From Paramecium tetraurelia (lineage: Eukaryota > Ciliophora > Oligohymenophorea > Peniculida > Parameciidae), in assembly GCF_000165425.1 (NCBI RefSeq), contig NW_001799599.1, forward strand, positions 128,715 to 192,714: 64,000 nt of DNA, in the 5' to 3' direction. Under the pieces are notes generated by a model. That model was given only the letters and a program-made list of their open reading frames with translations, made no database searches and was not told where the DNA came from. Positions 1-64,000 of the stretch are shown here, piece by piece; position 1 is the stretch's first letter; the number at the start of each line of letters is the position of its first letter. A program made the translations under genes and the position numbers.

Positions 1-151
1 AAAATAAACAAATCATTTATTTTCTTTATCCTTTACTCATCTACATAACCAATCAAACTTAATAGTAGAATATTAGTTAGAACTACTGAGTCGAAAAACA
101 CTTTTACGAATTTATTCTTCAAAATTATCATAGCATACTTTTATATTAAAA

Positions 152-3100
152 TCAAATAACCACGTAAATTTGCTAACCAAATGTTAGTATCTTAGTTATT
201 TAATAGTTTAAACAACAACTTCTTGAACTAAACAATATTTTTTGAGTATATGACTTCATTCCCTGACCAATTGTGCCTATAAATAATTGATTGTCTGCAT
301 TCTTCCATTCTGAATTATACATAAATATCTTCAAAATCAAGAGGCTATTTTGATGAATCAGGAATCTATCTATTGATTCTATATTTGACTTCCTCGTAAT
401 CGCATTCCTCATCATTTATTTTTATTGTATTCTTTTTCTTGGTAATTACAGTAGTCGTTTTTCTAATTGATTTTCTGTTAGGATCGTCATTAATAAGAAC
501 TTATTCAGGATTTAAACATTAAGATGGGGATTCATCTTTCTACCTAAGACTGATTTTTTGACTAATAAAATTCTTTTTGAATTCTTATTATAACGGAGTT
601 AAGGGCTTCTTGGGTTTCTATTTTATAGGAAATTTTATTCTTCTCTAAGACAAACTTTTGGTTTCTGAGTTGCCCCTTCTGGTTTCACTGAGATGGTTTT
701 GTTGTTTGACAAAGGAATATTCTGATTTTTTAATGAAATAGTAATGTCTCAAAGCAAATTTCCTTATAAATTCAAATTCTCTTTCCCTCTTTCTCTGTAA
801 TTATTAATTTTACTTAAAGACACTGAAGATATCATTTTCTGATGTACTAATAAATACGAAATTCTTATTGACCACACTCCTCCAAGAATGCAATGGATAC
901 TACTTAAAGGTTTGTATATAAAATAGTTTGAAGTAATCTTTCTCCAAGCCTTCATTTGAATATAGTTTCTACATAAATTGCTCCTTATTCTAATCCGACA
1001 GTATTATGTTGCTTATGGTAAAGTTTTCAATTAAATTATGAATATTGCTGGTCCTGGGTTTGATTCCTCTCTTTCTATTTTTAATTTCCTCCCATTCTCT
1101 AGTTTAACGAGCAGATAAAAATTTACATTTATAGTTGAGTACCTTTGGCGGGATCCCATAAAGATTAGTCTTTATTTAAGTCTGCTATTCATCTTTGACT
1201 TTGTTACATGTAATTTGTTTCTTATTCTCCAATAGATCTTGGTCTATTTAATAGTTTTTGATGATTCTGAGATTCAGGATGGTATCTTCATTCTCAGAGT
1301 TTTCTTTGATTTCTTCGAACTCATATTCTTCCAAAGTTTGTGAATAGTAGATTTTGAGAACAGCGATAATGAGATTGGCTCCGAAGATCCCAATAATGAA
1401 AATAATCAGTATATAGTATATCACTGTGAAATCATGAAATGAGAGCATCGATAAATACAGTGGTTCTGTCCATTCATTGAAAATCATGACTCTGACGACC
1501 TATTCATAGGAGTAGAAGATGTCGTCAAAATTGGTGGGCACATTGGGATTAGATAAGGATTTGGCGCATATTAATTCATGTTCCTTACATTGCAAATTAT
1601 AGCCACACTCTTCCTTTGTCTGAATCCCCTCTTCAGCAATGTAACAATGATATTGAAACAAACCCTTAAATAGATGCTAACCAAAGAGGGCAAAAAAGTA
1701 TGAGAATATGATAACGATAAGTAGGGCTTCGAGTAAGAATTTGATTGAGTGTTTAACTGCAATCAGCATTATTCTCAATCTCTTACTGAAAATACTCATT
1801 ACAGTAAGCAGTCGAAATAATCTTGCTGTTGAGAAATCGACAACCATAATGTCAGGATAATTGAAATGTAGTATGAATAGTACAAGGATGATGAGATCAA
1901 ATAAGTTTTATAGATCCCAAATATATTTAAATAATCCTAAACCAATTAGTTTTAATACATTTTCTACTATGAATAAAATGAGTATAACTAAAATATAAAA
2001 TCTTCTTTACTTTTCTTTTTACTCCTGAGATCATCTTAGACATCTTGACTTAAGGTTTCATCTTGACTTTAGACAAAAAATACAATATTGAATATAATTG
2101 ACCCAAGTACAAAAATAGTGAATAAATGATGGCTAATAATTTTATAAAGGCTGATATTGATTATCCTTACAACAAGAACAATAGACTTTCTGATTTCACT
2201 TAAAGGGTAATCATCCCAATAAAATTTGTAATCATTGAAAATCCACTCAAAATCTTGCTTGCTTTCCCAAATCAAAGGGTAGGGATCATAGATTGGATCT
2301 CTCTTGTATTTTTTTTGGTATTTGAAGATTTGACGATCCCATTAAGAAGTAGGATCTCTGAGAGTCTAAGTATTATTCATTTGAGGTTGTTCATAATTCT
2401 ATTCATCCTCTTCGTCTTCAACAATCTCAGATGATGAGTTTTATGACTATTGGATTGAATCGTAATTATCATTCAATTCTAATTGGAAATCATCCATCAA
2501 CCTTTTCATTTTATCGCTAATTGGTTTTTGATTAGACTTTTTCGTGAATACGTTTTCCATGATTGATGTCACATTGATATTGGATTGATTCTTTACAATT
2601 TACGACTCATGAGCCTTGTTGCCAAAAAACACAGACTCGTTTTGAGCGATGGAATATAAACTAACTTGATCTCCGTCGTTTTTTTTAGGATTTTCACTTC
2701 CATAATATTGATTGAATAGAGAGATAAAGGTTTTCCTCACCTTTTGTTTTATTCTTGGTGCCCCATTGGGATTCAAATCCACACATTGCTTCTCCAACTC
2801 CTCAATTATTTAGGTGTATTGAGCTTACTCCTAATCAGGCACTCCCACTCTGTCCAATATCTTCACTAAACTCTACATCTCTTGATTTTCAGATGATCCC
2901 ACAAACTTTGAGGATGCAATAGAATTTTCTTTTCTAAATCGCGTTGACTGTTTTATTTAAGCCAAACTATGAAGATTTTGAGACATTTATTTCATGCTCT
3001 TGAAACTTTTGGTGGTCTACTTGAGTTAACTCTTCTAACTTCCTTTCAACACTGATATTTCCTTTTATTGTTTGCTTATATAAATAATCTCAATACCTAA

Positions 3101-3542
3101 TGGTTGACATACGTTAATTTAAAGTCTTGTGTATGAACTCCATTTCTTCATCGATCTCCTTATCAATGTTTTTCGGATCTACAAAAGCCTTTAATTATTT
3201 GCTGATTCTGGATTTACTAGATGATCGACTATCCGATGAAAATGACTCATCTTAAAACAGGTCCTAATACTCCCTAAGTAGTTTGTCTCTCTTTTTATTC
3301 GACATATTGCTATTGATGGTGGATTTTCTTTTATCATTCCTGCTCACTACAGATAATCTTGAACCCGTATTCCTTGTAATTTTTTATAAAGAAGGAATCA
3401 ATTAACTGTTCCTGCTCTCTCCTCTCTATAAAGTTCGAATGGGAGTGACCTCTGGACTATTTAAAACATTTTTTTTTTATATTCCAAACTAATCATCCAA
3501 CCCCTAATTTCTCCTGTCAGATTAAACTGCATTTCTCAGCAT
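152..3542 (-). CDS. Voltage-gated-type cation channel, one six-transmembrane domain
   Basis: Read with TGA as the only stop, from ATG at 3542 to TGA at 152, with introns causing frame changes. An N-terminal cytosolic part of roughly 420 residues is rich in charged and Ser residues. S1 lies near 2.1 kb. S3 (a hydrophobic run preceded by Phe-Asp) and an S4 with spaced arginines (ARLFRLLTV, then SKRLRIML) lie near 1.75-1.9 kb. S5 follows, then an extracellular loop with several cysteines and a pore segment ending FNEWTEPLY at about 1.45-1.49 kb. S6 (GANLIIAVLKIYY) is followed by an acidic tail. The pore resembles the first repeat of voltage-gated Ca/Na channels, but only one repeat is present, so the channel would be a multimer. 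A long basic C-terminal tail ends at 152. Ion selectivity cannot be told. Channel family is fairly sure; exon limits are not. Confidence 0.75.
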
Positions 3543-3774
3543 TATTATTATTAATAATAATTTGAAATATAATTGTACTCAATGAAATCTTCTAAATTTA
3601 GGTTACGTTAACTGTGGACATGCCATTCTTGAGTTTAACTATTGATGTTATTTCCAATTCATTATAATAAATTGATTTGCTCAGAATAATATTTAAACCG
3701 TAAAAAATGAAGTGTGCAGATTCGGAATTGGCAATTTCATAAAATTTTCATTTTAATTATTTTAACAGTTAGTC

Positions 3775-6052
3775 ATGAACAAAGCATTTCAGAGAAGTAA
3801 TCATTAATCACTATAACAGAGCACTCGGACAATAGTATTCTCAAAGGCAAAACACAGCATAACACTCAACAGCGAAGTCCCTTAAGTACCAAAGAAAATG
3901 ATCACAAATTCAAATATCCTGAAGTTATTCGCAGAAAAGAATCAAAACCTTTGCAAGTGCAAACCAACTAATCAGACATGAGATCACCAAGCGCTTAATC
4001 CACATAGTCTCCCATCAATAGTATTAAATTTAATCTATTCCCAAGAGAGCATTCTCATTACTCATCGATCTCAATCAATGTTCTAAGATGCTTAATACAT
4101 TGATTATATTATCACTAACAAAGAAGTGAATTAATTTCTTAAAAAACACTTCCTACATGAACATATGCATACAAATAGTTCCAGATAAACAAATACTAAA
4201 TTGATTTGTGATTCCTGGGATAAAGTGCCTGTCACCTATTTTATAAAAGCCTTATTTGATGAGTACCCTGAAATCATAGAGGATCATCATTTGAATGAAA
4301 AGTTGAACATCAAATTGAAAACACTCATAAAAGACTTGATTTCTGAAGATGGACAACTCTTATCATTGAACAAACTATAAATCCATACTCGTCATTTAGG
4401 ATTGCTGGGATTGTTACTGACTGCTCTCAGAGACATTCAAGATGCACCGACTGTGAATCATAATACTCCCCATAATTAATCTATTTCACATGAATAGGAA
4501 GTCTCTACTGCAACTTAGTAATAATAATAATAATACTAATCCAAATTTCATAAGATGGCTTCAGAAATAACATCATCAGCCGAAAATAGAATAAATGAAT
4601 TGGTAAATTTGAAATTGCAACAATTCACAATCAAACAAAAGGAATTGGAAAAATAAATACAATAATTAAAATAGAAGGCCACTGAGAACTTTGATCTATT
4701 CCAACATGAAGCCAAAAACAAATAAGTGATCAACAATCTAACCTAATAGTTACAATAGAAAGATCTAATCATAGCAGATCTAGAATAAAAACTCATTAAG
4801 AAATGGATGAACTCATCCTTAGAAGAGGAAATGCATTCAACCAAAATTGCATAACCAAAGGCATCACCAATCAAAATTTAGAGTCCAAGCCAATCTCCCT
4901 TTAATGACAGCAATCAATACTTATAAAGAATGATTAATAATCTATGCACTGTCTGGGATCTAGGGTGTGTCAATGAGGATTACAGATTTGCTCAAATACT
5001 AACAGCATAAGAAAACAATCAAATGCCTTATTAACATTTTCAATTAATTCCGATTATCAAAAACAATCCCTGGCTTCAATGATTTTATTTTTAAATCACA
5101 AAATAACAATCACATCATCACCAATTTTATTTAGAATTGCATGAATAATGATAACAATGTCATCTTAGATTTGTATTATGAAATTATCACTCTACTTCCT
5201 AATTTTAAAATTAGTGACCAAGATCACTATTTAATAAATGTAATGCAATTATTTCTAAAACTAACCGTTTCAATTTTGTAGATAAAAACCGTGTTCAGTA
5301 TAAGCAAACTAAAAGAATGGGGTTCCATCAAGAGACAACTCACTGAATAACAGAACTAATTCATCAAGAATTTAATTACTTAGATAGTCCAAATTAATCA
5401 ATACAGTATTAAGTAGGTGCCCCAATCAAAATTATGGAATCAGCAATAGATTTATCATGACTAGTACATGTCGGAGTATAACAACAAATTGATTGAGAAT
5501 CAAGTTATTAACAACACTTTGAGAAAACAACTAAATTAGATACACAACAAGCAGAATACAAGGTTGTCTCTCATTATTAGGATTATTCAATGCTTCTATT
5601 ACAATGATGTTGAAGAATTAATTGGTCTAATGCAATCGATTCAAGGGGAAACAGATGTGGACATCTATTTATCCAAACTCATACTTGATTGCGATTGCAT
5701 CAACCTAATACTGTTCCCTAGTTTGTTCAATCCCAAATTTGTTCTTAAATCAATCACAAACCTACTTTAATTTAAGTGTCCTGGCTAATTCTATTTATTA
5801 TATACAAAGTAAGTGTGCTAAATTAGAAATATCGATATATTGATCGAATTATTGACCAAAATGCATAACACTATGAATTCGGATGTTGTTATTAAATTAT
5901 GGGATGTACTCGGAGCTATTGCTAAGAGTACTGTCTTAAAAGAATGTAAAGAAGGTCTTCAATTTGTAATAAGATTATATTCGAATTCTCATCAAGCCAC
6001 AATATTACATAATATATAATAAGTATAAAAAAATTTAGCAATCCCAATCTGA
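3775..6052 (+). CDS. Coiled-coil protein with C-terminal helical (HEAT-like) region
   Basis: ATG at 3775, TGA at 6050-6052. Two introns are fixed by frame: 3835-3857 (23 nt) and 4021-4045 (25 nt). A third, short one is needed near 4.95-4.98 kb. The first 100 residues are Ser/Gln-rich and probably disordered. A Gln/Lys/Glu-rich coiled coil follows at 4.55-4.85 kb, including a run of glutamines encoded by repeated TAA. From about 4.98 kb the protein turns into regularly spaced hydrophobic helices (for example VILDLYYEIITLLPNF), suggesting an alpha-solenoid. I do not recognise a family. It ends 40 bases before the start of RPN9 on the same strand. Confidence 0.7.
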
Positions 6053-6092
6053 TTTTATTTTCAAATATTATTATTAAATATATTACAATAAA

Positions 6093-7226
6093 ATGAGTAT
6101 TTTGAATTAACACTAAAGTGTATTTCCCCATCTCTTGACCATCATCGACAGCATGAGGGTCTACCATGAATCAAAATTGTGGAAGCAACTCAGCGATTAA
6201 TTGTTGATCTACATCAAGGATCCTCAAGTCAATTAAGGAACTCATTTGAAAGATCTTTTTGAGGGATTTGTTAAGAAGTTTTATCAAGAGATTGACGAGA
6301 TGAAATTAGTGCGTTTCCTCATTAAGGCTGCAGAATAATACGGAGATTTTTAGAGCAGAATTGATTTCCTCAAATAATTTAAATTGGATGAACAACCCCA
6401 ATTAGTCATTGACATTTTGATAGCCTTCTTCAAACTCCAATAGGGCAAATTGTAGGAAGTGGATGAATTATTGAAATAATACAAACAAGCAAGTGAAAAA
6501 TAGTAAGAAGTCGATCCACTTGTTTATTCAATGCTCTACTATTTGGCATACAATTTCTACAAAATCAAGAATGTCTATGAGGAATTCTACGTGAATGCCC
6601 TATAATACCTAGCATACACTAACGATTAGGATATGTTACAAGAACAAAAGGTGCAACTCTCCTATGAAATGGCACTAGCAGTTTTGATTTCACCAAACAT
6701 CTATAACTTTAGTGAATTGTTGCAATAACCAGTATTAGTTAGCTTAAAAGAAAGTTCCCAATACAATTGGGTCTATCAATTGTTGGATATCTTTAATAGG
6801 GGAAGCGTGAGTGAATTGAAGAATTTCCAATGGAATGAGGAGAGAAAAGGAGTCATACCAAATTTCCTAATCCTGAATGAAAAGATTAGAATCATGGCAT
6901 TTCTTGAATTGGCTTTCTCTTTGCCTAAAAATAACAGGGTTTGCACTTTTGAGGAATTGGCCTAGGTGTCAGAGTTACCCTTAAGTGACATCGAAAGATT
7001 AGTGATGAGGACAATCAGTAAAGGGTTGGTCAAAGGAAGAATTAATTAAGTATAAATATAGTATTAACGATGATAGGTAAAGTAAACAATCACAATTTCC
7101 TACGTTGTTCCAAGAGTATTGACTTTGGATAAAATTGAGATTATTAATAAGAAATTCGGAAATTGGGAGAAATCATTGAATGTCTTCCTTAAAGAAGTTG
7201 AGGATGTGAGGAAGACATTTAATTGA
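6093..7226 (+). CDS. RPN9: 26S proteasome lid subunit RPN9 (PSMD13)
   Basis: A non-catalytic subunit of the lid of the 19S regulatory particle. The start at 6093 gives an N-terminus that matches the family's usual one, with the ESKLWKQLSDQ segment about 25 residues in. Family landmarks follow: the helical repeats with EEFYVNALQYLAYT, the NFSELLQQPVLVSLK segment, and the PCI/winged-helix end with FEELAQ, IERLVMRTISKGLVKG and VVPRVLTLDKIEIINKKFG. One 27-nt intron at 7050-7076 is fixed because removing it joins the INQ and VKQTI parts of the domain. Length, about 365 residues, is normal for the family. The identification rests on my memory of the human protein's pattern and is strong over the whole length. 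Confidence 0.92.
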
Positions 7227-7334
7227 CATATATCAATATATAAATTCAATTAATTATTTCACAATTATGTATTTTTGATAATATTAAGTTAATTATTTAG
7301 ATGTATAAATATATATAAAAAATAGTTGAAATAG

Positions 7335-7959
7335 TCAGATTTTAAATTTAGGTTTAAGTGAAACCTTCTTTGTCATATATACACCAATATTCTCTTTATC
7401 ATGTCCTGGAACTTATAATGAATAGCTTTTATTTCTCAAGGGTTGTTTGGTTATTAATTCGATTGAATAGTTTTGTTTCTTTTTTAGGGGAGTACATGTT
7501 TGGAGGGGATCACTGAGATTGTTTGAGACTTATTGCAGTTTTTCTTTGAGATCCTCATTTGTAACATTTAATTATTTTATTTTGTTTTAATTCTCTGAAT
7601 GAATCATCTTAAGAACTGATACTTCTTATGCATAACTATCCAATTTCTTAGAGAGAAATCTTTCAAATTAGAACAATTGTGTATTGATTTTAGAGATTGC
7701 TTGATTTTAATCTAATTTTTGTGTGATTTCACGAATGACCCATGAGCACAATTATTTATACTCAATTAGGACAGATTCAATTAGATTTTCACAATGATAA
7801 GATTTTTTGGATAGACAATTTTATTGAGAACCACCACTTAAAAGTAGGAAATCACATATACTTGCAAGGTACTCTCAGGGGAGTAATCGATTATTCGGAT
7901 TTACATGTTGCTCTGCAATTATTTGAGATACTGGAAATACTAGAAATAGCTGTTTTCAT
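7335..7959 (-). CDS. Small coiled-coil protein, family unknown
   Basis: ATG at 7959, TGA at 7335-7337. One 25-nt intron at 7837-7861; removing it joins a Ser/Cys-containing N-terminus to a long frame that is open to the end. About 200 residues. The middle is a coiled coil (heptads through NLIESVLIEYKQL, EITQKLDQNQAISKI and VLKMIHSENQNKIKQL) and the tail is basic and Ser/Thr-rich, perhaps phosphorylated. I recognise no domain. The start is 30 bases from the start of the divergent ABC transporter, so both must share one tiny promoter region. An open frame on the opposite strand over the same DNA was rejected because this one uses a typical intron and gives a longer, more protein-like product. 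Confidence 0.65.
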
Positions 7960-7989
7960 ATTATTCGTTAAAATAATTAATAAAAATAA

Positions 7990-10900
7990 ATGAGTACTAA
8001 ATAGATTAAGGCCATGATTATTAAGAATTTTAAAATCAGTTTCAGAAATGGTGAACTTCTCCAAGACATATTGATTCCAATTTTTGTGGCTTGCATGTTG
8101 TCTCTAAAAGGTATTGCTATGATGTAGAATATAGAACAATTGAGTTCATTAAATTAGATCCTACCTATTTTGTATAGCTTTGCTGTCTTACCAACATCCA
8201 GATCCATCATGGTCCATTTGGTCGAGGAGAAGAGTAAAAAATACAAAGAATTACAAGGAGTAAGCTACAGTATATAAATCTATAGATAATGGGAATGAGT
8301 CAATCAGCATATAAAATTGGATGGCTCTTGACTGGGTATTTGAGAATGACTATAGCTCTGATGTTCTTCTTCCTCTTCCAAATCATTTTCAACTATGCAG
8401 TCTCCTTAGATTGGGAATTTTATTACATTAACTCATTTGCTTAATTAATGTGGCCCTACATAGTTTATGGATATGCTGTATACTCTCAATCATAAAATAG
8501 TCAATTAATCAATCTTTTCTGTTTGCTTCATTGATGAACGAGTCAAGAATTGCAGGTGAAGTGGCCACATTCTTTTGTGTTGGCTTCAGTTTTTTTATAT
8601 TCTTGACGTTTATATAATATGCAGCTACGTAATATATTTTATAATATTATTAGGTCAATCTTATTTTATATTTTAGTAGGACTGCTGAGTCCACAATGTA
8701 ACATCGGCTTTGAATACATAACTGCCTTATAAGTCGGAGTAAATAGGATTGGTGCTACTGTAGCGTGGTTTGACCCCATTTTGAAGTAGCCTATGAACAT
8801 ATTTCCAGTAATTCTTATAAATGAGACCTACGATTTATAAGCTTCAGGTTACCAATTAATAGTTACAATGCTCTTGTATTTCTTCTTGGCACTTTATTTT
8901 GATCAAGTAATCCCAAATGAGTATGGAATATCTCAACATCCATTATTCCTATTGGGAATGAAGTACAAAGAGAATTAAAAGAACGGAGAATGTCTCTTGT
9001 CTGAAAAATCAAAAGATGCTACTTCAGCTCAGTATTATGAGAACTTGCAAGAGCATATAGAGCCTTCCATCTATATAGACAACCTAACCAAGTCGTTTAA
9101 CAACAAAGTAGTCGTTAGCAATCTCACCCTCAGACTCTATTAGAAATAAATCTTTTGTCTGCTTGGACATAACGGTGCTGGCAAGACTACAACGATCTCA
9201 ATGTTGACTGGGTTGATAAATAAGAGCAAAGGAAGGATTGTGATGTATGACATGAATTTCGATACTCAATTAACTGAAATTAGAAAGCACATAGGGTTAT
9301 GCATTCAATAGGATTGTTTATATGAATACTTAACAGTTAGGTATTTTCTACAATTTATATTTTAGAGAGCATTTGAGGTTCTTTGCCGAAATCAAGTAGT
9401 CCGAAATCAGGGAGATTGATGAGATCCTCGAAAAAACAGAATTGAAACATGAAATGAATCAAATAGTTAAGACTTTATCCAAAGGTAGTTAAAGGAAATT
9501 GAGTTTGGCCATTTCTTTAATCGGAAATTCTAAAATCATATTTTTGGATGAACCAACATCGGGAATGGATGCTTTTTCAAGGAGAGCGATTTGGAATATA
9601 TTATAAAACATAAAATAAGAAGAGAGAACTATCATTTTAACTACTCATCACTTAGACGAGGCAGAAATATTAGCTGATAGGATAGGAATCATGTAGAGAG
9701 GTGAATTGTTGGCAGAAGGTTCATGTGATTTCATTAAGAAAACCTTTGGAGAGGGCTACACCTTAAATTTAAGAAAGGAATCAATTAAATATCAAGATGT
9801 CTCTGAAATTCTATCTTAAGGCAAGATCATACCAGAATCTTGTCATAAGTCTTAATTAACTTTTTAGATATCTTTTGAACACCAGGATAAACTAGAAACC
9901 ATCTGTGAAAACTTAGAGAGTTAAGGAATAGAGATTGATTTGAGATTGAATACTTTAGAAGAAGCCTTTGTGAAAATTGGAGAACAAGAACAATTAGAAT
10001 TAAGCAAGTCCAATTCCAAAAAATCCATGAGTTTGAATATCATTGAGAATGCTGAGGAAGGCTATTAATAATTCATCGAAAATGTACCAATAAGTGTCAG
10101 AGATAAACCAGTATTTAGCTTATGGAGTCAATGTTTGGCCATGTTCCAACGTCGATTCTATACCACCATTAGAACTAATACCAATATCTTAGCCTTTTTC
10201 ATGCCCCTTCTAACTATTTTGTTGGGGTTATTAGTGGCCAAATTTGTTTAGTTCTCAGGTAGATTATCAAGGAATGACGAAGCTTAATTGTTTCTTAAAA
10301 TTTCGATACTCTCCTGTGTGGGAGTGATAGGGTTCACGTTCAATTCTACTCTGTATGTGACCTTACCTGTACTGGAAAAAGAATGTTAATTAAAGGAGGT
10401 TATGATATGTTCAGGTTGTAGGATCCTAGGATACTGGCTGGGTACATTCCTATTTGATTTTATTGTGTACTCCATCATCATAATCTTCTTCTTAGTTATG
10501 GGGGCAATTTTGAGTTTGGAAGCTATTACATCCTTTTGGTGGCAAACAGTCCTTATTTATTTATGTTTTGGATTAAGCTATATCACATGCATCTACTTGT
10601 GTAGCTTTTTGTTTGATAATGTGGCAAAAGCAATGAAGCTCTTTGTGTTTTATTCTTTCTTTTACGGATTTTGTTTACCAATGGTCCTCTTGGGATTAAC
10701 CAATTTTATATATCATGTGGACTCCATTGACTTCTTTTAATTTTTGGTTTATACATTTTAGGTTCTCTTTATGGTAATTAATTACATTAAATACATAGCT
10801 CGTCTATCCATTTTACAATTATTATTTTGCTTATGCTTGCATGCCTCGTTTGACCAAAGGACTTAAGGCTGAATTAGGAGGATTACATTTAATAACTTAC

Positions 10901-12084
10901 GAAAGTTATTGGTATGTGATTATGCTCATTTACTAATTCTTTCAATATTCCTTACTCATCTACTATCTTGAAAGGAGAAAAATGAAGAGACATTACAAGT
11001 TGAATCCCGACAATACAGATGTCCATTTGGAAGATGATGTTTATTAGGAATAGTAAAGAGTTTTGAAGGGCACCGATGATATTATACAGGCTCAATCGAT
11101 CTTTAAGAGATATTCAAATTAATAACAATTTGCCTTGAATAATATCTCCTTTGGGTTAAAGTAAGGAGAAATAATGGGAATTATAGGGCCAAATGGAGCT
11201 GGCAAGTCTACTTTGATAAATGTGTTAACCAACATAAATCAGAGTACTTATGGAATAGTAAAAATATAATATGCTGATTAATTACATGTGGGGATCTGCC
11301 CATAATATGACTGTATATGGGAAAACCTTACTGTGAAGGAACATTTGCATGTATTCAGTAAATTAAGAGGCTTATCTGGTGAGAATCAACAAGAGGCGGT
11401 TTAATATTTTTTGCAGAATGCAGAACTTTACAGTTTTAGGAACACCAGAGCTGGACAACTGAGTGGAGGAAACAAAAGAAAACTTTGTGTGGCTTTGGCT
11501 TTGATTGGAGGCAGTGACATTACTTTCTTTGATGAACCTACCACTGGTGTAGATCCCATTTCCAGGAGAACATTATTCAAAACCTTAAAATAAAATGTGT
11601 CCATAAGAAATTGTTCTGTTGTCATAACCACTCACACAATTGAGGAGGCTGAGAATTTGAGTGATACTCTTGGAATTTTGATCGGCGGGCAATTTATATG
11701 TTATGGCGAACCCAATTATTTAAAAGAGTATTTTTTCATATAATTCTATTAAGGAAATATTCAGATGGCTATTATATATCAATTTTGTATAGTGATTAAT
11801 ATTAAGATACAGAGATTTTAGATATGCTGAAACAATAGCTGAATAACATTAATTAAATAAAGGAGGTCAGAAGAAACTATTTAACAGTCAATATTAAAAT
11901 TATTAGTTTTCATTCCACTTTTAAACTGCTTAACTAATTAAAATAGAAAAAAATAATTGAAGAGTTTTCAATATCAAAAAGGTATTTGTTAATAAGATTT
12001 TATAGTTCTCTTGAAAATATATTCGTCCTCTTTACAAAATAATAAAATGAAATCAATGATTAATTAGGAGTTTAGGTTGAATGA
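7990..12084 (+). CDS. ABCA-type full ABC transporter
   Basis: ATG at 7990, TGA at 12082-12084, about 1300 residues after introns. Order is membrane domain, nucleotide-binding domain, membrane domain, nucleotide-binding domain, as in the ABCA lipid-transporter subfamily. The first membrane domain spans about 8.0-8.95 kb; one intron of 26 nt sits at about 8.26-8.29 kb. NBD1 (about 9.08-9.75 kb) has Walker [10 protein letters not shown], a signature altered to LSKGSQRKL, and Walker [16 protein letters not shown]2 (about 11.09-11.7 kb) has Walker [10 protein letters not shown], signature LSGGNKRKL and Walker [13 protein letters not shown]. Both have the switch histidine ([18 protein letters not shown]). 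Large extracellular loops usual in animal ABCA proteins are short here. Likely moves lipids across a membrane; the substrate is not shown by the sequence. Confidence 0.9.
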
Positions 12085-12128
12085 AATTTTATAATTCATT
12101 TATAAATTATTTAAATTGTTTGATTAAC

Positions 12129-13512
12129 ATGTAATTCATCAAAAATCTTCTTGGTTAATGTTAGGGTGGTAATGATTCAAAACAAGGAGACCCGATAGAA
12201 AAATAAAATAATCAGAAACATAATAAAAGGAATGAAGAAAATTATAATGATTAAGCCAATTCCGAAAGTGATGCGAAATCGGATGTCAAGACGAGTGGAA
12301 GTAAGAAAAATTCACGATCATCAAGGTAATTAGATCTACTGTATATATAGTGCTGAAAAATAAACACAATAATAATAAAATTATAACTAAAATTAAAGCC
12401 AGGATCAGGGTCAGGTTTTAAAAATCGAATCCGACAAATAATTTATTCAAAAATCAACTGAATCACAAAATTTACCTTCCTAATCATTATAACATATTTC
12501 AAAGATTGTAATGGAAGATTATCAAAAAGAACAAAATAAAGATAATTATATTAATCAAATTTATTCTTATAATCAAACTAATGAATAACTCAAATAAAAT
12601 TTGAATCAAGCAAATCAAAACTTATGTAATTCTTAAAATCAAGATACTCAAAGTCTACATAATTCTTAAAATCAAGCATATTAAAATTTAAATTATTATA
12701 GAAATCAAACACAGTCTTAAATTAGATGTTAGAATAGTCCTAAAAGATCTATTCCCTATAATCAAAGGATGGATCCAAACTAAAATATCTATGCACAATA
12801 AATAAATGATTAATAATTTAATTAGCAAAACTTCTAAGGGCCATCCTTAAATACCATTTATTTTCCTTAGTTTGAAAATAAAAAAATTAAGATTTTGCAC
12901 AACGCGAACCAAAATGCTAATTAAAATATTTACTAACCACCTACCTATCAAATGCAAGAATTCGAAAATGTTAACAATTACTACAAAATTAATAATAATA
13001 AGAATGAGTCCTAACTCTAGAGTCAAGTAAGATAAAGTAACTAAAGCTCCAATAATTAAAATTCTAATATATAAAATTCTAATTTTTACAATTGCTAAGA
13101 AAATTTATCATATGCATAAACTTAATTGGTAAAATGCTTTTATTGTAGCAAGGATGTTCATAAATAATATATCTAATTGAATTGTCAGCATTTCTTTTGT
13201 TCAGATTGTTTGAAAGAATTTTTGAAAAATCAATCAAAATAACCTAATTGTTATGCCTACAAATGTCTTTGCTCATGTGTAATCAAATTATAAGTATTGT
13301 TTAAAGAGAAAGAGAAAGATGGAGAAGTAACAATGTTAAAAGAAAAATTAATTAATAATTAGCTCAATGCACTTAGAAAAAATATAGAGCAAAAATATAA
13401 ACTGAAAACTTGTTGCAACATATAACGTTGTTCATTTTTCGTAATACTTCAACAAAACTTAGATCAAAAATGTTTCTATTGTCCATAATGCTTAGAAAGA
13501 TAGAGAGATTGA
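12129..13512 (+). CDS. Asn/Gln-rich protein with C-terminal RING-like zinc finger
   Basis: ATG at 12129, TGA at 13510-13512; one 25-nt intron at 12326-12350. About 450 residues. The first two thirds are low-complexity Asn/Gln/Ser, with many glutamines encoded by TAA, and resemble a prion-like domain. The C-terminal 125 residues are different: a cysteine/histidine cluster CFYCSKDV, then CQHFFCSDCLKEF, then CYAYKCLCSC, and a second set CCNIQRC and CFYCPQCLERQRD. The spacing fits a RING finger followed by an IBR-like zinc site, so a ubiquitin ligase is likely. The last residues lie 42 bases from the end of the converging TEL2-like gene. Confidence 0.75.
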
Positions 13513-13554
13513 AGTTTAATAAAATTAGTGAAATATTTGATGAATATTATGATA

Positions 13555-15466
13555 TCAAAATCCTAAATTTTATAATATCAAATCGTATAATTATTTAGCC
13601 TAAGGATCGTCATACTTCAAAGATGATAATATCTTCTCTAATCTGTCATCAAATTGTCCTTTTAGGAGAATAGTAATTTTGAGTATGATTCTTAACTTCA
13701 TCAATATGATCTCAATGTTTTTATTTTTATCAAAATTCAACAAAAAGTCAAAAGCCTCAAACACCATTTTCGAAATATGCAAAGCATTTTGTCCACAATC
13801 CAACATCCTCAAAAGTACTTCTAAGAAATTTAACATTAATAATGGTTCTCTGGCCAATAGCAACTTATGTTTAGATTAGGAATAAATTAACAAGGGGAAA
13901 TAAAAATGTTCTGTCAATTAATGAAATCTATTAATGTATGGGGAGACAATTTAAAGCCCTTCATAAGCTCTTTTAGTGTGTCCCCACCTTCTAGATTATG
14001 GAGCTGGTCTAATTTTAATAGCTGCTTATTCTTCAGTTTTGTATGTAGTGCTAATTTATTTAAAATAAAAAGAGTCATTTTAAGATTTTTCAAAATTGTT
14101 GTAATTCTCTAATTGATACTTTTTGGGATTAGATGAAAGTTCTATGGCTGATTCTCTAATAATCTTCAATATGTAGATTCTTTGCATGATTGAAATTTCC
14201 TCACTAAAATACACTTCGATTAAATGATCAGTTATTAAAGGTTGCATTATCGACAAAGCCACCAGAGCTTTAATCCTCATTTCTTCTTGACTGTTTTTCC
14301 AATCTCTATTTAGAATGAGAATGTCACACAGAGTTTATCCATGGATATGAAGATCTAAGCTATTTCTAATTAGATATGGAAGGTGTTTCAAAGCTTGTTC
14401 AATTCTGGATTAATCTTCACTTCTTAATGCAAGAATACAATCATAAAGATTCTTAACAAGAAGAGGTTGTTCATTTTCTTCATTCTCTATTTCAAAATCC
14501 TTAAATAAATATGATCTTAATTACATGAAAATCCTAGGCTGGCTAAATGATTTAAGTTTCATTTTCTTTCTAAATAATTTCTTCTTTTTTTTTTTCATTC
14601 CAAACTTCATCGACTTCATCATCATTCAGTTCATCAAAGCCATCTTCTACTTGAATATTTAATGATTTCACAAAAGCTTTCCATACTAAAATTCCGCATT
14701 TTCTAGGTATATTGGCTTATGAATTTAATCGCTTCTAAATCCCATCATGTATTAAATCATTATTAAATCCATCATTAATAAACAAAACAATAAGATGACT
14801 GCAATACAATTAGGTTTTAAATGATGCATGCTTAATAAAATTCTTGTTACTCCAATTAAGTATTAAACTATCAAACAAATCTTTATGGATAGTTGTTTCC
14901 TTAGAAATGTTGTACAATATTTATTCTGTATTTTGTTTAACCTTAGCATTTAAAGCCAGCTTTAACAATAATTATGGATTTTATTTGATAAGCGATAAAT
15001 ATTTTATGTATTCATCCAATTTATTAAGAAGAATATATTTCAAAAATTTCTTTAAATATAAAGGCTTAACTTAACTAATTTATTCTATCGTTAATCCTTG
15101 ATGAATGAGTTCATATTCTCCTAAGACAAGTAATTTTTCATAAATAAAATCTTGTTATTATTAGAGCAATTTCTTATAAATTTCTTCAAATTTTATGTAT
15201 TTACCTTCAGTGAAATTGGAACACAATCTACAGAGCTACAAATATTCAGTTAGTTTTTCTTAGCTTGAAATTTCAGGGATATTTTTAATATAGGATGTTT
15301 CAAAGAGATGATAAATTTTTTCAATTTAGGAGGTGTTTAATTTTCTGAATTTAAAAATGACATTCTTCCAGAATTTAAAGCCTTCCTCGGTTTGAGATAT
15401 CTCTTAAATTTTGTTAGGAATATCATCATTTTCACCATTTAAAAATTATTTAATTTCTATAATCAT
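13555..15466 (-). CDS. TEL2: TEL2/TELO2-like protein (TTT complex)
   Basis: ATG at 15466, TGA at 13555-13557, about 620 residues of helical protein. The best landmark is at 14.08-14.28 kb, where ALSIMQPLITDHLIEVYF is followed by SIMQRIYILKIIRESAIELS; this matches the conserved stretch of TELO2 in which a 'tract of Tyr-Ser, Arg-Gln-Arg, Ile-Leu' precedes an acidic low-complexity linker. An acidic segment (QVEDGFDELNDDEVDEVW) lies in the middle, as in TELO2. TELO2 works with TTI1/TTI2 and HSP90 to mature PIKK kinases such as mTOR and ATM. The remaining sequence is diverged alpha-solenoid, so I call this a likely, not certain, member. Several frame changes imply introns I did not map. Confidence 0.55.
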
Positions 15467-15525
15467 AATTTATAATTTAATTTTATAATGGCAGCCATTT
15501 TTGTGCAATCACTTTTATCAAATAA

Positions 15526-15983
15526 ATGACTGAAAAGGTATTGGGATATACTGAAATATTAAATGAATAATACAGATAGAGAAAAAGGCTCAAGAAGATT
15601 TATTAATTATTCAGATTGAATCTCTGCTCTTCCTTCTTTCAGTTGAGAATATAATAAAAAAGAGTAACGACTGCCTTAGTTTATAAGCCTCATAAGAAGA
15701 ATATATAAATAGAATTTAAATAAGAAATTGATCAAGTTTATTGATTATTAGTTACAAAAATGATTGAGTCATTGATAATTTTAAGAAAGGTTAAAAAGAT
15801 ATTGCAAATTTTAAGAAAAACTCTAAGAAAAATTTCTATGACAAACTAAGATTTATTAATATTTTAGAAAATATCTCTTTGATTTACAATAGTTTTTAAA
15901 ATCCTATAGATGAGTAATATGTCTACAACACCTTTATCAGGATAGTTTAAGCCTCCATCACCATATTAATTGATTAAGGATGA
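15526..15983 (+). CDS. Small helical protein, exon structure unresolved
   Basis: ATG at 15526 and TGA at 15981-15983. Two stretches look clearly coding: an amphipathic piece at 15.57-15.70 kb (DLLIIQIESLLFLLSVENII) and the C-terminal piece at 15.83-15.98 kb (NFYDKLRFINILENISLIYN, then IRIVQASITILIDQG). They are in different frames, and between 15.70 and 15.79 kb I could not find a GT...AG intron that joins them without meeting TGA. Either an unusual intron, a frame error in the sequence, or a decayed gene. No family recognised. It starts 59 bases from the divergent TEL2-like start. Confidence 0.4.
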
Positions 15984-16378
15984 ATAGGATGTTTTAAAAA
16001 GATAGAACCAAAATAATGATTTAGAGATAACTAAAAAATAAAATCTATTATGAAATCTTACTTAATATTGAAAGTTGAATTGATGGAAGGTTGCTAATGT
16101 ATAATTTTTTTACTGACTTGAATAGTATTGTGATCATAAAAGCAATTAAATAGATGAATCGATTGTTCGAGTAAAAATAATGAAGAATTGAATATGTAGA
16201 TAGTCAAACAATTATATAACCAAGTATTTTTGTTTGGTCATATTCATATTTATTTGATTTTATTGTGTTATCTATATAATGTTAAAATGAATGAAACAAT
16301 TATTGTAACAAATTATAATAATTTGAATAATGTTATAAAATAACTATTATAAATGTAAACCAATTTATATTGATTAAT
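15984..16378. other. AT-rich stretch without a recognised gene
   Basis: Only short open frames with no conserved motif on either strand. Lies between the 3' end of the small plus-strand gene and the 3' end of the histidine phosphatase. Confidence 0.4.
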
Positions 16379-17060
16379 TCACAATTTAGATTTTTTTAAA
16401 TGAGCTGTACTATTAAGCAATAAATAATCTGCATTGTCTTTTTAATAGGATATCACATTAACACTGCAATAATCAGCATTATTTGATATAATTTATTTTT
16501 CCAACATATTTACTGCATGAACACCATAACCGTGAGTTACAACTAAGATGTTTTTATTTGAGAAATGCTCTCTCATACGTTTATAATTTTCTGAAAACCT
16601 CCCAAAAAATTCTTATATGGATTCAGGATATTTTTGAATTACCTCCTAGTAGGGCACATTCAGCAAAGGATATTATTTAAAGACATGCTCATAAGATGAG
16701 GATTTATAATAATGTAATTCTGACAAAATGTCCTTTTCAAACCAGTCCTGTCTAAAACATTCTCCTAATCCCTTTGCAATATATATTTCAATTTGTTGTT
16801 CTAACTAACTTGCAATTCCGATTATAGTTTAGACGCATCTCAAATAGGGTGATGTAACCAGAATGATATTCTCGATAGATTGCTTATAGTTATATGAATA
16901 TGGTTACTAATTTCAAAATATTTCTGATATATTTTCCAGTCTTTTTGGCTTAGGCTTCTCCATTTAAAGATAAATGCGGATCAAATGGCAAAATGATTCG
17001 TTGCTTTTCAGCATTTGTACTATCATCTGCCCTTTCTCCATGCCGAATAAGAAAAAGCAT
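16379..17060 (-). CDS. Histidine phosphatase (phosphoglycerate mutase-like)
   Basis: ATG at 17060, TGA at 16379-16381; one 25-nt intron at 16883-16907, whose removal joins RNILKL to QSIENIILVTSPYLRC. About 215 residues. The catalytic RHGE motif (LIRHGERADD) sits at residues 4-13 and the second catalytic histidine in ILVVTHGYGVHAVNML near the C-terminus. A TSPYLRCVQT segment carries the phosphate-binding arginine. The motif set fits branch 1 of the histidine phosphatase superfamily, closer to the protein-phosphatase-like UBASH3/STS group than to glycolytic mutases, but the substrate cannot be read. All catalytic residues I can see are present, so it should be active. Confidence 0.85.
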
Positions 17061-17099
17061 TAATAATATTAATAATAATAGGTATGTTGTGAATAAATT

Positions 17100-17604
17100 T
17101 CAATGTATGATGATTTTTTCAAATATTTAATCAACATTATTTTATAATTCCTATGTATAGTTAACTTTCAATTAGTATTTTTCAATAAATTATTGAGGAG
17201 TTAATCCAATAAATAGAATAGCAAAGGATACTTACATTAAATTAATTAGCATATCAATTCCTAAATAATCAGCAGCCTTCCTTATCAACTACCTTTCGAT
17301 GTTGTATATTTATAAGGATTTAATGAAATTTGATTCTATAGGATTAAGAAAGGAATCTAAATCAGTACTTGGAATTGGTTTTGGAATAACCGATGGGTTT
17401 TCTGGCAACATTTGAGTTAAAAACTGATCAATTTTGAGCAAGATGCCACTTTAAATTTCCATATCTATCACATCGTTTGTTTATTCACACTCTGAAAGGT
17501 AATTGGTAATAATTACCATAAACAAATCGAAAAAGCTCACTATATTTGAGAAATGCCTCGATGTTGATAGTAACAATTTAATTGTCAATGGTTCTTACTT
17601 GCAT
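17100..17604 (-). CDS. Diverged Skp1-like protein
   Basis: ATG at 17604, TGA at 17100-17102; one 25-nt intron at 17492-17516. About 155 residues, the length of Skp1. The N-terminal half has the BTB/POZ-like pattern of Skp1 (short beta strands, then VIDMEIQSGILLKIDQFL). The C-terminal half carries the dimerisation signature in changed form, ERQLIRKAADYLGIDMLINL, where Skp1 has 'A-A-N-Y-L-x-I-x-x-L-L-x-L', and then LTPQQFIEKYQL where Skp1 has 'TPEEIRxxFNI'. The usual acidic loop is absent and the end is degenerate. Skp1 links F-box proteins to cullin ubiquitin ligases. Identity to Skp1 looks low, so an elongin-C-like or specialised paralogue is possible. Confidence 0.65.
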
Positions 17605-17638
17605 TTTAAAATAAATAAAAATATACAATTAAAGTCAA

Positions 17639-19208
17639 TCATATAAGTTCAGCCATATATAGTTTAAAATCTTAAAATGAAATCTAATAATATAAATGTA
17701 CAACATACATTCTTTTTTTATAATTTAACGAATTCTGCTTCGATTAGTTCTTCTTTTACATTGATTTATAATATTAGGCTTTAAATAGTTATGTGGCCTT
17801 TTCGATTTGACAATACTCTGAAAGTATCCTTAAGATTATCCTCTGTCAATAATGACTTCCGATCTGTTAATGCGAGAATGTATTCTTAGATTTCTATTTC
17901 ACCATTTTCATCTTGATCGACATTTGAAAAGATTTCACTTACCACTTGGAAGGCATCTTCATAATTTTCATATAGTTTTTAGTATGCATTCATTAACTCG
18001 TATTTAGTGATCTTACCATCCTTATTGGCATCAATATCATTAAATGTTTAAAATAAACTGGATGATTATTCACTTAGATATTAATTAACCATATATTAGA
18101 GGATACAATATTGGAGCAAACTCATTTTTTTTAGTTTTCTCATATTCTGCAAGTCAACTTTGATTTTGTTTTCGAATCTCTTTTTTTGTTTGATCATCCA
18201 ATTTGTTTTAGTTAAAGATAATAAATCCATTCTATTGGCTGGACTAACCACTAAAATATTTGACAAGAACTCTTTGGATTCAGACGATATCTTATCGAAT
18301 TGTATAGATGACATGTCCAGAATGCCTCTTCTTACATCAGCATATATTTTTGGAACAGTTGCTCCTTTGAACGGTAGAAAACCTGTTAATAAAAAATGAG
18401 CAATAACACCGATGGACCAAACATCTCTTGGTTTTGCTTTGATGTCTTATTCTCTAAATCCCTCAGGTGATGTGTATAGGGCATTAGTGATCGTAATTGG
18501 TTCTTTTACGAAAATACTTTTAACATCTATTAATTTAATGGTATTTTAATCTTTTTGATCATTATATGCGAAACTGCTGAGTTACAGATTTCCATGAATC
18601 AATTTATGTTGATGCAAATAATGAATGACATCAATTATTTACTTAATTATGGTACCAGCAGTTTCCTCTAACATTCCAATTCCATCATTTTTCATATAAA
18701 GGATACCCCCTGTGTAATTTTCAAATATTATTTTATAAGTATCAATATCTTCATAGATATCGAATATTTTGATGAGATTGGGATGGTTCTATAAATCAAA
18801 TTATCTAAAATACCAAATTATGAGTTAACAATTTATTGATGTATTCTGAATGTTCAGGAACTGATTTTGGCAAAGTTTCCACTATCCTAATTTTCCCATT
18901 CAGATTGTTCTACACAAAGGATTAATTCGCATTAACTTAACTTAGAATTAAAAATTACGGTTTTTGCTAGGGACTTTTTCGTAGATAACAGAATAATGTT
19001 AGGAAATTGCAACTTTATGTAATTTAAGCAGTTATTAAGGACAGTTAGATGAATGTGTTAATTTTTTTTGTGAGAAAGTTGATTTTTGAGGGATCGCCTT
19101 TGGTGAAACTGGAGCTGAAGCTGAAGGTATTTTTCTTCTTGATTTTGAGTTTTCATTTTTAGAATTATTAGTTTGATTTGATTTTGGAACTGCATGGCAT
19201 GCTCCCAT
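17639..19208 (-). CDS. CDPK-like pseudokinase A with EF-hands
   Basis: ATG at 19208, TGA at 17639-17641; the last intron, 17684-17708 (25 nt), splits the final EF-hand. The protein begins MGACHA, a likely myristoylation and palmitoylation signal. The kinase fold is recognisable from LIHGNLQLSSFAY, RDVWSIGVIAHFLLTG (helix F) and a PFKG-type helix G. The catalytic loop reads His-Gly-Asn at 18588-18596 in place of His-Arg-Asp, and the DFG site reads Asp-Val-Lys at about 18519-18527. The strand-3 lysine position seems to be glutamate (RIVETL). EF-hands follow: DIDANKDGKITKYEL and NVDQDENGEIEIQEYI keep the calcium ligands; two more are degenerate. I infer no kinase activity and a calcium-sensing role. 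Introns in the N-terminal part were not all placed. Confidence 0.75.
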
Positions 19209-19794
19209 GAATTAATTATATAACTATTAATTTTAAATCAGAAAAAATTATATATTCAATTGTCTTTTGATTATTGTATCGAAATAAATCTTTTACATTA
19301 TATATTTAATCCCGATGTGCATTTAGATTCAAAATCATGAAGTCTTGAGGTTGTTAACATCATTGATGTTAATAGTCTAATCAACGGAAAAGTTTCAGAA
19401 TATTATTATTCAGTTAAGGAATTTTAATTGTTATTATAAAATTGAATTTGATTTTATTAAATTAAGTTTCCATGAAATAAAACTAAGAGATTGAATGATT
19501 AGCATTAAATTAAATTAGAGCATTTAATTAAAATATAGCTGATTATAAATTTAGTGTTACTTGAATTTTAAGAATTAGGAATGAGAAATATTAAAAAAAT
19601 TGGTCTAGAGATATTAATTTAATTATCATTCTACTGATCAGCATTGAAATATAATATTTAATATTATTATAATAATTTATTTGATAGTTCATTTCCATAT
19701 AAAGCGAAATCTCTAGCATGAATTATAAATCTATATCATTCTTGTATTATCATTATGAGGTTTCATTAAATTAATTAATCAAAAATGGGATCTT
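19209..19794. promoter_or_regulatory. Divergent intergenic region between pseudokinases A and B
   Basis: 586 AT-rich bases between two divergent starts, the longest clean promoter region in the left half of the window. It holds a short inverted repeat near 19.36 kb (AACATCA and TGATGTT around two bases). No gene recognised. The promoters of both genes must lie here. Confidence 0.4.
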
Positions 19795-21343
19795 GTACAT
19801 AGAAACTGAAATAAGCTAACAGAGAAATCAACCAAAAAATTAAAAAGAATAATGAAATCTCCATTCAGCTATCCAAGAATAAGTCAAATCAATCTCTAGA
19901 ATATATTTATGAAAAAGGAAAAAAGAAAGTGGTTAAGTAAATTGATCAATCGATGAATATCCAAAATTTCATCCTGATTTAAACTTGCAAATTTTCAAAA
20001 GTGTACTCTTTTGTTTCTAATACCCAAAATGATGGTTTGGCTTAAGTTTTAGGTAAAGGATCAAAGGAAAATATATAAATAATGTAGAATAACCTGACTG
20101 GGAGGTTCAGATTAATGGAGACCCTCAGACTCTATGATTATAATACTAAATAATACATGGATAATCTTATTGCGAACCCTTTAGTAATTTTTAATATAAA
20201 GAATTATAGTCACATCCCAATATCTCTTAAACGCATGAGATTTATTAGGATGACGAATCAATTCATTTAATTCATGACTATTGCAGTGGAGGAGGCTTAA
20301 ATGGCATAAATTTTAAACAGGGTTAAGGAATAGCTGAATAAATTGCTCTAAAAATGTTATTTCAGATGATAGAATGCTTGAATTATCTTCACACAAAGGG
20401 ATTTAATCATGGTCATTTGACATACAACAGCTTCTCAAGAATAGATGAGTCGGAAAATTGCTTTATTAAACTTACAGACTTAAAACCAGTATTTATAAAA
20501 CCATAAATAACATTCGAACAAATGCAGTATTTAGCTCCAGAAATAATCGATGATAACCAAGATTACTCATTAGCCAGAGATGTCTGGTCCATAGGAATCA
20601 TATTTTTTAAACTATTAACTGGTAATTTACCATATGTATCCACTCAACCATACAAATTAAGATTAGAAATAAGGAAAGGAATAGTGTCATTTACTGATCT
20701 CTAATTTGATAAAATATCCTCAAAATCCAAATGTTTCTTAAACACACTACTCCAATATAATCCATCAGAAAGATCAGATCTTAATTCCATTATCAAATCT
20801 CCTATGTATAGAAGATTGATCTCTCAGACAAAAGAAATGAGCAAGTAATCTTCAAACATGTTGATGAATTTTAAACAAGCCAACATTATATAATCATTGT
20901 TTTTACAATTTTTAGTTAGTCAATTTTGTTAGAACTAATAAAATGAAATCTATTAATTGTTCAATAAATATGATAAAAACGGAGATGCTAAATTGAGCAA
21001 AATTGAAATATGTGATCTATTGTATTAGCAACTCAAATCAAAGGAATAAGCCTAAAAACAAGTAGAGTAAATATTTAAAGCCATTGACACAGATCACAAT
21101 GGTTCCATCGATTGCCATGAGTTTATTAGGTGTATTGTAGATAGACAAGCATTGATCACTACTCCTAATTTAAAGGTGATTTTCAAATTACTCTCAAATG
21201 GTAAAGGATCAATTCGAAAAAAGAGATTTATGCAATGTTTTTCAGTTAATCAAAAATAAGCTGACGACATGTTTGCTTCAATCACTAAATCAAAGAGAAT
21301 CACCTTCAAAGTGTTCTCCAGGACTATGATGGAACTTGTTTGA
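19795..21343 (+). CDS. CDPK-like pseudokinase B with EF-hands
   Basis: ATG at 19795, TGA at 21341-21343. N-terminus MGSCTQ, a likely double acylation signal. A weak glycine loop (VLGKGSKENI) is followed by FRLMETL, where the strand-3 lysine of kinases would be glutamate. The catalytic loop reads His-Gly-His (20408-20416) instead of HRD, and the DFG site is Asp-Leu-Lys (20477-20485). The APE motif survives as APEI, and helix F as RDVWSIGIIFFKLLTG. After the kinase-like domain come EF-hands: KYDKNGDAKLSKIEI and AIDTDHNGSIDCHEFI look able to bind calcium; a third is degenerate. The last EF-hand-like helix ends FSRTMMELV. Sister to A and divergent from it. Predicted to be inactive as a kinase. 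Confidence 0.8.
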
Positions 21344-21388
21344 TTGTTATAATAAATATTTTATACTTTCATTTATTAATTTAATTAT

Positions 21389-22081
21389 ATGGAAGAGCCT
21401 TTAATTTAGAATGAGGAAATAGAATCCAAGATTCCAAATGAAAAAGTTATGACAAGACTTATTAAAGGGGAATTTAGGTTTGAGAGAAGATAATACATAT
21501 TTTTAAATGTAAATACTGTCAATTTAGTAATCTAAAGCATAAAGTAATTAGGTGTTAACCATTTATAATTTGATTGGTCCTATTAACATTGAAGCCTAGA
21601 AATCGTTGATATTTTATGAAGATACTAGAGTCCCATTAAATGATCAAGACTTTACCTTAATGAATTTATTGAATGCTTTAATAGTCGTTCATCTTTTGAG
21701 AATTTTCACTTGTTTGTTGGGTTTCTTTAGTGTTTCATAAGTAATGCATTCATTACAATAGAGTAGAAATCTGGTAAAATTATGACCTACTTTATGATTA
21801 TGTCAACCGTTTGTGTTCTCTGTAGAGGAATTATATCCTTATTAATTGTGTTAAATTATACAGCAATAAAAGACACTTGTAATTTGATTTTTGGAGGTGG
21901 CACTGATGATATTGGATCATTGATGGCAATGTAATTTTTGGTTGTTTTGATACTATTTGTAATAGCAGAAATTTTGTTAGCCTTGATCTCATTAATACAA
22001 TGTTCAAAAACTAAAGAGGAATATCGAAGTACTTCTAAATCTATGATTATCTAGTTTGGATTAAACACAAAGAGAGAATGA
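21389..22081 (+). CDS. Small multi-pass membrane protein
   Basis: ATG at 21389, TGA at 22079-22081, with short introns causing frame changes in the first third. Starts with an acidic hydrophilic leader, then at least three hydrophobic segments: NALIVVHLLRIFTCLLGFF, MIMSTVCVLCRGIISLLIV and FLVVLILFVIAEILLALISL. Ends with a charged cytosolic tail. No family recognised. Sits 45 bases after pseudokinase B on the same strand, but nothing shows a functional link. Confidence 0.6.
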
Positions 22082-22446
22082 TGAAGAACTATGAGTTGTG
22101 TTATGAAGTAGCAATTTGTTAATTAGATGAATGATTATTAGATATGTGTAAGATATGGTTTTAATATAATTTAAATCAATATATATACCAAGATGAATTT
22201 CTAACTTAATTGGTCGATTCGGCCTCTCCTTAATAATGTATTGAAAATTTAGATAATATTAAACAAGTGAAAAGCTTCAATAGTTTCTTCCACATAATAG
22301 AAGTTTAAATCTCGAATAACTGATTTTATAAGACAGACATAAGAGGCAGATAACCTTCTAATAAAGTTCAACTAATAAATCAATATAAAACTAATTTTAT
22401 AGAAGGCAAAGACTTCATCATAATATTAATAGATTAAATTAACTGA
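22078..22446 (+). CDS. Possible small protein, low confidence
   Basis: Begins MMKNYELCYEVAI at the very stop of the membrane protein gene. Two plausible introns (24 and 30 nt) remove in-frame TGAs and leave about 105 residues, including YIYQDEFLTQLVDSASPQQC and NKVQLINQYKTNFIEG. Further open coding-like stretches follow to about 22.7 kb. No motif; the exon structure is a guess. Confidence 0.3.
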
Positions 22447-22773
22447 TAATTAGTTGCTGACTAGAGTGACTGAATTTCATTTAACGATATTAGCACTACA
22501 AAACTAATAAATTAGATATTGATTACATCTTGGAAATTGAATTAATAATTGAAAAATAAAAATATAGGCACCAGTGCAAAAGTCTTAAAGAAATTTAGAC
22601 TAAATGAATTTCCTATTAAACAAAAAAACAAGTAGCCCTCTTATCAAGGATGCAAGAATTAATTAAATTGTAGATTTATTATACATATTAAAAAGAGTTT
22701 ATTCGGACACTGATTTATATTCATATAGCTATATATATACTAATTTTAATAAATTAGTTACCAAATTTTACAT
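22447..22773. other. Intergenic or undetected exons
   Basis: AT-rich. The plus strand keeps Gln/Asn/Lys-rich open frames (one with VLKKFRLNEFPIKQ near 22.6 kb) that could belong to the preceding small gene. No start or stop that I can defend. Confidence 0.3.
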
Positions 22774-24392
22774 ATGGGATTGTGCTCATCCAATAAAAAT
22801 TAAAAGCCCATCTAATAATCTCAGATGACAGCTTCTCAACCTGATCATAGTAATATAGTCTTACAATATTTATAGCCAATGTTAAGTAGTCAGAGACCCA
22901 ACTGACAAAACCAACCAAAACTGGCATTCCTTCGATAATTGCATTCCCGATTCATAATTTTGTAAAGGAAGAACTGGATCCTCCAACTCCTTAAAGTTTC
23001 AGGCATAGTTTTCACATAATACCTGAAGTTTAGAAGTCGCTCGAATTTAAAACTGGATTTTTTAAAGCTTATTCTGTAATAACAAAAAATTGTAAAACTT
23101 AATAATAAACCATTAGAGGATGAAAATACACTTGTGTGTCAGCATAATAAAACTGCTGAATTAGTGTTAGTCTATTGCTTGGATCCAAACAACAATTTAG
23201 ATTAGTAATTTATCAATTCAATAAAACAAAATTAAATTGTAATTAAAAATATTATTTTAGGATAATAATTGCATATGTTAATTTATTGAGATATTTAATG
23301 AAAATAAAACATTATACTTGGTATAAGAATATTGCAAAGGAAGCAAATTATCGAAATTGTTAAACTTAGAAAGGTCTAAAATACTATTCATAATGTCATA
23401 ATTAATATAGATTCTCAACTAATTGGACACTCATCACTTATATCATGGACAATTATCTATTGATTCATTTTCCTTAGTTGATGAAAAAAGTTATTATGTT
23501 AAACTAACAGATATTAAGCCGATATATGCATAACATAGAACTTTAGAACCATCCAAAGATTTAGATGACTAAATTACATATAAGAGGTATTAGCCTCCTT
23601 AGGAACATTCATCCATAAAATCTGATGTATTTGCAATGGGCATTATATTTCATCAATTATTAACTGAGAAGTTGCCTGAAAAAATAAAAATAATTAACAA
23701 TCAACCTGTTTGGAATCCCCTAACAAAATTGCAAGATGAGAATGATGAAAAAATGAAGAAATTATTAAAATCGATGATGCTATTAGACAATTCAAAGAGA
23801 ATTTCAGTATAATAATTAGCTGAAAAGAAGTTCCTTAGTATACTTAATAATAAGGATCTGATTTAGGAATTTTTGGACAAGATTTCTAATTGTCCTTCTC
23901 TTAATTATTTCCAAAAAGTGATTTTAAATTTTATGATTTCAAAATTTTAAACTTAGGAATGCAAAATTATCAAACAATTATTTCAAATTTTAGATGAAAA
24001 TAATGAAAACTTTTTACATGTAAACCAATTGGAATAAATTTGCAAAAATTCTAATGAGAATAAGGTGGAATTCAAAATTGATTCTAAAGCGGCTAATAAT
24101 AAAAATGATCAATAAAAAAATGGAAAAAAGATCTCAGATAATGACTTTTTGATTGCCTTGAGCAATAGGGATAAATTATTAACAGAGGAGTATTTAGAAA
24201 CTACATATAATTTACTTAAGAATTAAAATGGTTTATTGAGTGCAAAATCAATCAATAAAAAAATATATATTGATTAAAATTAATTAATCAATGAATTGGA
24301 GAAAATATCATTTAATGGATAGGTATTAATATTTTTTTATAATTTAGATAACAATCAATGAATTCAAGGATATTATGTAAATTTTGAAATGA
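22774..24392 (+). CDS. CDPK-like pseudokinase C with degenerate EF-hands
   Basis: ATG at 22774, TGA at 24390-24392; final intron 24323-24347 (25 nt) splits the last EF-hand, exactly as in pseudokinases A and D. N-terminus MGLCSSN, a likely acylation signal. The kinase-like core shows LYHGQLSIDSFSL, with His-Gly-Gln at 23444-23452 where HRD belongs, and Asp-Ile-Lys at 23510-23518 where DFG belongs. Helix F is SDVFAMGIIFHQLLT; the tryptophan of the usual DVWS is changed. The APE motif is not evident (QPPQEH). EF-hands are weaker than in A and B: LDENNENFLHVNQL and the last ISFNGQITINEFKDIMQ. The most degenerate of the four. Several introns in the first 600 bases were not placed. Confidence 0.7.
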
Positions 24393-24746
24393 ATTACACT
24401 TTTTTATTTTATGTATATATTCTCAATAATATCTAAATATTTTTTCTCCTTGACTTAAAAAGCAGCAAAAACAGCTATAATTTAAGTGATTGTAATCAAT
24501 GGGTCTTCCTAAGTTTACTCAAAAAGTGATTTTTTTGAAATCCATTTTCAATTAGATTTGATGAGCAGTGTTGATTAAAGTTAATATTCCGTGATTCTAA
24601 ACAAATACTTGAAGAAAAAGGAGTTGTATCTTTTTTCAAAAGAAAACAATTAGTACTAAAATTAGATTAAACAAATTACAACTTAAAAAACGCAGACTTT
24701 AGTTTATTAGATAATAAATAAATAAATTCAATAATAATTATTCGTT
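24393..24746. other. Intergenic, promoter of pseudokinase D
   Basis: 354 AT-rich bases with T and A runs; no gene seen. Confidence 0.4.
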
Positions 24747-26285
24747 ATGGGTTCTTGTAACACCAAAAAAAAAGAAAAGAAACAATAATAGGTTGTTGTA
24801 ACCACATAGGCATCTCAAGATAAACCTAGAATCGAGAGAAAATAATAAAAAATATAAACCATTACTCCAATTCTCGCTAAGACAAATTTGTCAGACACCA
24901 TAAACGAGTCAGTTATTTCAAGTCGTTCGATAAATAAAGGTCACGAGAGACAGAAAAACCTAATTTAAGTAAGACCTGGACTTTTCAGAGTCTATACTTT
25001 ATTGGGAAATAAGGCAGACTCTTTTTTGGAAAATTTAGAAGAAAGACAAATAAAAATAGTTTAACATAATGTTAGTGGAATTAAAAAGAGAGTTGAAACT
25101 ATTGATAAATAGATTACTTGGGCAGAGGATTGTATATCACAAATCTAGAAAAACAGATTGGTATTTAAAAATTTAAATCTAGTAAAATGAATATATCTGT
25201 CCAATAACTAATATTTACGAAGACCCAGAGAAGTACTACCTGTTATCAGATTATTGTAGTGGTGGAAGTCTAAGTACCTTAAAGGGGAAACTAAAAGATA
25301 GTTAAGTAATGATCCTCTTAAATTAAATGGTATCTGCCATCTCTTATTTACATTCTAAAAGAATGGTTCATGGAAAATTGTCTTTGGATAGTTTCCATTT
25401 ACTGAGTGATTTAAATAGTTTATTTTGTAAATTGGTTGATGTGGCCTGTTTATTTAATTGTAATCAGCAGGTTAAGATAGAGCCTTCATTAGAAGAATAC
25501 TCTTAGGATGTTTATGCTTTGGGAGTGATTGGTTATCAATTATTGACTGGATAAATGCCTCTATACATAAATAGAAATAATGAATAAGAGAACAATGAAA
25601 ACCAAAATGAAATTCTATATTTTAAGGAAGAGACCTCACCTTCTTTAAAAAGAATTTTGAAGAAGATGTTAGAAAAAAAACTGAATGAAAGAATCACTAT
25701 GGATGAAGCAAAAAAATAATTGTCCAAAAATGAATAACGAAACAATTATTAGGAAGTTTTAATAAAACCATTATATGTTTTATCAAAATGTAAGCCAAGG
25801 AATTATTTTCATGTCATAATTCTGGCTTTTATGCTGAACAAATTCAATCAGGAGGAGGAGTGCATGCTATAGAAAATATTCAATGATGCAGATCTTGATT
25901 ATGATGGGCTGTTGAAGAAAGATGATATTCTTAAATTATATAAATCGGTTGTTGAATATGAAAGCATTAATGTGGATATTTAGCAACTTTTCTAGAAATT
26001 AGCTATTACACATCAAGATTCAATAGATATAAATGAATTTATCTCAGCATCTTTAAATCTCGAAGACTTAATGTCATAAACATATTTAGAAACCTGCTTC
26101 AAATATTTATAGAATTAAAATGGATTTATAACTTGTAAAAGTGTCAAGAGGCATCTTGAAATCAATGACAAATTATTCATTTAAGCAATTGAAGAACTTA
26201 AAGGCCAACACAAGGTACATTATTAATAAATATATTATAGTTGAATTATTCCGAATTCTTAGAGATTATGAGATAACTGTTGTGA
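24747..26285 (+). CDS. CDPK-like pseudokinase D with EF-hands
   Basis: ATG at 24747, TGA at 26283-26285; the last intron 26215-26240 (26 nt) again falls in the last EF-hand. N-terminus MGSCNTKKKEKK, an acylation signal followed by a basic stretch that would help bind membranes. N-lobe RPGLFRVYTLLG, then RVETIDK with glutamate at the strand-3 lysine position. Catalytic loop His-Gly-Lys at 25369-25377 instead of HRD; DFG site Asp-Val-Ala at 25438-25446. Helix F is DVYALGVIGYQLLTG. EF-hand 1, DADLDYDGLLKKDD, keeps most ligands; the others are degenerate and the last ends LNYSEFLEIMRQLL. Expected to be catalytically dead. Confidence 0.75.
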
Positions 26286-27196
26286 TTCTAACAATTGATT
26301 TTAATAGAGTTTATATTTGTTATTATTACTCAATAAATAAGCTTGAAACAGGTTTTTTACAAATGCTCTGATAACGAGTATAAAAATTAAAATAATTAAT
26401 TTTTAGAAGGGTAATTTCAGATGATTAATTCTTAAAATAAGAGGAGTCTGAAAGCCGAATTATATCAATTATATTCATAAGTTTATTAGACTTTTACGAT
26501 TTCAGCTTCATTTTTAAAAAAAGAAATATCTTAAATGAGAATATTAAATAAATATGAAATAATCAAAGGTCTGATTGTTTACGTCTTTATGGAGAAAGTC
26601 TTCTTTACACAATAGGATTGAGTTATATTTTGAAAATTTCCTTTTTCCTTTCCAATTGAGCAATAGGGCTAAATTAAATGAGTTTATTACCGAGAAGCAT
26701 CTCCATGAGATTTGTTATCTTGATAAACGGTATCAACTGATTCTAAATGCTACCTTTTGGCTGGATTTTATTATACACATCCCATTGAATTGGCTTGTTT
26801 AATTAAAAATAAATGAATGATAAATCTTTTTAATCATAACTATTATTAATTTAACAATGTGTTTATATTGAATATTTTTGGATTGAATGATTGAGAATAT
26901 TTAATGAAATAATGTAATTCAGTAATATTTATACTGATATTTCATAAAATTAATATCTTAACATTAGGATGATGAGGCAAAAATTAGGTGTAGATTTAAA
27001 TATGTATATAAGTAATAATTAAACGACTAGAAAGACAGAATAAAAAAAAATCTAATTAGGATAAATTCAACCATAATCATATTTCAATACTATTGGATAT
27101 TTTGATTGTAATTATTTATTTATTTTACAATGAAAGAGATATCATATGGCAATAAGAATTAAAAAAGAATGATAGTGATGCATTTGAAAATTTAAT
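26286..27196. other. Unresolved stretch between two genes
   Basis: AT-rich. Around 26.55-26.95 kb both strands keep long open frames under the ciliate code: plus 26575-26820 without a usable ATG, and minus with a Lys/Gln-rich product (contains NLMEMLLGNKLIQF). Neither has a motif, and I cannot choose between them. The rest shows nothing. Confidence 0.3.
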
Positions 27197-29189
<1,993 letters not shown>

Positions 29190-29216
29190 TTTAAAAATTA
29201 ACTGTTAAAAATAATT

Positions 29217-29396
29217 ATGAAGAAACATAAATCCAACATCAAGTACGAAGACAAAGATGAGAATCCTTTTTTATTGTTCAAAATGTAATAATCTATAAAT
29301 CTTAAGGAAAATGTCAAAAAAACTATCAAAATCATTTCCAATATCCTTTTAATAATTAGGCATGAAATCTTGCCTCTAAATTATAATAGTAAATGA
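29217..29396 (+). CDS. Possible 59-residue ORF
   Basis: ATG at 29217 to TGA 29394-29396, divergent from MAPK15 by 27 bases. Lys/Asn-rich N-terminus, then a helical stretch (KKTIKIISNILLIIRHEILP). No motif; may not be a gene. Confidence 0.3.
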
Positions 29397-29920
29397 AAGA
29401 TTATCTCTGTCTTACAATCTAATTTATTTAGAGATCGATGCAATTAAATCAATTTAAGATTATGAAAATTAAATATTGAATATGAATAACTTAAATTTAC
29501 ACATTCTACTTAATATGAATAATGAATCTAATAACTTATAATAAAACTTTATGCCTGTGATTATTAATTTAATCTTTAGTTTTTTAAGAGTATTATGAAG
29601 AAATTAGAATCTAAGGTAAATTAATTGTCATGATAGTGATAATTATGGAAATAAGTTAATTACAAGTTGATTTTTCGTTTATGTGAATTAAATATTAAAT
29701 TAACTCTACAAGAGACAGTTATAATTCAAATCAAATTGTAATCTATTAATAGTTCAATAAGCTCTTTCTTTTATAAGGTTTGCAGAAATGAAATTCTTTG
29801 AATTTTTTGTTGTGTTACAAGATCTAAATTTAGAAAGAATATATCTAAATTAATTAATGATTGACTTTATGGCATTATTTAAATGAATTTGTAGTGTCGT
29901 TGAATAGTTGAATAATATTT
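29397..29920. other. AT-rich intergenic stretch
   Basis: No open frame with protein-like composition, no motif and no RNA gene recognised. Confidence 0.4.
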
Positions 29921-30223
29921 ATGAATTAATAATCAAAGCATAAGTCTCTCCCTCCCAAAAAAATAATACCTAAACACAATGAGTTCAAAGATATTGAGCA
30001 TTGTCCATAAGCAATCAAGCAAATCATTAGTAATAGTAATGCTTCTCATACTAAAAATTTTCATAAATCTGCAGAAAAAGATCACTAACAACCACAAGAG
30101 AAGAAACATTTGCATTCTACTGTACAACAGTACAATCAAAATGTTGGCAAGATGTTTACGTCTACTAAGTATGGAGTCGCATATATGTAAAAAAAAGTCA
30201 TGCATAATATTGATTAACTATGA
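29921..30223 (+). CDS. Small Lys/His/Gln-rich protein, family unknown
   Basis: ATG at 29921, TGA at 30221-30223, 100 residues, no intron needed. Composition is polar and basic (KHKSLPPKKIIPKHNEFKD near the start, NVGKMFTSTKYGVAYM near the end), and clearly more protein-like than the hydrophobic frames on either strand over the same bases. No domain recognised. Precedes the MATE gene on the same strand by about 280 bases. Confidence 0.5.
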
Positions 30224-30501
30224 TTTATTTGATCTATATCATAATTTCTGTTCCTATACACAATCTGGTGTCTCATCTTTAAAGTAAGTTTACTATCAAT
30301 TTTTCCATTATGATTTTTTTTAATTTAATTTGTTGGATACTCATTTGAGTAATATAACATTAAGTATTAGTCATTTTAATCTTAATTTTATTTATTCCCA
30401 TTCGCTGAATTAATTACATATGTATTCAAGTGATTTTCCTCATATATCCTATAAGGAAATTAATACAAATATTTAATACTATTTTTTAGTACCATTAATA
30501 T

Positions 30502-31990
30502 ATGTCAACCAATCAATCTCATATTCGATCTTGGTAGCAAATACTATCAGACATTTCTTCATGCATGATCCAACTGTCTTTGGGCTATATTTGTGTTGAG
30601 CTGATGATGTCAATCAATTTACACTTTCTTAATCTACATACAACTAAAACCAATGTTGCAGCATTTGGAATTGCATGGATGATAATCACTATATTGTTAC
30701 TTCCCTTTGGAATAGGTATCATAAATTACAATACTATCTAAGGTCTTAATCAAGCTTTGAACACCTTGGCGTCTTAAGCCATCGGAATGGGAAAAAATAA
30801 ACTATCACTCATCTATCTAAATTTCACTCTTTCTTCTCATGTCATCATATTTATCCCTCTGCTCCTAATGATTTTATGCCTCAAAACTCCATTTAGCTAT
30901 TTGATAGTAGAAGACAGAGAAGAAACCATAAACACAGCATGGTAATTGTTATAAATATATAAAATTTAGGGAACTCATAGTACCATTATCAATCACTTCA
31001 TTGGCCTTATTGATATTTGAGGGTTTGAAGAGCTATTTGATATCATGTGAAGTGTTTAGACCGTTTATGGTTATTCATCTAATCACTTTAGCACTTCATG
31101 CTTTTTGGTGTTGGTTATTAGTTTCAAGCTACGGGATCTATGGAGTTTGTATTGCCACCTTAATATCAGAATGTACAAACATACTATTGTTATTGCTTTA
31201 TGTAAAATAAGAAGAAGAACTTTAAATAAAATTTAAATCTTTTCAATTCAAATTTCTATTGCTATCTCATTTTCACATTTATAAAGAATACATTAAAAAT
31301 ACAATTTCAATAATAGTCCATATTTATTTAAACACAGGCATATTTATTATTTTGTCATTTACAGCCATCTCTCTTGGTATTGATGCAACCAATGCATAAT
31401 TAGCCTTATCCAACACATCATCCTTATACTTCAGGGTGCCACTTTGCTTATCAATAGCCTTGATGACTTATGTAGGCAATCAAATTAGTCAATAAAACAT
31501 AATGAATGCCAAAAATTATATTAAATATGGCCTTATATTATATTTCAGTATTCTAGTGGTCATCATGATGATCTTCTATTTTTACCACTTAGAATGGGCT
31601 CACTTCTATACAAAGGATCAAGTTGTTTAAGAAATGTTATTGAAAACTCTACCGTATTTCCTATTGGGTAGTGTGGCGATAGATGGAATACAGATAGCCT
31701 TAAGTGGAGCACTTAAAGGACTCGATGAGGGTAAGTTGGTTTCAAATTACACATTATTTGTTGCATATTTTGTGGGTATCCCACTAATTCTAATATTAAC
31801 TTAAATATTCGATTTTGGTTTAATTGGGATTTGGTTAGGTTTTGGAATATGTAATTTTTTATTGTCCTTATTATTTGCTCTCAAATTATTGAAAATTGAT
31901 TGGGATGTTTAAGCTAAACATATCAAAGAAAAAGTTGATAAGTAGTCTCAATAGATGGAAACAACGACCGAATTATAAGATTTATGTTGA
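30502..31990 (+). CDS. MATE-family multidrug/organic cation transporter
   Basis: ATG at 30502, TGA at 31988-31990; one 28-nt intron at 30942-30969, whose removal joins INTAW to ELIVPLSIT. About 485 residues with twelve hydrophobic segments. Family landmarks are ALNTLASQAIGMGKN (the conserved 'L.TL..QA.G' of MATE after the second helix), FEGLKSYLISCEVFRPFM (the family's 'LQ.YL..Q....P' region) and GSVAIDGIQIALSGALKGLDEG (the 'D..Q....G.LRG.G' repeat in the second half). The tail is short and charged. MATE proteins export organic cations or drugs using a proton or sodium gradient. Substrate not known. Confidence 0.9.
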
Positions 31991-32056
31991 TGATAAATTT
32001 TATAAATATATGTGTATAATAATAAATTTTATAATATTTTGTATATGCTAAAATTC

Positions 32057-35000
32057 TCATACTTCAATCATTTCAAAGAAAATATTCGTAGCAGGATTCA
32101 CAAATATTTTCACTAAAATAGTTTACAAAAGGCCAGTTGCTCCAGTTAAACTGAGTTAAACAGCCTTGAAAACTATTAAAAGTTTGATGGGGTCTGATAC
32201 ACAATGAGTGTTCAGGAATCCCATAATGAAATTAAGTCCCCACATATTAGACCTAGTGATATCTCCACCTGAATCGCTTGCTTCTAATGCCATGGAAATA
32301 AGGATGAAATATATTAACAATGTAGTTAAGCCTATAAATATTCCCCATCCTATCTATCTAACGACAAAGACCTTGTGTGGCATCAGGAACAGAATTACAA
32401 ACATTTCAAAGTTGGATAATATGGCAGAGAACACACTGAATATAATTGATTGTAAAGGTTCTAAAGGAACTTAGAAGAAGATGTTAATGTAGCAGGTGTT
32501 TAAGATGGTCATGTATAATACACAGAATCTGATTGGACGAGGTAATCTTCTTTCAAATACTAAAAAGATGCATAACAATTTGTGGAATAGAGCCATAAAC
32601 AATAGCACATTTGTAAGGGAGAACTTAAGTTGACAACCACTTTCTAAGAATTTTCTTCTTTTATAATCCCTATGCCATTCTTAAACAATTTGTTCTTTGA
32701 TTTCATAAGGTGGCTCTGGTTCTTCTTTGAGATCATCCTCATCATTTGACACATCCAAATCATCTTATAGTTTCAAATTAGTTTTTCTTTTAACTCTCTT
32801 TCTCTTTTTTTTTGCCTAATTTCTATTTTATTTAGGTTCTATGATTTCAGACTAACCAGCCTCTTTGATGTCATTATCAAACGAATCTTCTTGGTTATTT
32901 TTAGCGGGTTGGTTCATTTCAGTCACTTTAATTGCACTTAGAGCGCAACCATCATCATCTTGAAGATTAGGCAATTCATTAGTATATATTTCAGGACAGT
33001 ATGGTGGAGTACTACTACCCTTTACATGTATGACAGGGGATTCTTTCAATTCTGGATGAAGCCCATATTATTAACTCTCTCCCATATCACATTAAGGTGG
33101 TTTTTCTTCTTCTTCTTCTTCTTTTTACTATTATTCTTATTGATTTTATTATTCTTATTATTATTCTATATCTTACATTTAGAATTGTTACTCTAATTCC
33201 TAATTGAATTATTCTAGATCAGCTATGCTTAATGATTTTATGCATTATTATTAATCTGAGAAGATCTAGGATTGTTATTGTATTAATTATTATTATTGTT
33301 ATTACTATAGTTATTGTTATTGCTATTATTTAATGGATGTATTTTTTTATTTTATATTTTCAATAGATAAAGAATAGTTAAAAAATTATGGTTCTAATGA
33401 ATTGAAATATTAGGCTACTTCAGGTTCATCCTAACCATGATCATGCTTTTACTCCAGAATATTTTCAGGAACTTCATAAATACTTTCCATGTTATCACTG
33501 TTTTCACTATCTTCTTCATCATAAACCATTTAATTAGGATTTAGATCAGACTCATCAGAATCAGAATTATCAGTTAATTTGCTTTTATTTTGGACTTCAA
33601 TATTTATTGGTTCTTTTGCTTCATTAATTTCTCTAATTTTCATTAATTCTTCTGGTTCAATATCAGGCTAGATCATAACTATATCTTCGGGAGCATTTTC
33701 TTTTAAAGGGAATTGTTGATTCTGAATGTCTTTTTTCTAGGGATGCAACTCAAAATTTTGTTCTTCATCTTCCTTTTGTTAATCCTATTGCAACCTTAAT
33801 TATTCTTCATATTCTTTTTGAAGCTTTAATTCCATCTCCTTTTGTTTTTCCATTCTCAATTTGTGTCTTTCCACTCTTTTGAGTTAGTTTTCTTCAGCTT
33901 TTATTCTAATAAACTCTGATTCCACAAAATGAGGAGCTAGTAATTTCTATTCAGTATCTTCCTTATCCTTTTTGAATCCATATTGGACTGACAATACTAA
34001 TGCAGTAGTCATAAAAGCCAAAGCATAGACGATGACTGATTTGTAGAAGGGGAAGTTTAGCAAGGCCAGTAAAGCCTCCACTGAAAAAGCTTTAGCGAAT
34101 TTATCGAATGCTAGAGCATCAGCAATATCATCACCAACTGATGTAGGTGTTAGTTCTTCACATTAGCATGTGATCGTTATAGCTCCAGTTGCATCAACTA
34201 TCTAAATAGATTTACATTTCCCTCCTCCTCCACTCCAGTTTCCATCTGCACTTTTTCCAATACAAAATATGGCTTAAGATTATGGTTCTTCATCTAACTC
34301 ATATAAATCTTAATAATATTGCATGTTTCTTCTGCCATAAAGTCTTCTGAGCCTTCTTAATCTTGCTGCTTTTTTAGCTGCGGTGACTCCAAAGGACATA
34401 GGTATTGGTTATTTTGGAATAATGACTGATCCATTGGCTAATTTTGGTTCAATATTTTAGACAGATGCTGGTAATGATCGACTTGGGAATGAATCATCAG
34501 TTGCATAAGGATTATCAGTAAATTCAGCTTAATTGTATGTAACAGTTTAAATGTTAGTTTCATCAGATGATGCGGACTCATCATCATCGCTGATTTTGAT
34601 ATCTTTCTTTACTTTAGTGGGATCTGCTCCTGCCAAATATTCAGCCATCCTTGAAGGAGTAGCAATAGATGATTTCATGGAGAATGATCCACCTGAGAAT
34701 ACTTTAGGAGGTGCATTGGGATCAGCAGTCTATGTTAAACCAAATTTGACTGATTCTTGGACTTTGAACAATTTTGCATTATTCTCCTTCATTTTTTACC
34801 AAGCCTCATCAGTTGAATTGGTTGTTGTTGTGGTAGTAGTACTGGTTGAGACAATAGAATCAATTTAATTCTATCCAGCTGCCAAGAGTCCGTTTAATAA
34901 CCCAGCTGTTCTCATGATGTCATTTTGAAGATTCTCTTTTATTCTAAACGATTTGAAGTCAGCATTGCCATTTTCAATATCTCCTTGGAGATTGCCTACT

Positions 35001-38000
35001 CCAGTGGTACTACTAGAAACAATACTATCTGCTTTATCTAATTCAGAATCCATATTTGCAGAATTCATATTTAATTGGATATCTTCATCATTCATCAATT
35101 CTTCAATGGATTTAGTGAGAGCACTCTTCGTAGCAACACTGACATCTTGAGATTGCAACTCTTTAAGTGATGCCAAAATACTTTATTTAAGTGTGACTAA
35201 TTTAGCCTATTCTTGTGTGATAATAGCAGTTTCATTAGCATCTTGATCAGCAGTTGGATTATCAATCGTGATATCTTTAACACCAATAGCAAGAAGATTT
35301 AATAAATTAATTTATTCTGGAATTGTCAAAGTTGTTCTATTCTAATAAAGTTTTATAAGCTTATCTGTTGCATCTGTAATTTCTACTAATTATCTTGATC
35401 TGAAGAAATAGGGCAATGGGGAGAATTAGTCTTTTTATGATTCTCTCTTCTTCAAATATTCAGCGACCTAAATTTTATGTTTAAGATCAGCTAGATTCAA
35501 TCCGACTACTACTGAAGATGTAAGGTTTGTTAATGCTCCCAAGGAATCTGATACTGATACCATTAGAATTAGGAAGGGTTGAGTTACAGCTGAATCCTTC
35601 AAAGGATTTGGTAGGATAGTAGATAATTCGTTGTCACTTGAGTAATCTAGTAAAAGAATCTGATTCAATAAACTTGCCCTCAAAACATCATTATTGTATT
35701 GGGTTGGCGAGTAATAGAATGTAAACTTATAAGTGAATGGAGTATCACTATCTTCACAATCAGTAACTTTCATGGTGAATTAGGTATCAAATGAAATACC
35801 GCTAATAGGGGAAATGCTCATTCTACAACTTCTAGGTGGTAGATTAATGCTAATAAGCAATGTTGTTGTCGAAGGCATGAAGAATTGGGGATTGTACACT
35901 GATGCTCTGAATCCCAATTAAGCAAGGTCATTTAATTCATAGAAGCTATCCCAGAACTTTATTGTTATTGATGTGAAGAAGAATCTCAGTGTAGCTACTA
36001 CATTGAAATCATACACTATTGCACCGCCATAGTACAGACTATCTGGATTATTAGTGGGATATAAGAATTTAATGCTGATTTCTTAATTCATGTTGACCCT
36101 CTTTGATGTTAAATATTCAGGTCTCTTGAGTTCTAAAACTGGAATGTCTAATTCTACAATAACAATTACTGCCTAAGCGATTTCAAATAGTTCCCCTTTA
36201 GTTCCATTCAAGTAGAAGTTATAGGCATTATAAGGTACAAGTCTTTTTGCTGCCACAAGTTAAGTATTGGTTCTATTGAGTGGGATTTCCTCATCATAAA
36301 CATTTGCACATGGTAAATTAGTATTGAGATTCACACATTTCCATACCAACGCAATTCCTACACTCTAATCAGTTTTAATATTGGGATCTTTAGCCCATCC
36401 ATTTATATACAAAGGCACAGCATATCCATTCATTCTATTTCCTCCTTCAATTTCTACTTATAGCCCTTAAGTTTATATAGTGATATCGACTGTATAATTA
36501 GCTGAAATTGGTTTTGTTGTTAGAGTAGCTATCAATGTTATTGAATATGTGAATCCACCTCTACCTTAATAAGGAGGAATTTCAAATTAAACAAACTGAA
36601 CATCAGAAGGCTTTGTACCTACAAGAGTTTGGATATCTTAGAGTAAATATGATTCCACATCTCCTTTCTTAACTTTATTTGACGTCCATTCATAGTTGAT
36701 TTTGGAAGGTATAATTTCTGTAACTCCAGATATGCAACTTTAATGAATAATAGTACCTGTTAATTTGATTCTTGCATTTGTGAAATACACATGTGGAGCC
36801 AGTTCTTCAATTTAAACATATGGTGATTCATAGGTTGTAGTTGATAATGTATACTCTGAACTGAATTCTGTATTCAAGAAGTTAGTAAATGTGTATTTAA
36901 ATACATATTTTGAATATTCTGATAAAAACATAGGTGGTATTTCAATCTTGTTGATCTTAGCAGAATTAGCAGCATCAAATAAACCTTGAATTCTTCCTCT
37001 GGCACTAGAATTTTCTGGTTCAATAGAGACTATTGACCATGATTTCATATTCAATCCTCGACCACCATCATTAAAGACTTAACTTGGGAAAAATGTGATC
37101 TTACTACATAAATTACTAAATTAAGGGCCTGTAAACTTCACAGAAGCAGGAGCAGGAGTATCTGGGCCATTAATTTTGGCAACTAGGATATTAGTATAGT
37201 ATATTCCTAAACAATCCTTCCTTCCAATTACTGATTTCAAGTTCAAAGTAATAGTTGCTCCAATCAAGAATTAGGCATTATTTCCAAAGACAACTATCAA
37301 CTACTTTTAATTGTTTGGATCCACATTACACAAAGGCTTTCCACTCCCCAATTTGGCAAATCCATCTTCATTAAACAATTTTTGACACACATCTCTGCTA
37401 GGGATAGTAGCATCATTAATTCCCTTAAATATAATTATTCCACCGAATATTATTGTCATGGACTCTAAGCTATCCCTCATTTTAATATAAGGTACTCCAT
37501 ACTCGCAAGTTCCACATTCAGCGTATCCATGTTGTCTTCTATCAATACCTGTTGCTGGACAATTACAGATCTAGAGTAAATTTGGGCCTTCTCTATTACC
37601 AGCACAAGTTAAACATCCCTATTTATTGCAAGTCACACATTATAAGTCACATTTCTAACATTTATCATTGACATCATCATCAAAGTACCCTGCATCACAA
37701 GTGCATTGTTCTGTAAGTATTCTATTCCCTCTACATTTCAAACAATTGGAACTTGAGCCAGAGCAGCTTGTACATTTAAAGTCACATTAAGGACAATTTG
37801 TGGATTTGCCATCTTCATACAGCCCATCTTAACACAAACACAACTTATATAGTGGATTATCTGGTAATAGTGCTGAGTATCTGTTTCCTTTGCAAGTTGT
37901 GCAATAGTTAGATTTAACTGCGCAAGTAGAACACGTAAAATCACATGTAGAACACATTTCCTTTTGATTCGATGAATCTTCATATTTACCAGCAGGACAG

Positions 38001-41000
38001 ACACAATTTGAACCCACTCTATCTCCTTTGCATGTAACACACAAATCCTTTTTCTTTTGACAAGTTGCACACTACCAATCACATGGTTGACAAATTGGAT
38101 TCTTGTTATCTTCATCATCAAAATATCCAGAAGGACATGAGCAAAATGGTGCATCCTGATTCCTATTAGCAGCACATTTCAAACAGTTGATGTATGCTTC
38201 ATTACAAGTGGAACATTTATAGTAGCATAATAGGCATTCAGCAGTAGGAGAATCTATCATATATCCAGTCGGACAATCACATTAAGGAAGTGTCATTCTA
38301 TTGCCTGGACAATTTCCAATGCAATTATTGCTTTGAGTTTGACAATTAAAGCATTAAACATCACATTCTTAGCATACTAAATTATCTGGATCTCCAAATT
38401 TATGATTTCCACAATTAGGAACACATTTTCCATTCAACAAATATGTCTAAATATTGGTGTTACTTTCTTTTTATGGACATGATAAACAACTTTCTTCTTT
38501 TTCATCTGAACATGTAAGACAGGACGAATGACAAGCTTGACATTGGAAAGTTGTTAAATTCAAAAATGATTTAAGGGGACATTTAATATAGCAAGTGTTT
38601 TGTTCTGGATAAAAATAGAGATCGGAAGGACAGGATGTGCATTAATTTGATTCTTTTCCAGAACAATTGAAGCAGAATTTATCACAATTAGAACAAACAT
38701 TATTAGCCTTGAAAAATTCATCTGGGCAATCAGTCTAACAAGTGTCTTTATACAAATAGTATCCATCTTCACATGCCATACATTGAGTAGACTTAACACC
38801 ATCACATTTAGAGCAACCCTAATAGCATTTTTCACACTTCTAATTAGATTCATTTGAAAAGTATCCAGAAGAACAATCTTTGACACATTTGTCATTAGGT
38901 GAAAGATAGGTCGTAGCATAGCAACTGTTACAATTTGTATCTAGTCCACCAAAGCAAGTCTTACAAGTTTCATTACAAGCCAAACAAATATTGCCATTTA
39001 GATCATCAGCATAGGCATATGATCCAGCTCTACAAGTTATTCTGCAAATTCCATCTTCCATATATCTAATTTAAGAGGCACTTGTTTTAGGATGGACAAC
39101 TGTTCCACATTTAATACAATCCAAACTTGTGGAGCCTGAACAAGTCTTACAGGTCCAATCACAATTTGAACATTAAAATGAGTCTGAATTATTGTATTTA
39201 CCATCTGGACATGTCTATTAACATTGTACATTTTTCAGAGCTTTATTGGAATCATAAGTCAAGTCAATGAAATAGGTTGATTCACATTAAATACATTTTG
39301 TAGATCCTAATAAATCTTCATCATAAACACAATTTGAACAATTAGAAACACACTTAACGCATATTTATTATGTTGAATGTTTAATCTATTTGTCTGGGCA
39401 TGAGGTAACACAATAGGAATCTTCAACTCTTAAAGCAAAATCTGCGCAAGTTGAACAAACAGTTGAATTATCTTAGCAAATCTTACATAATCTATTGCAA
39501 ACAATACATTGATTTTTGACAACGTAATATCCATCTTGACAACCAGACAAACATTATGAATTGGATAATATTAAATTATTACAAGATCTACAAGTTGTGG
39601 CTTAATCATTTAAACAAGTTGAACAGCTAGAGTCACAATTATCATACAAACAAACACCATTTTAAATATCAGGTTAATACAGTTCTCCACATTGTTATTC
39701 ACAAGTCCAATCATAATCACTAGTATAAGAGTTGAATGAAAGTTTTAAGAAATAATCAGTTTTACAACTGGAACATTAATTATTTTCCGATCCTGTGCAT
39801 GTGAAACAAGAATTATGACATTTTTAACAACTTTTCTAAGTAGCATCAAAGTAAAATCCTACAATACAATACACATAACACTATTCCTCCAATAAGAAGT
39901 ACTTGGATGCATCACAAGAACTGCAAGTTGCATTATTTTCACATGTTAAACAATTATTCATACATTTCTCACAAGAGTTTGTGGTTTCATTCTAGAAGTA
40001 CCCTTCAATGCAAGAGATCAAGCATTGAGAATTAAACAGGAACAGTTGATGACTACAAGTTAAACATTAGTTTGAGCTTGGACCATTGCAAGTTTTGCAA
40101 GATATATTGCATTAAGCGCATTAATCAACATTCAAATAATAACCATCTATACAAACATCACTACATACTCCTCCCATAAACATCAAAGTTTCAATACAAG
40201 TCAAGCAATCATCCTCCTCAGGTCCATCACATGTTAGACACGTAGAAGGACAAACTTTGCATTTATTGTAAATGGTGTCAGGGTAATAAGATGAATTACA
40301 ACTTTCAATACATTTACCACTTTAATCACTTTCTTAGATTTTTTAAAGATATAATCCAACTGAACATGATGTACATTCCTAGATGTCACTACCTATGCAA
40401 TGATTACAAGTATAATGACAAGAAGTACATACTTAATCTACCGCCACATATCCTTAATTGCAACTATCCAAACACTCTTTGCCTTGCTTAACTGAAGAAG
40501 CAGAACAAGAAGTACAATCGGTAGCATTAGGCCCATCGCATTCCTTACACTTTGAGTTACATGGTACACAAGAGGAGGTAACAGTATATAAGTATGTACC
40601 TTTTGAGCAAGTGGATACACAAGTTCCTAAATAAAGATAAAATCCAGTAAAGCAAGCTAGACAATTATTATTGAGATTTCCGTCACAAGCTCTACATGAT
40701 GCATGGCACTATTCACAAATCATAAGTTAATTATTTCTAAAAGTTAAGGATGGGCATTTTAATACACAATTAAAAGAGAATGTATCTGATACAATATCAC
40801 CATATAATTGCTAATCTGTTGTGCTTCCATCTTAATTCATTACTTATTGTTTTGGACATTAAGTGACACAAGTATTCTGAAACAAAAAGTAATTTTTTTG
40901 GTAATTGTTGATATTTGAGTTCATGCATGTTGTACAATTATCAGCTGATGAGTTTGTGCAACTTTTACAATTTGCAGAGCATAATACACAAGTTCTAGTA

Positions 41001-44000
41001 GTGATATCTCCATAATATTAGTAAGGACAGACAGTTAAACAAGGTGAATTAACATCTGAACTTAAAGGACTCATAAATCTATTTATTACACATAAAGTGC
41101 ATTTGGCAGTGTCATCAACACACTAACTGCAAAATTGATGACAAGTATCGCAATTACTATTTAAACTATTTGGGAATGTTCCAGCTGGACATGTTTAATT
41201 ACAAGAATAGTTAGAATAAAACAATCTTGGACTAGTTGTGGCTATACATGATTAACATTTGTCTGCTATTGTACCAAAACATGTCTTACAACCAGCATAA
41301 CATGCTTAACATATTCTAGTTCCTTAATCTCCATAGAAGCCATCTGGACACGAAGTTTAGCATAATGAAGGAGTTCCGATTAAAAATGATTCTTAACTAC
41401 ATGATGTACAAGATGAAGAATTTGTACAAGTAGCACAAGTGGAAAGACATGCTTTACAAGTCTTTGTTACTGCATCAGCAAAATAACCATCTGGACAATA
41501 TTGATTGCATGAATTTGAAAATAGGAAGGTTGTATTGCAACTTAGACAATTATCAATCTTTGCTCCAGAACATGTCAGACAACTTGGATCACATTATTTG
41601 CAACTTCTTGTTAAAGTATCTCCATACTAATTGCTTAGACAACTTGTTGTACACAATATTCCAGTGTAGAAAGTTTAGTCATTACATCTTTAACAAGAAA
41701 TAGTATCATTACAAACTGCACAATTAGATATGCAAGATGTACATGTTGTTCCTGTTTTATAGGATCCAGTAGGACAGCTAATATAACATCCTTTATTATA
41801 AAACAAGTATCCAAAATCACAAGTGTTGCAATTTCCCATTCCAATTCCTGTGCAACTAGCGCATCCTTATGAACAAGTATCACATCTCATATTCACATTA
41901 TCTAAAAAGGTACCTGCTGGACAAGTTGCAATACAGTTTCCCAAATAATTGAATCTTCCTCCTGAACAGATTATACAATCTGCTTATGTCGAACCTTTAC
42001 ATGTCTTACAGCCAGGATCACATAATCTACAAGCTCTAGCAGATACTGCTCCAAAATATCCTTCAGGACATTGAGCTAAACAATTATTTAGAGAATTTAG
42101 TGTATTTAAGAAGAATCCTTCATCACAGTATTAACAATCTAATGGGTTTATGCATTTTAAGCAACCATTTATACAATTTTCACATCTAAATGTGTCTGAT
42201 TTTCCATAAAATCTATCTGGACATAAGGTTGTACATTTTTTAGTAGTAGCTAAGTAATAAATAGATTATCCGCATGATAAACAATTATTATCTAATGGGC
42301 CATCGCATGTTAAACAAGAAGTATTACATGGCTGACAAACTTTATTGACATCTCCATAATAGCTCGATGGACATAAAGCCATACATTAGTTAAGTAAAAA
42401 GAAATGAGTACTGGCACATTTAGTACATCTTTAAGCGGAAGTTGATGTACATGAAGTACAATTATCTGAACATTGATCACATCTATTTGTATTAGTATTT
42501 GCTACATAACCCGCATTTTCTCCACAACTTGCTAAACATTTTTTATTTAGCAAATATCTTCCAGCTGAGCAAGAAGTACAAGAGGTTTCTTAATCATCAA
42601 TACAATCCTTACAAGTTGAATGACAACTAGCACAAATACCACCTGAAACAGTAGGAGTTTATGACGGTCTCTAATAGAATGTAGTCTGACATTCAGGCAT
42701 GCATAAACCTTTCACTAATTGCCCTGTTGTATATTACAAATACATATTCGGGTAGCATTCTGTACATGCTGTTGCAGCATCCTAACATTGTCTGCAAGCT
42801 TTATCGCAAATGGAGCAAGTGAAATCAGTGTTCTTATAATATCCAGGTAAACATTAAATCAAACATTACCTTTGTTATTACAAATACAAGCTGCAAGTAG
42901 TGGATGTACATACATTATTCATAGAATCACTGGCAGTTTAAGCTATTGAAGGTAGACAAGAAGTACAACCAGTATCACCAGTTGAGATGCAAACTTTACA
43001 ATTTGAAATTGGACATTTGATACATTGTTGATTATTGACATCCTAGAAGAATGAATCTCCACAAGTATTTGCACATATATTATTTCCTAATCCATCCCAA
43101 TTCTATTTGTAGTAGAAACCAGTATTACATAAAGTACATTAATTGGAGGTTGTACAAGTTGAACAATTGGCCATACATTAGATGCAATCATCTCCAGAAG
43201 TATAAGTACCAGGTTTACAGATGCAAGTTGGAGGTTAAATTCTTGAGTTTATGCAAGCTAGACAATTCTTGGCAGATCCACTGCAAGTGATACAATATTT
43301 AGTATTACACTATTCACAATTCAATTATCCACCATCGAAAAATCCATATGGGCAAGTTGCACATTAGGGAGTGCCTTGTCTATTACCTGCACATTTTAAA
43401 CATTGTGATAAGGACTGAGTACAAGTTGAGCATTTTACTGAACAAGCTTAACAAGTGCTAGTAATAACACCATTCTAAGTTTGATTTAATGTGAAGAAGC
43501 TATCCTAACAAGTTAAGCATCTGTTCAAGCCACTACAAGTCACACAAGATGAATCCATATTACTGCATGATAAGCATGTATTAGAAGTAGTTAAATAATA
43601 AGAATTACTAACACAAGTAATGCATTTTGTAGCAGTCTCACATGTACTGCAATTATTTGTACATTTAATGCAAGAAGTTCCTTCTAAATAATAACCTTAT
43701 ACACAAGTTGTACAACTATTTTATGCAGAACATTGATCACAAGGACTAGAACATAGTTTACATTTCTTTGAAGTATCAATATCAGAAGAATCAAAATAGT
43801 ATTTATTAATACAAGATTTACAGACATCCTAATCACAAGTTTTACAAGGTAATGAACAACTGATGCATTGACTTAAGCTTAATTTATAGAGATCATTTTA
43901 ACATTTTGTACAAATAGAACCAGAATTGCATTCAATACAAGGTGATGTGCATGCAACACATTCTGATCCATTATAATAATAACCAACCGAACATGTTTGA

Positions 44001-47000
44001 CAAATTGTCAAACTTGTACATGTAACGCATTTAGGATCACACGATTTACAAGTATTATTTTCCAAATATGTACCTGTAGCACAACTTAAACATGTCGTTG
44101 CAGCACCTACGCAAGTGACACAAGAATTTTTATCACAATCCAAACAATTCTTTTATGTTTAATCATAATATTTTCCAGATAAGCATAATTTGCAAATATT
44201 TAGCGATTCACAAGTCCAGCAAGGTGAAACACATTTATTACAGCTATTGGCTTCATAATAATATAAATCTAAACAAGATGTGCATGAAGTTGCTGAATTA
44301 ACACAAGAATTGCAAGGTGATAAACATGGTATGCATTTATTTTCGGTTGATAAAAACTACCTTATAGTACATGACATACAATAATCAGCTTAATTCTAAC
44401 AAGTCTTACAATTACTGTTACAAATCAAGCATTGTGTACCAGATAAATAATAACCATCTGTGCAACTAGTACACTAAGATTCAGTTTGCTCACAAGAATA
44501 ACAAGGATTTAAACAAGACAAACATTTAAAGTTTAAGTAGTATTGGTTGGTCTAGCATGCAATACATTAATCATTAATTATTTCATATCCAATATCGCAT
44601 GAAGTACACTGAGTTGATGAATTACAATTATTACAATGATTTGAACAAAGAGAACAGTTTGTGTTTTCTAAATAATATCCAGTCTAACATAATGAACAAG
44701 AAGTATTTCCCCCTGCCAAGCAATTAATACAAGGCAATTAACAAGGTTAACAACTATCATTTTCTAAAAAGTATCCGCTATCGCAATTTGTGCAGACATT
44801 TAGAGCATTACACATATTACATGGAGCAATGCAAATTTTGCAAGTTGAAGAATCTAAATAGTACCCATTAGAGCAGGTTTGACAATTAGTCGAAATTCCT
44901 TAACATCTTGTACAAGTTGGGTCACAATCTTTACAAATTAAATCAATGCTATCGTAATATTATTACTCTGGACATGTACAATTTGAACAATCTATGATTT
45001 TATAGACATTACTAAATTACTTGAACATTTATTTAATTCGTCAACTTCATATCCGTTATCACAGCTCGTACAATCTCCACTTGTATCAGCACAAGTGACA
45101 CAATGCTCGGAGCACTAAGTACAAGTTTACCCATTCAAGTAGTATCCAATATTACATGAGGTACATGAAGCAGGCATATCAGCACAAGTTTTACAGGAAG
45201 CCAAACATTCTTCACAATTAGCGCCAAAGTATCCAAGAGCACAAGCATGGCATATTACAGAGTTATCTAAGAAATCACATGTTGATTCGCATTTTGTAGG
45301 ACAATCTAGGAAATAATTAAAACATATAAATTACGTTAGCATGTTGTTGTGTCAAGATAAAATGTTTCTTTACAACTTGAGCACTGAGAAACCTATTCCC
45401 CGTTGCACAAAGCACACTCTGGAGAACATTCTTAGCACACAGATCCATCGAAGTAATACCCATCAGTACAGCTTTAACATATTACGTTAGTTAAGCAACT
45501 TAAGCAAGGCTCCACGCATTGATGACAGATTTATGAATTCAAGTAGTAACCATAATGACATTTCGAGCATTGAGTATTTCCAGATTCTGAACATTCTTTG
45601 CAAGGAGGATCGCAAAGAGTACATTGGTGAGTTGAACTATCGTGATAATATTCAGGAACACAAGTTGAGCAAGCTGTCTCGGATTCACAATGATCACATG
45701 GGAATATGCAAAAAAAGCAGGAATTATTCATCAAATAGTATTTTTGTTAGCAAGATAGACAATGAGCGCCATCAATCTCACAAGTTTCACAAGGACTGTT
45801 GCATTGAGCGCAAGCATCACCTAATTAAAAGGACCCAGGAGAACATTATTTGCAAATACCATCCAAATAATAATTTTACTGGCAAGATGTACATGTAGTA
45901 GCATTAGTGCATAAATTACATCCATCAGGACAAGTTTCACATGAGCCTCCATCTAAGTAATACCCACCAGCGCAAGATTCACATTGAGTTTCAGAAGTAC
46001 ATATTTAACATCTATCATCACATTTTGTACAAGCTTGATTATCAAGCCAATATCCAGCATCACACACAGTACAATCGATCTCAGTATTGCACTCAATACA
46101 CGGAGTAATGCATGGTTAGCATTCATTTCCTGAAAGGTATTTTCCTGGAGAACAACTAGAACAATTGGTGTCGTTGTCAAAGCACGAATTACAATTTGTT
46201 GAACAATTATAACATTTTCCAGTTAAGTAATATTGAGTGCTGGTGCAGGGTGTGCACCATCCGACCACCAGTTCATAATTGTCATCGCAAGAGGTGCATT
46301 CAGTATCAGAATCACATTAATTACAATGAGCTGAGCAATCTTTACAGGTTGTATTATCTAAATAATAGCCTATTTGACAATCGGAACAATTGGCGGGAGA
46401 AATATCACATAGTGTACAATTCAAATCGCACTGTTCGCAAATTAAATCATTAAGATAATATCCATTTTGACAGGATTAACAATCTGTATTTCCTTGAGTT
46501 GAACAGTTTACGCATGGCAAATCGCATTTGAAACAATCAGTACCGTCTAAATAATATCCAAGGACACATGATTGGCAGGTTGCTATGTCAGAACAATCTA
46601 AGCAAGGAGCGGTACATTTAGTACAAGTGGAGCCATTCAAATAGTGTGTAGGTGAACATGATTGGCAATTATTGGCTACACCATTACATAATGTACAAAT
46701 TGGGTCACAATCTTTACAAATTAAATCAATGCTATCGTAATATTATTACTCTGGACATGTACAATTTGAACAATCTATGATTTTATAGACATTACTAAAT
46801 TACTTGAACATTTATTTAATTCGTCAACTTCATATCCGTTATCACAGCTCGTACAATCTCCACTTGTATCAGCACAAGTGACACAATGCTCGGAGCACTA
46901 AGTACAAGTTTACCCATTCAAGTAGTATCCAATATTACATGAGGTACATGAAGCAGGCATATCAGCACAAGTTTTACAGGAAGCCAAACATTCTTCACAA

Positions 47001-50000
47001 TTAGCGCCAAAGTATCCAAGAGCACAAGCATGGTCATATTACAGAGTTATTTAAGAAATCACATGTTGATTCGCATTTTGTAGGACAATCTAGGAAATAA
47101 TTAAAACATATAAATTACGTTAGCATGTTGTTGTGTCAAGATAAAATGTTTCTTTACAACTTGAGCACTGAGAAACCTATTCCCCGTTGCACAAAGCACA
47201 CTCTGGAGAACATTCTTAGCACACAGATCCATCGAAGTAATACCCATCAGTACAGCTTTAACATATTACGTTAGTTAAGCAACTTAAGCAAGGCTCCACG
47301 CATTGATGACAGATTTATGAATTCAAGTAGTAACCATAATGACATTTCGAGCATTGAGTATTTCCAGATTCTGAACATTCTTTGCAAGGAGGATCGCAAA
47401 GAGTACATTGGTGAGTTGAACTATCGTGATAATATTCAGGAACACAAGTTGAGCAAGCTGTCTCGGATTCACAATGATCACATGGGAATATGCAAGGAGA
47501 GCAGGAATTATTCATCAAATAGTATTTTTGTTAGCAAGATAGACAATGAGCGCCATCAATCTCACAAGTTTCACAAGGACTGTTGCATTGAGCGCAAGCA
47601 TCACCTAATTAAAAGGACCCAGGAGAACATTATTTGCAAATACCATCCAAATAATAATTTTACTGGCAAGATGTACATGTAGTAGCATTAGTGCATAAAT
47701 TACATCCATCAGGACAAGTTTCACATGAGCCTCCATCTAAGTAATACCCACCAGCGCAAGATTCACATTGAGTTTCAGAAGTACATATTTAACATCTATC
47801 ATCACATTTTGTACAAGCTTGATTATCAAGCCAATATCCAGCATCACACACAGTACAATCGATCTCAGTATTGCACTCAATACACGGAGTAATGCATGGT
47901 TAGCATTCATTTCCTGAAAGGTATTTTCCTGGAGAACAACTAGAACAATTGGTGTCGTTGTCAAAGCACGAATTACAATTTGTTGAACAATTATAACATT
48001 TTCCAGTTAAGTAATATTGAGTGCTGGTGCAGGGTGTGCACCATCCGACCACCAGTTCATAATTGTCATCGCAAGAGGTGCATTCAGTATCAGAATCACA
48101 TTAATTACAATGAGCTGAGCAATCTTTACAGGTTGTATTATCTAAATAATAGCCTATTTGACAATCGGAACAATTGGCGGGAGAAATATCACATAGTGTA
48201 CAATTCAAATCGCACTGTTCGCAAATTAAATCATTAAGATAATATCCATTTTGACAGGATTAACAATCTGTATTTCCTTGAGTTGAACAGTTTACGCATG
48301 GCAAATCGCATTTGAAACAATCAGTACCGTCTAAATAATATCCAAGGACACATGATTGGCAGGTTGCTATGTCAGAACAATCTAAGCAAGGAGCGGTACA
48401 TTTAGTACAAGTGGAGCCATTCAAATAGTGTGTAGGTGAACATGATTGGCAATTATTGGCTACACCATTACATAATGTACAAATTGGGTCACAATCTTTA
48501 CAAATTAAATCAATGCTATCGTAATATTATTACTCTGGACATGTACAATTTGAACAATCTATGATTTTATAGACATTACTAAATTACTTGAACATTTATT
48601 TAATTCGTCAACTTCATATCCGTTATCACAGCTCGTACAATCTCCACTTGTATCAGCACAAGTGACACAATGCTCGGAGCACTAAGTACAAGTTTACCCA
48701 TTCAAGTAGTATCCAATATTACATGAGGTACATGAAGCAGGCATATCAGCACAAGTTTTACAGGAAGCCAAACATTCTTCACAATTAGCGCCAAAGTATC
48801 CAAGAGCACAAGCATGGCATATTACAGAGTTATCTAAGAAATCACATGTTGATTCGCATTTTGTAGGACAATCTAGGAAATAATTAAAACATATAAATTA
48901 CGTTAGCATGTTGTTGTGTCAAGATAAAATGTTTCTTTACAACTTGAGCACTGAGAAACCTATTCCCCGTTGCACAAAGCACACTCTGGAGAACATTCTT
49001 AGCACACAGATCCATCGAAGTAATACCCATCAGTACAGCTTTAACATATTACGTTAGTTAAGCAACTTAAGCAAGGCTCCACGCATTGATGACAGATTTA
49101 TGAATTCAAGTAGTAACCATAATGACATTTCGAGCATTGAGTATTTCCAGATTCTGAACATTCTTTGCAAGGAGGATCGCAAAGAGTACATTGGTGAGTT
49201 GAACTATCGTGATAATATTCAGGAACACAAGTTGAGCAAGCTGTCTCGGATTCACAATGATCACATGGGAATATGCAAGGAGAGCAGGAATTATTCATCA
49301 AATAGTATTTTTTGTTAGCAAGATAGACAATGAGCGCCATCAATCTCACAAGTTTCACAAGGACTGTTGCATTGAGCGCAAGCATCACCTAATTAAAAGG
49401 ACCCAGGAGAACATTATTTGCAAATACCATCCAAATAATAATTTTACTGGCAAGATGTACATGTAGTAGCATTAGTGCATAAATTACATCCATCAGGACA
49501 AGTTTCACATGAGCCTCCATCTAAGTAATACCCACCAGCGCAAGATTCACATTGAGTTTCAGAAGTACATATTTAACATCTATCATCACATTTTGTACAA
49601 GCTTGATTATCAAGCCAATATCCAGCATCACACACAGTACAATCGATCTCAGTATTGCACTCAATACACGGAGTAATGCATGGTTAGCATTCATTTCCTG
49701 AAAGGTATTTTCCTGGAGAACAACTAGAACAATTGGTGTCGTTGTCAAAGCACGAATTACAATTTGTTGAACAATTATAACATTTTCCAGTTAAGTAATA
49801 TTGAGTGCTGGTGCAGGGTGTGCACCATCCGACCACCAGTTCATAATTGTCATCGCAAGAGGTGCATTCAGTATCAGAATCACATTAATTACAATGAGCT
49901 GAGCAATCTTTACAGGTTGTATTATCTAAATAATAGCCCTATTTGACAATCGGAACAATTGGCGGGAGAAATATCACATAGTGTACAATTCAAATCGCAC

Positions 50001-52174
50001 TGTTCGCAAATTAAATCATTAAGATAATATCCATTTTGACAGGATTAACAATCTGTATTTCCTTGAGTTGAACAGTTTACGCATGGCAAATCGCATTTGA
50101 AACAATCAGTACCGTCTAAATAATATCCAAGGACACATGATTGGCAGGTTGCTATGTCAGAACAATCTAAGCAAGGAGCGGTACATTTAGTACAAGTGGA
50201 GCCATTCAAATAGTGTGTAGGTGAACATGATTGGCAATTATTGGCTACACCATTACATAATGTACAAATTGGGTCACAATCTTTACAAATTAAATCAATG
50301 CTATCGTAATATTATTACTCTGGACATGTACAATTTGAACAATCTATGATTTTATAGACATTACTAAATTACTTGAACATTTATTTAATTCGTCAACTTC
50401 ATATCCGTTATCACAGCTCGTACAATCTCCACTTGTATCAGCACAAGTGACACAATGCTCGGAGCACTAAGTACAAGTTTACCCATTTCAGTAGTATCCA
50501 ATATTACATGAGGTACATGAAGCAGGCATATCAGCACAAGTTTTACATGAAGCCAAACATTCTTCACAATTAGCGCCAAAGTATCCAAGAGCACAAGCAT
50601 GGCATATTACAGAGTTATCTAAGAAATCACATGTTGATTCGCATTTTGTAGGACAATCTAGGAAATAATTAAAACATATAAATTACGTTAGCATGTTGTT
50701 GTGTCAAGATAAAATGTTTCTTTACAACTTGAGCACTGAGAAACCTATTCCCCGTTGCACAAAGCACACTCTGGAGAACATTCTTAGCACACAGATCCAT
50801 CGAAGTAATACCCATCAGTACAGCTTTAACATATTACGTTAGTTAAGCAACTTAAGCAAGGCTCCACGCATTGATGACAGATTTATGAATTCAAGTAGTA
50901 ACCATAATGACATTTCGAGCATTGAGTATTTCCAGATTCTGAACATTCTTTGCAAGGAGGATCGCAAAGAGTACATTGGTGAGTTGAACTATCGTGATAA
51001 TATTCAGGAACACAAGTTGAGCAAGCTGTCTCGGATTCACAATGATCACATGGTAATATGCAAGGAGAGCAGGAATTATTCATCAAATAGTATTTTTGTT
51101 AGCAAGATAGACAATGAGCGCCATCAATCTCACAAGTTTCACAAGGACTGTTGCATTGAGCGCAAGCATCACCTAATTAAAAGGACCCAGGAGAACATTA
51201 TTTGCAAATACCATCCAAATAATAATTTTACTGGCAAGATGTACATGTAGTAGCATTAGTGCATAAATTACATCCATCAGGACAAGTTTCACATGAGCCT
51301 CCATCTAAGTAATACCCACCAGCGCAAGATTCACATTGAGTTTCAGAAGTACATATTTAACATCTATCATCACATTTTGTACAAGCTTGATTATCAAGCC
51401 AATATCCAGCATCACACACAGTACAATCGATCTCAGTATTGCACTCAATACACGGAGTAATGCATGGTTAGCATTCATTTCCTGAAAGGTATTTTCCTGG
51501 AGAACAACTAGAACAATTGGTGTCGTTGTCAAAGCACGAATTACAATTTGTTGAACAATTATAACATTTTCCAGTTAAGTAATATTGAGTGCTGGTGCAG
51601 GGTGTGCACCATCCGACCACCAGTTCATAATTGTCATCGCAAGAGGTGCATTCAGTATCAGAATCACATTAATTACAATGAGCTGAGCAATCTTTACAGG
51701 TTGTATTATCTAAATAATAGCCTATTTGACAATCGGAACAATTGGCGGGAGAAATATCACATAGTGTACAATTCAAATCGCACTGTTCGCAAATTAAATC
51801 ATTAAGATAATATCCATTTTGACAGGATTAGCAATTACAGATTTCATCAGATTCTAAACACATTTAATTAACTATTTTTCAATTTAATTTTTACCACAGC
51901 AAATATTGCTTACCAAACTATAACCTTCTTAGCACTAAGTACAAGTATTAACATCACTTTTACAATCAATGCAATTAGATACGCAGGCTATTAAGTAGTA
52001 TACGTTATTACATTAACATTAGCTTTCTTCTAAAGTGTACCCTTCAATACACTCTATACAATTGATGTTTTCGTTGTCGCATTAACCACATTTTTCAAGT
52101 GAGCAAGGGGGAGAGCATATTACCTTCTTAATTGTTTACATGAAAATAAACATAAAAAGTAGATTGCTTTTCAT
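32057..52174 (-). CDS. Giant cysteine-rich polycystin-1-like receptor
   Basis: One minus-strand gene of 20.1 kb, about 6600 residues. ATG at 52174 begins a signal peptide (MKSNLLFMFIFMQT). From there to about 37.45 kb the protein is an unbroken furin-like/growth-factor-receptor cysteine array (C-x2-C-x5-10-C units such as CQNGYYLN, CKTCQN). About 34.3-37.4 kb is a cysteine-poor beta-rich region like REJ/GAIN modules. A GPS-like motif lies near 34.14-34.25 kb (NWSGGGGKC, then CQCEELTPTS). A first membrane helix is at about 34.0-34.1 kb. A long acidic, Lys/Gln/Asn-rich cytosolic loop (about 32.65-33.95 kb) follows, then about five more helices with polycystin-1 features (RPIRFCVLYMTILN, and a tryptophan-led SDPIKLL helix). 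TGA at 32057-32059. Introns of 23-29 nt occur. Whether all copies of the internal repeat stay in frame is uncertain. Ligand and role unknown; a surface receptor or mechanosensor is an inference. Confidence 0.7.
33095..33340 (-). repeat. Low-complexity triplet tracts in the cytosolic loop
   Basis: Runs of TTC and TTA/TTG triplets on the plus strand that encode lysine/glutamate and asparagine/serine runs in the loop of the giant receptor. Likely replication-slippage repeats. Confidence 0.7.
44919..46701 (-). repeat. Tandem unit 1 of the giant receptor (C-terminal-most)
   Basis: 1783 bp. Holds about 575 codons of cysteine-rich modules and two 29-nt introns, near 44.99-45.02 kb and 45.31-45.34 kb. 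1783 minus 58 is divisible by three, so the unit keeps frame. It differs from the others by a few bases, for example near 45.71 kb where Ser-Pro becomes Phe-Phe. Confidence 0.9.
46702..48485 (-). repeat. Tandem unit 2 of the giant receptor
   Basis: 1784 bp, almost identical to unit 1. It has one extra T near 47034 that shifts the frame and immediately makes an in-frame TGA in the coding strand. Confidence 0.9.
48486..50270 (-). repeat. Tandem unit 3 of the giant receptor
   Basis: 1785 bp. Two extra bases relative to the 1783-bp unit: one T in a T run near 49310 and one C near 49938. Each shifts the frame. Confidence 0.9.
50271..51830 (-). repeat. Tandem unit 4 of the giant receptor, partial
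   Basis: About 1560 bp matching the first part of the unit, then diverging abruptly at 51831 into unique N-terminal sequence. It has a few substitutions (near 50489 and 50547) and no length change seen. This is the N-terminal-most copy. Confidence 0.85.
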
Positions 52175-53518
52175 AAATATTAAATTTATTAATGAGTTTT
52201 ATTACATAACTTATTTACTTATAAATCAAAAGGTTATCAGCTTCATTTTAATATGGTATCTTTTTCATTTCATTTATTTAAATGTTTTTATGTCACCACC
52301 ACTCACCAAATTATCAATTAGAACGATAATTAGTCTAGATATTCTATAATTTGAGAATATAAATAAATAATATATATTTTGACATCCTTCTTGATATTAA
52401 AGAAAATGAAAGAATATCCTAAAATATATTCTTCTTCACTCTAGAACATCTAAAATAAATATTTTAGATTCATATTTAATTATCAATTATGTTAAAAATT
52501 TTAATTGATTCTACAATGTTTTTTTTTTTTCTATACATGCTTTTTAAATAAACCACAATTCTTCTGAACCAAAAAAGCCCTTAAATTTTAAAATTCTGAA
52601 ACTTAAATCCTTTTTAGAAAATATATATTCTAATGTGTTAAACATTCACTCAATTAGTGATTATTTTCTTGATGCTTAAAATATTGATAGAGGATAAATT
52701 ATACCTTATTTTGTTATTAACTACAATGTGGTTCTTTACTCATAAAAGAGTAATGCTTCTAATTAATATATCAGAGTCTACTTCAGCATTTTTTTTTTAC
52801 TCAAAATTCTCTAAGATTAAATGAGGTGCTCTTTTAAACTATTAAATTAAAAAAATTAATTGTATTGATGTTAGATATAAATTATATAATTAAAATTATT
52901 TTTCGTATTGCATCATCATCTCAACAATCTAAATTTAAATAACATAATTTAAATTTCTATTTTGTTAAACTATGGTTAGTTATTGTTCTTAAATAAGAAA
53001 ATAATTAATATCAAAATATAGACAATAAAGGATATAACTTTTAATTGAATCCTTTTCTATTCTTTTTATTAATAATAATTATTTATTTTTGGTCGAATTT
53101 TATTCAAATTTTCATGGGTAATATACAAATGCACTAGTAAAGATTTACATGAAATCATATAATAGAAGATCAGCTTTTACTTATTTATGACGAAGTGCTT
53201 AATGAGATTCCAAGTAATGAATAAATAAACTCTTTGAAATGTCATATAGAAAAAAAACAAAATGATTTGTTTAAGAACTAATTAAGTAGTAAAAGATTTC
53301 TTGAGCTGGCTAATCAATGTTGAATTCTTTAATATTATTTTCAAATTGGTATTTTTAGGCTTCTAATTATTTAATTTTTTAAGTTTAGAATATTTTATTT
53401 AATGATTGTTATGAATTTTTGAAATATTATAATCTATTGATTTTGATTTTGATTTTATATATGATTTTACATAATAAGGAATTATTTATTTTATCTTAAA
53501 CACCCTCCAGCTATTAAT
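52175..53518. other. Long AT-rich region upstream of the giant gene
   Basis: About 1.3 kb, with many T and A runs. Short protein-like frames occur on the plus strand at 53.15-53.33 kb (one includes DQLLLIYDEVLNEIPSNEQ), but I could not find a start and intron set that fits. It probably holds the giant gene's promoter. Confidence 0.35.
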
Positions 53519-55350
53519 CATCCAATATCAAGAATTTCATAAACTGATTTGCAGTGTTAATTTGAAGTCTAAGAATCTGTTTAGCAAGTTTATGTTTGAG
53601 TTTCTGCACTCAACTTATCTTGATGTCCTTTTATTGATCCATTATTTTTCATTATAATTTCCGTATTCTTGTATTCATAAATTATTGAAAACTATTTTAT
53701 TGAATTTATTTAAGTCTAGAATTTATATGCATCACTCAAGAGTTCTTCTATTAATTGTAAGCCTCCATTCATATGCAATATAACTGAGCAAGTCTGGAAA
53801 ATATAAATCTGTAATCTCCTTGATTGAAATTATTTACTAAAACCTACTGTCATTCCACCGAAATGAGTTGATTACTATCGATTGTAGTAATATAGAGCTT
53901 TACTGAACTATTCGTTTCTCGCCTCCTTTAAACTAATAAAATGTGGGTAAATTTTAATAGCTTTGTATGTATTTTCGTTTATCAAAATGAAATTCCATTA
54001 CAATATTTGTATACATTATCCGTCCTGTGTTAGGAGTTTATTCAAAATATCCTAATTATCATCCTTAATTCCCTACATATTCATTCTGAGAGTTTTCCCA
54101 TCATTCTTTTAATAAATATGGGCTCTATAGGAGGAAACACTTTTATAAATTCCAGATCCATATCTATCACAGTAGATGGTTCCTTAATCTTGTTCATCTT
54201 AAACCTCTTCTTCAATATTTGATCTGCTTTTTTAATTCATGGCCAGTCTTAAGCTTTGGAGCTCCTAACTAAGTTAGTTCATCTCTTCATGCATCTAAGG
54301 CTTTTAATTCTATTGGGGCGTGCTGAGTATCCGACTTTTCCATTTTTCGTACTATCCTTTTTATAAGTTTAAATCCTTTTGATATTTCTTAGTAGCCGTC
54401 TAAACTTTTATTTTCTCTTTTCTATTTAGGATAGTATAGGTATTTCGTATATGAAATATACCAATATGGTTGAATTTTCTCTCCTCTCTCCACTTTATTA
54501 TTATTCATCGACTGTGCTTCTTTCGTTTCTTCTTCCTGAGTCTCTGCAGCTATATTCTTATGAGTGATTCCTTTTTTTAAGTCTGTTGCCTCAATTCCAA
54601 GTTGTTGGGCTATCTAGTTGAACATATTATAAAACTTCTTTCATTCGCATTCTATTATTCTTTAGTCCTTGCTGGTTTTGACCTTTTATTCCTCTCTTCT
54701 TTCTTTCCTCTATCATTGCAATCTTTTCAGAATTTCGTCTGATTTGTTCTTCAGTTTCCTTTATTGTATTGCTATTGGCTAATGTCTAATCTCCAATCAT
54801 TTCATGGCACCTGCTAATTCATTAGTTTAACTAAGCAAATTAATGATTATCGGCCCATAGTCTCCAACAGAATGTTACATCATTAGAGACAAATTTCTGT
54901 CGCCGTCAACTGTGCAACCAAATTTTTGACAAATGTTGATTCTTATTCTAATTTGTTCATAAAAATATAAATCATTCAATCTTCATTTTGATGCTTTCAC
55001 TTTGTTAATCCATTTTTCCTATTTGTCATTTTCCTTTGAAAATACTTCTTCAATGAATGCATTAAGGATTTCGAGGTTTTCATTCCAATGTAGAATTAAG
55101 ATTTCAAATTAAAAAGCGATTATTCTTTTAATATAGGACCCAAACTATTTGGTAAATTATTGCTTCTCATGAAATTATTTAAATTCTATCATCTTTTTCG
55201 TTATTTCTCGAATTTCGTAATTATTGATTGTTCTAAGGCAGTTTTTGTTTTAGATTAATATTTTAAGATATGATTTTCTAATTTTTTAGAATATCGATTA
55301 GTTTTTGTTAACGATAATTGTTTAGATGCTGTGTTTTAACTTGACTTCAT
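53519..55350 (-). CDS. Coiled-coil protein, family unknown
   Basis: TGA at 53519-53521; the start is taken at ATG 55350 but could be further in, because two frames compete at the 5' end. The clearest parts are ILNAFIEEVFSKENDKQEKW (about 55.0 kb), FGCTVDGDRNLSLMM and a coiled coil with EEQIRRNSEKIAMIEERKK (about 54.7 kb), then GTIYCDRYGSGIYKSVSSYR (about 54.15 kb) and a Gln/Thr/Ser-rich C-terminus. Frame changes between these require several introns that I did not map. The last well-ordered part could be a small folded domain, but I do not recognise it. Confidence 0.5.
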
Positions 55351-55638
55351 TTCATAGAATAAGTTTTTATGAATTAAGTATTTCTTCTAAATTTCATTGT
55401 AATACTAATAAAGAAATTATCAGCTAATCAGAAAGTTCATTAATCGATTTTTTTGAATTAATAGAAAGGAAAGTTTTCAAATTCTATTCTATAGTATAAA
55501 GAGTGAAAATTAGTCAATTTATTAGCAATCAAATCAACTGGTTCTTGAAAGATGATTGCAATGATATTATGAAACTTAATGAAAAGTTGTTTATTAATTC
55601 TTATTACCGAAATATTAAATTTTAAATTTTGATTTATA

Positions 55639-55850
55639 ATGAATTAGCAAATCGATGAGGCGCAACTACATCAAGATATGTCCTAAATTTCACAAATCAC
55701 ACAAGCTCTTACATAGGCCAATACTTTGGCACAAACAATTTAAGAAGAAAATATTAAAATGCTCTAATTATGGTAACCAAAATCTACAGCAGTTCTCATA
55801 TTATCTCTTTCTATACAAATTTATCTTTTATTAATTTATATTACCCAAAC
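55639..55850 (+). CDS. 5' end of a Gln-rich protein, cut by the assembly gap
   Basis: ATG at 55639 opens MNQQIDEAQLHQDMSQ and a heptad-like Gln/Thr-rich stretch to about 55.76 kb, where a GTAACC could begin an intron. The frame then runs into the run of N. No continuation is recognisable after the gap. Confidence 0.4.
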
Positions 55851-56000
55851 NNNNNNNNNNNNNNNNNNNNNNNNNNNNNNNNNNNNNNNNNNNNNNNNNN
55901 NNNNNNNNNNNNNNNNNNNNNNNNNNNNNNNNNNNNNNNNNNNNNNNNNNNNNNNNNNNNNNNNNNNNNNNNNNNNNNNNNNNNNNNNNNNNNNNNNNNN
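55851..56000. other. Assembly gap (150 N)
   Basis: A run of 150 unknown bases. The true size is not known. Confidence 0.99.
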
Positions 56001-56915
56001 ACGGTGAATCTACTTTTCAGGATGACTGGCGGTAAGGCGCGCCTCCGTACATCATTTATCTATATATATAGCTGATAATTATTATATTTATTAATGTGAA
56101 ATGGAAGATTCTATTAAAGAGCTTCATAGCTTTTTTGTACATATTAACATGCACGTATAGCCGATCTTTAAAGAAAAATATAAGAAAGATTATTTTTAAT
56201 ATACAATTAATTAAAAGAAATTAAAGACTTTTTAATTAATTTGATAGAAACTTATTAGATCAATTAAATAGTTGAATTTGATTGGCCTAATACCTTTCTA
56301 ACGCATTGATTAAAAAGTCTATTATTGCATATTAAAAATAATCTTAATTATATTTTCCTTTCATGATCTGCAATATCTTTAATAAGAAGATATTTTAATT
56401 GTATTTTTTACTATATTTTATTTTCTTTATTCAGAACACTATAAAATGTTAAAGAGAGTTAGCTTCTGATAGAAAAGGAAAGATCGCCACAATTTTCAAT
56501 ATTTTAGGTTCAGGATTTAGTTTAGAATACCTATTAAACAGAGATTACATTTATTTTTGGACCCTAAAACTAACTTTTATTCTCTGTAATAATTTCATAT
56601 ACCTTTGTTGAAATCACAAATTCAGTCATGTAAATAGTACAGTCAAAAATGTAGAATCTTAAAAATTTCTACTTCTTAAAATGAGACTGAGTATTGGTAT
56701 CATTTAAAAATATCAATTTTTTTTTTTCACTTTTTCCAAGAGTAGATAGTTATATTCATATATGTATTTATAATAAATATAGTTAAAGCAAATATGTTGA
56801 TTACGATATTTTATATTCAATCAAATTTTGAATATTTTTTAATATCAATTGTTATTCAGGAGAAAAGGTTAAATAATGACAAAGTAAGAGAGAACTGCTT
56901 GATTTTCGATCATAA
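56001..56915. other. GC-rich patch, then AT-rich non-coding DNA
   Basis: The first 55 bases after the gap are unusually GC-rich for this genome and contain the 8-bp palindrome GGCGCGCC. The rest is AT-rich, with a T run near 56.72 kb, and holds no gene I can support. Confidence 0.5.
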
Positions 56916-57282
56916 ATGAATGATAATAACGAAATATATATATAAATATATAAATCCACTTATAGTAAATAAAATGAAGATCTTGTTTTGAATTAATATC
57001 CAGCTTATAATCAGAGTAATGAACTGTTTAAATTGATACCACCAAGAAGTAATAAAGAAAACTAATCGGAATTGATGAATACAAAGATTAGGATGGAGAT
57101 GGAAGATTTTAAGATTTTCCTAAAACAGCATTTACTAAAATAACAATAAGGCTGATTTTGTTTAGGCTATTCAGCTCTACAAAGAATTAAATCAAGAATT
57201 TAAAGATAATGTAAATAATGTCATCCACGTGCTACTTCAGACGGAACATAGATGTCGGTTTTCATGTGAGATTGTAACTTGA
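56916..57282 (+). CDS. Possible small protein, frame unresolved
   Basis: ATG at 56916; TGA at 57280-57282. The N-terminal part (EDLVLNQYPAYNQSNELFKL) and the C-terminal part (NKADFVQAIQLYKELNQEFK) look coding but lie in different frames, and no GT...AG intron joins them. In the third frame the same bases read DQDGDGRFQDF, like an EF-hand loop. The last 46 bases overlap the end of the gene on the other strand, so one of the two ends is wrong. Confidence 0.3.
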
Positions 57283-57566
57283 AATATTTGCATTGATGAC
57301 TTTTTAGAATGTTTATATTTTCCATTCAATTCAACAGCCAATTTAACAAACACCTGTTTAATTTAAGTGATTTTACTATTAATTTATAAGACTAATTAGT
57401 ACTCATAAACTTCATCAAATTTAGCTTGCAAATCTGCGTTGGCTTATTCTCAATTCTTTTTCATGATTTCATAATCTTATTGAAGTTGAACTATATCTTT
57501 ATCGAGTGGTTTGAGATTGGCTGTTAATTTAAATGTATTTTTAGTTAGTGCTGCTATGGTCTCCAT
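57237..57566 (-). CDS. Small coiled-coil protein with an in-frame TGA
   Basis: ATG at 57566 (METIAALTKNTFKLTANLKP) to TGA at 57237-57239, 109 codons. Heptad-like throughout: KDIVQLQQDYEIMKKN before and EQANADLQAKFDEVYEYQ after an in-frame TGA at 57450-57452. There is no GT nearby to form an intron. Length and helices suggest a small chaperone- or centrosome-type protein, but no family is recognised. It may be a decayed gene, a sequence error or true stop recoding. Confidence 0.4.
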
Positions 57567-57600
57567 TACGAATATTATAAATATCAATAATCATTATGTT

Positions 57601-58628
57601 TCATTTTAATATCAAATATGCAAAAATAATTAACAGAATAACAAGAGAAGTGATTACACCATATTACAATATATCTTCTGTATCATTAACCAAAGGTTCA
57701 AAATGATCAAGTTTTGTTAATATGGTTTCTTTTGTTTAGATAGGAGAATCTAAATCAGTTTCTCCTAGTTGCATTAAACGAGCTCTTGGCAGAATCTACA
57801 TTTAAATTAATTCCATTTTGGATGCTGAAAAAGAAGAATAATTTTTTGTTAAGCCAAAAGTCCTTTATTTTAGAATGTCTAATTTAGGTACTATCTCATC
57901 ATCACTGGGTTAACCTAAATATCCTTGATCAAATTCATATTGCTTTTCTGAAGATTTTAACAGATTGCTGATATCCCAAAGGTATTTATCATTCAGTTCT
58001 TATTATGAATATTAAACAAAATTTGGATTTTTCGAAAATCTACTTATTGCTAATTTTAAAGTGTTGTGGCATTCCTCTGGGTCAGCATTTTGATATGTCA
58101 TAATCAAATAATAGCATTCTATAAAATAAAGTAAAAATAAGTACAATCAATTTTATGATACTTACCATGCCATTCTGCTTTGGAATTGATTTTTTAAAAT
58201 ATTTTCTAATTTTACTCAGGTTATTTGGAATTTATCATTAATAACTTCTCTATATTATTGATTGATTGCGAAAATGCTGATTTGGATCCTCTTTTAAGTT
58301 AGAATATGATTTTTTATTATTTGACACTAAAGATAGCAAATCCTCTATAGACTCCAAACTCAAGATATTCCTTATCTACAGTTTAGATCTGAATAAGTTC
58401 TTTCTATTAATTAGGATTTTATATTTACAGTGTCATTTTTTGATTGTTATAATTAAATATTTGATCTGAATATGCTTGGAGGATTTGACCTTATTTTATG
58501 ATGTAGTTATACTTAATAGGATTAATACTCAAAATCTTGCTACCAGCTTATTCATCATCTGAAGGATTACCCATTATGCCATCTTTTTCAATGTATTCAT
58601 TTTCTAATTTGTCTATCAGTTTCCTCAT
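57601..58628 (-). CDS. Tail-anchored membrane protein
   Basis: ATG at 58628 (MRKLIDKLENEY), TGA at 57601-57603. One longer intron of about 47 nt near 58.12-58.16 kb joins INSKAEWH to ECYYLIMTYQNADPEECHNTL. The body is polar and helical. The C-terminus has a single hydrophobic helix (GVITSLVILLIIFAYLILK) one residue from the end, so it should be inserted tail-first into the ER or another internal membrane. The organisation resembles SNAREs and other tail-anchored proteins, but I see no clear SNARE zero-layer. An ATG further upstream at 58742 was rejected because that DNA codes for the preceding gene. 28 bases separate the two. Confidence 0.6.
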
Positions 58629-58656
58629 TTCTGCTCTTTTTAGTTGATCCAATTAT

Positions 58657-60375
58657 TCAGAAGTTAACTATTTATGTTTAAATCTTTACGTGGTAGTAAT
58701 TGGGTATGGATGAGACTAATTTAATTAATTGATTTAAGGCATCATTTACTAATTAGATATTGGTTTGAGGAAAGAGCATGAATATGAAATAACACTCTAT
58801 AAAATGGTTAGACTTGATTACTTTATGGTTAATCTAAGATTCCGAACCATTCTGAATAGGCATTCTTATAACTTAGTTCTAAGGAATGAGTAGAGAAACA
58901 AAGTTCAGCTTAATTTCTGATGTCTTGATAAGAGGATTCATAAGACTTGTTGCATCGTCGCTTTTAAATGTGAGTGAATTCTTATCTATCACAGTTAAAA
59001 ATGGCAAAGCAACGATAGACTTTACCTCTATTTTTGTTATTTTCCCTGATTACGCTCATTGAATTATTATTAATGTGAAACATTTTAACAGGCATCAATT
59101 TATTTATATGGTAAAATTCATGATTTAGGACTTTAATCAAAGAAAGATCAAAACATTATACTCTCCCTTGATTTAGAATGATTTAAGAAAATATATTTAT
59201 TATATATATACTTAAGCTTGAGTTCAAATGTTGTGTATTCTTTACTTGAATTAGTGTTCTTGAGTCATGGATCTTAATTGATTCTTCAAACCTTGCGTGT
59301 TCTATACCTTGTTCATATCTAAGTATTGATGGGGGTTATTCAAGGCGTCCATGATGAATTTGTCCCACATTGAATTTGGAATCTTTCTTTGAAGCATCTC
59401 CTTATGGAGTATACACAAAGGTATTTTTTGAGATGGGTGACTATTGGATAATTTGGTTTTCTACGCTAAACATTTAGAATAGAATATCCTTTATTGCTAA
59501 CTATATTGATTAGAGTTATTAAGATCACTATCATTTTGATTGGCTTCACTTTCATCAAATTAGGACGTTGATATCTTCGTCAAAATTTCACTTTTCATAT
59601 CATGCAATTAATTTCTATCTTAACTACCAGAGAATTTAGTTATAATTGTGGGTCTTCCATATGGGGAATTCTAAAATTATGATGAAGGAGGCAATTGCGA
59701 ATTTCTACTCTATTCAGATGGTTATTAAAAGCGATATGTAGATAACTATTATGCACTGCCATAACTACTGTAATTGTTGCTTACTTAATTACTACTAATT
59801 TAATTGTTGTTATTGATATTATTGTAATTGGGCTTTGGAATATCAACTCGGGGAGTGCGTATCTCCTTTTCTAATTAAGTTTGCTTTTACAATCCCAAAG
59901 AATGCAATCTTTCTAGATATAATGCGATAGCTAAGGAACCACGGTAAGATTCTGTCATTGTTCTTAACTCTTAATTTAAATCCTACAGCTTTCTTAATTC
60001 AATTTAATTTGTGTTTTGGATTGTCTATATTTGCTCACACATTTCGTCTGCTCTGATTAAATACTTTTTAATTTCTTATTTCGATTCTTTTGAATTTAAT
60101 TGTTAAATTGAATCTCTCAGCTTTGAAATCTTGAAATTTATTTCATCTAGAATCCTATTCGATTTTAGTACTGCCGTTACACTCTTTGAAACGCTTAAAC
60201 ATTTCATTGTGTGTTGATCGATCTCATTTATAGGTATTAAATTCTCGCAATTCATACAAGGAACTGAATACATGGCTGGTGGAGCGGTCTTTGGCCCTCT
60301 ATTTTGTTAAATAAAATTCTTAGCACTCTAACTATTCTGATTGGCTGATCTTTAAGAAAAATAATCAGTTTGCAT
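58657..60375 (-). CDS. C2HC zinc-finger, coiled-coil protein
   Basis: ATG at 60375; last stop TGA at 58657-58659. Near residue 40 is PCMNCENLIPINEIDQHTMK followed by Cys, giving C-x2-C-x11-H-x3-C, the spacing of ZC2HC-type fingers. A coiled coil follows (ILDEINFKISKLRDSI onward), then a Gln-rich run near 59.8 kb with many CAA/TAA codons. The part below about 59.2 kb (LPFLTVIDKNSLTFKS, FHINNNSMSV) has a beta-strand look and could be a separate gene; I joined it through two plausible introns of 29 and 28 nt. Zinc-binding part firm, overall gene model moderate. Function unknown. Confidence 0.5.
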
Positions 60376-60415
60376 TATATTAATTTTTATATATATGCAT
60401 AACAATCAACAGCAG

Positions 60416-61209
<794 letters not shown>

Positions 61210-62340
61210 TAATTATATCAATTAAGTATTTTGTTCAAAGAAATTCTTAAACACTTTTGATAAGAATTAAGTAATTCAATCAAAGCCATCAGTCTGACTT
61301 ATAAATTGTCAAATTGTGATATATTAAAGGTGAAATTAATTTAAATTTGCAAGATTATCTGTTATTGTCAAAGCTTCAATCATATTTTAATATTCAAGAA
61401 TTCATAAATGGTAAACACAACGATTTAACAAATATTTGGTTTGATCTTGAATGTATAAAATACAAAAACAAAAACAAAAATTAATATATATTTATATTTT
61501 CAATTTACTAATATGACATAAAAATTATCAAAAATAAGATTCCAAGTGCAACATTAACACAATTTGTAATCAGCAGTATTAGACAGGAAACCAATCAACT
61601 AAAAGTTTGAGTTAGAATGTGTTAAAATACAAGAACTGTTGACAAATAAAAAAATAGAAATTTGAAATAGTGGAATAGTGATAATCACAAATTAAGGGTA
61701 ATTGAAGGCAACATAATTTAATTAGTATATGAAGTAGATTATGTTCTAATTAGATCTTGAGAAATAGAATCCAACAAACATTCAATTTTATTCATAATTA
61801 AAATGAAAACAATAACAAAAGAAAAGAAAGAGAATAAATATCTATAATTTACATGTTTTGCCAAATCATGAGAAGGCATTTTATTAAGGAAATTGTATAC
61901 CTAGATTAGAATCATATTTTGGAAGCACCTAGAAATATTTAGAAAGCATAGATGAAATATAAGGTTCTATTGAATGTTATAATAAACTTGTTGAGTAAGA
62001 AAAAAGAAGCTTCATACGATTGCTTTCCTATTAGCTTTCCTATTAAAGTAGATGTCCACTTTTAAATGTAATAATTTTCAATCTGATTTGTTTGAAGTTA
62101 GATACCCATAATTTACTTTGCATGACATGTAATTAAATGTTCCAAGTTGTTAATAATTCAGATTTCAAACATATATAGCCAAATTTCTTGTTTGCTTATA
62201 TTATTATGAATTACTTTTAGAATTAGATAATGTAGTATTTGCTTATGATGAGAATTGGAGAGTAATTTAGACTGACCCTTTTTAAAAAATCCTGAATAAG
62301 ATTTCGCTATTTGGGGTGCAAGGATACAAATAAATTAATT
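61210..62340. other. AT-rich region with ambiguous open frames
   Basis: The first 600 bases show nothing. From about 61.8 to 62.3 kb long open frames exist on both strands under the ciliate code, for example plus 61856-62081 starting MFCQIMRRHFIKE and another plus frame with SIECYNKLVEQEKRS. None has a motif and the frames conflict, so I do not call a gene. The promoter of the PIWI gene must lie at the right end. Confidence 0.35.
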
Positions 62341-64000
62341 ATGTAAAAAATTAGTGATTTACCAAAGAGACCTGCAAGATCATAAAGGTTGGAACAAATA
62401 AGCAGACGTATAAATCTGATTTCAAATCATTTTCCAATGAAGTTTATTTAGTAAAATCAAGCGATTAATATTTACGCAGTCGAGTTTGATCCACCAATAG
62501 CAGATGATGCTAGAAAATTGAGAGATGAAATAGTTAGATTGGCAACTAAAGATCTTTAAATATAGGGATTATAAGAGTTCACAGTAATAAATTTTAAGAT
62601 GATTTTAGTTAAGAGGCAAGAATATTTGGTCATCTTTCAATGTTAAGGATCGTTTGATAGCCAAAGCATCATTCTAAGAGTTAGAATATGTAGTTATAGC
62701 ATAACACAAGAAGGAGTATACATTGTCAGACCTTTCAGAAACAACAACGAATCCAGTCACACAATCAATAAATGTAGCAGTTAAGAGATCTTTAAAGGAG
62801 ATGGGTATGATAGAAATTGGTAGGTAATCTAAATTTTATGATCCAAAAAATATTGAATGCAATAGAGTATATCTATGATTTATAAATTAGATTAATGAAC
62901 ATGGATTAAAAGTATGGAGAGGAGTTAAGACATCCTTCTAGTTCTACCAAGGCATGCCATTTCTTTAAATTGATTTTGCATCCAGAGTTCTTAGAGATCA
63001 GAATGCCTTAGAATTCATGTTAAGTCTCAACTCTAGAAATATTTAAGATATCAAAAATGAAATGATTGGATTAAGTGTATTGGCAGCCTATGGGAATTGC
63101 AGAATTTATAAAATAGATGACATTGATTTCAGTCTTTCTCCTGTGCATTCATTCTAATTGTAAGATGGAAAGTCTATCACTTATTAAGAATACTACAAAC
63201 AAAGATATAATATTTAAATCAAAGATCTCTAACAACCTCTTTTAGTATTCAAAGATAAAAGAAATCAAGATAAAATATCCTATTTAGTTCCTGAGTTATT
63301 GACTATGACAGGTTTGACTGATCGTTAAAGATGTGACTAGAGATGCATGCAAAGTGTTGCTAAATATACTAAATTGACACCTCAACAAAGAGATGATGAG
63401 ATATATGGGTTCTATCAGAAATTAAAAAAGTAACTTAGTAAATAGAATATTCAATTGAGTGATGATCAGAATGTCTGTGGATTTCAACTTCAAGCACCTC
63501 TAATATATATGGGTAATAAAGAATACTAAACTGATCAAAGTGGATTCTTCATGATCAAAGATCCTGTATTTTAAGGATCTCACATTCAAGATTGGTTTAT
63601 GGTTTACCATTCAAGAGGAAAGAATGATGATGACGATGTTGATTTTATAGTTTCGGAATTGTAAAAACAAGGAGAGAGAATCGGAATCAGAATTGAGAAA
63701 CCCTACTTTGTTATGCTTAAAGACAACAACATATAAAATTGGCTGTAGAGATTGACAGCTGAAATTGGAGACAAACCTCCATAATTGATAGTCACTTTTG
63801 TTAACGAAAGAGATAAAGATAGAATATATGGACATATCAAGAAGTACTGTTTTCAAGATCAAGGGATCAGTCATTAAAACATTCTAAGCAAATTCTTAAA
63901 AACCAAAAATCCTTCCAGCGTTGCTTCTAAAATAGCTTAATAAATGAGTATGAAATTAGGTAATCCTTTATGGGCCATCCCAAAACCAAATGGCATTTCA
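62341..64000 (+). CDS. PIWI/Argonaute protein, 5' part (runs off the window)
   Basis: ATG at 62341 opens MQKISDLPKRPARSQ, the usual arginine-rich entry of PIWI proteins. INLISNHFPMKF and INIYAVEFDPPI match the conserved N-domain 'N-x-F' and 'Y-x-V-E-F-x-P'. The PAZ domain covers roughly 62.9-63.3 kb (FYQGMPFLQIDFASRVL, GNCRIYKIDDIDFSLSP). SYLVPELLTMTGLTDRQR follows, and the MID part begins near 63.6 kb (PYFVMLKDNN, VTFVNERDKDRIYGHIKKY). The last residues, GNPLWAIPKP, are the start of the PIWI domain, where 'K-L-G-x-x-P-W-x-I' is typical. The catalytic residues are outside the window. In ciliates such proteins carry small RNAs for silencing or genome rearrangement. One or more introns near 62.8-62.9 kb. 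Confidence 0.93.

Follow-up and report, generated by a model that had tools for sequence, protein, structure and literature searches.

Four neighboring genes of Paramecium tetraurelia belong to a genome-wide family of at least 34 CDPK-like predicted pseudokinases

The closest described relatives of the genes reported here are the CDPKs, which in the same genome (loci C190, C180, and C58) and in the PDB (3lij and 4ysj) have the same order of kinase domain, junction, and calmodulin-like EF-hand tail, and which provide the best sequence and fold matches of the family. The family differs from them in lacking the HRD Asp, the catalytic Lys, and the DFG Gly, in its EF loops, and in an intron of its own. 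VRK-type and plant non-RD kinases, which belong to other kinase groups, have His-Gly or His-Cys at the HRD site and thus resemble the family in carrying Gly or Cys where HRD has Arg, but VRK1/2 and plant non-RD kinases retain the HRD Asp. A human CAMK-group pseudokinase, PSKH2, is myristoylated at its N terminus, has a putative palmitoyl Cys (PMC9988210), and is like the family in these respects. However, PSKH2 has only an HRN change, of recent primate origin, with its ATP residues kept, and the accessible part of its description makes no mention of EF-hands (PMC9988210). Far more has been lost in the present family of at least 34 genes, and the window genes do not conform to the PSKH2 type, since they have HGx in place of HRD together with an altered Gly-loop, strand-3 Lys, and DFG Gly. 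Among ciliates, Ichthyophthirius has 38 likely pseudokinase genes with a Pfam kinase domain, which are likewise judged likely inactive but are not described, in the accessible part of that report, as CDPK-derived, acylated, or of single origin (PMC3341644). P. caudatum O3Pc-MSP, the O3 mating substance, is a 489-aa protein of the ciliary membrane with a kinase domain and four EF-hands, and is therefore also a Paramecium kinase and EF-hand protein at a membrane (PMC10974281). We found no description of a family such as the present one in the open-access literature that we searched, the scope of which did not extend to the P. tetraurelia kinome of Bemm et al. 2009.

The window analyzed here is a 64,000-nucleotide stretch of P. 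tetraurelia contig NW_001799599.1. Using the ciliate code (TAA and TAG read as Gln, TGA as stop) and introns of 22-26 nt, we obtained spliced models of four complete genes, A, B, C, and D, that exactly span positions 17639-26285 (Table 1). A preliminary description of this DNA had proposed four neighboring genes with a Met-Gly start and a kinase-like fold, and the models bear this out: all four proteins begin with MG-x-Cys and all four match PF00069 (E = 1.9e-24 for gene A), Pfam finding the protein kinase domain, along with three EF-hand models, in each (E up to 0.01). In its model, the first intron of gene A ends in AAG. The CDPK order of kinase domain, junction, and EF-hand tail is present and the junction region can be aligned. 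When a profile of the four genes is compared with the PDB, full-length CDPKs of apicomplexans come out as the best relatives (3lij, E = 9.2e-58). Since further open frames separate genes B and C, the four genes form a loose cluster, and this cluster runs on upstream of the window, with nine family genes including A-D at 94-155 kb of the same contig.

Table 1. Positions in the window of the four genes, of the codons replacing HRD, and of the intron shared by the family.
Feature	Position	Strand	Description
Gene A	17639-19208	-	498 aa; exons 18959-19208, 18814-18935, 17709-18788, 17639-17683; start MGACHAVPK; HGN, DVK; strand-3 Glu; 2 canonical EF loops
Gene B	19785-21343	+	510 aa; exons 19785-20183, 20210-21343; start MGSCTQKLK; HGH, DLK; strand-3 Glu; 1 canonical EF loop
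Gene C	22774-24392	+	506 aa; exons 22774-22849, 22876-23091, 23117-23238, 23261-24322, 24348-24392; start MGLCSSNKN; HGQ, DIK; strand-3 Tyr; 0 canonical EF loops
Gene D	24747-26285	+	496 aa; exons 24747-25160, 25183-26214, 26241-26285; start MGSCNTKKK; HGK, DVA; strand-3 Glu
Gene A, HGN codons replacing HRD	18588-18596	-	sequence and gene model
Gene B, HGH codons replacing HRD	20408-20416	+	sequence and gene model
Gene C, HGQ codons replacing HRD	23444-23452	+	sequence and gene model
Gene D, HGK codons replacing HRD	25369-25377	+	sequence and gene model
Gene A, family-position intron	18789-18813	-	same position as in gene B
Gene B, family-position intron	20184-20209	+	phase 0; immediately 5' of H-P-N motif
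Gene C, family-position intron	23239-23260	+	same position as in gene B
Gene D, family-position intron	25161-25182	+	same position as in gene B

The replacements that had been reported for the catalytic motifs, HRD by HGN, HGH, HGQ, or HGK and DFG by DVK, DLK, DIK, or DVA, are all read in the spliced models, and the claim that Glu stands in place of the strand-3 Lys in at least three of the proteins is correct for A, B, and D, gene C having Tyr. The APE motif is absent from gene D in the alignment. Because both the HRD and DFG replacements lie far inside exons of 1032-1134 bases in the four genes, a splice form with normal motifs, the outcome that was named in advance as fatal to the idea, is unlikely, and we ruled out alternative exons as the place of a hidden normal HRD or DFG.

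The local finding is larger than four genes, as it is part of a genome-wide family of at least 34. The 34 members that we modeled in this genome, A-D included, are a lower bound obtained from loci that were chosen for their likeness to B and D, a choice that favors family members; candidate loci matched by the family queries outside the 34 are C7:176.7 kb, C56:138.1 kb, C70:133.8 kb, C83:87.2 kb, C109:509.2 kb, C57:128.4 kb, and C16:185.0 kb, among others. Neither the HRD Asp nor the catalytic-loop Lys is kept in any of the 34 models, and the catalytic Asn is kept in one. The DFG Gly is likewise retained in 0/34, a count made on raw sequences that agrees with the count by profile column, which is open to insertion error (as for C190 and C180). 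With the HRD Asp gone from every member, the family falls among pseudokinases as defined by loss of at least one of the strand-3 Lys, HRD Asp, and DFG Asp, and it does not have the full set of strand-3 Lys, HRD Asp, and DFG expected of a CDPK. Other parts of the fold persist, namely the His of the HRD position and the DxW Asp (34/34 each) and the Pro of APE (29 of the 30 models having that column). Since the DFG Asp is kept in 25/34 models and the strand-3 Lys in 6/34, some members may bind nucleotide. The derived loop signature, in full HGxLxxxSF ... KLxD, has its Gly in 28, its Ser in 27, and its Phe in 29 members of a 31-member clade. All 34 genes have a phase-0 intron at one shared position, as compared with none of the four CDPK-type genes readable there.

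The preliminary description had set beforehand, as a test of a single ancestral loss, that the His-Gly members should form one clade among CDPKs. They do so relative to a comparison set limited to five CDPK-type genes of this same genome: in trees built without the motif columns, 31 members form one clade apart from the CDPK-type kinases at 97/92 (50 rows), and in a second alignment 28 members do so at 97/93 (44 rows). Support for a clade of all 34 is weak in the 50-row tree, at 75/68, the value at which an HKN trio (C128, C193, and C204) joins the 31; in the 44-row tree the trio joins 28 of the 31 at 97/94. The trio has no MGxC start, yet it has the family intron. The fewest HRD Asp losses on the 50-row tree are two, which we assign one each to the family and to the HRE genes C194 and C36. 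The single clade, the intron shared by all 34, the prevalence of the MGxC start (29/34), and the HGxLxxxSF signature support the view that the family would have lost its catalytic residues once, ancestrally, and then been duplicated and retained, as had been proposed; independent decay of four tandem copies is ruled out by the clade, the signature, and the intron. The suggestion that A-D are a self-contained local duplication fared less well, in that the four genes are scattered through the clade of at least 31. For a private local radiation, in which A-D are constrained together with the copies of B and D at C89, the outcome is borderline (p-AU 0.054, and 0.043 in the second alignment). Gene C groups with D and the D copy at 98/89 in the 50-row tree; in the 44-row tree the three are still joined, with no starred set of their own and a long-branch warning.

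EF loops were scored by a PROSITE-like pattern. This pattern matches two loops in gene A, one in B, and none in C or D, compared with four in each of the active CDPKs C190 and C180; the first loop of gene D retains its acidic ligands in spite of failing the pattern. Thus, the EF-hands that had been ascribed to all four genes are present as Pfam models in each, but as canonical loops only in A and B. Under the strict pattern, 9/34 family models have no loop at all, only 4/34 match at the third place, and none of the 34 matches at the fourth (4 models end before that place), so that no member has the four calcium-binding loops of a CDPK and a calcium switch cannot be family-wide. A calcium-responsive function, as first suggested, would therefore fit A and B, and perhaps D, but not C.

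An MGxC start is found in 29/34 family models, compared with 0.2 on average over 200 shuffles, in 0/13 control kinase models, and nowhere within the 900 upstream bases tested of C190 and C180. Given this excess and the loss of the HRD Asp from all 34, chance is no serious alternative. These 29 have an MG with a nearby Cys, as expected of dual-acylated membrane proteins, and a myristoylation pattern fits 24 of them, including A, C, and D of the window but not B. Most members are thus probably myristoylated and palmitoylated, and a membrane location is predicted for them.

The best AF2 model (mean pLDDT 68.6; the other four, 36-40) represents one exon of gene A without the N-lobe, and was made from an alignment of that exon; direct translation of the window does not give the spliced proteins letter for letter. 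Among the 50 Foldseek matches listed for this partial model of modest confidence, CDPKs occupy ranks 1-39 (E 2.4e-12), and TM to CDPKs, scaled to query length, does not exceed 0.42.

Several features of the family would fit functionless, decaying leftovers of CDPK duplication: its missing catalytic residues, its rapid divergence, the disappearance of EF ligands from some members, and an omega that reaches about 3.4 times that of the active CDPK pair (0.124 versus 0.037), the lowest family pair (0.036) being equal to it. However, dN/dS is 0.036-0.124 in the nine family pairs with dS < 2 (2dlnL versus omega 1, 155-293), which indicates that the measured pairs are not decaying pseudogenes. Decay is contradicted directly for gene B (77% identical to its C89 copy over 415 codons, dN/dS 0.073) and gene D (72% over 396 codons, dN/dS 0.090); the reading frames are also full-length and the new motif is conserved, making decay highly improbable. 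No close copy of A or C was found, so the selection behind the proposed retention after duplication is seen in the pairs of B and of D and in seven further pairs. It is improbable that the family consists of atypical active enzymes performing phosphotransfer, AMPylation, or other nucleotide chemistry with relocated residues. One WNG kinase is active despite its missing Gly-loop. WNG kinases without a Gly-loop (PMC6442604) offer a precedent for such enzymes, as do the DFG Asp and strand-3 Lys that some members keep, but the universal loss of the HRD Asp, catalytic-loop Lys, and DFG Gly and the loss of the Asn from 33/34 speak against them. Moreover, no lysine is conserved in at least 75% of the 31 clade members in the modeled N-lobe, which starts just past the Gly-rich loop, and this region thus shows no sign that the ATP lysine has moved within it.

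The members could instead be dominant-negative or pairing partners of true CDPKs, dimerizing with them or taking their substrates at the same membrane so that calcium output is set by the ratio of the two. We consider this rather unlikely, even though the architecture is that of CDPKs, the substrate-side scaffold (DxW Asp, Pro of APE) is retained, and HER2/HER3 is a precedent for pseudokinase pairing (PMC3019232). Identities to A are 32, 21, and 23% for B, C, and D, and a clade so deep and diverse suggests several partners and not one; the active CDPKs C190 and C180, moreover, lack MGxC in the bases tested. A role in mating or ciliary calcium signaling is suggested by the kinase and EF-hand structure of the P. 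caudatum O3 substance but is quite improbable, since ATP- and calcium-binding residues and seven introns have been reported for that protein (PMC10974281), and the one peptide compared, of canonical type and ending AQNLIK, resembles the HRD-bearing C58 (ISEDAQNLIK) and does not support membership in the family.

We favor as moderately probable the reading that the window genes are part of an old and large family of pseudokinases that arose once from CDPKs and that would serve as membrane-tethered, partly calcium-responsive scaffolds or regulators. Because the working parts appear lost while the genes seem maintained by selection and keep the membrane-anchor signal, these dead kinases probably work as switches or scaffolds and not as enzymes; lack of activity, the calcium switch, and the scaffold or regulator role are all inferred from sequence. 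A CDPK ancestor would have lost phosphotransfer along with the HRD Asp, catalytic-loop Lys, DFG Gly, and nearly always the Asn, and in most members the strand-3 Lys, while the kinase scaffold, junction region, and calmodulin-like tail were retained and the intron was shared family-wide. Dual acylation would place the proteins on the plasma membrane, the ciliary membrane, or secretory organelles. In members with EF loops 1-2 (A, B, and perhaps D), calcium would alter the tail, and the altered tail would expose or hide a surface of the dead kinase domain that binds proteins; gene C and other members lacking EF ligands would be constitutive scaffolds. More tentatively, CDPK catalysis may have been lost once in the ciliate line, the dead form then radiating into at least 34 non-catalytic calcium and membrane effectors with a new, selected loop signature, most of them with an anchor signal.

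About 101 CDPK-class proteins (PMC3019232), among 2602 kinases (PMC9608856), have been attributed to P. tetraurelia. Provided that this genome is typical, a considerable fraction of these may be non-enzymes, and, if the reading given here is true, kinase counts may have mistaken a separate non-catalytic effector class for enzymes. A many-membered, single-origin clade, retained across apparent whole-genome duplications, offers a good natural series in which to study why selection keeps a dead kinase domain and how a calcium tail can function where catalysis is gone, and its members are RNAi-accessible candidates for calcium-triggered events in Paramecium.

The preliminary description had proposed, from motifs, that four neighbouring CDPK-like genes (A-D) lost their catalytic residues once, in an ancestor, and encode membrane-anchored, calcium-responsive proteins. 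The window looks like ciliate genomic DNA because frames of at least 150 codons open only under table 6 (138, versus 0 under the standard code) and because the introns of A-D are 22-26 bases long. Models of the four genes were built manually, using frames and candidate introns, and then assembled by script; the least certain splice site is that of A's first intron, whose 3' end is AAG rather than TAG. The modelled set ends exactly at the outer limits first proposed, 17639 and 26285, and the spliced models bear out the proposed HRD and DFG changes, with strand-3 glutamate in A, B and D and tyrosine in C. Judged by eye, the Gly-rich loop appears broken in A, C and D, while B has GxG without the third glycine. 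Pfam detects kinase-domain and EF-hand models in all four genes, and the top PDB matches for a profile of A-D are full-length apicomplexan CDPKs.

Features in the window and related genes in the P. tetraurelia genome
Feature	Contig	Position	Strand	Observation
PSD13-type protein with PCI domain	window	5877-7073		Pfam
ABC transporter	window	9256-10872		Pfam
Histidine phosphatase	window	16379-16912		Pfam
Gene A	window	17639-19208	-	HRD to HGN, DFG to DVK, strand-3 Lys to Glu
Gene B	window	19785-21343	+	HGH, DLK, Glu
Gene C	window	22774-24392	+	HGQ, DIK, Tyr
Gene D	window	24747-26285	+	HGK, DVA, Glu
Kinase gene	window	27197-29627	-	normal motif, TEY activation motif
MatE transporter	window	30905-31990		Pfam
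Giant Cys-rich repeat protein	window	32057-52225	-	4327-codon frame; several near-identical shorter frames beside it
Run of N	window	about 55850-56010		~50 codons of X in frames on both strands
Ras-family GTPase fragment	window	60252-60890		Pfam
Argonaute/Piwi-like frame	window	62296-62841	+	resembles N-terminal part, by eye
Family genes	C198	94, 96, 98, 102, 114, 146 (A), 148 (B), 151 (C), 153 (D) kb
HKN trio	C128	17894-19187		His-Lys-Asn for HRD
HKN trio	C193	114091-115271		His-Lys-Asn for HRD
HKN trio	C204	136631-137813		His-Lys-Asn for HRD
CDPK-type gene	C194	23742-24839		HRE (His-Arg-Glu) for HRD, DFG intact
CDPK-type gene	C36	431412-432329		HRE for HRD, DFG intact

From an alignment of the long exons of the four genes, A was folded without its N-lobe (mean pLDDT 68.6, pTM 0.58; EF half good, C-lobe poor). 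CDPKs were the best 39 of 50 rows listed by Foldseek against the PDB (lowest E 2.4e-12; TM, normalised by query length, no higher than 0.42; identity 22-26%). The predicted fold supports a kinase plus EF-hand architecture, not inactivity of the site.

We searched the genome (69 Mb, 231 contigs) with A-D and their neighbour at 114 kb on the same contig, C198. Many places outscore the active CDPK on C190, which nonetheless outranks a few family places when B is the query; the family places modelled, that on C128 excepted, are absent among the 104 matches listed for an active CDPK query. Splice-aware profile alignment of selected loci gave 34 family models, A-D counted, which represent the top-ranking places with B and D as queries rather than a census, at least seven further matched places being left out. 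All 34 keep the HRD histidine, and none has the HRD aspartate or the catalytic lysine; the catalytic asparagine survives in one. Glycine occupies the HRD arginine position in 28 (Lys in 3, Asn in 2, Cys in 1), and the strand-3 position holds Glu in 19, Lys in 6 and others in 9 (one a gap). The DFG aspartate is present in 25/34 and the DFG glycine, counted on raw sequences, in 0/34. Structural residues are retained (DxW Asp 34/34, Trp 29/34; the APE proline in 29 of 30 models that include its column). In a main clade of 31, an HGxLxxxSF signature (Gly 28, Ser 27, Phe 29) and a Lys and a Leu ahead of the DFG place (30 each) are near-fixed, counts that close copies inflate. No lysine is conserved at 75% or more in this clade's N-lobe as modelled, from just after the Gly-rich loop, and therefore the modelled N-lobe gives no sign of a relocated ATP lysine.

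Published accounts report a ciliate CDPK expansion with 38 likely pseudokinases in Ichthyophthirius (PMC3341644), about 101 P. tetraurelia CDPK-class members (PMC3019232), 2602 kinases (PMC9608856), an acylated CAMK pseudokinase, PSKH2 (PMC9988210), and a mating substance of CDPK type (PMC10974281). The open literature searched, which did not cover the kinome paper of Bemm et al. 2009, held no account of this dead-kinase family.

A tree from which the motif columns had been dropped (393 columns and 50 rows, of which 34 belong to the family, 5 are CDPK-type and 11 are other kinases) places 31 family members on one branch (97/92) and all 34 together at only 75/68, with one other-kinase row among the CDPK-type genes. 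A second tree, from an independent MAFFT alignment that omits three long rows of the family and three of other kinases, gives one branch of 28 members (97/93), or 31 with the HKN trio (97/94), and groups the five CDPK-type genes (85/84). The His-Gly members thus form one clade in both motif-free trees, as a single loss had implied; long branches, including C and A, may affect the trees. Over all rows of the first tree, loss of the HRD aspartate takes a minimum of two changes, which we read as one in the family and one in the HRE genes. Among the five CDPK-type genes only C190, C180 and C58 have canonical HRD; the HRE of the others alters that catalytic position separately and less severely. 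A phase-0 intron falls at one common profile column in all 34 family models and in none of the four readable CDPK-type genes (C180, C190, C194, C36; C58 is unreadable there). The alignment method could pull introns towards one column, yet the phase is the same in all 34. The HKN trio, which shares this intron, retains the strand-3 lysine and changes the DFG aspartate to glycine, may be a sister branch.

Five of the nine C198 genes (94, 102, 114, B and D) have colinear copies on C89 in identical order and strand, and the genes at 98 and 114 kb have sisters on C7. This fits an ancient tandem cluster copied through putative whole-genome duplications, with some copies then lost. By pairwise codon likelihood, B and its C89 copy give dN 0.124, dS 1.69 and omega 0.073, and D and its copy 0.152, 1.68 and 0.090. 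Of 13 family pairs, nine, including one within the HKN trio, have dS < 2 and omega 0.036-0.124; the other four are saturated (dS 5.7 to 101) and were excluded. Omega is 0.037 for an active CDPK pair and 0.022 for another kinase pair, a further control pair being saturated, so that family values are 1x to ~3.4x that of the active CDPK pair. Family pairs with dS < 2 are still under strong constraint, a result that does not extend to A and C because neither has a close copy. Catalytic-motif loss, its single origin and constraint are each evident at the level of sequence.

The kinase gene adjoining the cluster is presumably MAPK-like, from its TEY motif. The Cys-rich repeat frames may be a true tandem array or an assembly artefact, and Pfam at E 0.001 gave no match for the Argonaute/Piwi-like frame.

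An MGxC signal lies upstream in 29 of 34 family models (22 directly in frame, 5 allowing one intron under a permissive rule, and A and C from the hand models). In mononucleotide shuffles of the same stretches it occurs in 0.2 of 34 models on average and in 2 at most; the reverse strand has 2, and none of 13 control kinase models has it, the upstream stretch being shorter for three. The signal was not found in the stretches upstream of the HKN trio, C109 or C7:209 kb, the last cut by the locus edge. A PROSITE-type myristoylation pattern matches 24 of the 29; B is among the misfits. By a PROSITE-like EF pattern, C190 and C180 have four EF loops each, A two, B one, and C and D none; D's first loop retains acidic ligands (DLDYDGLLKKDD). 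Nine family models lack any matching loop. A match at the third loop occurs in four models, C109 and the HKN trio, and at the fourth in 0/34, although four models end before it. Only some family members could plausibly be switched by calcium.

We infer anchoring, switching, partners and a lack of activity. Most likely, the family protein would be a non-catalytic binding module tethered at the membrane, which calcium would switch in those members having intact EF loops 1-2.
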